Shown here piece by piece: positions 1-56,237 of a stretch of DNA of 56,237 bases. Source of the stretch: Puniceibacterium sediminis (GTDB lineage: Bacteria > Pseudomonadota > Alphaproteobacteria > Rhodobacterales > Rhodobacteraceae); assembly GCF_900188035.1 (NCBI RefSeq), contig NZ_FZNN01000023.1, positions 1 through 56,237 of the forward strand, written 5' to 3'. Both the position numbers and the translations under genes were made by a program. The first letter of the stretch is position 1. Each line of letters opens with the position of its first letter. The notes beneath the pieces were generated by a model that saw only the letters and a program-made list of their open reading frames with translations, made no database searches and was not told the DNA's origin.

Positions 1-384
1 CGGGCAATGGTCAGCGATCGTATGAAGCGGGACCTGGCGATCCGCGCATTGGATATGGCTGTGGCGCTGCGACAGCCGCCCAAGGGCTGCATTCATCATA
101 CGGATCGCGGGTCGCAATATTTTTCAGGCGACTACCACAAGCGCCTGTCCAAACATGGCTGCGAAGTCTCGATGAGCGGAAAAGGCAATTTCTAGGACAA
201 TTCCATGGTTGAAACATTCTTCAAATCACTCAAGGTAGAGCTGATATGGCGCAACCGTTGGGAGACCAGACGCCAAGCCGAAGGCGCGATATTCCAGTAT
301 ATCAATGGGTCCCACAATCCAAGACGGCGGCACTCGTCGTTAGCTGGCAAAAGCCCCTTGGCCTTCGAACGAAAGGCTGCCTAA
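1..384 (+). pseudogene. IS3-family transposase OrfB, C-terminal part with an in-frame stop
   Basis: The reading frame enters from the left edge and shows the rve integrase core of IS3-type OrfB: an [10 protein letters not shown] stretch with a catalytic-type Asp, then DNSMVETFFKSLK with the Glu, and a tail ending LAFERKAA at a TAA (382-384). A TAG at 193-195 interrupts it where the family normally has Tyr (usual context GNCYDN), so the gene is inactive unless the stop is read through. The transposase would cut and join IS ends. Only the last part is inside the window, so the start and left inverted repeat are not visible. Confidence 0.85.
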
Positions 385-508
385 ATGAGTTGAGAGACCG
401 GAACGCAAGCGCGACAAGACCAATGCGCTGAAGTAGGAAAAGGCCCAAGGCAAGGCTGGGAAGATCGCCGAGGTGCTGGTGAAAACCGACTTGGTTATCC
501 TGCCCTCT

Positions 509-536
509 CGGCAGCATGCTTTGCATGCGACTGCCG
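509..536. repeat. Hairpin-forming inverted repeat between IS remnants
   Basis: CGGCAG and CTGCCG flank two copies of GCATGC separated by TTT, giving about 11 bp of stem with a small bulge. It lies in the short stretch between the OrfB remnant and the next OrfA, so it is probably an element end or a terminator. There is no T-run after it. Bases 385-600 otherwise hold no gene that I can support. Confidence 0.45.
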
Positions 537-609
537 GGTAACAGATGAGCTCGGATATCTGTACCGCGCCGGGTTGCCGGAGACTTGAAACCTGAGAAGG
601 ATGAGAGTC

Positions 610-927
610 ATGGAAAAGAGCAAGATGGCAAACCGCTATTCACCGGAGGCCCGTGCCCGCGCGGTGCGGATGGTGCTGGAACATCAGAGTTCCTATGAGA
701 CGCAGGGCACCGCGATAGCGGCGATTGCACCGAAGATCGGCTGTATTCCGCAGACGCTTGCGGTCTGGCTGAGAAAGGCAGCGAAAGATGCTGGCGCGGC
801 GGGTGGCACGGCCAGCGACGAACGCGATCGGATCAAGCTGCTTGAACGCGAGAACCATGAGCTGCGTGAGGCGAACGAGATCCTTCGCAAAGCATCAGCT
901 TATTTCGCTGAGGCGGAGCTTGTCTGA
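610..927 (+). CDS. IS3-family transposase OrfA (3'-truncated)
   Basis: A 105-aa protein with a helix-turn-helix of the IS3 OrfA type (RYSPEARARAVRMV, then a TLAVWLRKA recognition-helix region). A leucine-zipper-like coiled coil follows (KLLERENHELREANEILRKA). OrfA binds the element ends and is normally extended into OrfB by frameshifting. The normal ending (AYFAQAELDR... type) is cut at AEAELV followed by a stop, exactly where a 21-bp tandem duplication lies, and no OrfB follows. I chose the ATG at 610 over 601 because AGAAGG sits nine bases upstream. It is a remnant of a second IS3-like element. Confidence 0.8.
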   Translation: MEKSKMANRYSPEARARAVRMVLEHQSSYETQGTAIAAIAPKIGCIPQTLAVWLRKAAKDAGAAGGTASDERDRIKLLERENHELREANEILRKASAYFAEAELV

Positions 928-948
928 GCTGAGGCGGAGCTTGTCTGA
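907..948. repeat. 21-bp perfect tandem duplication
   Basis: The 21 bases at 907-927 are repeated exactly at 928-948. The first copy supplies the stop codon that ends the OrfA remnant. It looks like a slippage or rearrangement scar at the boundary between IS material and the following transporter-like fragment. Confidence 0.9.
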
Positions 949-1151
949 AAAGGCGCGGTCCTTTCGCCGACGGGCCCGACAGTTATCTGCGGTCGTCGCC
1001 CCTGATCCCGCTGATTTTGGCCTGCCTGGTGCTTGCGATGGGCACGGCTCAATGGAATATCCTGCTGTTCATGATGGTTATGGGGATATCCAACGGCTTC
1101 TCGCTCAACCTTTATGGCACGGTATGGCCGTTTGCACGGAAATCGAGATGA
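949..1151 (+). pseudogene. Possible MFS transporter fragment
   Basis: This frame has no start codon of its own. It encodes two hydrophobic segments (LIPLILACLVLAMG and ILLFMMVMGISNGF) followed by SLNLYGTVWP, and stops at 1149-1151. The second segment plus the NG...YGTxWP pattern resembles a C-terminal helix of bacterial MFS carriers. The rest of the gene is absent, so if real it is a relic cut by the IS insertion. The call rests on about 60 residues and is tentative. Confidence 0.35.
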
Positions 1152-1420
1152 TCCTCGCGCAACGGGATCGGCCGTGCCGATCCGCGCAGATCTTGCCATG
1201 AACGGTCCCGTCTAGGTTACGTCGCATAACCATCTGAGATCTGTCAACGTGGCCGCTCTTATATGCCGCCGGAGGAAAAATTCGCTTCATCGCGGCATTC
1301 GCAATCTCGGACAAGCGCCAATAAATCTCGTTGGGTATTCTGTGATCGTTCATTGTGAACGGACCGGTTGATGACAGACAGGATTTCCGGTGGAAACGCT
1401 CAAGCGGGGAGAACAAAATT
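1152..1420 (+). promoter_or_regulatory. Non-coding upstream region of the 358-aa gene, with a palindrome
   Basis: I see no gene I would defend here. A minus-strand frame is open but lacks family features. At 1347-1361 there is a perfect dyad, CGTTCA-TTG-TGAACG, about 60 bases before the next start codon, well placed for an operator. The ten bases TGAACGGWCC occur at 1199 and 1356 here and again at 4078. A good ribosome-binding site, GGGGAGA (1406-1412), precedes the ATG at 1421. Confidence 0.45.
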
Positions 1421-2497
1421 ATGGTCACGAAGATCCTGAACAATTTTAGCGAGCCCTACAAGCCAAGCGATCTTACGGCCTATCAGCGGTATGATATTTT
1501 GCAGCCAATTATCGGCGAAGCGTCGGAACTGTTTTACAAGTGTATCAGTCACGACCGTACCCCAGAGCTGGATGCCGAGATGGAGGGGGCCTTTACGAAC
1601 CTTTTCCAGAAGGCGGCCGCGCGTTCCGGTCACGGCAATGTCGAAGAGATCCGGCGCAGTTTTCTGGCCTTCAGCGGCCTTGGCCTGCCCGGGTTGATGT
1701 CGCCGATCCCCCTTGATGCCAGCCGGGTGGCACAGAGTTTCAACGGCACGTGGGAACTGCGTCACCGGTTCACGGACGGCGGGCGCACCGGCTATGCCGA
1801 GCCCCGGCACAACACGGTCGCGCGGTCGCAGATCTATTACGATCTGTACGACAAGGATAAAAACCGCCTGCGTCAGTTGACAGTGATGTGGACAAAGGAA
1901 AACCACTACCCGCGGGAAAAACAGCTGCTTCGCGACATGCCGGGACGCCAGGATGAAGAGGAAACCTTTCTACTGGCGTCGCTCGTCGATATCCGGTTGC
2001 GGCAGTTGGACCCATGGACCGTGGAGTATACGGACGACGGCATGGTCTATGGCAATCATGGCGATTATTTGAATGGTGTGCGCTGTGTCAGCACGGCCTA
2101 TATGATGCGCTTCGGCGCGTCTGAATCCCTGATCGGCGTGCCGGAAACGCGGATGGTGCTGCCTGATGGCACGCAACAACCTGTCTCTGGCATGTTCATC
2201 CTGCTGAATGTGCTGGGCGGCGGCCCCTCGGCCTTGTCCTTCCCGATGTCCGGGTTGCCCGAAATGAACGGAGACTTGCCCACCTTCGATACGGTTGACA
2301 GCTACATGAAGGTGAACTCCGACCGGCCTTTGATCGGGGGCTTCGAGCCGATCGACAAATATTTCGAACGGCTGCGCGATCCTCTTGGTGCTGTGAAGGG
2401 TCTGCAAGAGCGGTCGGAGCGCTTCGGGGCCGAGAGTGTGCATGGGTTCCACCCGCAATCGCTAGACAGTCTGGAAGACTACAAGCGCGATTACTGA
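1421..2497 (+). CDS. Uncharacterised 358-aa protein at cluster edge
   Basis: I do not recognise this family. The protein appears soluble, with no signal peptide or membrane segment. It has an N-terminal helical part (about residues 1-95) and then a part rich in aromatic and charged residues, starting near GTWELRHRF and running through QIYYDLYDKDKNRLRQ and YGNHGDYLNG. A Gly-rich LNVLGGGPSALSF lies near residue 255. A frame reaching 1355 exists, but the ATG at 1421 has the GGGGAGA site eight bases away, so I start there. It is a single-gene unit, closed by a strong terminator at 2517. Its place beside the cluster suggests an accessory role, but I cannot give a function. Confidence 0.75.
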   Translation: MVTKILNNFSEPYKPSDLTAYQRYDILQPIIGEASELFYKCISHDRTPELDAEMEGAFTNLFQKAAARSGHGNVEEIRRSFLAFSGLGLPGLMSPIPLDASRVAQSFNGTWELRHRFTDGGRTGYAEPRHNTVARSQIYYDLYDKDKNRLRQLTVMWTKENHYPREKQLLRDMPGRQDEEETFLLASLVDIRLRQLDPWTVEYTDDGMVYGNHGDYLNGVRCVSTAYMMRFGASESLIGVPETRMVLPDGTQQPVSGMFILLNVLGGGPSALSFPMSGLPEMNGDLPTFDTVDSYMKVNSDRPLIGGFEPIDKYFERLRDPLGAVKGLQERSERFGAESVHGFHPQSLDSLEDYKRDY

Positions 2498-2516
2498 GCT
2501 GCGCAAACAGGCCAGG

Positions 2517-2543
2517 AAGGTGGGCCATCGCGCCCACCTTTTC
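2517..2543 (+). terminator. Rho-independent terminator after the 358-aa gene
   Basis: A perfect 9-bp stem (AAGGTGGGC / GCCCACCTT) with a 6-base loop, followed by TTTTC, starts 19 bases after the stop codon. It separates the plus-strand gene from the convergent DUF1801 gene. Confidence 0.85.
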
Positions 2544-2621
2544 GAGTGCATTGAAAGTAACTTTTAGATCGAAAGTCTGGTCAGGGCTTGTGCGGGTGCA
2601 CCGTTGCTGGCCCCTGATCTC

Positions 2622-2999
2622 TCAGCAGTCGATATCTTCGCCCTTGCGCCACATGTCAAAGGCGCGGGCAATGAATTCGTCGATGCGGGTCTCTTCGACT
2701 TTCTTGGATTTCGTAAAGCGGATACAGCCCTTGCCGACGTTCAGACCCTCCAGAAGCTCCCCATCTGGATCGACCTTCGAGGCGTTTCCGACATAAAGGC
2801 TGACGTAGCCGCGTTGTGCATTGAGGTGGAACGCGTAAGTATCGCCGACGCAATATCCCAGCATCTTGTAGTGAATCCGTTCCTCAAGCCGGGGCGCCTC
2901 TTGTTTGATCAAGGCCCGGATCTGCTGCAGTTTTTCTCGCCGCCAGTCGTCGTCCAACTGGTCGATATACTCCGAAGGGGTGTTTGCGTCAGAGAGCAT
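2622..2999 (-). CDS. DUF1801 (YdhG-like) domain protein
   Basis: A 125-aa soluble protein with the DUF1801 pattern: an N-terminal helix (EYIDQLDDDWRREKLQQIRAL), a central beta part (IHYKMLGYCVGD, then GYVSLYVGN) and the late GKGCIRFTKSKKV motif. The family has a small alpha/beta fold; some members are called iron-chaperone-like, but the activity is unproven. Start context is good (AAGGA a few bases upstream). It is convergent with the 358-aa gene. It is an ordinary accessory gene, possibly not part of the pathway. Confidence 0.85.
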   Translation of the reverse strand: MLSDANTPSEYIDQLDDDWRREKLQQIRALIKQEAPRLEERIHYKMLGYCVGDTYAFHLNAQRGYVSLYVGNASKVDPDGELLEGLNVGKGCIRFTKSKKVEETRIDEFIARAFDMWRKGEDIDC

Positions 3000-3114
3000 G
3001 GAAACATCCTTTTCCTTTCCAACAGATCGTTTCTCGAAAACGATGAGAATAAAGATAAGTCACGCGTGCTTGGTCGCAAGGTGTCCCGGCCCGTCGGCGC
3101 ACCCGGTGGGCGCG

Positions 3115-3579
3115 TCATTCGCGGGTCTGGTCGGACCCCTGTAGCACGTGGACACCCTGATCCGCACGAGAGACTCTGAGTGCCGCCAACCGAGCCAGAC
3201 CTTCCGCCAGCGTCGGTCGTGTACCCGGATTGACTGACCACATCACCACATGCGCCTTATCGGGTGGCAGGAACCAATTGTGCTTGTGTTGGACAAAGTG
3301 GCGATGGACAGTATTGCGCAAAAAATCAGACAAGGCTTTGGCGTCGGTCCAGACGGACAGATTCACGATGTCGCGCGGATGCGGACCCTGGTTCATCCCG
3401 CCGCTCGGATCATCCAGCCGCCAGACCAACCCGGGGCTGCGGTCTGCAACACCGTTCACCAGATCGACGCCGCGCATGAAATCGGCCATCTCGGGGGCGT
3501 TGAAATCAAATCGCGCGCGCGCGATGTTTACCTGCGCCAGATGCATAGCGGGACCCGGTTCGTCGTGGTCAAGGGTCAT
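3115..3579 (-). CDS. DUF3291 domain protein
   Basis: A 154-aa protein with the DUF3291 pattern: HLAQVNIARARF near the start, then SPGLVWRL, NLSVWTDAKALSDFL and HVVMWSV, followed by RPTLAEGLARL. This is a dimeric alpha+beta barrel (ABM-like) fold of unknown reaction, related in shape to small monooxygenases. The start ATG overlaps the stop of the upstream gene (ATGA, 3576-3579), so the two are translationally coupled. A second Met (residue 12) directly before HLAQ could also be the start. Confidence 0.85.
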   Translation of the reverse strand: MTLDHDEPGPAMHLAQVNIARARFDFNAPEMADFMRGVDLVNGVADRSPGLVWRLDDPSGGMNQGPHPRDIVNLSVWTDAKALSDFLRNTVHRHFVQHKHNWFLPPDKAHVVMWSVNPGTRPTLAEGLARLAALRVSRADQGVHVLQGSDQTRE

Positions 3580-4076
3580 TCCCGCACGCGCGTCAGAGTG
3601 AAGGTATCGACGCCCTCCCCGCTATCGGGGATGTCGTCAAAATCGTCTGACCGGTTTTCGGGGCGCACATATTTCTTTTCGCCGTCCCATTTCCACGTCT
3701 GCGTGATCCGATCCTCATCAATGAAGTGAAACGCCACGCCGGTCATCTTGAGCGCATCCGGATGCGTCAGATTGGATGCTCCAACATATTCGAAAATCAC
3801 GTCATCCGCGACATCCAGCATTGCCCGCATCTTGGGTTGGTTGCCGAGGGTGCAGTAATGCGTCAGCACCAGATCCTCGCCTGACAGATGATACAGCGTG
3901 ACCATCTCTTCATCCATCAGCTTGCCGTGCCAGTAGTGGCGATAGCGCTCGATCAATGCGCTGTCGTTGCCGGTAACTTCATAGGTCAGTCGGATGTCCT
4001 TGCCATAAGGAGAGCTACCACGCCAGGTTCCGGTCAGGGACTTCAGTTTTTCGAATGCTTGTGTTGCGCTTTGCAT
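3576..4076 (-). CDS. DUF1579-like / lipocalin-type small protein
   Basis: A 166-aa protein starting with a helix and FEKLKSLTGTWRGSS, the opening seen in DUF1579 and other lipocalin-like barrels. Alternating beta strands follow (LTYEVTG, MVTLYHLSGEDLVLTHYC, DVIFEYVGA, RITQTWKW). Such barrels bind small hydrophobic ligands. It has an AGAGGA site eight bases upstream, is coupled to the DUF3291 gene and is divergent from the large PKS gene. It could be a ligand-binding or protective protein for the product, but nothing in the sequence proves this. Confidence 0.65.
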   Translation of the reverse strand: MQSATQAFEKLKSLTGTWRGSSPYGKDIRLTYEVTGNDSALIERYRHYWHGKLMDEEMVTLYHLSGEDLVLTHYCTLGNQPKMRAMLDVADDVIFEYVGASNLTHPDALKMTGVAFHFIDEDRITQTWKWDGEKKYVRPENRSDDFDDIPDSGEGVDTFTLTRVRE

Positions 4077-4231
4077 ATGAACGGTCCTCTCCGATTGTCT
4101 CGTTCTGAAACACTACGGCCAAACGGGGCGCATCGGCCTATCCCAAACTGCGCAATTTGCGACAAGCGGCGCTCTCGCATCCTATTATATTGAAACGACA
4201 TCCCGGCTTGTGTGACCGGCAGGGGGCTGCG
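4077..4231 (+). promoter_or_regulatory. Divergent promoter region before PKS gene
   Basis: This 155-base gap holds a TATTAT (4183-4188) usable as a -10 box and an exact dyad, CGCAA-T-TTGCG (4151-4161), a likely regulator site just upstream. These signals argue against the alternative PKS start at 4157, which would lie inside them. TGAACGGTCC at 4078 repeats a motif found before the 358-aa gene. Confidence 0.45.
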
Positions 4232-7200
4232 TTGAACACGAAATCCGACTTTCTTCTGGCCACTGAGCGCAAGGCGTCCGATCCGCGCGATATCGCGATT
4301 GTGGGGTTGTCCTGCCGCCTGCCCGGTGCGCCGAATGCAGAGGCGTTCTGGCGCTTGATCGAACAAGGTGCAAGCGCGGTGACCGAGGTTCCGGCAGACC
4401 GTTGGGATGCCGATGCCTATTACGATCCTACCGGTCAGAGGCAGGGCAGCGCCTGTTCGCGATGGGGCGGGTTTTTAGACGATCTCGCGCATTTTGATGC
4501 CAGTTTTTTTCGGATCAGCCCGCGAGAGGCCAAAAGCCTGGATCCGCAGCATCGGCTTTTGCTGGAAACTTCGGTAGAGGCACTGGAACACGCCGGTCAG
4601 CCGCTCGACGCGCTCAACAAAAGCCGCACCGGGGTTTTCGTGGGCATTTGTACCAGCGAATATGCCAATCTGACCGGAGATGCGGACGATTATTCCCTCA
4701 TCGACAAATATTACGGAACCGGTACGGCGCTCAGCGTCGCGGCGGGTCGTATCTCTTATGCGCTGAACCTCAGCGGTCCTGCGATCTCGGTTGATACGGC
4801 GTGCTCTTCATCACTCGTTGCGGTGCATCTTGCGGTGGCAAGTCTGCGGGCCGGGGAGACCGACCTCTGCCTAGCGGGCGGGGTCAATGTGGCGCTCTGT
4901 CCGTCGGTCGGCATCTATTTCAGCCAGCTTGGTGCCGTGTCCCGCGCACCGGAATGCCGTCCTTTCGACGCCAAGGCAGATGGCTATGTGCGCGGCGAAG
5001 GCTGCGCAATGATCGCGCTCAGACCCCTGAACGCGGCGCTCAGAAACCGCGATCGCGTCTTGGCGGTCATCCGTGGAAGTGCCGTCAATCAGGACGGTCG
5101 CAGCGCCGGGCTGACGGCCCCAAATGGCAAGGCGCAAGAGGCGGTTCTGCGGTCGGCGCTTGACGACGCGGGTGCAAAACCTTGCGATGTTATCTTTGCC
5201 GAGACGCATGGCACGGGCACACGGCTGGGCGATCCGATCGAGGCGCGGGCGCTTGGCGCGGTCTACGGGCGCGCTTCGGGGCGGTCTGCGCCGCTTGGTC
5301 TGGGTGCGGTCAAGGCCAATATTGGCCATCTGGAGGCGGCGGCGGGAATTGCCGGACTGATTAAGGCGGTCGAGGTCGTTCGGCGCCGGACCATCCCTCC
5401 GCTGGCCAATTACGTCCAAGCGAATGAGATGATCGACCTTGATGCCCTGGGACTGGCAGTGCCGAAAGCCTCCACGCCCTGGCCCGAAGGCGCAGGGCTT
5501 GCTAGCGTCAGCTCATTCGGGTTCAGTGGCACGAATGCGCACATCTTGCTGGGTCCGGCGCCGGAAGGCGGAGTGGCGCCTGCACCGTTGCGCCCGCAAA
5601 TCTCGGAAACTCCCCGTCTGATCCTGCCGCTGTCGGCCCGGGATCCCGCTGCCCTGGCACCGCTGGCCCTAGCTCTGGCGCGCCGTTTGCGAGACGGCGA
5701 AGATGCCGCCGCCCTATGTCGAGGTATGGCGCTGCGGCGCAGCCACTATGCCGCGCGGCACTGCGTGAGTGGCGTGGATGGCGCAGAACTGGTCCAGGCG
5801 CTAGAGACGCAAACGCCCGCCACACCCTCGGCGGCAAGGCCTGCGCGCGGGCCGGTGTTTGTCTTTTCCGGGCAAGGTGGGCAATGGGCCGGGATGGGTG
5901 CTGCCTTGGCGCGCTGGCCTGCCGCCCGGGCCGAGATAGACCAAATTGATCGCGTGGTGCAGCGCCTTGCGGGATGGTCGGTATACACGGCAATGAACCG
6001 ACCGGACGAGTTGGAGAGTCCAAGGATCCTGTCCAGCCAGATGGCGATCTTTGCGGTGCAGGCTGCGCTCAGCGCCTTGTTGCGCGATTGGGCGTTTCGT
6101 CCCGCAGCAGTGGTTGGTCATTCAATGGGCGAAATAGCAGCAGCGCTGACGGCGGGGGCACTGACACGGGATCAGGCCGTTCATCTGTGTCTTGAGCGCA
6201 GTTCCTGCCTTGCCGAGGGCGCCCGGAGCGGTGTTATCGGGGGAATGGCCCAGGTCGAAGCGGCGGCTGATCTGGTTCAACAGGTGTTGGGCGACCTGTG
6301 CAGTACAGCAGTGATTGCCGCTGTGAACGGCCCGTTATCGACAGTGATTTCGGGCAGCGCTGAAGCGGTGGAAACGGCAGTCGCGGCCTTTGCGGATCGC
6401 GAGGTTTTTGCCCGCATGGTCAACACCGACGGCGTGGCGGGGCATTCACCGCTCATCGCACATCTGGCCGGACCGCTGGCGGCGCGGCTGGACAATTTGC
6501 GCCCGCAACCGGGAAGCTGTCGGTTTTTCTCTGCCTGCGCCGGTGGCCATGTTGCTGGTGAGGCATTGGGTGCTGACTACTGGTGCCAAAGCCTGACCTC
6601 ACCGGTGCAATTCGATCAGGCGGTACAGGCGCTGCTGGAGGAGGGCCATCGCGACTTTGTCGAGATCGGGCCCCGGCCGCTGCTTTTGTCTGCGCTGCGC
6701 AGCCGTCTCAAGGCCGAGGGCATGCAGGGTTTGCTGACCGCCAGCCTGACCCCGGACGATGCGGCCGTGCCTCATGGGCCCGATCAGATGCTTGCGGCGC
6801 TTTACACCGCGGGCCATGACCCCGACTGGTCACGGCTGATGGATCGCCAAGGTGATTGGAACGCGCCGCCGCCCTATCCATGGCAGCGCAGCTATCACTG
6901 GATCACCGAGTTGCGCCAGGATGCGGCCTCTGAGGAACCACTGCCCAAAGTGCAGCGCTCGACAGAGCGTGCGGTCAAGACCACCGGGGCGGCGCTGGAC
7001 AGCCTGATCGCCCGGCATGACCGTTTTGGCATCCGTTCGCTGAACATGCGGTTTCTCGCCCCACGTCTGTGGCTGGCGGAAGAAGACAAGGTTGCAATCT
7101 ATGGCTCTGTACGGGGGGCCACCTGCGTTGTCTGGGCCGTGCTTGGTCAACCCGAGGCTTGCCAGCGCGCGCTAAAAGATCTGCGCGCCCACGCTCGGAG

Positions 7201-10200
7201 CGCCGGGATTAGCCTTGCCATGGTGTTGCCAAAGGCGGATGCCGCTGCAATCGCGACGCGGCAAGATCGACTCGATGACTTTGGCCTGTCCCAGCATCTG
7301 ACATTGGCAAGGTTCGATCCGACAGCTCAGGGATATCGGCGCCTGCGGTCGCGATTGGCGCGCTATGGGTCGGGTCCGGGGCGTGAGACGACGCAGTTTC
7401 ACCCGGGCCTCGATGCCGCAGAAGACGCCCGGGTCGTGGCGCTGATCCGCGCCTGGATAGGGCTTAAGAAGACCCCTGTTCCGGCCGCCGAGGCTTTGGT
7501 CGGCGAAATCACTGCTGCCCGATTGCCCACCTTCCGCCGCCTATATGCCGCACGGGACGGCGCAGAGATTCACGCGCTTCTTGCGCTATGCCAGTTTGGA
7601 ACCGGGGACGGCTGGCTCATGGATATGGAGTTTTACGACGCGACCACCCCGCCCGGCTGTACAGAGCGCCTGATCACGGATGTCGCCCAACATCTGCGCG
7701 AAGAGGGCGCGAAGGTCCTGTCACTGGGGGGCAGCTATAGCATACCACGGTTCATGGATGACGTGTCGGCGGATGGCGGCAACGGCGCGCGCAGCAACGT
7801 CCAATTCAAGTCGAAATACCGGCCCGAGGCTGAGGATGTGTTTTTGGTCTGTCCCAAGGACCTGAGCACGCAGGCGCAGCAGGACCTACTGTCCGCTTTG
7901 GCTGGGACGGTCGATCAAACCCGCTGCGACACGCGCGAGCTTGGCATCTTTCTTGGCGGAGGCAGCGGACTAAGGGATCATCCTTTTGACCTGCGCGACC
8001 TTGATGTTGCCGGTGACACGGCCGTCTTTGCGGCGCAAGTTTCGGTAAGGGACCCGCTTTTGGCAGATCACAAGGTGGGCGGGCAGCCGGTGCTTCCGGC
8101 GGCCGCCGTAATCGAGGCGGTCGCGACTGTGGCCCGCAGCAAAGCGCAGGGGGCCGGGCCGCTTGTCTTGCGCGACATCATCTTTGACCGCGCGCTTTCC
8201 CTTGGCGATGCGAGGGGGGCGGATATCCAGGTGCAGATTTGCCGGAGCTCCGACCTTGACCGCACCAGTATCGGAGCCGAGGTCCATGCGCGCAGGGTCG
8301 ATGGCACCCAAGGTGGCTGGCAAAGGCTCATGCATTGCCGGATCGACATGCCGGACGCGGGGGCGATGCATAGCTTGGTGGGGAAGACCTCTGACCTGCG
8401 GCACGCCTGCGACCTTGCCATTTCTGTGGATCCAAAAGCTCTGAATGCGGGCTTTGCGGCGCAGGGCATCGACTATGGCCCGGCCTATTGCAATATCGAC
8501 AGCCTTGCCCGGGACGGTCAAGCGGCGCTGACAGCGCACCTTAGCTGCGCGGATAGCGGCGATAGCGGCGCCTATACAGTCCAGCCGTTCCTTCTGGACA
8601 GTGCGATGCAATGTCTTTCCGCAGGTGCGGACGGCAACGGTGCCGTCATGCTGCACAGCGTCGAAGAGCTGATCATTCATGCGCCTGTCCCCTGTGAGGC
8701 ACAGGTCAAGGGATGGTCCGAAGGCATTCCGGCTGCGGGGGGAGCTGCGGCGGAGTTCGACATCACCACGGCGCAGGGCGAGATAGTTATGACCGCGCGC
8801 GGCGTCCTGGCGCGACCGGTGGCCAAGATCGGGCCGCGCTGCGCGGTGATGCGCGCAGGGCCCGTGGACCCGCCACCGGGACCGCCAGTTCCCTTGGGCC
8901 GCGTGCAGGTAATCGGCAGTGGCGCGCTGTGCCGGGCTTTTGTGGCGGCGCTTGATTCGAATGCAGCGCCTGCGACCGATATAGCGGCGGGGGCGGATCA
9001 TCTGGTGTTTGTCATTGAGGCGGAGGACACGGCGACGCTTGCGACGACCCTTGCGAAGGTCTGTCAGCACCTTGGTGTTTTGTCCGATACGGCTGCCACG
9101 CCCAAAGTCTGGATCGTCAGCAAATCCGAGCAGGAAAGCGGCGCTCCGGCCAAGTCGCTCGCCACCGCCGCAAATGGTTTCTCTGCGGTGCTGCGTGCGG
9201 AGTATCCTGATCTTTGGGGCGGCCAGTTCTCTATCGGCGACGTCTCAGACGCATCCGCGGCCCGCGCCGTGCTGCAAAGGATGGCGTGCCCCGATGGGGA
9301 AGACGCCTGGCTCATGTCAGCCGAAGGCACCTTTGTACCACGCTTGCATCTGATTGACGCGCCGCCAGAGCCTGCCTTTCGACCCGATCCGCAGCGCGCC
9401 TATCTTGTCACCGGCTGGACCGGCGGGTTGGGGGCGGTCATCATGGCCGATCTGATCCGCGCCGGTGCGGGCTGCGTCGTGGGGCTCGCGCGCGGCAGCG
9501 GCAATGCGCAAACCGTAGCGGCCCTGCAAGAGGCTGCCGATGTGTCCGGCACCAGGCTTTTGCTGCGCCAGGGCGATGTATCGCGGGACGCGGATGTCGT
9601 CGCGGGTCTGTCTGCTTGCCGCGATGTCATGCCATTGGGCGGCGTTTTCCATGCCGCTGGTGTGCTGAGAGATGGCCCGCTGGCGCGGCAAACGCGGGAT
9701 GATTTCGCCCAGACCTTCGCGGCCAAGCTGGACGGTGCGCTGGCCTTGCACTCCGCGACCTTGCAGGACGATCTACAAGCCTTTGTGCTGTTTTCATCTG
9801 CGGCGGGTTTGTTCGGCCCGCCGACACAGGGGGCGCATGCGGCGGCCGCCTCGGCCCTGGACGGCATCGCCATGGCCCGCCACGCGGCAGGTTTGCCGAT
9901 CACTTGCGTCGGGTGGGGTGCCTGGCGCGGCGTGGGTCATGCCGCCGAAGCGGGTCATGATCAGCGGCTCGACGACATCGGTCTTAGCGCGCTTGATGCA
10001 CAGGAGGCGCTGCGGGTTCTCAACGGCTTGATCGCGGCAGGCGAACCCCATTGCTGGGTCGCACCGGTCGACTGGAAGAAACTGGCAGACGCGATCCCCG
10101 AGCTTGCGGCGCGGCCAATGTTTCAAGAGCTTGTGCCAAAGAGGTCTGTGGCAAGTGATCCGGTATCCGTGCCCCCTGTCGAAGGGGCGCAGTTCGGCTG

Positions 10201-10432
10201 CGCAGAAGACATGCTGGCCGACATCACAGCGCTTGCCGCCGCAACGCTGCTGACCTTGCAAGACAGGATCGACCCCGCGCGGTCATTAGAAGAAAACGGG
10301 CTTGATTCGATCATGATCGTCGAGCTTCACGAAGCGCTCGGCGCGCGTCACAAACGCGTGCTGCCGCTGATCGCCTTCTTCCGCGCCCCGAGCTTGGTTG
10401 ATCTGTCCGACACTCTGGCAGGCGCGGGATGA
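4232..10432 (+). CDS. Type I PKS module: KS-AT-[DUF2156]-DH-KR*-ACP
   Basis: A 2066-aa polyketide synthase module. KS (about 20-440) has DTACSSS, HGTGT and NIGH. AT (540-830) has GHSMGE and VAGHS at the specificity position. At about 920-1210 lies a DUF2156-like domain (C-terminal domain of phosphatidylglycerol lysyltransferases, aminoacyl-tRNA users), with QGYRRLRSRLARYG and later RRLYAARDG...GCTERLI...LSLGGSYSI. DH (1256-1530) keeps HKVGGQPVLP and LLDSAMQ. KR has TGWTGGLGA (about 1726), but its catalytic Tyr is His (about 1869, GAHAAAAS), so it is probably inactive. ACP has GLDSIMIVE (Ser about 2026). I start at the TTG 4232, behind AGGGGG; a TTG at 4157 is also open. The stop overlaps the next gene by ATGA. 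Confidence 0.93.
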   Translation: MNTKSDFLLATERKASDPRDIAIVGLSCRLPGAPNAEAFWRLIEQGASAVTEVPADRWDADAYYDPTGQRQGSACSRWGGFLDDLAHFDASFFRISPREAKSLDPQHRLLLETSVEALEHAGQPLDALNKSRTGVFVGICTSEYANLTGDADDYSLIDKYYGTGTALSVAAGRISYALNLSGPAISVDTACSSSLVAVHLAVASLRAGETDLCLAGGVNVALCPSVGIYFSQLGAVSRAPECRPFDAKADGYVRGEGCAMIALRPLNAALRNRDRVLAVIRGSAVNQDGRSAGLTAPNGKAQEAVLRSALDDAGAKPCDVIFAETHGTGTRLGDPIEARALGAVYGRASGRSAPLGLGAVKANIGHLEAAAGIAGLIKAVEVVRRRTIPPLANYVQANEMIDLDALGLAVPKASTPWPEGAGLASVSSFGFSGTNAHILLGPAPEGGVAPAPLRPQISETPRLILPLSARDPAALAPLALALARRLRDGEDAAALCRGMALRRSHYAARHCVSGVDGAELVQALETQTPATPSAARPARGPVFVFSGQGGQWAGMGAALARWPAARAEIDQIDRVVQRLAGWSVYTAMNRPDELESPRILSSQMAIFAVQAALSALLRDWAFRPAAVVGHSMGEIAAALTAGALTRDQAVHLCLERSSCLAEGARSGVIGGMAQVEAAADLVQQVLGDLCSTAVIAAVNGPLSTVISGSAEAVETAVAAFADREVFARMVNTDGVAGHSPLIAHLAGPLAARLDNLRPQPGSCRFFSACAGGHVAGEALGADYWCQSLTSPVQFDQAVQALLEEGHRDFVEIGPRPLLLSALRSRLKAEGMQGLLTASLTPDDAAVPHGPDQMLAALYTAGHDPDWSRLMDRQGDWNAPPPYPWQRSYHWITELRQDAASEEPLPKVQRSTERAVKTTGAALDSLIARHDRFGIRSLNMRFLAPRLWLAEEDKVAIYGSVRGATCVVWAVLGQPEACQRALKDLRAHARSAGISLAMVLPKADAAAIATRQDRLDDFGLSQHLTLARFDPTAQGYRRLRSRLARYGSGPGRETTQFHPGLDAAEDARVVALIRAWIGLKKTPVPAAEALVGEITAARLPTFRRLYAARDGAEIHALLALCQFGTGDGWLMDMEFYDATTPPGCTERLITDVAQHLREEGAKVLSLGGSYSIPRFMDDVSADGGNGARSNVQFKSKYRPEAEDVFLVCPKDLSTQAQQDLLSALAGTVDQTRCDTRELGIFLGGGSGLRDHPFDLRDLDVAGDTAVFAAQVSVRDPLLADHKVGGQPVLPAAAVIEAVATVARSKAQGAGPLVLRDIIFDRALSLGDARGADIQVQICRSSDLDRTSIGAEVHARRVDGTQGGWQRLMHCRIDMPDAGAMHSLVGKTSDLRHACDLAISVDPKALNAGFAAQGIDYGPAYCNIDSLARDGQAALTAHLSCADSGDSGAYTVQPFLLDSAMQCLSAGADGNGAVMLHSVEELIIHAPVPCEAQVKGWSEGIPAAGGAAAEFDITTAQGEIVMTARGVLARPVAKIGPRCAVMRAGPVDPPPGPPVPLGRVQVIGSGALCRAFVAALDSNAAPATDIAAGADHLVFVIEAEDTATLATTLAKVCQHLGVLSDTAATPKVWIVSKSEQESGAPAKSLATAANGFSAVLRAEYPDLWGGQFSIGDVSDASAARAVLQRMACPDGEDAWLMSAEGTFVPRLHLIDAPPEPAFRPDPQRAYLVTGWTGGLGAVIMADLIRAGAGCVVGLARGSGNAQTVAALQEAADVSGTRLLLRQGDVSRDADVVAGLSACRDVMPLGGVFHAAGVLRDGPLARQTRDDFAQTFAAKLDGALALHSATLQDDLQAFVLFSSAAGLFGPPTQGAHAAAASALDGIAMARHAAGLPITCVGWGAWRGVGHAAEAGHDQRLDDIGLSALDAQEALRVLNGLIAAGEPHCWVAPVDWKKLADAIPELAARPMFQELVPKRSVASDPVSVPPVEGAQFGCAEDMLADITALAAATLLTLQDRIDPARSLEENGLDSIMIVELHEALGARHKRVLPLIAFFRAPSLVDLSDTLAGAG

Positions 10433-11646
10433 CGGACTTGAGGCATCTTTGGCGACCGGCGTCCGAGGCGTTTGATATCGAGGCCGCCCGCGCGGCTTTT
10501 CCCGCCCTGTCGCAGCTTGCCTATTTCAACTTTGGCGCGCGCGGGGTGATGGCGCAAGCGGCCATCGACTCAATTACCGAGGCCCAGAATACCCTGCAAA
10601 GCGTGGGGCCCGGGTCGCGCATGGGCGCGGCTTTTCTGCGTCGCCAAGAAAGCGGCTTGCTCAATTGTCTGGCGGCCCGACTGGGAGCCGAACCGCAGGA
10701 GCTGGTATTCTGCTCCAGTATTTCGCAGGGATTGTCTCTGGCTTTTGCCGGACTGGAATGGCGACGGGGCGACGTTTTGCTCATCGGCGAGGCGGAACCG
10801 CCGGGCAGCTGGCTGTGGGCCCGGGTGCTGGAGCGTCGATACGGGGTGACGCTGCGAAGTGTGCAACGTCCTTATGACGGGGCGGATTTCGCGCAGCGCC
10901 TGTCGGAAAGCCTGTGTTCGCGCACGCGCATGGTCCTGCTGAGCCATGTGGATTGGGTAACGGGTGCCGCACTGGATTTGGCGGGGTTTGTGACGACCGT
11001 GCGCAGCGGTGTTGCCCAAGAGACCGTGATCGCGATCGACGGCGCCCAGTCGGCAGGGGCGCGGGCGGTCGATCTGAAGGGCCTTGATATCGACTTATAC
11101 GCCGTGTCGGCACAGAAATGGTTTGGCGGGCCGGACGGACTCGCGGCCTGTGTACTGCGCGGGGATCGCCTTTTGCCCAGCCAGATCGGCTGGCATGCGA
11201 TTGATCGAAACGCGCCCGAGGCGCTGTCGCTGTCTTCAGGCGCCGCTGGGTTTGGCTGCGGCTCATTGCCAGTAGGGTTGATGCCGGGATGGCGCACTGC
11301 TCTGGAGTGTGCTGATCGCTTCGCCGCGCCCGAGCAGCGTTTCGCGCGCATTAGGCACCTGACGGCGCATCTGCGCGCGGGCTTGTCCGAACTGTGCCAG
11401 CGTTACGAAATGCTGAAGCTTTTGGGGAACCGCTCCGGGGCCGGTATCCTGGCGCTGTCTGTGCCGCAGCGGGACGCCGAAATCTTACTGCGCGCACTCG
11501 ATGCGCAGGGCATGGTGGCCCGCCTGCATAGCTGGCCGCATTCAGTGCGCTTTTGCCTTCATTACATGACGCGTGAAAGCGAGATCGACCGCCTGGTTGC
11601 GATGACGTCCGACATTTTCGCGCGCGGCTCATTGCCCGGGCGCTAG
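10429..11646 (+). CDS. PLP-dependent enzyme, class V aminotransferase / cysteine desulfurase-like
   Basis: A 405-aa fold-type I PLP enzyme of the class V group (SufS/CsdB, isopenicillin N epimerase and EgtE relatives). The cofactor lysine is Lys230 in VSAQKWFGGPDG. The residue before it is Gln rather than the His common in true cysteine desulfurases, and I see no clear catalytic-loop Cys. Other family signs are YFNFGARGVM near the N terminus, LLSHVDWVTGA and AIDGAQSAG (the Asp contacts the PLP nitrogen). C-S lyase, epimerase or amine-transfer chemistry are all possible. Its start overlaps the PKS stop by four bases, so it should act with that PKS. Its 3' end overlaps the convergent PKS gene by 18 bases. 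Confidence 0.85.
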   Translation: MTDLRHLWRPASEAFDIEAARAAFPALSQLAYFNFGARGVMAQAAIDSITEAQNTLQSVGPGSRMGAAFLRRQESGLLNCLAARLGAEPQELVFCSSISQGLSLAFAGLEWRRGDVLLIGEAEPPGSWLWARVLERRYGVTLRSVQRPYDGADFAQRLSESLCSRTRMVLLSHVDWVTGAALDLAGFVTTVRSGVAQETVIAIDGAQSAGARAVDLKGLDIDLYAVSAQKWFGGPDGLAACVLRGDRLLPSQIGWHAIDRNAPEALSLSSGAAGFGCGSLPVGLMPGWRTALECADRFAAPEQRFARIRHLTAHLRAGLSELCQRYEMLKLLGNRSGAGILALSVPQRDAEILLRALDAQGMVARLHSWPHSVRFCLHYMTRESEIDRLVAMTSDIFARGSLPGR

Positions 11647-14600
11647 TGCGGCGTCTCGCGATATGTCATGCTCTACCTGCAACACGAGTTCTTCCAGCGT
11701 CGGGCAATCGAACAGCAGCGTCGGGGCAAGATCAAGCACAAAGACCTCCGAGATCATGGAGCGCAATTCGATGGCCAGAAGGGAGTCGAGGCCCAGATCG
11801 GCCAGCGGCATGTCCGGCTCCAGGTCATAGTGCTCTCCCAGTTCCAGGATTTGCAGACAGCACCGGCGCAGGGTGTCGATGACATCTTGGCCTCTGCCAG
11901 GCCTGGCCAACGCCGTGCGATCCAGGGCGTTGGATGAAGGCGATTGCGGCGGCAGCGTAGCAACAGGCGGGGCCTGGGGTGGGCACAGCGCCTCCGGCAG
12001 GATGGAGCGGCGCCATTCGGGTTGTCCCTGGCCATAGCGGGCCCAGTCGACATCCATCACCCATAGCTCGGGCGGGGCCTGCCCGCTTTGTGCAAGATCG
12101 AGCGCGGCGAAAAGATCGGCACGCGACAGGCTGGAGATACCCATGCGCTTCCAGCGGTCGAACCAGCGTCCGCTTTGATGCGTCGCCATGCCAAGTCCTG
12201 ACCAGCCGCCCCAGGCAATCGCTGTCGCGTTCAGACCGCAGGACCGGGCGCGGGACGCTAGCCCCCCGAGAAAGGCATTGGCACTGGCGTAGTTCGCGAT
12301 GCCGGCCGGGTTCAAAAGCCCGGCTGCCGAACCGCAATATATCAAAAATGCCTTCGGGTGCGCGGAGATTGCCTCAAGGGTTTCCCAGCCGCCGAACAGC
12401 TTGGCCGACAGGACGGCCTCGAACCCCTCCCAATCCTGTTGCATCAGCAGCCGATCCCGGAAAACGCCTGCCGCATGCACGATGCCGCCCAAGGGCATGT
12501 CCGCAAGTCGTTGGCCAAAGTCCGAAGCCGCCTCCGGGTCGCTCAGATCGACGCGGTGCAGGGCGACGGCGACGCCGCGCGCGCGCAGCGCTGCTACCCG
12601 TGTCGCGGCGTCCTCGCTGCCCTGTCCACGTTGCGCCAGCAACAGCTGCCGTGCGCCCCGCTCGACAAGCCAGTCGGCGATTTCCAGCCCCAGCGCACCC
12701 AGCCCGCCGGTGATCACAAAGATCCGCTCTGGCGAAAGCCGAGGCCGCAGGTCGGGCGTGGCGCCAACCGGCCTGAGCTGCGGTGTGTATCGCTCTGCAC
12801 CAAGATGTGTTTGGCACAGATCGCGGCGCGTTGTGCGCGCTTCGGCGACGATGGCCTGTGCACAGGCCTGGGCGGTGGCCGGGCAGATGTCGGGTCTGCG
12901 CACGTCCCAATCGGGATGTTCTGCGGCCAGTGAATCACTGAGCGCCGCGAGCGCGGTCTGCACCGGATCGACCGCAGTGGAACAGGCCAGCGGCCGGGTA
13001 GCCCCGGAGGTCGGAAAGATCAACATTGGTGCCTGGCCGCGCCGTTGCGCTAAAAGTCGGACCAGAGTCAGCACACCGGGCACCACCTCGCGCAGGCCGG
13101 ACATGGCGGCGCTGGCCGTGCCGATTTCCGGCGCTCGATGGGACAGTCCGCGTAGATCCACGATCCCGCAGGGCCCAGCCTCGCTGAAGGCGGCGGGCAG
13201 TTCACCGGGCGGCGCCGCAACCTCGATGATATCATGTGACAACGGTGCCAGTGCCTTCGTGACGGCGCCGCGCAGGGCAGGGTGACCACCAATCACAAAC
13301 CAGGTTCTGTCTTGCGCGTCCGTGCCCACTGTCGGCTTGCGGGCCAGAATGACGGCGCTTTCCAATTGCCGGGCAAGCGCTTCGCTTTCTGGGAGCGATG
13401 TTACGGACCCGAACCCGGTTCGCGAAATCGCATTGCGCCAGGATGGCAGCGGCAACAGCGGGTGATCTGCCCTGAGGTCCCTGTCTTCAAAGGCCCACCA
13501 GTCTCGGGTCAGGCCAAAGGTCAGGTCCACCAGGGCTTGGGATTGCACCGCTTCGAGGAGCAGGAATACACCGCCTGGGGCAAGCAGATCGTGCACCGCT
13601 TTCAGTGACACCTCGAGATCCGGCGTGGCGTGCAGTACATTGGCACAGACGACGAGGTCAAAGCTGCCGGGCGCAATCCCCTGCGGGTCTGCGGGCTTGG
13701 TGATGTCGAAACGGGCGAAGCGCATCTGCGCCGTCGTCTCGGAAAACCGCGCTTCGGCGTGGCGCAGCAGCGTGGGCGAAATATCGGTGACGGTATAGGC
13801 GCCGCCTGACCGGGTCAGCACCGGCAGGAGTGCCGCTGTGGTTCCGCCGGTCCCGGCGCCGATCTCAAGCACACGGGGGCCTTTGCCGCTTGGATGATCT
13901 GCGATCAGAGCGCCAACGGCGCGGGCTGCCATCGCGTTCATCACCTTGGATATGCCGGAGTCGGAAAACAGCGCCGCTGCCTGGCTGGCATTCCCGCCGG
14001 GGAACAGCAGGTCAAGCGCGTCGCGCTCGTCAAGCACGATGTCCGCCAAAAGCGGCCCGGTACGGGCCAGCATCTCAAGCTCGGCGCGGGCCATGGGCAA
14101 GGCCTCGATCAGTCGCGACAGTGCCTCAAGCGGATCATCGTCGGCCAATGTCTGGTGGCGGGCCTCTGTGTTGTCTTGCGGACCGCCCGCAGCGGCGGCA
14201 ATGTGATAAAACCGCTCCAGAAGGCGCTGTTTGGGAGCAGCAAGGTTTAACCGGTCGGCCAAAATGCTGGCATCCGGGACAGGGCCTCCGGCGCTCAATT
14301 TGCCTAGCGCCTGCGCGGCAAAGGCGGCGCAGATTTGCGTGACCTCAGGCTCGTGCCGCGCATAGAGGGCCAGCGCTTCTGTTTCTGTGTCGATCTTCGT
14401 GGCGGCGTCGATCCGGGCCAAAGCTTCCGGTCCGGGCAGGGTCAATTGGTATGGCGCCGGTGCGCTTTGTTGCCATTGCAGCGCATAGCAAACCCTGGAG
14501 GGGGTTACTTTGTCTTCGTCCCCAGTCTTTGCCACCTCGGGTGCCATCTTTGGCACTGCGGGCCACCAGAAACTTTGGCGCTGCCAGGCATAGGTGGGCA

Positions 14601-17199
14601 GCGCCACGTCGTTTCCCGGGCCCGGGTTGAAGGCTGCAGGCGTGTCGATGGCGCCGGTCTCGTATAGCTCGGCTCCGGTGATAGCCAGTGCCCGCTGGTC
14701 ATCCACGCCACGCCGCAGCGACGCGATGGCAGTGGCAGAACTGCCGTTTGCACGGAAGAGGTCTCGTAGATCGCCAACCAGCGCAGCAGAGGGAGAAATC
14801 TCAAGGAAGGTGCGAAACCCGTCCTCAAGTGCCGCCTGCGCTGCGCGATCAAACCGCAGTGTATCGCAGGCGGCGGCGCGCCAATATGATGGTGTCAGCC
14901 GATCGCGCGACAGCCGTCCGCCCAGAACACAGGAATACACCGGCTGCTGAGCCTCCTGCCAGTCAAGGCTGCCCTCTGCAAGCGACGATTCAAGATCGGC
15001 CGAGGTATCGGCCATGGCGCTGTGATGGAAGGCGTAGGGCACCTGCACGTCGATGCAGAGTATCTGCTGATCTTCCAGCTCTTGCGCAAAGGCTGCCATT
15101 TCTCGAGCCGGGCCAGACAAAATCACTGTTTCCGGGCCATTGACTGCGGCAAGCTCCAGTTTCGGCGCCCGCAGCGAAAGCATCTGCCGGACGGTGCTTT
15201 CGCCCAGCCGGACCGAAAGCATGGCGCCTTCGGGCGCGTGTGCCAAGTGCTGCGCCCGCGTCGCACACAGCCGGACCGCCTCCTGCTCTGTCAGCATGGC
15301 GCTCAGGACCATGGCGGGCAGCTCTCCAGCACTATAGCCCAAAAAGGCAGCAGGCTGGAGGCCGCGCGCCATGAACATCTCGGCCAACGCCATCTGAACG
15401 CAGAACAAAGCCGGCTGCGCGTGCAAGGCGTGGCGCAGCGAGCCCGGATCATTCGCCGCGTCTAGAAGTTGCGAGACGGAGACGTCGATATGCGCGCGAA
15501 ACTGCGAATCAAGTCGCGCGACCGCGCGGTCGAACACCGGGTCATTGCCCAGCAATCCCTTGGCCATGCCGGCCCATTGCGACCCGTGTCCAGGCAGAAC
15601 AAACACAACCTCGCGGTATTCCGGCGTCACACGGCGTATCAGATTGGTCGCAGCCAGGCGGTTTTGTACGTGTTCCAGCCCGACGCGCAGTTGCGCCAGG
15701 CTGTTGGCCGTGATCGCAGATCGGAACGGCATGCCCGCCCTGCCGCGCGCTGCCGTTCCGGCGATATCGCCAAGCTTTGCGCTGCGAAGGGGCGGCGCGT
15801 TCAGGGCCTTTTCCAGCCGTGTTACCTGTGCGCTCAGCGCCTCTGTGGAACGCGCCGAGATCGGTAAGGTCCAGCTTTGCGGTCCGGTCGTGCTGACCTC
15901 CTGCCTTTGGTCCGGGGGGGCGGGCGCGCCCAGCACCACATGCGCATTCGTGCCGCCAAGGCTGAAGGCGCTGACCCCAACAAGCGCGTCGGTCTCCAGC
16001 GCAAGGCCCTCTGTGGCGGGGAAAAGCAGCGGCGTGTTCGCAAAGGCACTGTGCGGCGGACCCGCCATTGGGTGACCGGTGACGCGCCGATGTTGCAGGC
16101 TAAGGCAGGCGCGCAGCAGGCCCGTGGCTCCAGCGGCGGCCTCAAGATGGCCAAGTTGCGCCTTGATCGCGCCGATCCCGACAGCGCCTGAGCGCTTGCC
16201 CAATGATGCAAGGGCCTGCGCAGCGCCTTCGATCTCGATCGCATCACCCAACTCTGTGCCGGTGCCATGCGCTTCGAGGTAGGCCAACCGATCAACAGGC
16301 ACTCCCGCAACTTCAAAGGCTTTTTGGATGACCTCGGCCTGCGCGTCCGGATTGGGCGCGGTGAGAGAACTGGCCTGACCGTCGTGGTTTACGGCTGTGC
16401 CCAGGATATGGGCGATCTCGCGCCGCGCCTGTCGGCGGGCGTCTTGCGCGGGTTGGAGCACCAGCACCGTGCCACCCTCTGCCATTACAGCGCCGCAGGC
16501 ATCCCTGGCAAAGCTTTCGCATTGTCCCCCTGGCGGGAAAGGCACCGCGCTGGCGCCGCTAGCCGCGACATCGGCGGACAGGATCAGGTTGACGCCCCCG
16601 ACGATGGCAATCCCGCACTCCTGGGCTTGCAGGGCGCTGACGGCCAGATGCACGGCCACCAATGAGGAGGAACATGTCGTATCCACCACCAGGGACGGGC
16701 CCCGCAGGTTCAGCGCATGGGACACCCGGTTGGCAGCAAAAGCGGGTCCGCCGCCCGAGGCAGAATGGACGTCGGGCGGGCAGGCCATGGCCTCGGGCAG
16801 CCAGGCATAATCCGCGCCGTATAGCCCCAGGTAGATACCCACCGAACGCCCGGAAAGAGCCTCTGGCGAGATGTCCGCGTCGTGCAGCGCCTCTATTACC
16901 AGTTCCAAGAAGAGCCGGTGCTGCGGGTCCATGCGCATGGCTTCGCGCGGTGAAATGCCGAAAAAGGCCGCATCAAACAGATCGACCTGATCGAGATACA
17001 TCGCCTCGGCGGCGGCTTTTGGCGCCTTCAACTCGGGGTTGCCAAAGCGCGCCGGGCCGGGCCGCTGTGCCCGCAGACGCGCGCCCCGGTCAAGGAATTG
17101 CCAGAAAGAGGCGGGATCGCAGATAGCTCCTGGTAGACGGCAAGCGGCGCCGATCACCGAGACCGGGGACTGCAACGCGTCAAAGTTCTGGCGTTTCAT
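11629..17199 (-). CDS. Type I PKS module: KS-AT-MT-KR-ACP
   Basis: A 1856-aa PKS and the last gene of the four-gene NRPS-PKS run. KS (about 10-440) has Cys176 in VDTTCSSS, HGTGT and an unusual KAQLGH in place of KANIGH. AT (540-850) has GYSAGE (Ser about 623) and YAFHHS (about 722), a malonyl-type signature. A C-methyltransferase (about 1080-1310) has VLEIGAGTGGTT. KR has TGGLGALG (about 1495) and an intact NYASAN (about 1635). ACP has GLDSLLAIEL (about 1803). I start at the ATG 17197-17199, preceded by AGGGA, not at an upstream in-frame codon at 17262; this overlaps the upstream gene by 20 bases. There is no thioesterase or reductase at the end. Confidence 0.93.
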   Translation of the reverse strand: MKRQNFDALQSPVSVIGAACRLPGAICDPASFWQFLDRGARLRAQRPGPARFGNPELKAPKAAAEAMYLDQVDLFDAAFFGISPREAMRMDPQHRLFLELVIEALHDADISPEALSGRSVGIYLGLYGADYAWLPEAMACPPDVHSASGGGPAFAANRVSHALNLRGPSLVVDTTCSSSLVAVHLAVSALQAQECGIAIVGGVNLILSADVAASGASAVPFPPGGQCESFARDACGAVMAEGGTVLVLQPAQDARRQARREIAHILGTAVNHDGQASSLTAPNPDAQAEVIQKAFEVAGVPVDRLAYLEAHGTGTELGDAIEIEGAAQALASLGKRSGAVGIGAIKAQLGHLEAAAGATGLLRACLSLQHRRVTGHPMAGPPHSAFANTPLLFPATEGLALETDALVGVSAFSLGGTNAHVVLGAPAPPDQRQEVSTTGPQSWTLPISARSTEALSAQVTRLEKALNAPPLRSAKLGDIAGTAARGRAGMPFRSAITANSLAQLRVGLEHVQNRLAATNLIRRVTPEYREVVFVLPGHGSQWAGMAKGLLGNDPVFDRAVARLDSQFRAHIDVSVSQLLDAANDPGSLRHALHAQPALFCVQMALAEMFMARGLQPAAFLGYSAGELPAMVLSAMLTEQEAVRLCATRAQHLAHAPEGAMLSVRLGESTVRQMLSLRAPKLELAAVNGPETVILSGPAREMAAFAQELEDQQILCIDVQVPYAFHHSAMADTSADLESSLAEGSLDWQEAQQPVYSCVLGGRLSRDRLTPSYWRAAACDTLRFDRAAQAALEDGFRTFLEISPSAALVGDLRDLFRANGSSATAIASLRRGVDDQRALAITGAELYETGAIDTPAAFNPGPGNDVALPTYAWQRQSFWWPAVPKMAPEVAKTGDEDKVTPSRVCYALQWQQSAPAPYQLTLPGPEALARIDAATKIDTETEALALYARHEPEVTQICAAFAAQALGKLSAGGPVPDASILADRLNLAAPKQRLLERFYHIAAAAGGPQDNTEARHQTLADDDPLEALSRLIEALPMARAELEMLARTGPLLADIVLDERDALDLLFPGGNASQAAALFSDSGISKVMNAMAARAVGALIADHPSGKGPRVLEIGAGTGGTTAALLPVLTRSGGAYTVTDISPTLLRHAEARFSETTAQMRFARFDITKPADPQGIAPGSFDLVVCANVLHATPDLEVSLKAVHDLLAPGGVFLLLEAVQSQALVDLTFGLTRDWWAFEDRDLRADHPLLPLPSWRNAISRTGFGSVTSLPESEALARQLESAVILARKPTVGTDAQDRTWFVIGGHPALRGAVTKALAPLSHDIIEVAAPPGELPAAFSEAGPCGIVDLRGLSHRAPEIGTASAAMSGLREVVPGVLTLVRLLAQRRGQAPMLIFPTSGATRPLACSTAVDPVQTALAALSDSLAAEHPDWDVRRPDICPATAQACAQAIVAEARTTRRDLCQTHLGAERYTPQLRPVGATPDLRPRLSPERIFVITGGLGALGLEIADWLVERGARQLLLAQRGQGSEDAATRVAALRARGVAVALHRVDLSDPEAASDFGQRLADMPLGGIVHAAGVFRDRLLMQQDWEGFEAVLSAKLFGGWETLEAISAHPKAFLIYCGSAAGLLNPAGIANYASANAFLGGLASRARSCGLNATAIAWGGWSGLGMATHQSGRWFDRWKRMGISSLSRADLFAALDLAQSGQAPPELWVMDVDWARYGQGQPEWRRSILPEALCPPQAPPVATLPPQSPSSNALDRTALARPGRGQDVIDTLRRCCLQILELGEHYDLEPDMPLADLGLDSLLAIELRSMISEVFVLDLAPTLLFDCPTLEELVLQVEHDISRDAALAPGQ

Positions 17200-20100
17200 A
17201 CGCGCTGTCCCTGTCTTGTGACGCCGGGTCGCCGGGGGTGGTGGCCTGCGTGCCGATGTCAACCAAGGCCTCTGTCAACCGCTCCAGCGTGGGGTGACGC
17301 CAGATCGTGGTGGTCGGGATAACAATCCCAAGTTCGTCCTCAAGCCGCGCCCGCATTTCCAAAGCCATCATCGAGCTGAGGTTCATCTCGGCAAAGGGCT
17401 GATCGGGCAGCAAATCCGACACCGACAGTCCGAGCGCGCGACCGAGCGCGCTCTGCGTGCTCAGAGTCACCATGCGCTTTGCTTGTCGTGGTTTGCGCCA
17501 AGGGATCTCGGCGGCTTTCGCGAGAGGCTCAGCGGCGTGCTCTGATACAGTTGGCAGGCTGCGCTGGTCGCAGATGTAGCTGAGCAGCGGCGGCAGGCCC
17601 AGGCTGGGAAAACGCGCGGTCCAGACCGACGGATCAAATTGAAAAATCTGGTAGATACCCGGACCCCCGGTCAAAGCGGTGCCCAGTATCCGGGTTCCCG
17701 CCTGCTCTGGCATGATCTCGAACCCCATGGCGCCATGCGCCTGATTTTGCATTGCAAGATTCGGATGCGCCCAAGGGCCCCATTCCAATACGCTGACCGG
17801 CATACCGTCGGCCAGCAGCCCCTCTCCCAGACCGCTCAGGGCGGCTGACGCCGCCGCGTGCGCCGCAAGACCAGGCGCTCCGAGACGCCCGGCCATCGAG
17901 GAAAACAACACCATATGGCGCAGGTCCTCACGCGACACGGCTTGGGCGAGTGCAGCGACGCTGCCCGCCTTGATGGCAACCGCTTTCTCAAGACCTTTGA
18001 GGTCCAAATGTTCGGTGGGTTCCTCGATTTGCGTACCGGCCAGATGGAACACGCCGCGTAGTGGTGCCTTGGCGCTACTAAGCACGGGCGCCCAGTCGCT
18101 GGGCGACAGCGCCTGGGTCAGATCCAGCCGGTGAAGCAGCACGGTGATATTCTTCTGCTCCGCGTCTTCTATCGCGTCGCGCAGAGCCTGCCCGGGCCCG
18201 TTCCGCAGAACGAGCAATAGTTCCTCTGCGCCCTGCTCGACGAGCCATGCAAGCAGGACCGGCCCGATCCGGCCATTGGCCCCCGTGACCAGATGCGCGC
18301 CATCCAACCGAACCGTTCCAGGGGCGCCGGATATGGGAACAATGCGGGGCACCTGCCAGCCAGCCTGAGAGGCGCGCATTTCCGGTTCCGGCACTGAGGC
18401 CCCGGGCGCGCGAACGGTGGGCTGCGAGATGTCGTTCGGCAGCTGAACCAAGTGCGGCGAGAATTCCGCATATTCCACGCTCAGCGTGCGCAGAAATCCT
18501 GCCGCCGCCCCCCGCGCCGCTGCAGTACTGGGGTTTTCTGCGCTGTCCGATTGCACCAAGAGCGTCAAGGATCGCGCCGTGGCGTGACCCTCCTGCGACA
18601 GCTGGCGAACCGTTGCCAAAAGATCGGCGCAGACCGAGGCCGCCGCCGACGGCAGGTCCTCTGGGCCAAGGTCGGACCAATCCGGTGCGCGCAGAACTTT
18701 GGCGCCCCGTTGCGCTGACCCTTCATTGCTTGGCACCCGCGAGGGTGGCTTGGCCTCCGTTGCCTCCCAATGCAACCGGTGAAGCCAGGGCATGTCGTCC
18801 TCGAGCGCTGTCACGCCCCGTGTCTCCACGCCCCTCAGGGCAATATGAATTCGGCGCTCCGGGCCGATCACCTCCAATTTGGTCGTTTCTCTGCCTCGAC
18901 CGACCTCAATATCGAACAAGACATCGTCACCTCTTATCGGCTGGTGCAGATCGAGCGCCGCAATTGCGGTCGGCACGGTTAATCCAGATGCATGTGCCTC
19001 AGGGTCGGCGGCCAGCGTCTGAAAGGCCGCGTCAAGCACCCTATAGGGGGCTGCACCATTCTGAGCCTGCAGATCTACCTGGGCCGCAAGCCGGTCGCGA
19101 TAGATGGCCACCCTTTCGATCAGTTGCAGCGTCGGCCCCAGCGCCACGCCCCGGGCTGCCAGCGTTTCGTAAACTGAAGCGCCCGGCAGAACATCCTCAA
19201 GCCCCTCGCTGGGGAAACACGCAGGCTCTGGCGTGGTCAGGGCACCCAGCAGGATTTGACCCCGTGTGGTCTGAGTCCAGTCGCGTACGTGACCTTGCGC
19301 GCCACTCTCCGCGCGGCCTCTGTACAATTCGAATTGCCAGTGATCGCTGTCGCGATGCAAGATCAATTGCAAAGGCAGTTCCTGCCCCCTGGAAACCGAC
19401 ACAAGCTCTTGGAATTCCAGGTGCCGCAAACCGGCGCATCGGCTCTGTGTCACCTCTTGGGCGCAGCTTACAACAAGTTCCAGAATCGCGGCGGCCGGCA
19501 ACGTTACACGGCCCCTGACAAGATGCGCCTGCCATTCGGGCGAATTGCCGGCCAAGACGCCGTGAAACACGGCACGGTCCTTGGCATCCGCAGCGAACAA
19601 CGGCGCGCCCAAAAGACCTCGGGGACCGGCCTGCGCCGTTTGGATTTGCGGTGTCGAGCCCTTGGAGGGTGGATCAATCCAATGCCGTTTTTCGTCCAAG
19701 GGCATCCTGGGTAGATCGAGGTGCGCGGCCGACTGTAGGTCTCCCGGGTTTCGCCAACTTTTGGCAACGCTGTTCGGGATCAGCGTCGCGAGGGTTTCGA
19801 GCGTTGGCAGAAGTGTATCTGATGTGGAGATGTTCGCGCTTTGCCGCAGGGTCACGGGCCGACCGTTTTGCCGGGCGATCGCATCGATGGCAAAAAGGCT
19901 TTGCGGACGCGGGGCGATTTCCAGCAGGTCCCGGTGGCCATCGGTCAGCAGCCGCGTGACGGCAGCCCCAAAAAGCACCGGGCGCGACAGATTTTCGCCC
20001 CAGTATTTAGCATCGAATGCGGGGGAGTCTTTGCCGTCTTCCCAACCTTGGGTGCAGGGATAGACCGGGCAGTCAGGCGGTCCGGAGATCTCGATTTTCG

Positions 20101-22429
20101 CCCCGGCGGCGAGACGGGCTGCGGCGGCCTGCACGGTAGGGCCATGACCCGCAACGCCACCGCAAGACAGGGAACGCGGCGATGGTCCAGCTTTTGCCAG
20201 CGCCGCGCAGAGGGCATCGACCGGGGTGGTGCGCCCGGCGATGACGGTGGCCTCTGGTCCGGCCTCGACGGCGATCCAGAGGGTGCCGTTTTGCAGCGCA
20301 CCGGGGCTATGGCTCTCGATCAGGGCGCGGGCCTCTGCGGTGCCGAGGGGCAGTTGTATCATGCGCCCCGAAGGATCGGTCTCAGACAGGGCCCGGGCGC
20401 GGTTGGCTGCCGTGACGGCCGCGGCCTCCAGGCTCAGGCATCCGGCGGCATGAGCCGCGGCAATCTCGCCCAGGCTGACGCCCAGCACCGCCGCCGGGGT
20501 CAGCCCCTGCGCCCGCCAGAAGGCGGTGATGGCACATTGAAGCGCCACATGCGCCAGCAGCGCCGGGCCGGGTTGGCTCAGCGCGCGGGCGGCCCGCTGC
20601 GGATCGCCGGTGCCGAACAGCAGGTTGGCCAGACCCGGGGCATCGGCGTCGCGGGGCAGGGCCGCGAGAAAGCGCTCAAAGGCCGGACCGGCACCGGGCG
20701 CTGATCGGAATGCGCGCGCCATGCCGACGCTCTGGCCGCCCTGCCCGGAAAAGATCCAGGCCGGGGCCGCACCGCTGCGCGCGCTCTGTACCTGCCCGGG
20801 TGCGGCGGGCAGGGTGCGCACACCGGGCTGCGCGGGGGCGCTCGCCTCTGGACGGTCGGCGGCTGTGGCGAAGGCGGCCAGCGCTTTGGACCACTCCGCC
20901 GGATCGGCCCCGGCGAGGGCCAGGCGGTGCGGCCCATCGGCCCGGCGGTGTGCTGCCGCGGCGGCGATCCGACCGGCCTCCAGCGCGCGGCCCGGTCCGG
21001 CCAGCCAGCGGCTCCAGCGCTCCGCCAGCCGCCGCAGCTGCGGCGCAGACCGCGCGGCCAGCACCAGCACCGCGCTGGTATCGCGGGCCTCGGCCTCCTG
21101 TTCCGGGCGAGGTGGCTGCACTGCTTTGGGCGCAGTTTCGGGGGCGGGGCCAATCACCACATGGGCGTTTGTGCCACCGATTCCTAGGGCGCTGACGCCG
21201 CCGTAGGGCGCCCGCTTGGGCCAGGGTCTGGCGCGGGTATTGACGTAAAACGCACCTGGCGCAAAGGCGATCTCGGGGTTGGCGCGGGTGAAATGCAAGC
21301 TCGCGGGCAGTTGCCCCGCCGCGCGCGCCAGCACCAGCTTGATCAGCCCGGCGATCCCGGCGGCGGCATCGAGATGACCGATATTGCCCTTGACTGATCC
21401 CAGCGCCACATTGCGCGCGCCGCCCGCCGCGTCAAAGGCCGCACTGAGGGCCGCGACCTCGGTAGGATCGCCCAGCGGCGTGCCGGTGCCATGCGCCTCG
21501 ATCAGGCCGATCTGCGTCGAGGGCACGCCAGAGACCGCCAGCGCGGCGGCCACGGTGCGCGCCTGCCCAGCGACGGAGGGCGCGGCGAACCCGGGCTTTG
21601 CCGCGCCGTCGTTGCCCATGGCCGACCCCTTGATCACGGCCAGGATGCGGTCGCCCGCCGCCTGCGCCTGGGCCAGCGGTCGCAGCACCACCACGCCGCC
21701 GCCCGAGCCGAAGACCGTGCCGTCCGCCTCGGCATCGAAGGGCCGGCAGACCCCTGCGCGCGAGGCATATCCCCCCGCTTGCCAAAGATAGCCGGTCCGA
21801 TGCGGCACCTGCAGCGCCACCCCCCCGGCCAGCGCCACATCGCATTCGCCCAGCAGCAGCGATTGACAGGCCAGATGCACCGCAACCAGCGAAGACGAAC
21901 AGGCCGTCTGAACCGTCACCGAGGGCCCCTCGAGACCCAGAAGATAACTCACCCGCGTCGAAACGTAATCGCGGTCGGCCAGCAGCAAACCTTCGACATA
22001 CTCGGGCGATCCGAACCAGTCCGGGTCCCGCTTTGCAAGATTGAACATCCAGTAGTTCGATGTGCCAGTGGCCGTAAAGATCCCGGTCATGTGAGCCTTG
22101 CCGGGCGGCAGGCCCGCATCCTCAAGCGCCTCCCAGGCAAGGGTCAGCCACAGCCGCTGTTGCGGGTCGGTGCGCGCAGCTTCGCGCGGTGTCATCCCAA
22201 AGAAATCCGCGTCGAACTGCGAAATATCTTCAATCGGGCCGCCAAAGGGCACGTAGTTCGGATTGGCCCGCAAGTCTGGTGAGATGCCTTCGGCGCGGAT
22301 CTCCGCGTCGTCCAGGCGCCGAAGCCCGCAGCGTCCCTCGAACAGCAAGCGGCCATATGCGGCGATATCTGCGGCGCCGGGAAAGCGGCCCGCCATGCCG
22401 ACAATGGCGATATCCGTCTCTGAACTCAT
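17180..22429 (-). CDS. Type I PKS module: KS-AT-DH-KR*-ACP
   Basis: A 1749-aa PKS. KS has TVQTACSSS (Cys about 175), EAHGTGTPLGD and NIGHLDAA. AT has GVSLGE (Ser about 650, His of the usual GHS replaced by Val) and VAGHGP (about 760). DH has HLVRGRVTLP (about 966) and VLDAAFQ (about 1130). KR has TGANGRIGP (about 1380), but the catalytic Tyr is His1524 (AAHAAAS) and the usual Asn is Ser, so it is predicted inactive. ACP has NLSSMMALEM (about 1682); the serine is present but the preceding Asp is Ser. Most of KS and all of AT lie inside a 2.13-kb segment almost identical to one in the upstream hybrid gene. The start overlaps the upstream stop by ATGA. Confidence 0.93.
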   Translation of the reverse strand: MSSETDIAIVGMAGRFPGAADIAAYGRLLFEGRCGLRRLDDAEIRAEGISPDLRANPNYVPFGGPIEDISQFDADFFGMTPREAARTDPQQRLWLTLAWEALEDAGLPPGKAHMTGIFTATGTSNYWMFNLAKRDPDWFGSPEYVEGLLLADRDYVSTRVSYLLGLEGPSVTVQTACSSSLVAVHLACQSLLLGECDVALAGGVALQVPHRTGYLWQAGGYASRAGVCRPFDAEADGTVFGSGGGVVVLRPLAQAQAAGDRILAVIKGSAMGNDGAAKPGFAAPSVAGQARTVAAALAVSGVPSTQIGLIEAHGTGTPLGDPTEVAALSAAFDAAGGARNVALGSVKGNIGHLDAAAGIAGLIKLVLARAAGQLPASLHFTRANPEIAFAPGAFYVNTRARPWPKRAPYGGVSALGIGGTNAHVVIGPAPETAPKAVQPPRPEQEAEARDTSAVLVLAARSAPQLRRLAERWSRWLAGPGRALEAGRIAAAAAHRRADGPHRLALAGADPAEWSKALAAFATAADRPEASAPAQPGVRTLPAAPGQVQSARSGAAPAWIFSGQGGQSVGMARAFRSAPGAGPAFERFLAALPRDADAPGLANLLFGTGDPQRAARALSQPGPALLAHVALQCAITAFWRAQGLTPAAVLGVSLGEIAAAHAAGCLSLEAAAVTAANRARALSETDPSGRMIQLPLGTAEARALIESHSPGALQNGTLWIAVEAGPEATVIAGRTTPVDALCAALAKAGPSPRSLSCGGVAGHGPTVQAAAARLAAGAKIEISGPPDCPVYPCTQGWEDGKDSPAFDAKYWGENLSRPVLFGAAVTRLLTDGHRDLLEIAPRPQSLFAIDAIARQNGRPVTLRQSANISTSDTLLPTLETLATLIPNSVAKSWRNPGDLQSAAHLDLPRMPLDEKRHWIDPPSKGSTPQIQTAQAGPRGLLGAPLFAADAKDRAVFHGVLAGNSPEWQAHLVRGRVTLPAAAILELVVSCAQEVTQSRCAGLRHLEFQELVSVSRGQELPLQLILHRDSDHWQFELYRGRAESGAQGHVRDWTQTTRGQILLGALTTPEPACFPSEGLEDVLPGASVYETLAARGVALGPTLQLIERVAIYRDRLAAQVDLQAQNGAAPYRVLDAAFQTLAADPEAHASGLTVPTAIAALDLHQPIRGDDVLFDIEVGRGRETTKLEVIGPERRIHIALRGVETRGVTALEDDMPWLHRLHWEATEAKPPSRVPSNEGSAQRGAKVLRAPDWSDLGPEDLPSAAASVCADLLATVRQLSQEGHATARSLTLLVQSDSAENPSTAAARGAAAGFLRTLSVEYAEFSPHLVQLPNDISQPTVRAPGASVPEPEMRASQAGWQVPRIVPISGAPGTVRLDGAHLVTGANGRIGPVLLAWLVEQGAEELLLVLRNGPGQALRDAIEDAEQKNITVLLHRLDLTQALSPSDWAPVLSSAKAPLRGVFHLAGTQIEEPTEHLDLKGLEKAVAIKAGSVAALAQAVSREDLRHMVLFSSMAGRLGAPGLAAHAAASAALSGLGEGLLADGMPVSVLEWGPWAHPNLAMQNQAHGAMGFEIMPEQAGTRILGTALTGGPGIYQIFQFDPSVWTARFPSLGLPPLLSYICDQRSLPTVSEHAAEPLAKAAEIPWRKPRQAKRMVTLSTQSALGRALGLSVSDLLPDQPFAEMNLSSMMALEMRARLEDELGIVIPTTTIWRHPTLERLTEALVDIGTQATTPGDPASQDRDSAYETPEL
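19841..21973. repeat. 2.13-kb near-identical duplication, copy 1 (KS-AT)
   Basis: This segment matches 29070-31202 base for base at a constant offset of 9229, without gaps. By eye I find eight differences: 20090, 20137, 20138, 20147, 20149, 20155, 20156 and 21746. It codes for most of KS through the end of AT in the 1749-aa PKS. Weaker similarity continues for about 130 bases beyond the low-coordinate end. Confidence 0.95.
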
Positions 22430-25400
22430 TTGCGCTCCTTCGCTGCCATCAGGCGATCGCGGCGTAGCGTACCTCTGGCGGTGCCAAAGGCCGCGTCGCT
22501 GGTGCCATTGTCCCCCGCCAGCCGCTGCGCCAGGGCCGCGACGGTCGGTGTGTTGAAAAGGTCAGGAAGTGTGAGTCGAAACCCCGCGTCGCAGAGCCTG
22601 GAATGCAGACGCACCAGATCGGCCGAGAAAACCCCCAATTCGGCAAACCCGCTGGAGCGTGGGAAATTCTTTGTGCCGATGATCTCGGCCAAAGCGGTTT
22701 CCAGAGCGTGGACCGCAGAGGCGGAAAGCGGTGCCGCTTTCGGGGCATCAGGCTTGACGTCGTCGATCGCGTGGGGGGCACCTGTTGTCTGCGCCGCGGC
22801 CCGCTGGATCAACGTCGGGATATCGGGTTTGCCGTTAGCGGTCAGCGGCAGTTTGTCCAGCAAGAGCAGCGGGGCGGGGCGGGCCTGTGGCCGCAGCGCC
22901 GCCTCTATCCCCTGTGACAGAGAACGGGCCTGGGAGCTGGGCCAGTCGTTGCTGACAGATGGGGATCCCGGAGCGCAGCCGATCAGCAGGGCGTGCAGCA
23001 GGACCCGACCGCTGCGCAGTACACCGGGATGCAGACCGAGGCCGCCGAGCGGGCAAGAGGCCAAGCCTAGTCCGGCGGCTGCGGTTTGTGCCAGTTGGCC
23101 GATATAGCCCGCCTCGAGCAGGGCAAGGTCGTGGCCTCTTGCGCCATAGCTCTCGCCCAGACCATCCGGATCATAACTGAGCAGAAGGGTCAGGGCCGAG
23201 GTCTTGGCCAGCGGCTGGTTTCGGTCGGCATGTGCCTCTGGCGGGAGCCGGTCCAAATCGGTGCGGCGGTCAAGACAGCGTCGATCGGGATCAAGACGAT
23301 AGAGCCCGCTGGCCAAGCCGGTGACGGTGCCTGGATGAACCATCACGTCGAGTTCGACGCTATAGGCCCCGCTTGCAGAGGGATGCAGACGATGCGGGCG
23401 GCCGTCGGGGCGCGGCAGGGCGCAGAAGGTCGCCAGGAACTGCGCAACGTCCTTGTACGCCAACGGTCTGGCGGAAAAGGCAACCGCGGTTTCGCGGGCG
23501 GTACTTGGCAAGAGGAGATCCGGATCTGGGGCAGGCAGCTCGATTTCCGGTACAGGGTCGGCGCCGGGCGCCCCGTCGCGCGGCGTGACAGCGGCTGCAA
23601 GGCGCTTGGTCCCGTCTGCGGCCTGGATCACAAAGGCCACGGCAAGCCCCACTTCGGGGCGCGCGCGCAGCGCTGATTCGACTTCGGCCAGTTCCACGCG
23701 GTGGCCGCGCAATTTGACCATCCGGTCGCTGCGACCCAGAAATTCGATCTGCCCGTCCGGGCGGGCGCGGCCCAGATCGCCGGACCAAAACAGCGGAGCG
23801 CAGGTGGCCCTGTCCAGGGCAAACCGCGCGCGGTCTTTCGGGTCTCCGCCGATATATCCCGCAGAGAGTCCCGCGCCGGAGAGACAAAGATGACCCGCCA
23901 CCCATTCGGGACAGTCCGATCCGTCCTCATGGCGTATGTGATAGCCCGCATTTGCCAGGGGCACGCCATAGGGCACGGATTGCCATCCCTCCGGACAGTC
24001 GGCATCGGGGTAGGCGATATCCCATACGGTCGTCTCGGTAGGACCGCCAAGGGCATGGATACGCGCGTTTCCCGCGTTGCTCCGCAACTTGTCCGGCAGC
24101 CAAGTCGGCACAAGGTCCCCGGACAGAAAGACATGGCGCAGCGTGTCGAGGCAAGGCTGCGCCGCTGCTTGCGTTGGGAATTGCGGTAGCGCCAGGAGCA
24201 TTTCCAGAAAGGCGGGCACGGTGTTCCAAAGCGTGACCTTGTGTCGGCTGATCAGGTCGAGCCACTCTGTCGGGTCGCCAACGCCTGTATCCGTCGGGAA
24301 CACCATCGCGCCGCCGGTACAGGCCATCACACCGAATATGTCGAAGACCGAGAGGTCGTGGTGCAGGGCGCTGATCGCGATGGCCTTGTCGCTGTGGGTC
24401 AGGCCGAAACGGGCGCGTACATCGTCCATGCGGTTGATCACGCTGCTGTGCCTGATCGGAATGCCCTTGGGCGTACCAGTCGAGCCAGAGGTAAACAGGA
24501 TATAGGCGGTGTCGCTAGGGGGCTGCGTCGGCCGGAGCGGACCCTCGGCCCGCGCCTTTGGCGATATGATGTCTACCGCGTCGACCGATGGCAGATCGGG
24601 CAGGCCGGACTCGGATGTGGCGATAGCCGCCACCGTCCCGGTGAGGTTTAGCGCCTCGCGGAGTCGCTCTGCGGGTGTGTGGGGGTCCATCGCCAGATAG
24701 GGCCTGCCACACAGAAGAACGCCCAGCACCGAAACGATCTGATCGATGCCCTTTGGCAGCCAGATCAGGACCGGCCCGGGCGGGCGGCCTTGCAGGTTCG
24801 AAGACAAGGCCGATGCCAGCCCCCGGCTGGCCTTCAACAGGTCGCCGAACCGCATCATCGTCTGGCCCTCGATCAAGGCCACCCGCTCGGGGAAAGCCTG
24901 CGCGGTGTCGACAAAGATCTCCTCAAGCCGCCCCTGACGGATCGGTGCGTCAGTGGCATTCATACGCGCACGCCGCTCTGCCTGATCGGGGGGAAGTGGG
25001 ACGGCGCTTTTAGACTGCCAGGCCGTCGGATCATGGGCGAGTTCCTGACAACGCCGCTGCAAGGCATCAAACATGGCGGCTGCAACGCCGGGCGCAAAGG
25101 CGCTGTCGACGCTGTCCCAACTCAGATGCAGAGCGCCGTCTTGCACCAGGACCTGCTGATCTATCAGCACCTGCGGGGTTTGTGTGACCTCGAATACGAC
25201 ATCTCCGAAGGCCTCAAGCGCGCGGTAGCCCTGGGTGCCGAGGGCACTGGTATAGACAAAGGGCGCTAGCGACTGAGTTGTGCCCCCGGACTGGCCATCG
25301 GACTGACCCATCCGTCGCAGCGCATCGACGCCGTGGCGGTCCGGATCTTCAAAAGCCGACCACAGCGCGTCGCGGTGACGTGCCGCGCGTTCTGCAAAAC

Positions 25401-26427
25401 CCACGGACACCGACAGATCGATATCCACCAGAATGAAGTCGGTAAAATCGCCTACGACCTGCGCGATCTCCGGCGGCTCGGAGGGGCGGTTCTGCAGCGT
25501 GACATTCAGCATGAACCTCGGTGTTGTGCTCCATGCCCGCAGGACGTCTGCATAAATCGCCAGCAGCGCATCGCTTGGGGTCAGACCGCACCGGGTCGCC
25601 TGGGTGCAAAAGTTGCGCCAGGTCGCCGGGCATAGCCGCAAGCTGCGTCGGGTAAAGCGCATCTCGGGCGGCGCGCCATCGGGCGGTCCGGGAATGTTCG
25701 GCGGGTCCGGCCAATCCAGTGCCGTATCCCACTGGCCCGGCATCGGAACGTTGGGCCGTGCCGCGATCTGGCCAAGCACTACCTCTCGAAAGGTCAATTC
25801 CGGCGGCGGCGGCAATGCCACACCGTTGTAAAACCTCGCCCAATCCCGAGCGACGATTTCGCTGCTCACGAGGTCCATGTGAATGGCGTCCTCGCTGAAA
25901 AACAGGCGCGTTGTCTGGCCCCCCATCCGGCAGGCCCGGATTTCAAAGAGCGGCCAGTGTGCCGGATCAAACACCTGATGCGACATCCGCTTGCGTAACT
26001 CCTGCACCCGTGCCTGACGCTGCACCTCCGGCAGATTGCTCAGATCCTCAAAGGCGATCTTGTAGGGCGTAACCTCCTCAAGGATGCGCACCATCCCGTC
26101 TGGCTGCACCATGCAGCGCATCATGTCGTGCCGGGCGATGGTCTGATTCCAGGCCTCTTCAAGCCGCTCCAGATCCAGGTCGGTGCAGTCCATTTCGAAA
26201 TATCCGTGGATGCCGACTCCTCCAAGCGGGAATTCAGGGTTGCGTCCCAGCCAGTAAGCGCGCTGGATCTCGGTCAACGGAAAGCTCTGCGCATCCCCTT
26301 GGCACGGGCCCTGCGCCTGGGCGCCGCTGTTCTGGACGTTGCGCGCCAGCAGGTTGCGCAGCAGGGCGCGTCTGTCCTCTGCCGAGGTATTCTGCGGCAT
26401 CTGAATCACTGGGCCCGCTTTTGTCAC
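22426..26427 (-). CDS. NRPS module Cy-A(Cys)-Ox-PCP, thiazole-forming
   Basis: A 1333-aa NRPS. The N-terminal domain is a heterocyclization domain: FPLTEIQRAYWLGR, and DAIHMDLVS (about residue 180) matching DxxxxDxxS instead of HHxxxDG. The A domain (about 480-950) has FTSGSTGTPKG; pocket residues read by eye are D-L-F-N-L-S-L-V-W-K, the cysteine-type code. Between A8 and PLTANGKPD an FMN-dependent oxidase domain is inserted (about 980-1155; SASGAYSVEL, then LLEAGYIGQLAQTAAAGLGL), as in thiazole-forming modules such as EpoB. PCP has LGVFSADLV (about 1264). The module should activate Cys, cyclise and oxidise it to thiazole. It is coupled to both neighbours by 4-base overlaps. Confidence 0.92.
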   Translation of the reverse strand: MTKAGPVIQMPQNTSAEDRRALLRNLLARNVQNSGAQAQGPCQGDAQSFPLTEIQRAYWLGRNPEFPLGGVGIHGYFEMDCTDLDLERLEEAWNQTIARHDMMRCMVQPDGMVRILEEVTPYKIAFEDLSNLPEVQRQARVQELRKRMSHQVFDPAHWPLFEIRACRMGGQTTRLFFSEDAIHMDLVSSEIVARDWARFYNGVALPPPPELTFREVVLGQIAARPNVPMPGQWDTALDWPDPPNIPGPPDGAPPEMRFTRRSLRLCPATWRNFCTQATRCGLTPSDALLAIYADVLRAWSTTPRFMLNVTLQNRPSEPPEIAQVVGDFTDFILVDIDLSVSVGFAERAARHRDALWSAFEDPDRHGVDALRRMGQSDGQSGGTTQSLAPFVYTSALGTQGYRALEAFGDVVFEVTQTPQVLIDQQVLVQDGALHLSWDSVDSAFAPGVAAAMFDALQRRCQELAHDPTAWQSKSAVPLPPDQAERRARMNATDAPIRQGRLEEIFVDTAQAFPERVALIEGQTMMRFGDLLKASRGLASALSSNLQGRPPGPVLIWLPKGIDQIVSVLGVLLCGRPYLAMDPHTPAERLREALNLTGTVAAIATSESGLPDLPSVDAVDIISPKARAEGPLRPTQPPSDTAYILFTSGSTGTPKGIPIRHSSVINRMDDVRARFGLTHSDKAIAISALHHDLSVFDIFGVMACTGGAMVFPTDTGVGDPTEWLDLISRHKVTLWNTVPAFLEMLLALPQFPTQAAAQPCLDTLRHVFLSGDLVPTWLPDKLRSNAGNARIHALGGPTETTVWDIAYPDADCPEGWQSVPYGVPLANAGYHIRHEDGSDCPEWVAGHLCLSGAGLSAGYIGGDPKDRARFALDRATCAPLFWSGDLGRARPDGQIEFLGRSDRMVKLRGHRVELAEVESALRARPEVGLAVAFVIQAADGTKRLAAAVTPRDGAPGADPVPEIELPAPDPDLLLPSTARETAVAFSARPLAYKDVAQFLATFCALPRPDGRPHRLHPSASGAYSVELDVMVHPGTVTGLASGLYRLDPDRRCLDRRTDLDRLPPEAHADRNQPLAKTSALTLLLSYDPDGLGESYGARGHDLALLEAGYIGQLAQTAAAGLGLASCPLGGLGLHPGVLRSGRVLLHALLIGCAPGSPSVSNDWPSSQARSLSQGIEAALRPQARPAPLLLLDKLPLTANGKPDIPTLIQRAAAQTTGAPHAIDDVKPDAPKAAPLSASAVHALETALAEIIGTKNFPRSSGFAELGVFSADLVRLHSRLCDAGFRLTLPDLFNTPTVAALAQRLAGDNGTSDAAFGTARGTLRRDRLMAAKERK

Positions 26428-29400
26428 GTTTCTGTCTCCCGGATCAAAAGCGTGGCCAGCGCGGCCTCAACCTCGGCGTCGCTCATGGTATCGACCGTTT
26501 TGGGCTCTGCCGGGGCACCCTCTTTCGGATGCGCTATCGGCGGATCTTTGGGCGCGCCTTCCCTGGCAAGGCAGGCAGCGATCGTCGCAAAATCACGTGC
26601 GGTGATCAGATCTTTGGGTGGCAGGATTATGCCCAAGTCCCGCGCCAACTCGTTGCGCAACTCCAGAATGGCCAGAGAATCCAAGCCCATGGCGGCCAAG
26701 GGCTGATCCCGCGGCACCGCAGAGGCGTCGCAGCCCAGCCGCCGCGCAAGCAGCCGGGCCAGGTGGCAGGCGAAATCGCCTTGGATATCCAGGCCCGAGC
26801 CTGCACCGGATCCGTGTGATGCATCGCGCGTCTGCCAGGCGGTAAAGGCGTCGAACTGGGCGTCGGAGGCAACGACAAGCGCCGGGATGTGCTGCCCCGC
26901 CGCAAGCACACGCCCGATCCGCGCGAGGCCCTCTGTCAGGTCAAGCGTCTCGAAACGGGCGGTTCCGCTCCAGGCCTCTGCGGGCGATCCGACATAGCTC
27001 CAGGGTCCGAACGCCATGCTGACGGCCGCCTCGCCACTTTGGCGCCGTTGCTGGCAAAGTGCGTCGATGGCCGCAGTGGCTGCGGCGTAATTCGCCTGCC
27101 CCGGCGCGCCGAGAATGCCGCTTAGCGAGGACATCAACACAAAATGTGCGAGATCCCGCCCGCGTGTCAGGCGGTCAAGAACCCGCGCACCCGCCAGTTT
27201 TGGGGCGATCGTGCGATGAAAGGCGGCCTGATCAGTGTCCAGCAAAACCCGGTCGTCCAGCGTAAGCGCCGCATGAACGAGCCCGCTCAGGTCGCCGATC
27301 GGGTCCAGAACTCGCCGCATTCCCTCGACGTCGTTCGCGTCAGAGACGACCAGCCTGACGTGATCGCGCAGATCTGGCCGGGCCTTCAGCCTCGCCCGCA
27401 TCTCTGACCGCAGCCGGGGCCCGCTTAGCACGACCTTCCGCGCACCAGCGGCCAGCAGAAACTCCGCAAGAGGCAGGCCAAGACCGCCGAAACCGCCTGT
27501 GATCAGCCAACTGCCCTCGGTGTGAAAGTCGCCCGTTGCGGTCAGGGGCACAGGCGTCAGGTCCGGGGACAGGATGCGCCCGTTGCGCAGCGCCGCTTGG
27601 CGTGGCAATTCTGCCTGCGACAAGGCCAAGGCCAACTCCCCGGCTGTTGCCATAGTGTCCGAGGGATCAAGATCGACAAGGGTAAAGTTAAGATCGGGCA
27701 GCTCTTCCATTCCGCTGCGCACGGCGCCCCAAAGGGCTGCAAGGTCCGGATCGGGCGCCTCTTTACTATCGGTGGCGACCGCGCCTTCGGTGGCGACAAC
27801 CACTCTTCCGCTAAAACCGACTTCGACCATCTGCCGTGCGGATTTACTGAAATCGGCGCAGATTCGGGCCGCATGCAGGCCTGGCCCGGCCTTGGCATAA
27901 ATCACCATGCCGCCCTTGGGGATGTCCTGCCACCGCGCGGCAAGCGGGAGCCCGGCGTCGGTCAGAGCCTTGCGCAGCGTCTTGGCCAGCGGCGTATTTC
28001 CCTGAATGCTCACCGTCGGCAGGGCGTTATGGCACAGGGGAAAATGCCTGTCCGTCGGATGCCAGGTGATGCAGCGCAGAGGGGCCGATTTCTTTCCGGG
28101 CGCTTGGGCATCGAATGCCAGCCCGGTCATGGCGCCGATACTTTTCCCGGCATCATCGGTCAGCGTGATATCACAGGTGCCATCGTCTCGGCGCGTCACG
28201 GCGCAGCCCGCAACAGGCGCGCCGGGTGTGTAGCAAAAACCTGCCGCCCGGCTGGGCAGGCCCGATGTCATTGACAACCGATCCTTCCCGCAAAAGGCGG
28301 CGGTCACAATGGCCGCATCCAAGACCCCGGGGTGCAGCGCCACTGGCCCGACGTCCTGCGCATTGATCTGCCCCGTGACCTGCCCCGACGCGCCTCGCGT
28401 TAGGCGCGTGAGGCGCCTGTAGTCGCTGCCGAACGATAGGCCCTCCTTCGCGAGGCGCGCATAAATCTCGGAGCCGTCCAGCCGGTCTTGCGTGGTTTCG
28501 GACGCATCGGACACCTTGGTGTCAAGGTGCGTGTCGTTTACAAGCTGCGCGACAGCGATGCGCCTCCATTCCGGGGACGATGCGCCCTTTTCTGCTGCGT
28601 GCAAGGACAGGGTGTCCGACCGGTCGCGGATCACCTGCAATTTAAGAACTCCGGATCCGGGCTCAAGCGGCGCCTCTTGCTCGATCCGGGTCAGCAGTTT
28701 TCCGGGCACCGCCTGCGCAAGGATCGCGATGATCGCGGCGAAGGGCACCGTGACACTGCCCTGCACTCGATGGTCTTTCAACCAGTCTGTGGTCTGTGAA
28801 ATTTCGAGTTCAAAGACCTCGGCCTCCAGCGCCGGGCTGGAGATTGGCCGCAGCATGAATCCGCTGCTGTCTGCGGTCCCTTCGGTTTTCGCGATGCTGT
28901 CGTCGGTCCAGAAGGTCCGGCGATCCATGGGCATCTTAGGCAGGTCCAGGTGAGGGGTCGGGTGAATTTCTCCAGGATTTTGCCAGCTTTTGGCAACGCT
29001 GTTCGGGATCAGTGTCGCGAGGGTTTCCAATGTTGGCAGGAGGCTGCCCGATGTGGTCATGTCGGCGCTTTGCCGCAGGGTCACGGGCCGACCGTTTTGC
29101 CGGGCGATCGCATCGATGGCAAAAAGGCTTTGCGGACGCGGGGCGATTTCCAGCAGGTCCCGGTGGCCATCGGTCAGCAGCCGCGTGACGGCAGCCCCAA
29201 AAAGCACCGGGCGCGACAGATTTTCGCCCCAGTATTTAGCATCGAATGCGGGGGAGTCTTTGCCGTCTTCCCAACCTTGGGTGCAGGGATAGACCGGGCA
29301 GTCAGGCGGTCCGGAGATGTCGATTTTCGCCCCGGCGGCGAGACGGGCTGCGGCGGCCTGCACGGCGGGGCCATGGCTCGCAATACCACCGCAAGACAGG

Positions 29401-32400
29401 GAACGCGGCGATGGTCCAGCTTTTGCCAGCGCCGCGCAGAGGGCATCGACCGGGGTGGTGCGCCCGGCGATGACGGTGGCCTCTGGTCCGGCCTCGACGG
29501 CGATCCAGAGGGTGCCGTTTTGCAGCGCACCGGGGCTATGGCTCTCGATCAGGGCGCGGGCCTCTGCGGTGCCGAGGGGCAGTTGTATCATGCGCCCCGA
29601 AGGATCGGTCTCAGACAGGGCCCGGGCGCGGTTGGCTGCCGTGACGGCCGCGGCCTCCAGGCTCAGGCATCCGGCGGCATGAGCCGCGGCAATCTCGCCC
29701 AGGCTGACGCCCAGCACCGCCGCCGGGGTCAGCCCCTGCGCCCGCCAGAAGGCGGTGATGGCACATTGAAGCGCCACATGCGCCAGCAGCGCCGGGCCGG
29801 GTTGGCTCAGCGCGCGGGCGGCCCGCTGCGGATCGCCGGTGCCGAACAGCAGGTTGGCCAGACCCGGGGCATCGGCGTCGCGGGGCAGGGCCGCGAGAAA
29901 GCGCTCAAAGGCCGGACCGGCACCGGGCGCTGATCGGAATGCGCGCGCCATGCCGACGCTCTGGCCGCCCTGCCCGGAAAAGATCCAGGCCGGGGCCGCA
30001 CCGCTGCGCGCGCTCTGTACCTGCCCGGGTGCGGCGGGCAGGGTGCGCACACCGGGCTGCGCGGGGGCGCTCGCCTCTGGACGGTCGGCGGCTGTGGCGA
30101 AGGCGGCCAGCGCTTTGGACCACTCCGCCGGATCGGCCCCGGCGAGGGCCAGGCGGTGCGGCCCATCGGCCCGGCGGTGTGCTGCCGCGGCGGCGATCCG
30201 ACCGGCCTCCAGCGCGCGGCCCGGTCCGGCCAGCCAGCGGCTCCAGCGCTCCGCCAGCCGCCGCAGCTGCGGCGCAGACCGCGCGGCCAGCACCAGCACC
30301 GCGCTGGTATCGCGGGCCTCGGCCTCCTGTTCCGGGCGAGGTGGCTGCACTGCTTTGGGCGCAGTTTCGGGGGCGGGGCCAATCACCACATGGGCGTTTG
30401 TGCCACCGATTCCTAGGGCGCTGACGCCGCCGTAGGGCGCCCGCTTGGGCCAGGGTCTGGCGCGGGTATTGACGTAAAACGCACCTGGCGCAAAGGCGAT
30501 CTCGGGGTTGGCGCGGGTGAAATGCAAGCTCGCGGGCAGTTGCCCCGCCGCGCGCGCCAGCACCAGCTTGATCAGCCCGGCGATCCCGGCGGCGGCATCG
30601 AGATGACCGATATTGCCCTTGACTGATCCCAGCGCCACATTGCGCGCGCCGCCCGCCGCGTCAAAGGCCGCACTGAGGGCCGCGACCTCGGTAGGATCGC
30701 CCAGCGGCGTGCCGGTGCCATGCGCCTCGATCAGGCCGATCTGCGTCGAGGGCACGCCAGAGACCGCCAGCGCGGCGGCCACGGTGCGCGCCTGCCCAGC
30801 GACGGAGGGCGCGGCGAACCCGGGCTTTGCCGCGCCGTCGTTGCCCATGGCCGACCCCTTGATCACGGCCAGGATGCGGTCGCCCGCCGCCTGCGCCTGG
30901 GCCAGCGGTCGCAGCACCACCACGCCGCCGCCCGAGCCGAAGACCGTGCCGTCCGCCTCGGCATCGAAGGGCCGACAGACCCCTGCGCGCGAGGCATATC
31001 CCCCCGCTTGCCAAAGATAGCCGGTCCGATGCGGCACCTGCAGCGCCACCCCCCCGGCCAGCGCCACATCGCATTCGCCCAGCAGCAGCGATTGACAGGC
31101 CAGATGCACCGCAACCAGCGAAGACGAACAGGCCGTCTGAACCGTCACCGAGGGCCCCTCGAGACCCAGAAGATAACTCACCCGCGTCGAAACGTAATCG
31201 CGATCTGTCGCTAGACGTAGCGCCATCCCCTCGGCGGTTTCCTGGGGCGTTCCGATCCGGGTCCGACCCAGATAGGCGCTTTCGTTGCATCCGGCGAAGA
31301 CACCGACCGATGGGACACGGTCAGGCGGCAACCCCGCCCCTTCAAGTGCTTCCCAGGCCAGATCGAGCATGACGCGATGTTGCGGGTCCATGCGCGCCGC
31401 TTCGAAAGCGGGCAGGCCGAAGAATTCCGGGTCGAACTCCTCCATACCCGGGGCAAGGGGGCGAACCGGAACATAAAGCGGATTTTGCGCCAGATGATCC
31501 GGCACGCCAAGTGCCGCCAGCTCTGGCCGCGTGAAGCGGGTGATCATGTCCTGCCCCAGCTGCAACTGTCGCCAGAACGCCGTGGCGTTTTCTGCACCTG
31601 GAAACCGACAGGCCAGCCCGACGACGGCGATGTCCCTTGTGCCAGGCGAAGAGATGTCCTGGACGCGGCCTTGATCCTGCTTTGGTATGGCCGGGGCGCA
31701 GGGCTTGTTTGCGAACGGCTCTGCCAGTTGCTGTGCCAGGGCCGCTGGACTGGGATGGGCAAACAGCGACGTGATCGCAAGCGACTGGCCAAACCTTTCG
31801 TTCAGCCGATTGCGCAGGCGCAGCAAGTCGAGCGAGGTCAGGCCAAGATCGAAGAAGCTTGCCTCCGGGCGGGCGGCGGCGTCGCAACCAAGCCTTGCGA
31901 TTTCCTCCAGCACGATCGACAGAGGTGCGTCCGATGGTGTGCCTCCGGACGCGGATGCCCCGGGCCTTTGCTGCAAGGCCGCCGGGTCGCGTTTTCCGTT
32001 TACCGTGACCGGCAGGTGATCCAGGCAGCGCACTGAAATCCGAGCGATGTTTCGGGGCAGCCAGTTGCGCAGCGCTGTCTCCACCGCTTTGCTTAGCCCG
32101 TCATCTGCGTCAGTGCGCGGCGTGACTGAAAGATCCAGGCCCACCGTGGTTTTCCCGTCGCGCAGGGGCAGGGCCACAGCGGCGGCGACCCCCGGCACCT
32201 TGGCGGCGACCGCTTCGATCTCGGCGGGTTCCAGGCGGTGCCCCAAAAGCTTGATCTGCCGGTCTTCGCGCCCCAAAAGCTCCAGCATGCCATCCGGATG
32301 GCGCCGGGCGATGTCTCCGGTCCGGTACAACCGGCCCTCGCCTGCCGGGCCCTGCACGAATGCCTTGCGCGTGATCTCGGGTGCGCGCCAGTATCCATCC

Positions 32401-35400
32401 GCAAGGCTGCCCCCTCCGATGTAAAGCGGCCCCGCCACATGGTCGGGACGCGGTCGCAGGGATGCGTCGCGCACCTCTGCGCTTTGTCCTTCAAGTGGCC
32501 GACCGTACGGCACGCTTGTCCAGCCGGGCGGCGGATCATCGACGCCGATCTCATGCCAGACCGACCAGATGCCGGCCTCGGTCGCGCCACCCAGGCTGAT
32601 GATCCTTGGCGGGTTTTCAGCAAGGGCGCGGATCCGCGCGGGCAGACCCGTTGGGATCCAGTCACCACTTAGCAGGATCGCCCGCAAGGATGGGGGCAGC
32701 CTGCCTTGGCTGGCCTCTAGGTGGGTGATCAACGCCTCAAGGTGAAGCGGAGTTGAATTCCACAGCGTGACCCGGTTTTCGGCCATAAAGCCTGCCAGCG
32801 CCGTGGGGCTGCGCAGCGTTGCAGCATCGGGCAGGGCCAAGTGCGCGCCGGTGCTCTGGCAGGCAAAAATGTCAAAGACCGAAAGGTCGAAGGCCAGCGA
32901 CGAGATACCAAGCACGCAATCCTTTGCGCCAAGTCCAAGGCGCGCTGTCACCGCGTCGATCGTGGCTTTGGCGGCACCATGGGACATGGCCACGCCTTTC
33001 GGTTGCCCGGTCGTTCCCGAGGTATAAATCACATAGGCCAAGTCGCTTGGGTGCGGAGGTTGGACCGGATCTTTGGGTGTTGTTGGCTGTAATGCACCAA
33101 CCCGCGTGAGTTGGATGTCGGCCTCAAGCGCTGCGATGGAGATCACAAGAACCGCGCCTGAACTCTCAAGGATGCTTTGACAGCGGGCGTCGGGCCAGGA
33201 TTTGTCCAACTGCAGATAGGCGGCACCTGTCGCCGCGATGGCCAGCACGGTGACGATCTGCGCGGCGCACTTGGGCGCGCTGATGGCCACCAGATCGCCG
33301 GACCCGATGCCCTCGGCACTGATCCGCTCAGCGAGCGCCTGAACACGGATGTTCATCTCTTTGGCGGAAACCGTCTCCGACGGCGTGGTCAGGCCAAAGC
33401 CAGGGTTTTGCGGACAGACCAGCAGGCTGGTGGGCGGGGCAGCAGGGGCCGCAAGCTCTGGGGCGCGGCTTGGCAGGAACTGCTCTGCATCAAGCACTGC
33501 GTGCCAATTGGCGTCCTTGGCGGAGATCTGCGCCAAGGCCTTGCCGTAGGCCGCGAAAACCGCGTCGGCAAGGCCGTCCGGAAAGGCGTCATCGACGATA
33601 TCCCAATTGTAGTGCAGCGCGCCCGACAATTCGCCCGCATGATGGTCGATCACTGTCTGCGGGGTCTGGACATGTCCGTCCAGATCAGCGCCGGTTCCAT
33701 AGGGGCCCCATCCCAGGAGGGCCGCTTCGGCGGACCCCAGTTCGTAGCCAAGCAAGCTGGTGAAAACCACGGGAACCAGACCGATCTCGCGCAGCGACTG
33801 TCGGTCGGTTTGTTCGGCTGATGAAGCGGCCATTGCCTGCCAGATTTGCTGTTGTGCCTCGCGCGCACGGGCCTCGAAGGGCGCCGCTGCGCTTAAATCG
33901 AAAGGTACCAGGGTCGCATAGCTTTGATCGGCACCGCCGAGCGGTGCGCATCGTGCCGGGGCGCAGGGCATGTTGAGCGAAAACACCGGTGTCTCGCTCC
34001 AGTGGGACAGGACCTCGGCATAGAGGGCCGCCAGCACGGCGGTCGGCGTCACGCCGCAACCGCTCGCCCGTCTGCACAACCGCTGCCAGTCTTTCTCGGG
34101 CAGCTTTCCCTGTCGCCGGTGAAACTGTGGCGCTTCGATTTCGCGCAGGGCCCTTCGGAGCGGCAAGGCGGGCGCGGCTGGCAGAGGTGCGGGATCAGCG
34201 GACACATTCACTGCTGGGATCGGTGCGACACCAGGGCGTCTGTCGTCCAGCGTGACGGGTTCTGTGGTACCTTCATAAAGGTGCAGCGCGCTTTGCACGA
34301 GGCGTTGCAGACTTGAGAAATCCCCCAGCAAGAGATCGAAAAAGCCAATCAGGCGGAAACCATCCGCCAATCGGACCAGCGCCAGCCTGAACAACGGACC
34401 CTCAGCGGCATCCAGAGCGCCCCGAGAGAACCGCTGGCGCAGATCCTTGAGACGCTGCTCTGCCTCAGAGGGTGAAATAGAGCGCATGTCTATCTGTTCG
34501 GCGCCGTGCCCCTGCGACCGGGACACCCGCGCGCCCGAAAGATCGACGCCGTCCAAGAGCCAGGCGTGGCGGCCCAGAAGCGCCTCGAACGCCTGAACGG
34601 CCCGCCCCTGATCCAGCGTCGTCAGGCGGATGTCGAAGAGGATACCGGCGGCGATCCCGCCAAGCTCCACCCCGGGTTCCCGCGCGAAAAGATAGGCTTC
34701 CTGTAGTTGCGACAGAGGCTTGTCTTGATGCGGGTCAGCCGCGCGTCGCCCGGATGTGGGCGTAGGCATTGCGGCGATTGCGGCAGCAATTTCGGTCGGA
34801 CTTTGTGCACGAGCTAAGAGGTCAAAGCCGACCGGCTGGCCAAAAGCCTTTGACAGCCGGTCCAGCAACAGTCCCGCCCGCAGACTGTCGCCGCCCGAAG
34901 AGATAAAACCGGCCATGGGAGACACGACGTCCTTGCCCAGCACCTCGGCCATGAGGCGCGCCACGTGTTGCACCGCAGAGTCGGGTTCATCGGGTTGCGC
35001 TGACCCAGCGTCAAAATCCGGCATGGGCAAATCGGCGCGCCGCAGCTTTCCGGTTGCGGTCATTGGAAGACTGTCCAGGATCATCCATGTGTGAGGATGC
35101 AGCGCCTGTGGCAGGTGTTTCGCGGCCTGCTGCCGCAACCGTGCAGTGTAGATTTCCGCGCCATCCACGTCTTGCCGGGCGTCGGGCACCGCGTAGCCGA
35201 CCAGGACGTCGCCCCCATCGGGGGCTTTGATCAACTGAACGGCGGCGGCTTTGACGCCCGGGCATTGTAGAATCGCCGCTTCGATCTCGGCCGGTTCAAC
35301 CCGTCGCCCGCGCAATTTCATTTGCGCATCAAGCCGCCCTAGGTAGTGCAGCAGCCCGTCCGCATCGCGCTGAACCAGATCACCGGTGGAAAAGCGCGGA

Positions 35401-36512
35401 CCGTCTGGCGAAAATGGCGCAAGCTGCGCGGCGGAGAGATAACCCGCCCCGACACAGGGCCCGCTGATGAGCAACTCGCCCGTGCCCGGCCCTTCAATCT
35501 GGCGACCAGATGTGTCCATCAGGGTAAGCTCGACATCAGGCAAGGCCTTGCCGATGGGCACCCGCTCCGGCCAGGGGGCGCTGTTTGGCAAAAGTCGGTG
35601 TTCGCTGACCACGTGGGTTTCGCAGGGCCCGTATTGATTGACCAAGGCACAGCCTGGCAGGCGGTCCATCAGGGCCCGGATCGCCGGGGTCAGAACCAAG
35701 GGTTCGCCCGCCACGGTGATCTCTTGCAGGGTCACTGGCAGGACGTCCCTATCTGCGGCAGCACTTACCAGCATTTGCAGCATACTGGGTGTCAGAAAGA
35801 CCCGCGTGGCGGCAGCTTCTGTCGCGGCATCCAGGAATTTCGAGGGCCTGAGGCGGGTATCGCGATCGCACAGAACCAATGTACCGCCGTTGCCGAGGGT
35901 GCTGAACAGCTCTTGAAAGAACACATCAAAGCCCGGTGCTGCGGCGCGGACCACCACGGGTGGTCTGTTCCCTAGCACGCGCTCTGCCTCGCGGGACCAA
36001 AGCGGCCCGAGTGCCCTGTGGGGCATGGCCACGCATTTGGGAACCCCGGTGGAGCCGGAGGTGGCCACGAGGTAGGCCCAATCCTCGGCCGTTCTTTCCG
36101 GCAATGGCGCGACCCTTTGCGCGGAATTTCCGTGACCGGAGCACGACAGGGCGAAAGGGTCAAAACTCTGGTCGGGGCCTGACTCTTCGGTATCGCCAAG
36201 GCAGATTTTTACGCCGGCTTGCGCGCATATTTGCCGCCGACGGGCAGGGGGATCCGCCGGGTCGAGTATGAGCGGTGCGATCCCGGCCCGGATCAGTCCC
36301 AGAACGCACAGGATCAACGCAGCATCGCGGTGATAACACAGGCCAACAGAGGCGCTGTGCGTCGGCAGATTGTCCTGCGCCCAGTGCGCCACTTCGACGC
36401 TGTGCGCCTCCAGCGCGGCGTAGTCCAGACACACAGACGCCCCGCGCAACGCCACCCTTGAGGGATTCCGTTGCATCTGTCTGTGCAATGCACTGTCAAT
36501 GAACTCTGTCAC
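26424..36512 (-). CDS. Hybrid NRPS-PKS: A-PCP-Cy-A(Cys)-PCP-KS-AT-DH-KR-ACP
   Basis: A 3362-aa protein and first gene of the assembly line. It opens without a condensation domain, so it is a loading module: an A domain (pocket read as D-V-Q-F-T-A-Q-V-V-K, nearest to proline codes I know) and a PCP with GGDSL (about 537). A cyclization domain follows (DLLLGDFSS, about 724), then a second A domain (D-L-F-N-L-S-L-I-W-K, cysteine type, about 1040-1520) and PCP (LGLTSLDLL, about 1555). The PKS part has KS (Cys about 1795), AT (GVSLGE about 2270, IASHGP about 2378), DH (DHRVQGSVTVP about 2578), KR (TGGFGGLG about 3002, NYAAAT with Tyr intact) and ACP (GLDSLAIL about 3274). The start is a GTG, and the stop overlaps the next gene by ATGA. 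Confidence 0.93.
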   Translation of the reverse strand: MTEFIDSALHRQMQRNPSRVALRGASVCLDYAALEAHSVEVAHWAQDNLPTHSASVGLCYHRDAALILCVLGLIRAGIAPLILDPADPPARRRQICAQAGVKICLGDTEESGPDQSFDPFALSCSGHGNSAQRVAPLPERTAEDWAYLVATSGSTGVPKCVAMPHRALGPLWSREAERVLGNRPPVVVRAAAPGFDVFFQELFSTLGNGGTLVLCDRDTRLRPSKFLDAATEAAATRVFLTPSMLQMLVSAAADRDVLPVTLQEITVAGEPLVLTPAIRALMDRLPGCALVNQYGPCETHVVSEHRLLPNSAPWPERVPIGKALPDVELTLMDTSGRQIEGPGTGELLISGPCVGAGYLSAAQLAPFSPDGPRFSTGDLVQRDADGLLHYLGRLDAQMKLRGRRVEPAEIEAAILQCPGVKAAAVQLIKAPDGGDVLVGYAVPDARQDVDGAEIYTARLRQQAAKHLPQALHPHTWMILDSLPMTATGKLRRADLPMPDFDAGSAQPDEPDSAVQHVARLMAEVLGKDVVSPMAGFISSGGDSLRAGLLLDRLSKAFGQPVGFDLLARAQSPTEIAAAIAAMPTPTSGRRAADPHQDKPLSQLQEAYLFAREPGVELGGIAAGILFDIRLTTLDQGRAVQAFEALLGRHAWLLDGVDLSGARVSRSQGHGAEQIDMRSISPSEAEQRLKDLRQRFSRGALDAAEGPLFRLALVRLADGFRLIGFFDLLLGDFSSLQRLVQSALHLYEGTTEPVTLDDRRPGVAPIPAVNVSADPAPLPAAPALPLRRALREIEAPQFHRRQGKLPEKDWQRLCRRASGCGVTPTAVLAALYAEVLSHWSETPVFSLNMPCAPARCAPLGGADQSYATLVPFDLSAAAPFEARAREAQQQIWQAMAASSAEQTDRQSLREIGLVPVVFTSLLGYELGSAEAALLGWGPYGTGADLDGHVQTPQTVIDHHAGELSGALHYNWDIVDDAFPDGLADAVFAAYGKALAQISAKDANWHAVLDAEQFLPSRAPELAAPAAPPTSLLVCPQNPGFGLTTPSETVSAKEMNIRVQALAERISAEGIGSGDLVAISAPKCAAQIVTVLAIAATGAAYLQLDKSWPDARCQSILESSGAVLVISIAALEADIQLTRVGALQPTTPKDPVQPPHPSDLAYVIYTSGTTGQPKGVAMSHGAAKATIDAVTARLGLGAKDCVLGISSLAFDLSVFDIFACQSTGAHLALPDAATLRSPTALAGFMAENRVTLWNSTPLHLEALITHLEASQGRLPPSLRAILLSGDWIPTGLPARIRALAENPPRIISLGGATEAGIWSVWHEIGVDDPPPGWTSVPYGRPLEGQSAEVRDASLRPRPDHVAGPLYIGGGSLADGYWRAPEITRKAFVQGPAGEGRLYRTGDIARRHPDGMLELLGREDRQIKLLGHRLEPAEIEAVAAKVPGVAAAVALPLRDGKTTVGLDLSVTPRTDADDGLSKAVETALRNWLPRNIARISVRCLDHLPVTVNGKRDPAALQQRPGASASGGTPSDAPLSIVLEEIARLGCDAAARPEASFFDLGLTSLDLLRLRNRLNERFGQSLAITSLFAHPSPAALAQQLAEPFANKPCAPAIPKQDQGRVQDISSPGTRDIAVVGLACRFPGAENATAFWRQLQLGQDMITRFTRPELAALGVPDHLAQNPLYVPVRPLAPGMEEFDPEFFGLPAFEAARMDPQHRVMLDLAWEALEGAGLPPDRVPSVGVFAGCNESAYLGRTRIGTPQETAEGMALRLATDRDYVSTRVSYLLGLEGPSVTVQTACSSSLVAVHLACQSLLLGECDVALAGGVALQVPHRTGYLWQAGGYASRAGVCRPFDAEADGTVFGSGGGVVVLRPLAQAQAAGDRILAVIKGSAMGNDGAAKPGFAAPSVAGQARTVAAALAVSGVPSTQIGLIEAHGTGTPLGDPTEVAALSAAFDAAGGARNVALGSVKGNIGHLDAAAGIAGLIKLVLARAAGQLPASLHFTRANPEIAFAPGAFYVNTRARPWPKRAPYGGVSALGIGGTNAHVVIGPAPETAPKAVQPPRPEQEAEARDTSAVLVLAARSAPQLRRLAERWSRWLAGPGRALEAGRIAAAAAHRRADGPHRLALAGADPAEWSKALAAFATAADRPEASAPAQPGVRTLPAAPGQVQSARSGAAPAWIFSGQGGQSVGMARAFRSAPGAGPAFERFLAALPRDADAPGLANLLFGTGDPQRAARALSQPGPALLAHVALQCAITAFWRAQGLTPAAVLGVSLGEIAAAHAAGCLSLEAAAVTAANRARALSETDPSGRMIQLPLGTAEARALIESHSPGALQNGTLWIAVEAGPEATVIAGRTTPVDALCAALAKAGPSPRSLSCGGIASHGPAVQAAAARLAAGAKIDISGPPDCPVYPCTQGWEDGKDSPAFDAKYWGENLSRPVLFGAAVTRLLTDGHRDLLEIAPRPQSLFAIDAIARQNGRPVTLRQSADMTTSGSLLPTLETLATLIPNSVAKSWQNPGEIHPTPHLDLPKMPMDRRTFWTDDSIAKTEGTADSSGFMLRPISSPALEAEVFELEISQTTDWLKDHRVQGSVTVPFAAIIAILAQAVPGKLLTRIEQEAPLEPGSGVLKLQVIRDRSDTLSLHAAEKGASSPEWRRIAVAQLVNDTHLDTKVSDASETTQDRLDGSEIYARLAKEGLSFGSDYRRLTRLTRGASGQVTGQINAQDVGPVALHPGVLDAAIVTAAFCGKDRLSMTSGLPSRAAGFCYTPGAPVAGCAVTRRDDGTCDITLTDDAGKSIGAMTGLAFDAQAPGKKSAPLRCITWHPTDRHFPLCHNALPTVSIQGNTPLAKTLRKALTDAGLPLAARWQDIPKGGMVIYAKAGPGLHAARICADFSKSARQMVEVGFSGRVVVATEGAVATDSKEAPDPDLAALWGAVRSGMEELPDLNFTLVDLDPSDTMATAGELALALSQAELPRQAALRNGRILSPDLTPVPLTATGDFHTEGSWLITGGFGGLGLPLAEFLLAAGARKVVLSGPRLRSEMRARLKARPDLRDHVRLVVSDANDVEGMRRVLDPIGDLSGLVHAALTLDDRVLLDTDQAAFHRTIAPKLAGARVLDRLTRGRDLAHFVLMSSLSGILGAPGQANYAAATAAIDALCQQRRQSGEAAVSMAFGPWSYVGSPAEAWSGTARFETLDLTEGLARIGRVLAAGQHIPALVVASDAQFDAFTAWQTRDASHGSGAGSGLDIQGDFACHLARLLARRLGCDASAVPRDQPLAAMGLDSLAILELRNELARDLGIILPPKDLITARDFATIAACLAREGAPKDPPIAHPKEGAPAEPKTVDTMSDAEVEAALATLLIRETET
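29070..31202. repeat. 2.13-kb near-identical duplication, copy 2 (KS-AT)
   Basis: This is the second copy of the KS-AT segment, inside the 3362-aa hybrid gene in the same orientation as copy 1. The upper boundary is sharp, directly after DRDYVSTR in the KS; beyond it the two KS domains are only ordinarily similar. The pattern fits recent duplication or gene conversion. Confidence 0.95.
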
Positions 36513-36604
36513 AAAGGATATCTGCCTGTCTGACCGGATGCATCGCCACAGAAACGGAGCTTCTTACCGGCATTCCATCTACCGATCAGCCTACAGATCA
36601 GCGC
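36513..36604. promoter_or_regulatory. Divergent control region between NRPS-PKS operon and P450 operon
   Basis: This 92-base gap separates the minus-strand GTG start of the hybrid gene from the plus-strand P450 gene and must carry signals for both. A tandem 12-bp direct repeat (36579-36590 and 36591-36602, 11 of 12 identical) occupies the P450-proximal end. I see no convincing -35/-10 pair, which fits an activator-dependent promoter. Confidence 0.55.
36579..36602. repeat. 12-bp tandem direct repeat, candidate operator
   Basis: CTACCGATCAGC is followed immediately by CTACAGATCAGC. Spacing near one helical turn is what tandemly bound activators use. The second copy ends two bases before the first ATG of the P450 gene, so either the real P450 start is further downstream or the site also affects translation. 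Confidence 0.6.
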
Positions 36605-38038
36605 ATGTCAGCGGCTTCTCTCAGATTGCGCTGCGCCAGCCCCAATGACCTGCCGCGCAATCTGAAAGAAGCCGTGGCGCGCGCCGATGTGGCACTTTGT
36701 TGGCCTATCGACACACCCAGAGATGAGGTGAGGGTCATCGAACTCCGCGACATAGGCATTTCAGAAAAGGCCGTGCCCGTTGGTGACCGGTTCGATCCAT
36801 TCGCGCCGGGTTTCCAAAAGGACCCTTACCCTGTCTACCGGCATTGGCGGGACACCGACCCGGTGCATTGGGGGCATGCGCCCGATCAATCCGGGCCGGG
36901 CTGTTGGTACATCTTCACCTATGCCGAGGCCAAAGAGGTGCTGGCCGATCCGCGTTTCGTGGTGGACCCGACCAGCGTCATTCCAGCGGGCTACTTGCCG
37001 ACGCCGCATCCGGAACATCTGCCGTTGTACGAGATGCTGGGGCGCTGGTTCATCTTTCGCGATCCTCCGGATCATACCCGCCTGCGCAACAAGGTCAGCC
37101 AGGCGTTTGATCGATTTGCGCTCGACAGGCTGCAACCCCAGATCGACGCCATCGCATCTGATCTGTGCTGCAGAATCGGCCAGGCATCGCAGGCTGATCT
37201 GATATCGGATTTGGCGCTTGCTTTGCCGCAGCGTGTCATTGCGCACATTCTTGGCTTGCCGGACAGCGATGCGTCCCTCCTGCATGACTGGTCGGTGGCC
37301 TTGCTCAAGGGGCTGGATTTTACCAGCAAAGACAGGTTTTTCGCGACGCGCGCCATTGGGGCGCAGGCCGCGAGCGCCTTGGCTGCGTATCTGGACAGAC
37401 AATTGGACCGGGCGCAGACAGGTGACGGCGTGGGCTTGCTGGCCATGCTGGCGCAAGAGGTCGCGAACGTTCCAGACCTGCGCCAGGAGGTGATCGGCAC
37501 CGCGGCGCTTTTGATCTTTGCCGGTCATGAAACCACGGTCAACTTGATTGGAAACGGCTTTGAAGCGCTGCTGGACGACCCGGATCAGTTTGCGCGTTTG
37601 CGGCGTGACCCCTCGCTGCGCGCTACGGCAATCGAGGAATGCGCGCGCTATAATTCACCCTCGCAAATCACCTTTCGGTTTGCCTCGCAACGCTGCGTAT
37701 TCCGTGGCAAGGTGATCGAGCCGGGCAGCCCTGTGGGTGTGGTGATTGCCTCGGCCAATCGCGATGGCGAGGTCTTTGATGATCCCGATCGATTTGACAT
37801 TGGACGCTCTAGGAACCCGCATCTGTCTTTTGGCAGGGGCATTCATGCCTGTATAGGAGCGGCCTTGGCCAGGCGTGAGGCGCGCGCGGCGCTGGATGCT
37901 TTACTGATGCACTGCCCGAATATCACCCTGAGCCCGGGGCCACGCCAATGGGCCGAGTCCATAGGCCTTCGCGGGTTGAGACGTCTGGATGTACGGCCGC
38001 AGGCGGAGCGATATTTTCCTGAAAGGAGAGGATCATGA
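36605..38038 (+). CDS. Cytochrome P450
   Basis: A 477-aa bacterial class I type P450. I-helix FAGHETT (about 304), ExxR as ECAR (about 350) and heme loop FGRGIHACIG with Cys416 are all intact. The conserved body begins at FDPFAPGFQKDPYPVY (about residue 62), so the N terminus is 50-60 residues longer than usual; a GTG at 36728 (residue 42) is a possible true start. A monooxygenase acting on the polyketide, peptide or enediyne intermediate is the likely role; ferredoxin partners are not in the window. Its stop overlaps the DUF899 gene by ATGA. It is divergent from the NRPS-PKS operon. Confidence 0.93.
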   Translation: MSAASLRLRCASPNDLPRNLKEAVARADVALCWPIDTPRDEVRVIELRDIGISEKAVPVGDRFDPFAPGFQKDPYPVYRHWRDTDPVHWGHAPDQSGPGCWYIFTYAEAKEVLADPRFVVDPTSVIPAGYLPTPHPEHLPLYEMLGRWFIFRDPPDHTRLRNKVSQAFDRFALDRLQPQIDAIASDLCCRIGQASQADLISDLALALPQRVIAHILGLPDSDASLLHDWSVALLKGLDFTSKDRFFATRAIGAQAASALAAYLDRQLDRAQTGDGVGLLAMLAQEVANVPDLRQEVIGTAALLIFAGHETTVNLIGNGFEALLDDPDQFARLRRDPSLRATAIEECARYNSPSQITFRFASQRCVFRGKVIEPGSPVGVVIASANRDGEVFDDPDRFDIGRSRNPHLSFGRGIHACIGAALARREARAALDALLMHCPNITLSPGPRQWAESIGLRGLRRLDVRPQAERYFPERRGS

Positions 38039-38610
38039 ACCAGATACCAAAGCCGGAAACCCTTTACGCCTTAGAGGATCAGCTGGCGCAACTAGAGGCG
38101 CGCATCCGGCAATTGCGCACCTCCGTGCGCGGCCAGATCGTCCAGGATTACGAATTTTCCGGATGGGATGGACCCATCACCCTGGGCGAACTCTTCGCAG
38201 AGCAAATTCATCTGATCGTTATCCATAACATGGGGGTCGGGTGCCCCTATTGCACCATGTGGGCGGATGGGTTTGTCGGGCTTTTGCCCAACCTAAGCGC
38301 TGCGGCCTCTGTGGTGGTCAGCAACCACGACCCTGTGGAGCGCCAGAAAGAGATCAGCCAAAAGCGCGGGTGGCCGTTCCGCATGGTGGATGCGAGCGCC
38401 ACCGATTTCACCGAAGCTATGGGGTTTTACGCCCGTGAGGGTGAGGATGTCGGGATGCTGCCGGGATGCTCCACCTTCACGCGGGATGCAGATGGCACGA
38501 TTCGACGCCACGCGATGAGCTTTTTCGGCCCGCATGATAAATTCTGCCCGGTCTACAGCTTTCTGGAGCTGCTGCCCTCCGAGGTCGAAGAGCGGTTCAG
38601 CCCGACCTGA
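38035..38610 (+). CDS. DUF899 thioredoxin-like protein
   Basis: A 191-aa protein of the DUF899 (AhpC/TSA-like thioredoxin-fold) family. It has an N-terminal helix, then PITLGELF, LIVIHNMGVGCPYCTMWADGF (Cys pair in GCPYC near residue 70), NHDPVERQKEISQKRGWPF and a final beta part with HDKFCPVYSFLELL. The CxxC site suggests thiol or disulfide redox chemistry. Translational coupling to the P450 suggests that both act on one step, perhaps thiol protection or reduction of an intermediate; this is an inference. GAAAGGAGAGG precedes the ATG. Confidence 0.85.
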   Translation: MNQIPKPETLYALEDQLAQLEARIRQLRTSVRGQIVQDYEFSGWDGPITLGELFAEQIHLIVIHNMGVGCPYCTMWADGFVGLLPNLSAAASVVVSNHDPVERQKEISQKRGWPFRMVDASATDFTEAMGFYAREGEDVGMLPGCSTFTRDADGTIRRHAMSFFGPHDKFCPVYSFLELLPSEVEERFSPT

Positions 38611-38611
38611 T

Positions 38612-38647
38612 CCGTCTGACCCAATGACCGGTCGGCCGCTCAGACGG
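38612..38647. terminator. Candidate bidirectional terminator between convergent genes
   Basis: CCGTCTGA (38612-38619) and TCAGACGG (38640-38647) form an 8-bp perfect stem in the 29-base gap between the convergent DUF899 and methyltransferase genes. The loop contains another dyad (ACCGGT/CGGCCG). There is no T-run, so Rho-independent action is uncertain. Confidence 0.5.
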
Positions 38648-39446
38648 CGCGGGTCCAGGTGTAGACAAGCTCTCGGGACTTGAACGCGCCAAGGTAGAAG
38701 CTGGTCAATTCGTCCCATTGGGCCAAGGCTTCGGCCGCTTCAGGGTTGCCTGGATCATGCATCATGCCCTGCACATTCCGCCGAATGCCCGAGAATACGC
38801 GGATCGCATCGGCATTGGCGTCGCGGGTCGTGACCTGTGAAAACCCGGCACACTGCAAGGCAAGCCTGAGTGCTTGTCCCGGGCGCAGCCCGACAAAGCC
38901 ATCGATCTCATAGGCTCTTTCCAGCGTTGCGCGCCGTAGTGTCGGACCCGCTTGTTGGTCCGCGATATAAAGCGGCTTGCCCAGAGCCAGCGCACTGCGG
39001 GCCGCAGACAGAATCTGCGGCCAGTCGGCCACCAGCGAAAGCGTGTCCAGCAGAAACACCGCCCCCATATCCGGCTGCTTCGCCCGCCAGGTTGCCGCAT
39101 CGGTGCAAAGAAACGATAACAGCGGATTCCGCGCGTTGCGCAGTCTGGCACGGTCGTATTGCGCCGGATTGCGTTCGATGCCGGTCACCCCGGCCCCAGA
39201 GATCTGGGCCAGGAAATCGCAGGCGGCACCGGCCCCGCAGCCAAGTTCAAGCGCCCGATCGCCCTGGCCGAGTTGGGCATCGCGCGCCACATATTCCAGA
39301 AAGGGCCGCCCACCGATACAGGCCAACGGCCAGCCGCCGTGCAGCGGGTCATAGACCGCACGGCGCCAGATTTCGCTGTCCGCTGCGGCATAGATCTCTT
39401 CCTGCCGCCGTGTTGCCCGAGCGGTGTCAAACTCCATCCCTAACAT
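38640..39446 (-). CDS. SAM-dependent methyltransferase
   Basis: A 268-aa class I methyltransferase. Motif I is ALELGCGAGAACDFL, followed by GIERNPAQ (acidic residue for SAM ribose), the FLLDTLSLV motif and PLYIADQQAG. The substrate is unknown; O-, N- or C-methylation of the product or its sugar-like parts would fit. A longer frame reaches 39671, but those residues overlap the AraC gene and look non-native. I take the ATG at 39444-39446, seven bases after the AraC stop, with a second Met three codons later also possible. It is the last gene of the enediyne operon. Confidence 0.85.
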   Translation of the reverse strand: MLGMEFDTARATRRQEEIYAAADSEIWRRAVYDPLHGGWPLACIGGRPFLEYVARDAQLGQGDRALELGCGAGAACDFLAQISGAGVTGIERNPAQYDRARLRNARNPLLSFLCTDAATWRAKQPDMGAVFLLDTLSLVADWPQILSAARSALALGKPLYIADQQAGPTLRRATLERAYEIDGFVGLRPGQALRLALQCAGFSQVTTRDANADAIRVFSGIRRNVQGMMHDPGNPEAAEALAQWDELTSFYLGAFKSRELVYTWTRAV

Positions 39447-39453
39447 CGCGGCG

Positions 39454-40251
39454 CTATTGCCTGTATCGCGTGCAGGGCGCGAGAACCGATTGCGCGGCCT
39501 CACCTGCCGCAAGCACCGGTAAAAGCGGCGGGTCGAACTCGGTTGATTGCCGCAGTGCGATGTCTGGTAGATGCGGCACCGCGCAGAGGGCCTCATGGCC
39601 AAGAGGCTCTGACCGGAGGACCGATCGCGGCAGCAAGAGGGCGTTAACATCCCCAGACCAGGGGATCGCAAAGGCGACGGCCTCCTGACCCCATCCCGGA
39701 AGCTCGGTATGGGGTGCGCGTTTCAGGCCGGCAAGCCTGGCATAGGCATTGCCGGCCGCGAAATAGGCTGTTGCTCGCAGTTGCAGGGCATCGTCGGCGT
39801 CGCCGCCGCACACGGGTAGCAAGGCATGCGGATCCAACTGATCCCGCAACTGCCGCAAACCTGTCGGCGTCAGTCCGACAACGGCCTTGAAGCGGTTGTT
39901 GAAACTGCCCAGGCTTTCGTATCCGACCTCGTAGCAAATGCTGATGACGCTATCGCCAGTCCTCAGCAGCATCTGCTTGGCCCGGTAGAGCCGCAAGGCG
40001 GACAGATAGCGCATCGGGGTAATGCCCGTCAGCTTGCGAAACGCCCGGATAACGCAAAACGAGGAGTGGCCCATGTCCTCGGCAAGCTCCCGCAGCATCA
40101 TCGGCTGATCGAGGTTTTCACGAAAATGCGCCACCAGGGTGCGCACGACGGTTTTCGCAAGCATACCGTCCATCTGCATGCCCGCCGGATTGTCCCACCG
40201 ATTTTGGCGGTGGGACAGGGCACCGGATCCGGAGACCAGATCATGCGGCAT
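39454..40251 (-). CDS. AraC-family regulator with N-terminal HTH
   Basis: A 265-aa protein. The AraC double helix-turn-helix is at the N-terminal half (about 35-135: LRELAEDMGHSSFCVIRAFRKLTG, then VISICYEVGYESLGSFNNRFKAVVGLTP), while AraC proteins more often carry it at the C terminus. The C-terminal 130 residues (LQLRATAYFAAGNAYARLAG onward) are an unrecognised, possibly ligand-binding part. It sits inside the enediyne operon, three bases after the 437-aa gene, so it is made together with the core enzymes and may give feedback. Confidence 0.85.
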   Translation of the reverse strand: MPHDLVSGSGALSHRQNRWDNPAGMQMDGMLAKTVVRTLVAHFRENLDQPMMLRELAEDMGHSSFCVIRAFRKLTGITPMRYLSALRLYRAKQMLLRTGDSVISICYEVGYESLGSFNNRFKAVVGLTPTGLRQLRDQLDPHALLPVCGGDADDALQLRATAYFAAGNAYARLAGLKRAPHTELPGWGQEAVAFAIPWSGDVNALLLPRSVLRSEPLGHEALCAVPHLPDIALRQSTEFDPPLLPVLAAGEAAQSVLAPCTRYRQ

Positions 40252-40254
40252 GGC

Positions 40255-41568
40255 TCAGTTCCCGAACTTTGACGGCAGCCAATCATCGGGCCGGATCGGG
40301 TCGGGCGCCATCGTACCGTCGCCCATGTAGTCCAACCGACCCTTTGCGTCGCAATGCACATCGCGCGGGTTCAGGCTGATTTCGCCGGTTTCTTCATCCC
40401 CCTGCAACTTGCCGAAGAATGTGCCGAAGAAAATGGTGTTGGCCTCTTCCTTGGTATGCGGGTTGATGCGCGGCGAAATCTGGAAATCGCCGACGCCCAG
40501 ATTGCCCGCCTTTTTGACCAGCAGCAGCGGATCGGCATGACCAAAGCCAAAGAAAATCCCGCGTACCGATTCCGGCAGCGGCGTGTCGTCCACCACATAA
40601 CGCTCGTTCGTAAAGGTATGCGCGAGCCGGAAAAAGGTCATCGGCATGCCGGTATAGACCGGCTGCCCGTTCGACACGTCTTCCACCTTGCCCGAGGCGT
40701 AGAACGGCCGTTGCACAGAGGCCCAATAGTTGTGCCGGTGCACCGAGGGGCTGATCTCGGAGGTTTCGCCCGAAAAGGGGAAGTGTTCATAGTGCAGGGA
40801 CCCGTCGGGGTGCAGACCGGCCACCTCTTTTTCAAGGACAAGCGCATTCTGAAAGCTGTCCGCCCGAACCATTGCCATGGCATCGCCGAAAATTTCGGTA
40901 AACCACAGTGGCGATATCTGGGTTTCAATCTCGACCTGGCCAATGCGCGTAATCGCACGGCACTCGAAGAACAGCGGCATGGTCACATCGAAAACCTGGC
41001 CGGGCGTGAACTGCACCGGGCGGGACGAGGCGGATTTCGCCAAGACATCTGCCGAGTCTGCGCCGCGCATGATCGCCAGTTCCTGCAAGGAAACCCGGGC
41101 CCATTCCGCCAGATCGACATCGCCGGTGTTCGCCTCTTTCGCAAAGGCCTTCAGTGCGGCCTCGACCTGCTCCGGCACCCGGTCCATCAGTTTGCGCAGA
41201 GCCAAAAGCGCCGATACGCGCCCACGCCCCGGCGCCATTTCGTGAATGCGCGAGATCACCCAATCGACCTTGGGATCGGATTTGCGCACCTGTGCCCAGA
41301 TTTCCTGATCCGCGCGGATCAGGGTATCGCGCTCGCCGATCAATGGGTTGTCGTTTATCAGGATCCTGCGCAGGCGCCGGGTGTTGTAGCGGCCTGTTGC
41401 GTCGCGAAAGGCCTGGACCGAGGCTTCGATCTCGGAGCGGATTTCCGACGCGTATTCCAGGCCCATTTCGGCAGGGAAAACGTAGTTGTTCAATTCTTCC
41501 AGGATCAGCTCCGAGTAATCCGTCGGGGCGGTGGCTCTCAGGGCCTGGATCTGTTCTACATAGGTCAT
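40255..41568 (-). CDS. Uncharacterised 437-aa protein in the enediyne operon
   Basis: I do not recognise this family. Residues 1-170 are helical with HEAT-like or four-helix character (GRVSALLALRKLMDRVPEQVEAALKAFAKEA, given here only as position 120-150). The rest is a beta-rich part with FTPGQVFDVTMPLFFECRAITRIGQ, SPLWFTEIFGDAMAMV, RHNYWASVQRPFYASGK and ISPRINPHTKEE. It has no signal peptide or membrane helix. GGAGG precedes the Met codons at 41571 and 41568; spacing favours the second. It begins 12 bases after the thioesterase gene, so it is cotranscribed with the core cassette and is a strong candidate for an enediyne-specific accessory or maturation protein. Confidence 0.8.
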   Translation of the reverse strand: MTYVEQIQALRATAPTDYSELILEELNNYVFPAEMGLEYASEIRSEIEASVQAFRDATGRYNTRRLRRILINDNPLIGERDTLIRADQEIWAQVRKSDPKVDWVISRIHEMAPGRGRVSALLALRKLMDRVPEQVEAALKAFAKEANTGDVDLAEWARVSLQELAIMRGADSADVLAKSASSRPVQFTPGQVFDVTMPLFFECRAITRIGQVEIETQISPLWFTEIFGDAMAMVRADSFQNALVLEKEVAGLHPDGSLHYEHFPFSGETSEISPSVHRHNYWASVQRPFYASGKVEDVSNGQPVYTGMPMTFFRLAHTFTNERYVVDDTPLPESVRGIFFGFGHADPLLLVKKAGNLGVGDFQISPRINPHTKEEANTIFFGTFFGKLQGDEETGEISLNPRDVHCDAKGRLDYMGDGTMAPDPIRPDDWLPSKFGN

Positions 41569-41580
41569 CATTTCCTCCAT

Positions 41581-42066
41581 TTATGGGTTGGTTGCGTTTA
41601 CTGGGTCGAGGGGTGATCGTGCGGGCGGGCCGCCGGACGATGCGCGATAGGCCCGCAACGCGGTCGCCAGTTCGTCGGGGATCGGGCAGGGCACCATGGT
41701 GTCGCCGCGCTGCCGCATGCTGCGGATTTCCTGACGGCCCCGGGCAACCTGTTGCCAGCCATCCCTACGCGCCAGCCGGTAATCAAAGCTCAGCAGGATG
41801 CGGTTGCCGGTCTGTTCGACCAGGGACATGCCAAGCTCGATCTCGTCGAAGGCGCGCAACTCTTGAAAATAATCACACGCGACGCTGACCGTGACGAGCC
41901 GCAGGTCCGCGGCGATCTCCACCAGGGTGCCGGGCGCATTGTCGCGCAGGAACATCTCGCGACAACTGCCCTGCCAGGCGATGTGTCTGGCAAAGTAGAC
42001 ATTTCCGACCACATTCGTCTCTTCGAAGGTCACCACATGGCGATGGGTGAATACCGGTGTCGTCAT
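41581..42066 (-). CDS. Enediyne hotdog-fold thioesterase (CalE7/SgcE10 type)
   Basis: A 161-aa single hotdog-domain thioesterase of the family that releases the linear polyene from enediyne PKSs. The hallmark TFEETNVVGNVYFARH followed by WQGSCREMFL is very close to the enediyne TE consensus. DYFQELRAFDEIEL and LLSFDYRL follow in the expected order. The start is the ATG at 42064-42066, overlapping the PKSE stop by ATGA; an upstream extension to 42240 is a shadow of the PKSE gene. It works in trans with the PKSE. Confidence 0.93.
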   Translation of the reverse strand: MTTPVFTHRHVVTFEETNVVGNVYFARHIAWQGSCREMFLRDNAPGTLVEIAADLRLVTVSVACDYFQELRAFDEIELGMSLVEQTGNRILLSFDYRLARRDGWQQVARGRQEIRSMRQRGDTMVPCPIPDELATALRAYRASSGGPPARSPLDPVNATNP

Positions 42067-45000
42067 GCGAGGCTTTCCTTTGCGGTGGCGGGTGTCAGCA
42101 TCAGCGCGATACAGCCGTCGTTTTGCACGGCGTGGCACAGGATCTGCGCGGCGCCGCAGCGAAACGCCTGAAAGCCGGGCTCGCTGCCCTTCAAAGGCAA
42201 CAGAGGCTGAGCGGCCGGCACCCCGCCCTTGCGAGCGCATTCGCGCGCGGCCCAGACTGCGGCAAAGGCGTTCGCGATACCGGATGCGTGCAGCTTTTCC
42301 GCGATCAGACTGTCGTCGCGGACAAGCGGCGTGTCGTCACGGGTGGCGGTTTCAACCAGATCGCAGGCCAAAACTCCGGGTCCACGCGCGCCAAAGGTCA
42401 AAGAGGCGGTATGGCTCAGCGACAGCGCGTCGGGCCCGTCGAGCATTTGAAGTCCGTCGCCACGGCGCGTCGCCTCGGTGGCGTCCAGTGCGCCCATCAC
42501 GATCTGGCGACGGGACTGGCGGTCTGCGGAGTTACAGATGGCTGTACGGATGTCACGGCGGCGCGCATGCAGCACGGCGGCGCGCTGCATGGCGGCCGGA
42601 AAAAACGGATAGGCCAGCCTGTCGATGGACCGCTCGGCGATCGCCCGAAAGCGCGCGCCGCGCCAATATTCAACGATGGCACCGTCCGGGCCACGCCATA
42701 GGACGTCGAAAACAAAGGTATTGCCGTCAGAGGCGCGCTCGACGGCCTCGACGCTGACGCGCCGTGCCTCGGGATCGGCAATCTGGATCTGCGCCACGGT
42801 GACGGGCAGAACACGGCGCTGCGGCACGCAGGCCTGCAGCACATGCAATCCGGCATCGCGGGCGCCCGCATCGCCAAGCACCATATCCTGGCTTTCGAAC
42901 GGGCCGAACCAAGGGGCAGCAGAGGCATTGGATAGATTGGACAGCCCGGCGCGCAGGGAGAACGCCGTCAGGTGGTCGATCTCTTCCACCCTTTGGAAGC
43001 GCCCCGAATTAAAGCACAAATCGCGGTACAGAAGCGCCCCGTCGATCCGGCAATTTGCGGCAAGGTCAAAGGCCTCCGGCCTGTCCAAAGTCGGCTCAAA
43101 CGATAGCGTCACTGTCGCCCGATCCGCGCTGAACCCGTCGTCCGATGCGCGGATCGCTGCAAGCAGGCTGCCGTCATCGCGCCGCAGTACTGCCGTGCGC
43201 AGGGTAATTTCGTCCCCGTCAAGCGTCACGGCACCAAGCAGGTCGAGATCGCGAAAGCCAGTTGGCGCATGTCCCGTCAGCGCCTTGGCCGCCTGTGCCA
43301 TCGCCTCTAACATCAGCACAGCGGGCATGACGGCTGTACCCTCAACCACATGATCGGTGATCCAGGGGTCCGATCCCCGCGCCAAGCGCGTGTCCACAAC
43401 CAGTTCGATCCCGGGAAAGCGGATCTGGGCCGTTTCAAGGAACCGCCCTTGCAAGCTGGGCTGCGCGGCAAAGCCAAGGGTCCGGGGTTGCCCGAAGCGT
43501 CCGGTCACGATTAAGTGCTCGTCGGATTGCGGCGCATATAGCAGGACGCAAAGCCGATCCAGCGCCGTGCCAAGCGGGATCGCTTCGACGCCCCTGCGGG
43601 CCAGCCGCTCTACCGCGCCGATCCGTTCCCCCATGCCCGCGCCGGCCCAGACCGACCAGTCCAGTGCGAGGGTGCGTAAATCGTGGCAGCGTCCCCACCG
43701 CATCAGCCGCGCGGACATCATCGCGTTGGCCAGCGCATAGTGCGTTTCACCGGCCAGCCCCAGGGCCCCGATGACAGAGCCAAAGCCGATGGCCAAACGG
43801 ATACGCTGAGGATCAAGCGCGCAAAGAAGCGTTTCCAGCCCTTGCAGCTTCGGCGCGAGCGCCGCGCTAAGGGCGGTCGCGTCGAGCTGGTCAAAGCCCG
43901 CCGGATCATTGACACCCGCCGCGTGCAGAAAGGCGGTGGGTCGTTCCTCTTCCGGCAGCGTCTCAAGCGCGTTCCGAAACTCGGATGCATCGGTGACGTC
44001 CGCCTGCAAATACCGCGCCCTGCAGCCCTGAGCCTTGGCGCGGCGCAGTGTCTCTGTCACAGCCGGGTCGTCGCCTGAGCTGCGCCCGACAAGCAGCAGT
44101 GCCGCGCCGCTGACCTTTGACAGGCGCAGGGCGGACTCCGCACCGATCCCCTTGGCTCCGCCAGTGACAAGCAGAGTATCGCACGGTCCCAGACCTGCAG
44201 CGGTGTCATCCCGCGTGCGGCACTGGCTGATCGGGACAAATTCCAGAACTGCGCGGTCAAGACCACCGGCGGCGCGGCAGCGATACTGCGCGAATGGCTC
44301 TGCCTCTGTGCGCAGAAGCGTGGAAATACCGGCCTCTCGTGCCGGACCGTCCACGCCTTGCGCATCGACCAAGGTGATGTGATCGAAGACACCATCCTCA
44401 AGCAGCGCACCGGCAAAGCCCGAAACCGCCATGCCCGGATGCAGGATCAGCAGTTTCCTTAGCCCTGCGGCTCGTGCGGCCTTGACCCTTGACCACAGCA
44501 GGTGCGCGGCAGCGGTATCGTCCGGCAAAGCGACGTCCATCAGGCTGACAAGGCCGGATTTTGTCCCATTCGCAGTGGGAATGCCTCCGGGGTCCGGCCC
44601 GAACAGGCACCATTCGGGGGCTTCAGCGGCGGCTTTAGGCCAATCACAGACCTGCCAGACACTGCGATATTCACCCACCCAGGGTGCGACACCTTCGATG
44701 CTTTGCGGTGTGGTGTCCTCACCCGGGGCGAACTCCAGCAACTCGTCCAGGAGGCGCGCCAGACCGTACACCGTCTCGGCCGCCACATCGGTGGCAAGCG
44801 CCGGTTGCCGGAGGCCAAGCGCTTGCGCCGCCGCCTTTACGATTCGGCCCACCGAGAGGGAATTGAGGTGCAGATCCTCAAGCAGCCGCGCCTCGGGTTT
44901 GACCAGGCTCAAGGGCAGGCCAAGCGCCTCTGCCGTGGCTTTGCAGACGATATCCAGCGTCGGCGCCGCGCTTGTATGGGCAGGGCGCGCATTGATGTCC

Positions 45001-47690
45001 TGCAATGCAGCCGCTGCGATTTTGGGTTTCACCGCGCTTGGAGGCGGCGCTTTGTCCGACACGCCGCAGGGATTGCGCAGCAATTCCGGCGCGGGTCCCA
45101 GGGGCCGGATCGCGCGATCCGCAAACAGCAGCCCCAGATCAAGCCGACCGCCCAGGCGCCACACGGTGGCAAGGGTGTCGAGCAATCCGAATAAGGTTTC
45201 GGCACCGACATCGGGTGACGCCACTTGCAGACCGGCATCGCGAGCAAGGCGCGACAGACCTTTGCCCGGTCCGACCTCGATCACCAGATCGCAGTGCTGT
45301 GCCAATTGGGCGCAGACCTCGGAAAACCGCACAGGGGCACAGAGCTGCTGCGTCAGGATCGCGGACAGATCGCTGCTGGCCTCAATCGGCGCGCCCGTGA
45401 CGGTCGAAATCACCGGCATCTGCGGCGCCGACCAGGGTACATCCTGCAACGCGGCGGCAAGGGGCGTTTCGACCTGCGCCATCGCGGCGCTGTGAAAGGC
45501 ATGCGAGACCTTCAACAGCTCGCAGCTCAGCCCCGCAGCGCGTGCCTTTTGCATCCAACGTACCGCCGTTTCCTGCGGTCCGGCCAGGACCACATCGCGC
45601 GCTCCGTTCAGACAGGCGACTTCCAGATCGTCGGGGCGGCCAAGCGCGGCGATCTCTTGAGCCGAGGCAGTCACCTGCAGCATTGTGCCACCTGCCTCGC
45701 CATGGCGGGCCATCAGCTGGCCACGGGTCTGGACCAGATCCGACATCTCCTGTCGGGGCAGCGCACCTGCCCAGTGCAAGGCGGTGATCTCGCCCAGGGA
45801 ATGACCTGCGGCAATCTCTGCCATGATCCCGGCCTGCGTCAGGACGTCCAGCCCCATAAGAGCGGAGGCGGCAATCGCTGGCTGCGCATGTTCGGTGGAT
45901 ACGCTGGCATCGCTGGGGAAAGTGGCCAGCGTATGAGGCAGGGAGGGAAAGCGCCGCGTCCAGGCGCCGCCCGAGGCCCGCACAGGGGCCGCCTGTCCGG
46001 GAAACACAAACCCGATGCGCGGCGGGCTGCGCACGGGGGCGGGCGGGATTGAGAGCGCTTTTGTCAAAGCCTCCTGCAAGGCCTCCGGGCGATCCGCGAC
46101 AATCGCCGCACGGAACGCGGCTTGGGGTACGGCATCCCGAAAGCAACCGGCAGCGGCATCGGCCATTTCGCTGTGCGACAGGCTGGGTGCGCGTTTCAGA
46201 AGCGCGTTCATCGCCTGGTGCAGTTCCTCCGCGCTTTGCGCTGCAAAAATAAAAAGCTCGGCCTCTTGGGCAAGGGGTTGCGCGGGCACAGACACGCGCT
46301 TTGCGTGCCTGATCTTGCTGTCCGGACCCGCAAGGACGAGGTGCGCATTGATGCCGCCAAACCCGAAGGCAGAGACTCCGGCCAGCCGCGTGTCACTACG
46401 GAACTCGCCGACCTGCGCTGGGCACAGCCTGCCGCCGCTTTCGGCAAAGATCGGGTGCGGCACGGCGCAGCTGATATGGGGCGGGATTATACCGTTTTTC
46501 AGCGCCTGCGTGGTCTTGATGACCCCGGCGATGCCAGCCGCTGCCTTGCAATGGCCGATATTGGCCTTGATAGAGCCAACAGGAATCGCCGCGCCGTCCT
46601 GACCGATCACTTCCGCCAGGGCGGTGATCTCGGTGGGATCGCCAATTGCAGTTCCGGTGCCATGCGCCTCGAAATAGGCGGCCTCTGCGGGGGCGTGACC
46701 GGCCCGTGCCCAGGCGCGGGCAATGGCGCGCGATTGGCCCGGTGCGGTCGGTCGGGTCAGCCCGCCAGCGCCATCGGTCGAACATCCCCAACCCGCAACC
46801 CAAGCCAGCGGGTCACCGCCCAATTTTTGCGCGGCCTCTTCGCTCGCCAGAACAGCGATGCCGCAGCCCTCGCCTGGCCAGAAGCCGCTGGAGCGCTTGT
46901 CGAAAACCCGCATTTCATCGCGGCAAAGCGCGCCCGTGCGCGCAAAGCCCACCAGCTCAAATGGATCCAGGCTGAGGTCGACGCCGCCCACAATCGCGAC
47001 GTCCAGATCGCCCTGGACGATATGCGAACAGGCTTCGCTGAAGGCCAGCAGGGAGGCCGCACATGCCCCGTCGACGGTCCAGGCGCCGCCGCCGAGATCA
47101 AGCTGGTTGGCAATGCGCCCGGCAATCGTATTGGCCAGCGCACCCGCCAGCGATTCCTCATTCGGGTCGGGAAAATCCTGCGCGAGGTTCGCGGCAAAGG
47201 TGCTGGTGACTTCGTCGATGAGGTCCGGCGCGATTTGGCCCGCCTGCAAGGCCTGAGACAGATGCCGTTTGAGATAGGGCAGCCGCAGACGCATCTGCGC
47301 GGCACGGGAAAATTCGCCAGTCAGTGTGTTGCCCAGGATGACGGCGGTGCGCCCGCGCGGCAGGGCCTCTGCGCCACCGACCGCCCCGACCGCCGTCATC
47401 GCCGTTTCAAGCGCCAGCCAATGGGTTAGATCGGCGGTGTCAAAGGTACTTTTGGGAATGCACAGGCGATCCCGGCGAAACTGCCAATCGGAAATCAGTC
47501 CGGCGTAAATCCTGGGGATCGAGTCCTCAGTGCCGATGTGTTCAACGGCATAATCCCCCAGAGCCAGCCGTTGCGGCGGAATGGCGCGGAACGATCGCCG
47601 TCCGTCCAGAACGTTCTGCCACAAGGCATCCGGGCTGGGCGCCTCGGCATACCGGCAGGCCGTGGACAATATGGCGATCCGGTTTGTCAT
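42063..47690 (-). CDS. pksE: Enediyne polyketide synthase PKSE (KS-AT-ACP-KR-DH-PPT)
   Basis: A 1875-aa iterative PKS with the unique enediyne order. KS (1-450) has TDLTHWLALETA, GNTLTGEFSRA, VDGACAASLL (Cys about 209), EAHGTGTAIGD and KANIGH. AT has GHSLGE (about 630) and SHAFHS (about 728, malonyl). The central ACP has DLHLNSLSVGRIV (Ser about 943), the PKSE-type motif. KR has TGGAKGIGA (about 1175) and intact HYALAN (about 1316). DH has DHVVEGTAVMP (about 1449). The C-terminal phosphopantetheinyl transferase domain shows LACDLVE (about 1771) and WAARECARK (about 1812), where the usual Lys is Arg. It makes the polyene precursor of the enediyne core. Confidence 0.96.
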   Translation of the reverse strand: MTNRIAILSTACRYAEAPSPDALWQNVLDGRRSFRAIPPQRLALGDYAVEHIGTEDSIPRIYAGLISDWQFRRDRLCIPKSTFDTADLTHWLALETAMTAVGAVGGAEALPRGRTAVILGNTLTGEFSRAAQMRLRLPYLKRHLSQALQAGQIAPDLIDEVTSTFAANLAQDFPDPNEESLAGALANTIAGRIANQLDLGGGAWTVDGACAASLLAFSEACSHIVQGDLDVAIVGGVDLSLDPFELVGFARTGALCRDEMRVFDKRSSGFWPGEGCGIAVLASEEAAQKLGGDPLAWVAGWGCSTDGAGGLTRPTAPGQSRAIARAWARAGHAPAEAAYFEAHGTGTAIGDPTEITALAEVIGQDGAAIPVGSIKANIGHCKAAAGIAGVIKTTQALKNGIIPPHISCAVPHPIFAESGGRLCPAQVGEFRSDTRLAGVSAFGFGGINAHLVLAGPDSKIRHAKRVSVPAQPLAQEAELFIFAAQSAEELHQAMNALLKRAPSLSHSEMADAAAGCFRDAVPQAAFRAAIVADRPEALQEALTKALSIPPAPVRSPPRIGFVFPGQAAPVRASGGAWTRRFPSLPHTLATFPSDASVSTEHAQPAIAASALMGLDVLTQAGIMAEIAAGHSLGEITALHWAGALPRQEMSDLVQTRGQLMARHGEAGGTMLQVTASAQEIAALGRPDDLEVACLNGARDVVLAGPQETAVRWMQKARAAGLSCELLKVSHAFHSAAMAQVETPLAAALQDVPWSAPQMPVISTVTGAPIEASSDLSAILTQQLCAPVRFSEVCAQLAQHCDLVIEVGPGKGLSRLARDAGLQVASPDVGAETLFGLLDTLATVWRLGGRLDLGLLFADRAIRPLGPAPELLRNPCGVSDKAPPPSAVKPKIAAAALQDINARPAHTSAAPTLDIVCKATAEALGLPLSLVKPEARLLEDLHLNSLSVGRIVKAAAQALGLRQPALATDVAAETVYGLARLLDELLEFAPGEDTTPQSIEGVAPWVGEYRSVWQVCDWPKAAAEAPEWCLFGPDPGGIPTANGTKSGLVSLMDVALPDDTAAAHLLWSRVKAARAAGLRKLLILHPGMAVSGFAGALLEDGVFDHITLVDAQGVDGPAREAGISTLLRTEAEPFAQYRCRAAGGLDRAVLEFVPISQCRTRDDTAAGLGPCDTLLVTGGAKGIGAESALRLSKVSGAALLLVGRSSGDDPAVTETLRRAKAQGCRARYLQADVTDASEFRNALETLPEEERPTAFLHAAGVNDPAGFDQLDATALSAALAPKLQGLETLLCALDPQRIRLAIGFGSVIGALGLAGETHYALANAMMSARLMRWGRCHDLRTLALDWSVWAGAGMGERIGAVERLARRGVEAIPLGTALDRLCVLLYAPQSDEHLIVTGRFGQPRTLGFAAQPSLQGRFLETAQIRFPGIELVVDTRLARGSDPWITDHVVEGTAVMPAVLMLEAMAQAAKALTGHAPTGFRDLDLLGAVTLDGDEITLRTAVLRRDDGSLLAAIRASDDGFSADRATVTLSFEPTLDRPEAFDLAANCRIDGALLYRDLCFNSGRFQRVEEIDHLTAFSLRAGLSNLSNASAAPWFGPFESQDMVLGDAGARDAGLHVLQACVPQRRVLPVTVAQIQIADPEARRVSVEAVERASDGNTFVFDVLWRGPDGAIVEYWRGARFRAIAERSIDRLAYPFFPAAMQRAAVLHARRRDIRTAICNSADRQSRRQIVMGALDATEATRRGDGLQMLDGPDALSLSHTASLTFGARGPGVLACDLVETATRDDTPLVRDDSLIAEKLHASGIANAFAAVWAARECARKGGVPAAQPLLPLKGSEPGFQAFRCGAAQILCHAVQNDGCIALMLTPATAKESLA

Positions 47691-48670
47691 TCCGCAGGTG
47701 CCTGTGAAGCTGCGGGCTGTGCAGGCTCGGGCTGAGGCGCTTGACGCTCGCTCGCCTCAATCATCGGCAACAGCAGCGCGAACCACAGGCCGCGGGCTGC
47801 GGTGACCAGCGTCAGGGCATAAAACAGGCCGAATACGACGTGCAGGTACATGAACAGGGCATAGAGCGCCGCCACAGCTGCCGCGAACAGCACCTGGTTT
47901 CGCCAGCGTGAGGGCGTCGTGGCGGGATCAGTGATCATGTAAAAGGTGAACAATATGAAGGCAAAGCCGCTCATCGGCGCCAGCCCGGCCAGGATCGGCG
48001 TGTCTTGAAGCACGGCGCGGAGGATGCCCTGAGCGGCGAAGAACGCGAGCCAAGCAAGGACAAGGGGCATCCTGCCCGTGAGCTTGGTGTTCAGCAGACT
48101 GCCAGTGCAGATCACGATCAACGGCAACAGCACATCGAGCGTGCCGGTGGTGGCCTCTGAAAATTGGTAGGGCGGAGCGATCCCCACAGTGGGGAACAGC
48201 AACAGAACGATGGTGATGCCAAAGTTGGACGGGTTCAGGACATGGCGCAGACGGTTGCCGATCCGAACCTGTATCAAGCGCTTTGAGGCCACGGCCAAAG
48301 ACGCTGCGAAGGCGATGACCCAAAGCTGCTCCAGCGGCATGAGCAGCATTCCGATCGCCAAGGCGGTCACATGTGCGGACAAGAGAAACTGTATCACGCT
48401 GACCGCGCCACCGGCATAGGCGGGCCTGCGCCTGCCGTCGCGAGCGGCCTGCCGTTCGAGAAACAGCTCTGTGCCATAGGCCGCAGCAAGCGCCACAAAC
48501 GGGGTGATCCAGGATTGCTCGAACCCCAGCCACAGGTGCCCCAGGATGTTCAGCGTAGTGATCGCGATGGCAAATCGGCTCAGGCCCGCCAGACGCTTTT
48601 CCTGCCAGGAGAGACGGGCCTTTTGCGTGAATACTGTGGATGCAGGAACATCTGCGGTCACGAGGGTCAT
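47687..48670 (-). CDS. unbU: UnbU, enediyne-cassette membrane protein
   Basis: A 327-aa integral membrane protein with about eight to nine hydrophobic segments. RHVLNPSNFGITIVLLLFP and FYMITDPATTP are the marks of UnbU, which resembles the D subunit of Rnf/Nqr electron-transport complexes. UnbU is one of the five conserved enediyne core genes; its reaction is not settled. The C-terminal tail is Pro/Ala/Gln-rich. The gene overlaps the PKSE start by ATGA and begins one base after the UnbV stop. Confidence 0.93.
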   Translation of the reverse strand: MTLVTADVPASTVFTQKARLSWQEKRLAGLSRFAIAITTLNILGHLWLGFEQSWITPFVALAAAYGTELFLERQAARDGRRRPAYAGGAVSVIQFLLSAHVTALAIGMLLMPLEQLWVIAFAASLAVASKRLIQVRIGNRLRHVLNPSNFGITIVLLLFPTVGIAPPYQFSEATTGTLDVLLPLIVICTGSLLNTKLTGRMPLVLAWLAFFAAQGILRAVLQDTPILAGLAPMSGFAFILFTFYMITDPATTPSRWRNQVLFAAAVAALYALFMYLHVVFGLFYALTLVTAARGLWFALLLPMIEASERQAPQPEPAQPAASQAPAE

Positions 48671-48671
48671 G

Positions 48672-50537
48672 TCATTGGTCCTTTATCATCGATAGGGCGG
48701 CGCTTTCGCTGGCCAGTACCAGGCGGTTGTGGCCCGGAAAGACGGGCAGATCGCTGCGATGCGTGCCCATTCCGTCGCGCCAGATGACCCGCGCGACCAG
48801 CGGCGCGTCCTGCGGAAATGCCCCCAGACCGAAGTGCAACTCGGGCGCGCTTTTGCCGGAATGGCCGTTCCCGCCAGAGACCGTCGCGCTCATCCGTGTG
48901 TCACTGCCATCGGCGCTGAGTGTGACCTGCGCACCGATCGCGGGGCGCGTTGTGCCGTTGAGGGTCTCGATCCTCAGGTCCAGCACCGCCGAGGATTGGC
49001 GGCTTGGGCTGGTGTTGAGCAACAGGATCGAGTCCATCCATTGCCGGGCGATCAGGGCATCGATGTCACCGTCGCCGTCCACGTCACCCAGCGCGATGCC
49101 ACGTGAGATCGTGCGGGGCTCGAACCCCAATTCCGGGGCCATATCGCGATAGGTCGCGTCGGCATTCGCCACAAAGAAGGTATCGGCGCGGTCTCCGGAC
49201 AGGTCGTCACCTTCCCCGAACTTGGGCCAGACGGCCACGAATTGCAGCAGTTCGTCATTCGCCATCGCCGCCTCGTGCAGTTCCGGCCAGCGATTCGTAT
49301 CACCCTTGAGAAAGCCGGTCGCCTGCAGGATCTCCGGCACGCCATCATTGTTGAAATCGGCGATCCGGGCGTCCCACCCCCAGGCGCTGCGCGCCACGCC
49401 GATTTGGCCGCTGATCTCTTCAAAAGGGGCGCGGCCTTTGGCAAAATCCTTGGCTTTTCCCGTGCCGCGGAACAGCAGATGGCTCTCCATCAGGGCGTAG
49501 TCCTCTGCGATATTGCTGACGTAGAGGTCAAGATTGCCGTCGCGGTCGATGTCCGAGAAATCGACTCCCATGCCCTTGAAACTGTCGCGCCCCAGGGTGC
49601 GCGACCGGGGCGTCGCAAGCCCGCGCTGTCCGGTCACTGCGGCAAAGGCAGCGGCGCCTTCACGGCTGCGGTTGTGCAGCAACTGATCCGGCCCGAAGTC
49701 GTTGGCGACAAACAACTCGGGCAGGCCGTCGCCATCAATGTCCGCAGCTCCGGCGGCGAGGGTCCAGCCCGCGTTGTTCCCTGCGGCTGCAGAGACAAGC
49801 CCGCCGCTGTCGTCCTGAAACAGCAGCTCGGTTTGCGATGGATCGGCATGGCCCAAGAGCAGGCGGTTGCGTCCTGCGTTATACGCGCGGCTCATGGAGC
49901 GCTGCATGTGCACCGTGCCGCGCGTTCCGAGAACGGCCATATCGTCGGGGAAATAGTTGCCGAAGAAGAGGTCAAGAATGCCGTCCCCGTCAAAGTCGGC
50001 GGTGATGGCAGCATTTGTGTTCCAAACCTCCGGCCGCGCCAGCAGATCGCGCTCGGCGAAATCTTCGGCAGCCAGATGCAGCGACGGGCTGCGCCCCCAG
50101 TAGTAAACCACCAGATCCTGACGCCCGTCCTGATCGGCATCCAGCGGCAGACATCCCATGGGGGCCACGCTGCCCGGATCGCTGGCGGATCCTTCCCAAC
50201 TCAGCGAAAAGGGTGCAAAGCGGTTGCCGGTCGTGGGCACGGGGGCCACGGTCACGCTGTCGAACCGCGGATCGACCAGACAGTAATCATTGTGGCGCCC
50301 ATCACCGTCCAGATCGAAGAGCGCCACACCAGCCCCGACCGCCGACACCCAGGCGGCGATACGCTCGAATCCCGGGTGTACATTGCGGACCGACTGGGGC
50401 CTGTCTCCCAGAGCCTGCAAGGTATGTCGTTCAAAGGCGAAATCGCCGATCTCGGGTCTGTCTACTTGGGCGGACAGCACGGCGATGCCGTAAAAACAGC
50501 CCGGGATCGCCAGAGCGGCAAGGTAGGTTCGGATCAT
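48672..50537 (-). CDS. unbV: UnbV, ASPIC/UnbV and FG-GAP repeat protein
   Basis: A 621-aa protein of the CRTAC1/UnbV type. An N-terminal hydrophobic segment (LAALAIPGCFYGIAVLSAQ) looks like a signal peptide or anchor. FG-GAP/VCBS calcium-binding-like repeats follow (DFDGDGILDLFFGN, DIDGDGLPELFVAND, DIDRDGNLDLYVSN, DFNNDGVPEI, DVDGDGDIDALIA). The C terminus has the ASPIC/UnbV domain (GAQVTLSADG... ELHFGLG). It is one of the five genes that define enediyne loci; the export signal puts it outside the cytoplasm. The start overlaps the UnbL stop by ATGA. Confidence 0.93.
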   Translation of the reverse strand: MIRTYLAALAIPGCFYGIAVLSAQVDRPEIGDFAFERHTLQALGDRPQSVRNVHPGFERIAAWVSAVGAGVALFDLDGDGRHNDYCLVDPRFDSVTVAPVPTTGNRFAPFSLSWEGSASDPGSVAPMGCLPLDADQDGRQDLVVYYWGRSPSLHLAAEDFAERDLLARPEVWNTNAAITADFDGDGILDLFFGNYFPDDMAVLGTRGTVHMQRSMSRAYNAGRNRLLLGHADPSQTELLFQDDSGGLVSAAAGNNAGWTLAAGAADIDGDGLPELFVANDFGPDQLLHNRSREGAAAFAAVTGQRGLATPRSRTLGRDSFKGMGVDFSDIDRDGNLDLYVSNIAEDYALMESHLLFRGTGKAKDFAKGRAPFEEISGQIGVARSAWGWDARIADFNNDGVPEILQATGFLKGDTNRWPELHEAAMANDELLQFVAVWPKFGEGDDLSGDRADTFFVANADATYRDMAPELGFEPRTISRGIALGDVDGDGDIDALIARQWMDSILLLNTSPSRQSSAVLDLRIETLNGTTRPAIGAQVTLSADGSDTRMSATVSGGNGHSGKSAPELHFGLGAFPQDAPLVARVIWRDGMGTHRSDLPVFPGHNRLVLASESAALSMIKDQ

Positions 50538-51550
50538 TTCTGGACTCCTGCGCGAGGCGCGTCAGAACGCGCCGGGAACTGATCCTGCACGTTTTGTCGC
50601 CAGTGTTCGTAATGCATCAGAGCCCCGGCGCGGTTTTCAGGTGCACCCGCAGGCTGGCCGCGTCGCGCAAGCGCTGCGGCCTCGACTGCCGACAACTTGG
50701 TCAGCGTCCGGCTGACCGTTTCAAGGTTGTCGTTGACCAGCCCCTCAGTGATCCGCGCCAAAGCGGCAAAGGCCGCGCCCTGTGCCAAAGCGGCGCGATG
50801 CGCTGACAGGCCCTCGGCCACGACCTCGCACAGCTCGTGCGAGGCAGGACCGGCATAGGCCATGGCAAGACCCAGCCCCGCCGCAAGATCGTTGTGCCGC
50901 GCCGGATCGAACTTTGCGATCAGACGCAACGCCAGGTCGCCCCGGGCCAGAGACCGAAACCAAAGCGCCCGACCGATGCCCTGATCATAGGCCTTTGCAC
51001 TCAGGCCCGTGCCGCGCCCCATCCTGCCCAGGCCTGGCCGGTCCGGCCGGAAGAAAGCGTCGTGAAATCCGCGCCCATCCAGGGTGAGGGTGAACAACTT
51101 TGGCGGCGTCTGATGAAACAGACGCGACCCGATCCAGGGCATCCGCGCCAGAGCCCAGCCCGTGCCCACCTGGATAAGATAGCTGTAGCGTGATCCAAAG
51201 ACCTGCTGAAGCGCCCGCAAGTGGCCACCGCGCACTGACAAGCTGTCGCGCACCGCAGATCCCATGGCCGCACCTTCGACCAAAAAGCCAGCCAGATAGC
51301 CTGGTCGTGCGTCCAGCGCCTGCTCTAACCTCGCCAGAGTATTGACGCCAAGCGCCAGATTATATCCCGACACGAAGGTGTCGCAGATGGATTGCAGATG
51401 GTCATATCTTTCATGATCAAAGCAGCCCTTGCGCAGGTGCGTCAAAGAGGCCGCCTTTGGATCCAGCCTGAGCAGAGGCGCAAGGTAAAAGCCACACTGC
51501 GGTCTTTGGGCGGGTATTGTCTGCGGGTCCTGAGCGTTGACAAGGCTCAT
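50534..51550 (-). CDS. unbL: UnbL, DUF1702 family protein
   Basis: A 338-aa soluble protein of the DUF1702 family, the UnbL/SgcE3-type member of the enediyne core cassette. Recognisable parts are FVSGYNLAL, GYLAGFLVEGAAMGSAVRD, IQVGTGWALAR, DGRGFHDAFF, IGRALWFRSLARG and DLAAGLGLAMAYAG. Its function in core maturation is unknown. It overlaps both neighbours by ATGA, which couples its translation to the preceding small gene. Confidence 0.93.
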   Translation of the reverse strand: MSLVNAQDPQTIPAQRPQCGFYLAPLLRLDPKAASLTHLRKGCFDHERYDHLQSICDTFVSGYNLALGVNTLARLEQALDARPGYLAGFLVEGAAMGSAVRDSLSVRGGHLRALQQVFGSRYSYLIQVGTGWALARMPWIGSRLFHQTPPKLFTLTLDGRGFHDAFFRPDRPGLGRMGRGTGLSAKAYDQGIGRALWFRSLARGDLALRLIAKFDPARHNDLAAGLGLAMAYAGPASHELCEVVAEGLSAHRAALAQGAAFAALARITEGLVNDNLETVSRTLTKLSAVEAAALARRGQPAGAPENRAGALMHYEHWRQNVQDQFPARSDAPRAGVQK

Positions 51551-51750
51551 CTGTTGGCCTCTGAGTGCCCGGCCTCGCGCAAAATTTCGGTCAGCCGCGC
51601 GACAAGCTGAACCATTCCGATGAATTGGCGGACCGGGCCACCGTTCAGGTTAGAGATCGAGCCCCGGTAACCGTATTCCCCCTTGCTCTCGCCCTCGAAC
51701 CAGCCGCGAATGACGATTTCTGCCCTGGATTCTCTTCCGTCACGCCGCAT
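51547..51750 (-). CDS. Small 67-aa protein, first gene of the enediyne operon
   Basis: A 67-aa basic protein with a beta-rich centre (EIVIRGWFEGESKGEYGYRG, then ISNLNGGPVRQF) and a C-terminal helix (IGMVQLVARLTEILREAG). It looks like the small single-domain proteins with a strand-turn-strand 'F/W..G..L.GG....F....L..L' plan that are common beside many operons. I cannot assign a function. A 4-base ATGA overlap with UnbL argues that it is translated. Confidence 0.65.
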   Translation of the reverse strand: MRRDGRESRAEIVIRGWFEGESKGEYGYRGSISNLNGGPVRQFIGMVQLVARLTEILREAGHSEANR

Positions 51751-52088
51751 GGCACCAGACCTCGCATAGGGTTTCTTTACACTCTCATGCTAGGGGGCAG
51801 GACGGACTCATGACGGTCGATCGGCGCGCGTGGCGGCGAATTCCTGCGGGTTTACCGGTCACGGCGAGGGTGCAATCAGGGGGATTTTTGCCGACGTATC
51901 GTATGCGTCCAGCGCACGACCCGGTTTGATCGCGGCGTATTATGGCGCGCAGTTGCGTGGCATTTGGCTGACATTTCACTGACACGGCATTCGAAGGGGC
52001 CTCAGTGAATGTCAAACCTCACACCAAAACCTCGGCGCAGAATGGCGCGTTTTTCCAATGAAAGTGGAGACTAAGTCGGCGCGTGGAT
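51751..52088 (-). promoter_or_regulatory. Promoter and leader region of the enediyne operon
   Basis: This 338-base gap holds no gene. On the minus strand, TAATAC (51942-51937) is a good -10 candidate, 14 bases downstream of a set of 11-bp direct repeats (51957-51989) that would cover the -35 position. That leaves a leader of about 180 bases before the 67-aa gene. The neighbouring minus-strand gene upstream is the SARP-type activator. Confidence 0.6.
51957..51989. promoter_or_regulatory. Three 11-bp direct repeats, candidate SARP operator, with overlapping dyad
   Basis: GTGGCATTTGG, CTGACATTTCA and CTGACACGGCA stand head to tail at exactly 11-bp intervals. SARP activators bind short direct repeats spaced one helical turn and overlapping the -35 region, which is the arrangement here. 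An inverted copy of the core (TCAGTGAATGTC, 52002-52013) also pairs with 51970-51982, so the site could alternatively be a hairpin ending the SARP transcript. Confidence 0.55.
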
Positions 52089-52871
52089 TTATCGAGCGGA
52101 AACTTCCGCCTGAAAAAAACCATCGAGCGCGTGTTCTGATGGGTCGGCGCAAAGTGCGTCGTACAGTGACCGGGTCCGGCGTGTGGGTTTGGCGTGGCAT
52201 TCCGCCCAGACAAAATTTTCGAACCGCTCGAAATGCTGTCTGATCTTTTGGCCCTCGCCGCGCAGGGCGTGCAGCAGCAGCATACGCCGGTGGACAGATT
52301 CGCGCAGCGGATCGTGGACAAGAATGATGCGGCAGCCCTCTGCCGCGTGGCTGTATTCGCCCTCTTGGATAAGTTGATCGACGATCAAAAGACAGGAGCG
52401 CACAAACAGCCCAAGCAGTCTCTCGCGTTCGAAAATGGTCCAGCGGTTGACATGGCCGGGAATGAACCCCCCGTTGTAGATCGCGACAAGCTTGCGATAA
52501 TGCTCTCGCACGTCGCCCTGTCCCTCCTTGAGTTGACGATAGGTGCCGGCCAGGATCGCCGTATCGCTGGCATCCGGAGTATCCATGAAGATACCCAGGC
52601 TCCATTTGTCGGAAAGCATTTCGATATTCGGAAGGCTAGGCGCCGCCAGGGCACGGCGCAAGCGCGAAGTGGTGGAATTCAGCGCTGATTTTCCATCGCT
52701 CCGGTCGTCACGTTCCCAAAATTTATCAATGATATCATCGCGGTCGAGCAAGCGGTTGGCGTTTTGGAAAAGGTAGGCAACGCATTCGCGCCCGGCAACG
52801 CCGATGCCTGGGCAACGGGAATATTTACCAACGCCGATCTGAAAGGTTCCCAAAAATTTTGCGCCCGGCAT
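52089..52871 (-). CDS. SARP/BTAD-type transcriptional activator
   Basis: A 260-aa regulator. The N-terminal part (about 5-95) has FLGTFQIGV, RECVAYLFQNANRLLDRDDI and SALNSTTSRLRRALA, the OmpR-like winged helix of SARPs. From about 110 the bacterial transcriptional activator domain follows (AILAGTYRQLKEG, HYRKLVAIYNGGF, FERERLLGLFVRS, AAEGCRIILVHDPLRESVHRRM), a TPR-like region. SARPs typically switch on antibiotic clusters and are most familiar from actinomycetes. A TGA lies in frame just before the ATG, fixing the start. It lies directly upstream of the enediyne operon, in the same direction, and is its probable activator. Confidence 0.85.
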   Translation of the reverse strand: MPGAKFLGTFQIGVGKYSRCPGIGVAGRECVAYLFQNANRLLDRDDIIDKFWERDDRSDGKSALNSTTSRLRRALAAPSLPNIEMLSDKWSLGIFMDTPDASDTAILAGTYRQLKEGQGDVREHYRKLVAIYNGGFIPGHVNRWTIFERERLLGLFVRSCLLIVDQLIQEGEYSHAAEGCRIILVHDPLRESVHRRMLLLHALRGEGQKIRQHFERFENFVWAECHAKPTRRTRSLYDALCADPSEHALDGFFQAEVSAR

Positions 52872-53260
52872 GATTCACCCGTGATCGGTCTGGGCGCAAG
52901 CCGAAAAATGGCGAGGCGTGAGGGAAACGCAAATGACTGCATGCAACATATGTCATTCCTTTTTATACGCTGAAAAATCTGTGACTTGATGGCTCAGACC
53001 AACTTCAAACGCTCCAGAAAATGGACGATTAGAAAATGATAAAGATTCAATCTAAGCGGTCGTCATAGCAAAATCGTGGCATCATGGAAAGCTATTCCGC
53101 CGCGCCCCTTATTGGGGCTGACTAACGTGAACGCGTTAGATGCGCGCAAACCCGAAGAAGACAGGACAGCGCGCGCGCGGTAGCCATGCCGGGCTGCCTG
53201 CGCATCCATCGCGCAGAAAACCAAAGCGGTGCTGTGATCAACAAGAAGAAAAGACGCCAG
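52872..53260. promoter_or_regulatory. Divergent, AT-rich control region between SARP and beta-helix genes
   Basis: There is no gene in these 389 bases. On the minus strand TATAAA (52967-52962) can serve as a -10 for the SARP gene. Immediately downstream is an inverted repeat AATGAC...GTCATT (52932-52957) enclosing the palindrome TGCATGCA, placed like a repressor site. On the plus-strand side CTAACG...CGTTAG (53122-53139) and CCCC-TTATT-GGGG (53105-53117) form further dyads. Bases 52930-53060 are clearly more AT-rich than the cluster. Confidence 0.5.
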
Positions 53261-55342
53261 ATGTCGAACCCCGGCCAGAGTGACGAATTTGACCGTATGA
53301 AGGACGAGTTGCGCGCGTTGGAGCGCGCGTATGAGGCCAATGGCATAATCGACTGGGACGCCTACGCCCATGGTGGCCGGGACGTGGAACGCGTGGTGGT
53401 CGAGGTCCGCGCCAAGGACTTTCGCAATGGCACGCTGCGCCTGACACGCCCCTGTTGCCTGCGGTTCACAGAGGATGTGATCGTCAATCCCAATCGCCCG
53501 TCCATGTGCAAAGGCGAAGACCAGCGCGAGACGGGCATAGACCCAGACCGCGATCTTGACTGGTGGCCGGATCTTTCCGATCCGGATCAGATCGCGCTCT
53601 ACGGTGCTGAGGGATCAGAGATCGGCAGCGCCTACCAGCTTGGCTTTTTCGCCGCAATTGCAGTTGAGACGACGGGCGGCACAATCATCGATCTGAACGA
53701 CTATCACCTTGCCATGCAATCGGAATTCGCTCTGCAACAGCGCTTTTTCGCGCTCATCGAATTGGCCGACCAGCCGTTTGTCTTTTCCCAGGGCCCCTCT
53801 GCTGCGGCGCGTGGTTTCGGGCGAAATCTGCGTCCGGCGCGGCAGGTCATGATCAAGAACGGAACCCTTGGACGAAGCGCACATCACGCGATCCACGGCA
53901 ACAATCCCAGCGAGGTTGTTTTGTCGAATCTGACGTTCCGGGACTACGAGGTTGCCGCCATCGCGATCAACGGGCCGCGCCATTTGTTGATTGAGGACTG
54001 CGTGCTTCAGGGCAATAGCGCTGAGGTTCCGGTTCTTGGCACCTACAGCGCAGGGCGCTTTGCGCTGGTGGCTGCACGCAGGCTGTTGCAAATGCCGGAC
54101 GCGCTTGACCCTGCTGCCCTGGCCAAGCTGCAGAGGGCCTCTGCCGATCTGGCAGCGGATATGGATGCGGTGTTCGATCATGTCATCTTTGGCAAGCCAA
54201 TCGACAAGAGCAGGCAAGCGGCGGCGGCGCTTTTCCTGAATCCGACGGGGCATGTGGATGGCAATGCTTACGGGATCGCCGTCCATTCGCGGGGCATGCT
54301 GGCCGGTCCGTTTGTCTGCCGCGACGTCTCTTTCGCCGATGGGCTGAACGACAATAAGGACATAGATGCCTGCAAGGTGCGGATCGTTCACACCAGCATC
54401 GCCGATACCCGGGCCAGCGTGCGCGAGATCGTGGCGCTGGGGCCGGTCACCGCGCCCGACACCCCGCCTGCGCCGCACTTGGTCGATGCGGCGGGCGCGG
54501 TCCTGCCGTTCTTTCCGACCGGCGATCAACCCGGCATCATGGACGATCAGGGGCGTCCGGCCCTCACCAGTCTTGCAGTCCTCCAGTTCGCGATTGCCGA
54601 AGCGGTGGCCGGATTGCCCTTGGACCAGCGCCCGCCGTTTCCCCGCCGTACCATATCGGAGACCATTCGGCACTGGGCATCAGACGGCAACCAAAGACTT
54701 GTCCCCTCCGACGAAACGCCCGGCGTCTGGCAAATCGGGATCGCGAAACCGGAGCGGTTTCAGGTCCGCTGCAACGGAGATTCGATGCATCACGTCAACA
54801 AGGGGGTGATTGCCTTGTTCATTCAGGCGGTCAGCGATCTTGATCTCGACAATCTGCTGATCAGCAACACGGTGAACGCGGGCGCGGCCGGGAGCGCGCT
54901 TGCCGGGCCCTATACCTCGGGTCAGGACGGCGGCCATGCGGGGCAAGCCAAACAGATCGGCTATACCGGGGCGGGCGCGCGGGGGGCGTATATCGGCGCC
55001 TGCACCGACGTCCGCGTCAGGGCGCTGCGCGTCATGGGGGTGCAGTCGCATTGGGGCAATGCCACCGGGATCGAGTTGGCAGGAGGCACCGAATGCGCTG
55101 ACCTGACCGGCTGTGGCAGCGGTCAGGTGCAGGCCGGTACCCGCATCATAGAGCAACGCCAGACCGCCATGCCGAACGGTGCCGCAGTCGCAACGACGCT
55201 GCGCATCGCGCCGGACACGCGGCTGGTGAAAGTGTCGGGTTTTCATGATGCAGGCGGTGTCGTGCAGCCGGGTCCGCTTGTGGCCAGTGGGATTACCATT
55301 CTGTCACCGGACTGTTGTTTTGTGCCTCAAGGCAGGTTCTGA
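53261..55342 (+). CDS. Large protein of right-handed beta-helix type, function unknown
   Basis: A 693-aa protein. The N-terminal part has a helix (DEFDRMKDELRALERAYEANG); the rest has strand-turn repeats of the parallel beta-helix kind (VMIKNGTLGRSAHHAIHGNN, VVLSNLTFRDYEVAAIAING, LLIEDCVLQGN, and later LDLDNLLISNTVNAG and VRVRALRVMGVQSHWGNATG). Such folds occur in polysaccharide lyases, epimerases and surface proteins; I see no catalytic signature I can name and no signal peptide. Start choice is open: an in-frame ATG at 53186 adds 25 basic residues. It is divergent from the SARP gene and may be an accessory gene of the locus. Confidence 0.75.
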   Translation: MSNPGQSDEFDRMKDELRALERAYEANGIIDWDAYAHGGRDVERVVVEVRAKDFRNGTLRLTRPCCLRFTEDVIVNPNRPSMCKGEDQRETGIDPDRDLDWWPDLSDPDQIALYGAEGSEIGSAYQLGFFAAIAVETTGGTIIDLNDYHLAMQSEFALQQRFFALIELADQPFVFSQGPSAAARGFGRNLRPARQVMIKNGTLGRSAHHAIHGNNPSEVVLSNLTFRDYEVAAIAINGPRHLLIEDCVLQGNSAEVPVLGTYSAGRFALVAARRLLQMPDALDPAALAKLQRASADLAADMDAVFDHVIFGKPIDKSRQAAAALFLNPTGHVDGNAYGIAVHSRGMLAGPFVCRDVSFADGLNDNKDIDACKVRIVHTSIADTRASVREIVALGPVTAPDTPPAPHLVDAAGAVLPFFPTGDQPGIMDDQGRPALTSLAVLQFAIAEAVAGLPLDQRPPFPRRTISETIRHWASDGNQRLVPSDETPGVWQIGIAKPERFQVRCNGDSMHHVNKGVIALFIQAVSDLDLDNLLISNTVNAGAAGSALAGPYTSGQDGGHAGQAKQIGYTGAGARGAYIGACTDVRVRALRVMGVQSHWGNATGIELAGGTECADLTGCGSGQVQAGTRIIEQRQTAMPNGAAVATTLRIAPDTRLVKVSGFHDAGGVVQPGPLVASGITILSPDCCFVPQGRF

Positions 55343-55615
55343 TCTTGTGGTGCATCGGCCTGAGGTTTGGACATTGGGATGTCACGTGAAACCGACCCGG
55401 AAGCCTACGGCTGTGACCCGCCGCAGGGGTGATAGTCCAACACAGCGTTACGGCGTCAGGCCGATTCAGAGAAATCTGATCCGCGCCAAGGGCCTGATGC
55501 TTATCCTGAGACCCGCCGGATCGCCGTGGGCTTTACCCTGACGCCTGCTCGGCTACTGCCGTAAGCGTGGCTGAAAGTACGAATGGTGACCTGCCACCCT
55601 GACAGGAGATGCCCG
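55343..55615. other. Non-coding stretch before the truncated transporter gene
   Basis: I see no gene here. A small hairpin with a GAAA tetraloop (CAGA-GAAA-TCTG, about 55469-55480) and several GC-rich complementary stretches make a structured leader RNA conceivable, but I recognise no riboswitch class. AGGAGA near 55604 serves as ribosome-binding site for the next frame. Confidence 0.3.
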
Positions 55616-55900
55616 GTGTTCCGGCGCTTTGAAAACCTCGTCGATCCGTTTGTCGACTACGCCGAGGCCAACAGCCCGCCGACGCGGCTGCTGCCGTTTC
55701 TGCTGTCTTACGCGCAGCCGTTCAGGGGCCTGTTCATTTGGTCGGGGATCACCTCTGTTCTGGTGGCTGCGGTCGAAGTTGGTCTGATCTGGGCCATGGG
55801 CTGGATCGTCGATATTCTCGTGGGGGGACCCAGCTCAGGTTTGGCAAAGCACGTGGAGCAGCGAAAGTTGGAGAAGACACAGTTTGCTGCGGCGAACTAA
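55616..55900 (+). pseudogene. ABC transporter (membrane-ATPase fusion type), truncated after first helix
   Basis: The frame starts at a GTG behind AGGAGA and reads FRRFENLVDPFVDYAE, PPTRLLPFLLSYAQPFRGLF and a hydrophobic helix (SVLVAAVEVGLIWAMGWIVDIL). This is the N-terminal start of ABC exporters with fused permease and ATPase. After about 75 residues it runs into unrelated sequence (AKHVEQRKLEKTQFAAAN) and stops, while such proteins are around 600 aa. It is a broken gene, probably cut by mobile DNA. Confidence 0.7.
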
Positions 55901-56141
55901 GTTTCGTCGTGCCTTAGGTCCTGGACTTGGGTAACGGGGCCGTCCGAGTCAAGGGATTTTGGGCAAACGAGTTAAGCCGCCAAAGCGGAGCTTTTTGTTC
56001 GCCTTGTCTGTTGTGCTTTATCTTGCGGCTTTCGGTTGAGGTCCTTCGGGTACATGCTTCGGTCCGTGGTCAACGCCTAGGTTGCCAACATGATGCTGGT
56101 TCGATGTAATTCCGATGTGCCCATCTCATAGGCGTGCTTGA
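55901..56141. other. Non-coding stretch at right edge
   Basis: No supported gene lies in these 241 bases. Stop codons are frequent in all frames and the composition is less GC-rich than in the cluster. It probably belongs to mobile or rearranged DNA next to the truncated transporter. Confidence 0.4.
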
Positions 56142-56237
56142 CGGCATTGTTGCAGAACTCACGCCTGAGGCATGACTTCCCCTTACCCCGCTGGCGTTAT
56201 GCCACGCGAATGATCTCGGCAGTGCCGAGGGCATTGA
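56142..56237 (-). mobile_element. Probable IS element end with transposase C-terminus
   Basis: GGCATTGTTGCAGAA at 56142-56156 looks like a terminal inverted repeat of IS5/IS6-like elements. On the minus strand a frame entering from the right edge ends ALGTAEIIRVA followed by TAA, the kind of tail seen in such transposases. Only about 95 bases are visible, so the family is not certain. Confidence 0.4.

Follow-up and report, generated by a model that had tools for sequence, protein, structure and literature searches.

A five-gene enediyne cassette apparently linked to a putative sulfur-adding peptide-polyketide line in a roseobacter genome

A 56,237-nucleotide contig of the alphaproteobacterium Puniceibacterium sediminis (NZ_FZNN01000023.1), analyzed at its full length and referred to here as the window, carries an intact enediyne cassette, E4-E3-E5-PKSE-E10 (UnbL-UnbV-UnbU-PKSE-TE). 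The cassette lies at one end of a conserved block of 51.5 kb (window 1355-52871), the rest of which is a cis-AT NRPS-PKS with two heterocyclization modules and a thiazole-type oxidase. Synteny with a single further genome supports the linkage of the two parts, and, judged from gene content, an enediyne cassette combined with a sulfur-adding peptide-polyketide line could yield a new kind of DNA-reactive compound. By a modest measure, we favor reading 1355-52871 as a single biosynthetic gene cluster of a marine roseobacter host, encoding one hybrid pathway in which the cassette product would be joined to a sulfur-receiving thiazole polyketide, with both the chemistry and the product predicted from the genes.

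The initial annotation had described five contiguous genes in the order of known enediyne loci, and our analysis located all of them, on the minus strand and in that order. E4/UnbL (DUF1702; 50534..51550) matched PF08012 (E 9.4e-61) and was 47% identical to its counterpart in Labrenzia sp. THAF82, E3/UnbV (48672..50537) carried FG-GAP and UnbV_ASPIC matches (66% to THAF82), and the membrane protein E5/UnbU (47687..48670; 72% to THAF82) matched NQR2_RnfD_RnfE (E 1.1e-5) with 25.5 bits, slightly under the cut-off of 27.7, and showed identities of 67, 63, 46, 40, and 43% to five other UnbUs. The 1,875-aa PKSE (42063..47690) has the order KS-AT-ACP-KR-DH-PPT, as evidenced by Pfam, an AT match to DynE8 (E 2.2e-42), motif alignment, and the KS tree. 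The domain order and intact motifs first proposed were upheld, with the KS, AT, KR, and DH domains recovered by Pfam and the ACP and PPT domains, which had no Pfam match at E 0.001, assigned by motif only. The motifs of all six domains aligned with those of 17 other PKSEs shown from a 71-sequence alignment, except that locus L075 had gaps at the DH and PPT positions and L018 had a divergent PPT motif. Identity of the PKSE to its relatives ranged from 34.6 to 40.1% among the matches listed (40 plasmid records). The 161-aa hot-dog thioesterase E10 (41581..42066) most likely starts at 42066 rather than at the long-ORF start of 42240, and its reported signature is common to known enediyne cassettes. 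Its top PDB matches were DynE7 (1.5e-36), the ACP-polyene thioesterase 4i4j (1.8e-36), and CalE7 (2.3e-33), with six distinct sequences at or below 2.3e-33 followed by a gap to 1.2e-3. Because all five genes were present within the stretch in 51 of 80 fetched UnbU loci, with order and strand identical in 47 of these 51, the five-gene arrangement is not a product of chance.

A genome scan identified 440 loci with UnbU relatives, and the best 80 of these, retained for highest similarity to the window and with flanks of up to 10 kb, span many phyla; no PKSE relatives were found among viral contigs. A 2023 survey (PMC10308959) describes KSs of the enediyne type from Proteobacteria and further phyla, and states that enediynes themselves have reports from Actinobacteria and ascidian extracts alone. 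The picture of a cassette confined to actinomycetes therefore does not hold, and the rarity implied by the initial annotation was overstated. The cassettes for C-1027, calicheamicin, and dynemicin share with the window the five genes, their order, the PKSE domain order, and the TE signature, whereas the window cassette belongs to a deep alphaproteobacterial clade, showed no E6, E9, or DUF5987 in the window, and is accompanied by a synteny-linked NRPS-PKS.

This accessory gene content bears on the strongest alternative, whose probability we place a little short of even, namely that the cassette is real and the pathway, rather than yielding a cyclic enediyne, stops at a linear polyene or diyne acid that would be built into the final molecule as a fatty-acyl-like unit. 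The E6 flavin reductase, E9 GMC oxidoreductase, and DUF5987 had no match in the window or, within 10-kb flanks, in 14 alphaproteobacterial-type loci (including L023 and L027, labeled Proteobacteria only and counted by KS-tree position), and DUF5987 was missing from five of five whole genomes, including that of the host, in a search run without a positive control. A linear product is also consistent with the conjugated heptaene obtained when PKSE and thioesterase were co-expressed in Escherichia coli (PMC8725005). Conversely, PMC5181780 describes the five cassette genes as common to all ten compared enediyne clusters with nothing apparently conserved beyond them, so that the absence of accessory genes does not exclude an enediyne. 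These genes were uncommon overall, with E6 in 13, E9 in 8, and DUF5987 in 8 of the best 80 of 440 loci within the fetched stretch, and since the flanks extend to at most 10 kb, their absence counts only locally. All three are present in some actinomycete loci. Moreover, the P450, the DUF899 protein, and the cassette neighbor P6 could provide other chemistry. Gui and colleagues reportedly argued in Nature Chemical Biology in 2024 that the cassette yields a shared diyne intermediate.

The NRPS-PKS part of the block, which the initial annotation had missed, comprises, on the minus strand, an A-PCP-Cy-A-PCP-KS-AT-DH-KR-ACP protein (26424..36512; 51% to THAF82), a thiazole/oxazole-type Cy-A-Ox(nitroreductase)-PCP module (22426..26427), and PKSs of KS-AT-DH-KR-ACP (17180..22429) and KS-AT-MT-KR-ACP (11629..17262) organization, and, on the plus strand, a KS-AT-DUF-DH-KR-ACP PKS (4157..10432). 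The leinamycin-type DUF domain of this last protein (PF09924; 6974..7846, plus strand) matched the DUF, likewise PF09924, of a Kitasatospora PKS (E 2.9e-22) that adjoins LnmK and HMGS genes. The neighboring PLP C-S lyase (10429..11646, plus strand) is of the L-cysteine/cystine lyase (C-DES) kind, matching PDB 1elq at E 7.1e-49 against 3.7e-14 or weaker for cysteine desulfurases, and its AQKWxGGPDGLA motif is kept in THAF82. It belongs to PF00266/C-DES and not to the fused SH thiocysteine lyases (PF01212), and it gave no BLAST match to the Kitasatospora protein at 1e-4. Leinamycin is made by an AT-less PKS within a hybrid NRPS-PKS containing, like the window, cysteine heterocycle and C-methylating modules. 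The leinamycin family (leinamycin, guangnanmycin, and weishanmycin) shares with the window the PF09924 DUF within a PKS and a PLP C-S lyase; however, its lyase is a fused PF01212 SH domain, whereas that of the window is a separate class V, PF00266 C-DES-like protein. The window further differs in being cis-AT, in its linked enediyne cassette, and in having no LnmK/HMGS-type β-branching genes or terminal TE, for which Pfam gave no match among the scanned proteins of the block at the thresholds used; the NRPS-PKS likewise showed no TE domain. We considered the loading domain as a fatty-acyl-AMP ligase taking the polyene, but its sequence looks like that of an amino-acid adenylation domain (TIGR01733 was the top NCBIfam model, with 274 bits against a cut-off of 317), and this polyene-loading link between the halves was therefore dropped.

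A run of 20 genes that starts with the BTAD regulator and ends with a 380-aa protein is collinear in Labrenzia sp. THAF82, with all strands the same and protein identities of 47.1-78.8%. The THAF82 block is chromosomal in a complete-genome record (approximately 3561214-3612759), contains one additional 125-aa ORF near its end, and is the only full counterpart found. Labrenzia belongs to the Hyphomicrobiales/Stappiaceae, and Ruegeria, a member of the window host's family, belongs to the Rhodobacterales; the retention of a 20-gene linkage between orders at such divergence suggests selection. Both copies are also richer in G+C than the sampled stretches (0.645 for the window cluster versus 0.558 in one 20-kb host stretch; 0.618 for the THAF82 block versus 0.539 in one sampled host/flank stretch), which makes block transfer an alternative explanation of the linkage. 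One end of the block encodes a BTAD/SARP-like regulator (52089..52871, minus strand; Pfam Trans_reg_C and BTAD; 48% to THAF82), with homologues in 11 of the 14 alphaproteobacterial-type loci within the best 80 of 440 UnbU loci. The opposite end encodes the 380-aa protein (1355..2497, plus strand; 62% to THAF82), for which no family was found, followed on the minus strand by a DUF3291 protein (3115..3579; 63% to THAF82) and a 166-aa protein without an assigned family (3576..4076; 79% to THAF82). A DynF-like identity for the 166-aa protein was dropped, as it had no PDB match up to E 1. Pfam scans detected no transporter or self-resistance families in the block.

The same block might instead hold two adjoining independent pathways, an enediyne-cassette pathway (about 36.6-52.9 kb) and a leinamycin-like NRPS-PKS one (about 1.4-36.5 kb), which would be inherited together, and may share regulation, yet make two products, a possibility that we regard as doubtful. 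The halves can occur apart, as Ruegeria arenilitoris (whole genome) and Sinorhizobium meliloti T073 (plasmid only) have the five-gene cassette and BTAD regulator, as in the window, and, unlike the window, no DUF domain, and leinamycin-type lines had no annotated cassette gene in the fetched stretches. The DUF was absent from 18 of 20 cassette-bearing genomes or records, the exceptions being the window's own genome and THAF82; among 21 chosen genomes and records, it was positive in these two and in a leinamycin-type control. No coupling enzyme was recognized either, with no obvious gene in the block to join the cassette half to the NRPS-PKS half. Against two pathways stand the 20-gene order kept at about 50% identity across orders and the location, between the halves, of genes for an AraC-type regulator (39454..40251, minus strand; profile and THAF82 comparison), a SAM methyltransferase (38640..39671, minus strand; its true start is probably close to 39431, the point from which it aligns with THAF82), a DUF899/AhpC-TSA thioredoxin-like protein (38035..38610, plus strand), and a cytochrome P450 (36605..38038, plus strand). 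Within the order of the host, the DUF-bearing half was not found without a cassette, the one positive among 292 genomes being the window's own.

The 16S sequence of the same assembly is roseobacter-like, with 94.9-95.1% identity to Ruegeria/Tritonibacter over 66-69% of the query, and the host family is that of R. arenilitoris. The proteobacterial host inferred from the flanking genes was thus borne out as alphaproteobacterial, and an actinomycete host or contaminant was rejected on the 16S and on shared insertion-sequence fragments. The contig is short and starts with transposase remnants, and a circular plasmid was ruled out because the contig ends do not overlap. The short length, these remnants, and the elevated G+C of the cluster might point to contamination from another organism, which we consider very improbable given that the start of the contig holds fragments that recur on other contigs of this genome (97% over 314 bases and 87% over 310 bases), that assembly contamination is 0.05%, and that such cassettes occur in related alphaproteobacteria.

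The KS tree, built from 89 KS domains longer than 330 aa (75 PKSE-type, 10 outgroup, and the four modular KSs of the window, used as the root), united the 75 UnbU-linked rows in one PKSE clade (support 89), with the window PKSE inside it and paired with THAF82 (support 100). Seventeen alphaproteobacterial-type rows grouped together with support 100, which fell to 27 for the 18 rows including L026. The outgroup rows were drawn from a set of 12 TIGR02813 loci (L114 and L115 left out; 3 of the 10 pass the family cut-off), and eight PUFA-like KSs formed a separate group outside the PKSE clade (support 100), with the other two placed among other PKSs. The Ruegeria genome entered the tree twice (G033 and L018), and L050 had a very long branch. 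The calicheamicin and dynemicin PKSE KSs are absent from the tree; the KS of the SgcE6-annotated Streptomyces globisporus locus L014 fell in the same clade as the window PKSE. The KS comparison suggested at the outset thus placed the window enzyme with PKSEs, and although NCBIfam TIGR02813 (PfaA) matched it at E 1.2e-120, most strongly across the KS region, its identity as a polyunsaturated fatty acid synthase is refuted, to a negligible residual likelihood, by the tree, by a score of 404 bits against the family cut-off of 1010 bits, and by its KR-DH-PPT order and UnbU/V/L/TE partners.

Next to the thioesterase gene lies that of P6 (40255..41580, minus strand), a 441-aa protein with a helical N-part and a beta-rich C-part, 77% identical to its THAF82 counterpart. 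P6 has no Pfam family of its own, with a HEAT match in the N-part of its homologues; AlphaFold gave a poor model (mean pLDDT 52.6, five sequences), for which Foldseek returned no match at E≤0.001. It lay near a cassette in every case inspected closely (two records, L004 and L016), and matches within the 80 loci were near a cassette by the design of the sample. In 14 of 17 plasmid records (13 from Streptomyces clavuligerus and one from S. meliloti), the listed coordinates separate P6 from the PKSE by approximately 4-7 kb, and in three S. clavuligerus records the listed PKSE place is more than 150 kb away. S. meliloti T073 has two P6 homologues, and in Ruegeria their place is taken by a UbiB-type kinase and a 466-aa protein; a relationship between P6 and this 466-aa protein was discarded, as profile searches with each missed the members of the other.

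In the favored hybrid pathway, family resemblance suggests that the PKSE would use its PPT domain to modify the ACP that it carries and, by iterative malonyl condensation with its KR and DH domains, would build an ACP-bound polyene, which E10 would release and E3, E4, and E5 would push toward a diyne/enediyne-type core. The domains of the NRPS-PKS indicate that it would load an amino acid with a proline-like code, convert two cysteines to thiazoline and later thiazole with C2 units between and after them, and introduce a single C-methyl branch. The KR and DH domains of the DUF-bearing module would generate an enoyl thioester to which the DUF domain would attach cysteine or thiocysteine, and the C-DES-like lyase would then cleave at the C-S bond, so that a thiol or persulfide remains. 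The P450, methyltransferase, and DUF899 protein may perform tailoring, and some step would couple the two halves. The most specific form of this proposal, a covalent conjugate of an enediyne/diyne core with a bis-thiazol(in)e polyketide whose thiol or persulfide is set by the paired DUF domain and C-DES lyase, with P6 as a new cassette partner, is tentative and rather unlikely in all its parts.

If true, it would represent a new marine alphaproteobacterial product class, in which one assembly line combines a DNA-reactive core with a built-in sulfur trigger, for which the calicheamicin trisulfide is a functional parallel. P6 offers a concrete candidate for a role in processing or protection. 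The DUF and C-DES pair, combining the same kind of domain with an unrelated lyase, constitutes a natural test of the role of the leinamycin DUF. Because THAF82 is a sequenced, named strain carrying the whole block, enediyne production outside the actinomycetes is directly testable.

The enediyne cassette genes UnbL (E4), UnbV (E3), UnbU (E5), PKSE (E) and TE (E10) were all found intact and contiguous on the minus strand, in the order that the initial annotation had given. The TE reading frame listed from 42240 overlaps the PKSE gene, and its start likely lies at 42066. Against the PDB, six sequences matched the TE at E-values of 1.5e-36 to 2.3e-33, including DynE7, an ACP-polyene thioesterase and CalE7, and the next sequence followed only at 1.2e-3. 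The active-site motifs of the PKSE domains KS, AT, ACP, KR, DH and PPT, previously described as intact, aligned with those of 17 other PKSEs printed out of a 71-sequence alignment, with the exceptions of L075, which is gapped in the DH and PPT columns, and the Ruegeria arenilitoris locus (L018), whose PPT motif is divergent. Assignment of the KS to the PKSE type also held, as all 75 UnbU-linked PKSE-type rows of our 89-row KS tree formed one clade (ultrafast bootstrap 89), outside which eight PUFA-like KSs formed a separate group (support 100); two more TIGR02813 matches clustered with other PKSs. The window KS was sister to that of Labrenzia sp. THAF82 (support 100), both within a clade of 17 alphaproteobacterial-type rows (support 100; 27 once L026 is included).

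The window is the whole of contig C51 (56,237 bases) in a 4.64-Mb assembly of 69 contigs (99.83% complete). The proteobacterial host suspected from the flanking genes was borne out by the 16S gene of this assembly, a roseobacter-like sequence that matches Ruegeria and Tritonibacter at 94.9-95.1% across 66-69% of a 2-kb query, and contamination is argued against by pieces of the contig start that recur on other contigs at 97% and 87%. The view that known enediynes come almost entirely from actinomycetes stood for the compounds, which passages of Singh et al. 2023 (PMC10308959) describe as coming from Actinobacteria and ascidian extracts alone, but not for the cassette. According to the same passages, Proteobacteria, Cyanobacteria and further phyla contain enediyne-type KSs, and our UnbU-alignment scan of 84,980 species (one genome per species) revealed 440 loci encoding relatives, the best 80 of which span alphaproteobacteria, cyanobacteria, planctomycetes, acidobacteria, gammaproteobacteria, actinomycetes and others. 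An enediyne cassette in a proteobacterium is therefore not new in itself. All five genes lay inside the fetched stretch in 51 of these 80 loci, with the order E4>E3>E5>E>E10 retained in 47 of the 51. The E4 domain, DUF1702, was present in three of 390 genomes of the order (the host and two from one other genus) and in one of 398 genomes of a phylum sample, the host only. Our literature searches, whose coverage of subscription journals was poor, returned no paper on enediynes for Labrenzia, none for proteobacteria together with PKSE, and none for an enediyne biosynthetic gene cluster together with proteobacteria, and none of the matches listed in a broader search mentioned enediyne. Enediyne-type KS reads from seawater appear in excerpts of one study without a tie to Rhodobacteraceae (PMC4691048), and excerpts of another name leinamycin-pathway PKS domains in a MAG treated under Myxococcota, not Labrenzia (PMC8547425).

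Several related loci displayed features of their own. AarF/UbiB (ABC1) atypical kinases occurred in the fetched stretch of 11 of the 80 cassette loci (including L018, L020, L028, L029 and L051, with L016 listed too), and in L018 and L029 the kinase directly adjoins a protein of 466 to 489 aa that belongs to no recognised family. The Ruegeria-type cassettes of genome G295 and of G033, a genome of the same family as the host (L006-L007, L010-L011), are 99.8-100% identical though the genomes are classed as separate species; because the neighbouring genes are only 84-97% identical and by eye resemble Tn7-type transposition genes, this cassette is perhaps a recently moved island. Locus L004 (Sinorhizobium meliloti T073 pSymA) carries a complete cassette with a DndB-like gene upstream, a BTAD regulator and two homologues of P6, the 441-aa protein beside the window cassette (40255..41580, minus strand), on a megaplasmid typed as conjugative.

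The top E5 match of the scan was Labrenzia sp. THAF82 (72%), in which the genes downstream of the cassette are the same as in the window and whose chromosome also carries a homologue of the window Cy-A-Ox NRPS (54%). In the NCBI taxonomy, Labrenzia belongs to Hyphomicrobiales/Stappiaceae and Ruegeria to Rhodobacterales. Within the 100 kb fetched, 20 genes are collinear between the two, from a BTAD regulator (52871) to a 380-aa protein (1355), at 47.1-78.8% identity; one 125-aa THAF82 ORF and one 191-aa window ORF (2604-3179) near the block end have no partner. Conservation was highest for a 166-aa protein (78.8%), P6 (77.1%) and E5 (71.8%), and the megasynthases showed 51-53%. Past the two terminal genes, where the window extends just 1.4 and 3.4 kb, nothing further matched. 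Directly outside the block lies a 718-aa ORF (53186-55342) with no match in Pfam or the THAF82 region, and transposase fragments (HTH_Tnp_1, Pfam), parts of which are present elsewhere in the genome, occupy one contig end (1-1200). The cluster G+C is 0.645 versus 0.558 in one 20-kb host stretch, and 0.618 versus 0.539 in a 20-kb flank of THAF82; the cluster may therefore have been horizontally acquired in both.

P6 had no Pfam match, and its homologues gave a HEAT match in their N-terminal part that was weak in S. clavuligerus (E 0.01) and clear in S. meliloti (7.6e-8). It occurred in four of the 80 UnbU loci (THAF82, Dulcicalothrix and two Saccharopolyspora) and in 17 records of a plasmid collection (16 S. 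clavuligerus, one S. meliloti), in 14 of which it lies ~4-7 kb from the listed PKSE by listed coordinates. Among 380 genomes of the order, the window P6 was the only convincing copy, a second match (3.8e-4) being confined to the HEAT-like part. A structure model was too poor for use in assigning its role.

Pfam and motif analysis resolved the megasynthases as A-PCP-Cy-A-PCP-KS-AT-DH-KR-ACP (26424-36512), Cy-A-Ox-PCP (22426-26427), KS-AT-DH-KR-ACP (17180-22429), KS-AT-MT-KR-ACP (11629-17262) and KS-AT-DUF-DH-KR-ACP (4157-10432). The Pfam Condensation model matches only the second of these, and in the first protein the Cy domain was located via its motif and similarity to the second. Both window Cy domains contain the heterocyclisation motif DxxxxDxxS; in THAF82 the second does, and the first has T replacing the last S. 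Cys-His-His is retained in all four modular KSs, and GVSLG or GYSAG replaces GHSxG in three of the four modular ATs. Specificity codes read by eye, at presumed anchor positions, were DVQLTAQVV for the loading A domain and DLFNLSLIW and DLFNFSLVW for the two Cy-linked A domains, offering proline-like and cysteine-like specificities, respectively, as leads only. Two modules carry their KS-AT regions as a direct repeat of 2.28 kb (19695-21973 and 28924-31202; 98.2% identical). The equivalent copies in THAF82 (L101-L105 joined) are 99.96% identical, and alignable parts are just 74-78% identical between the genomes; the twin modules seem to have been homogenised independently in each, unless copies were merged by assembly.

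Residues 940-1230 of the PKS at 4157-10432 are PF09924, the same family as the leinamycin-type DUF, and BLAST against the Kitasatospora line gave E 2.9e-22 for the window and 1.9e-27 for THAF82, at only 24-28% identity. The leinamycin-type DUF is proposed, in excerpts of two studies, to add thiocysteine, after which a PLP-dependent SH domain cuts the C-S bond to give a persulfide (PMC8479088, PMC7618002). The window has a separate class V PLP enzyme as partner where leinamycin lines have the SH domain (PF01212); this lyase is closest to the cysteine/cystine C-S lyase C-DES (E 7.1e-49), and at 1e-4 BLAST did not match it to the Kitasatospora protein. The DUF was found in one of 292 genomes of the order and in three of 21 chosen genomes or records (the host, THAF82 and a leinamycin-type control). 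It matched eight records of the plasmid collection, four of which were also matched by the Kitasatospora DUF at 58-100% identity, the other four being annotated DUF2156; the two opened from the former adjoin LnmK-family and HMG-CoA-synthase genes and are thus leinamycin-type lines.

Co-expression of a PKSE and its thioesterase yields a linear conjugated heptaene, according to excerpts of PMC8725005, and each of the ten enediyne clusters compared in passages of PMC5181780 has the five cassette genes, with no apparent conservation beyond these. Since homologues of E6 (flavin reductase), E9 (GMC oxidoreductase) and DUF5987, accessories of some actinomycete loci, were not found in the window, a C-1027-like core would be less likely, but an enediyne may still form; the cassette product would either become a ring enediyne or stay at a linear polyene or diyne stage. 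That the cassette and the NRPS-PKS genes represent two neighbouring pathways is conceivable though doubtful; we lean toward the two together constituting one hybrid pathway.
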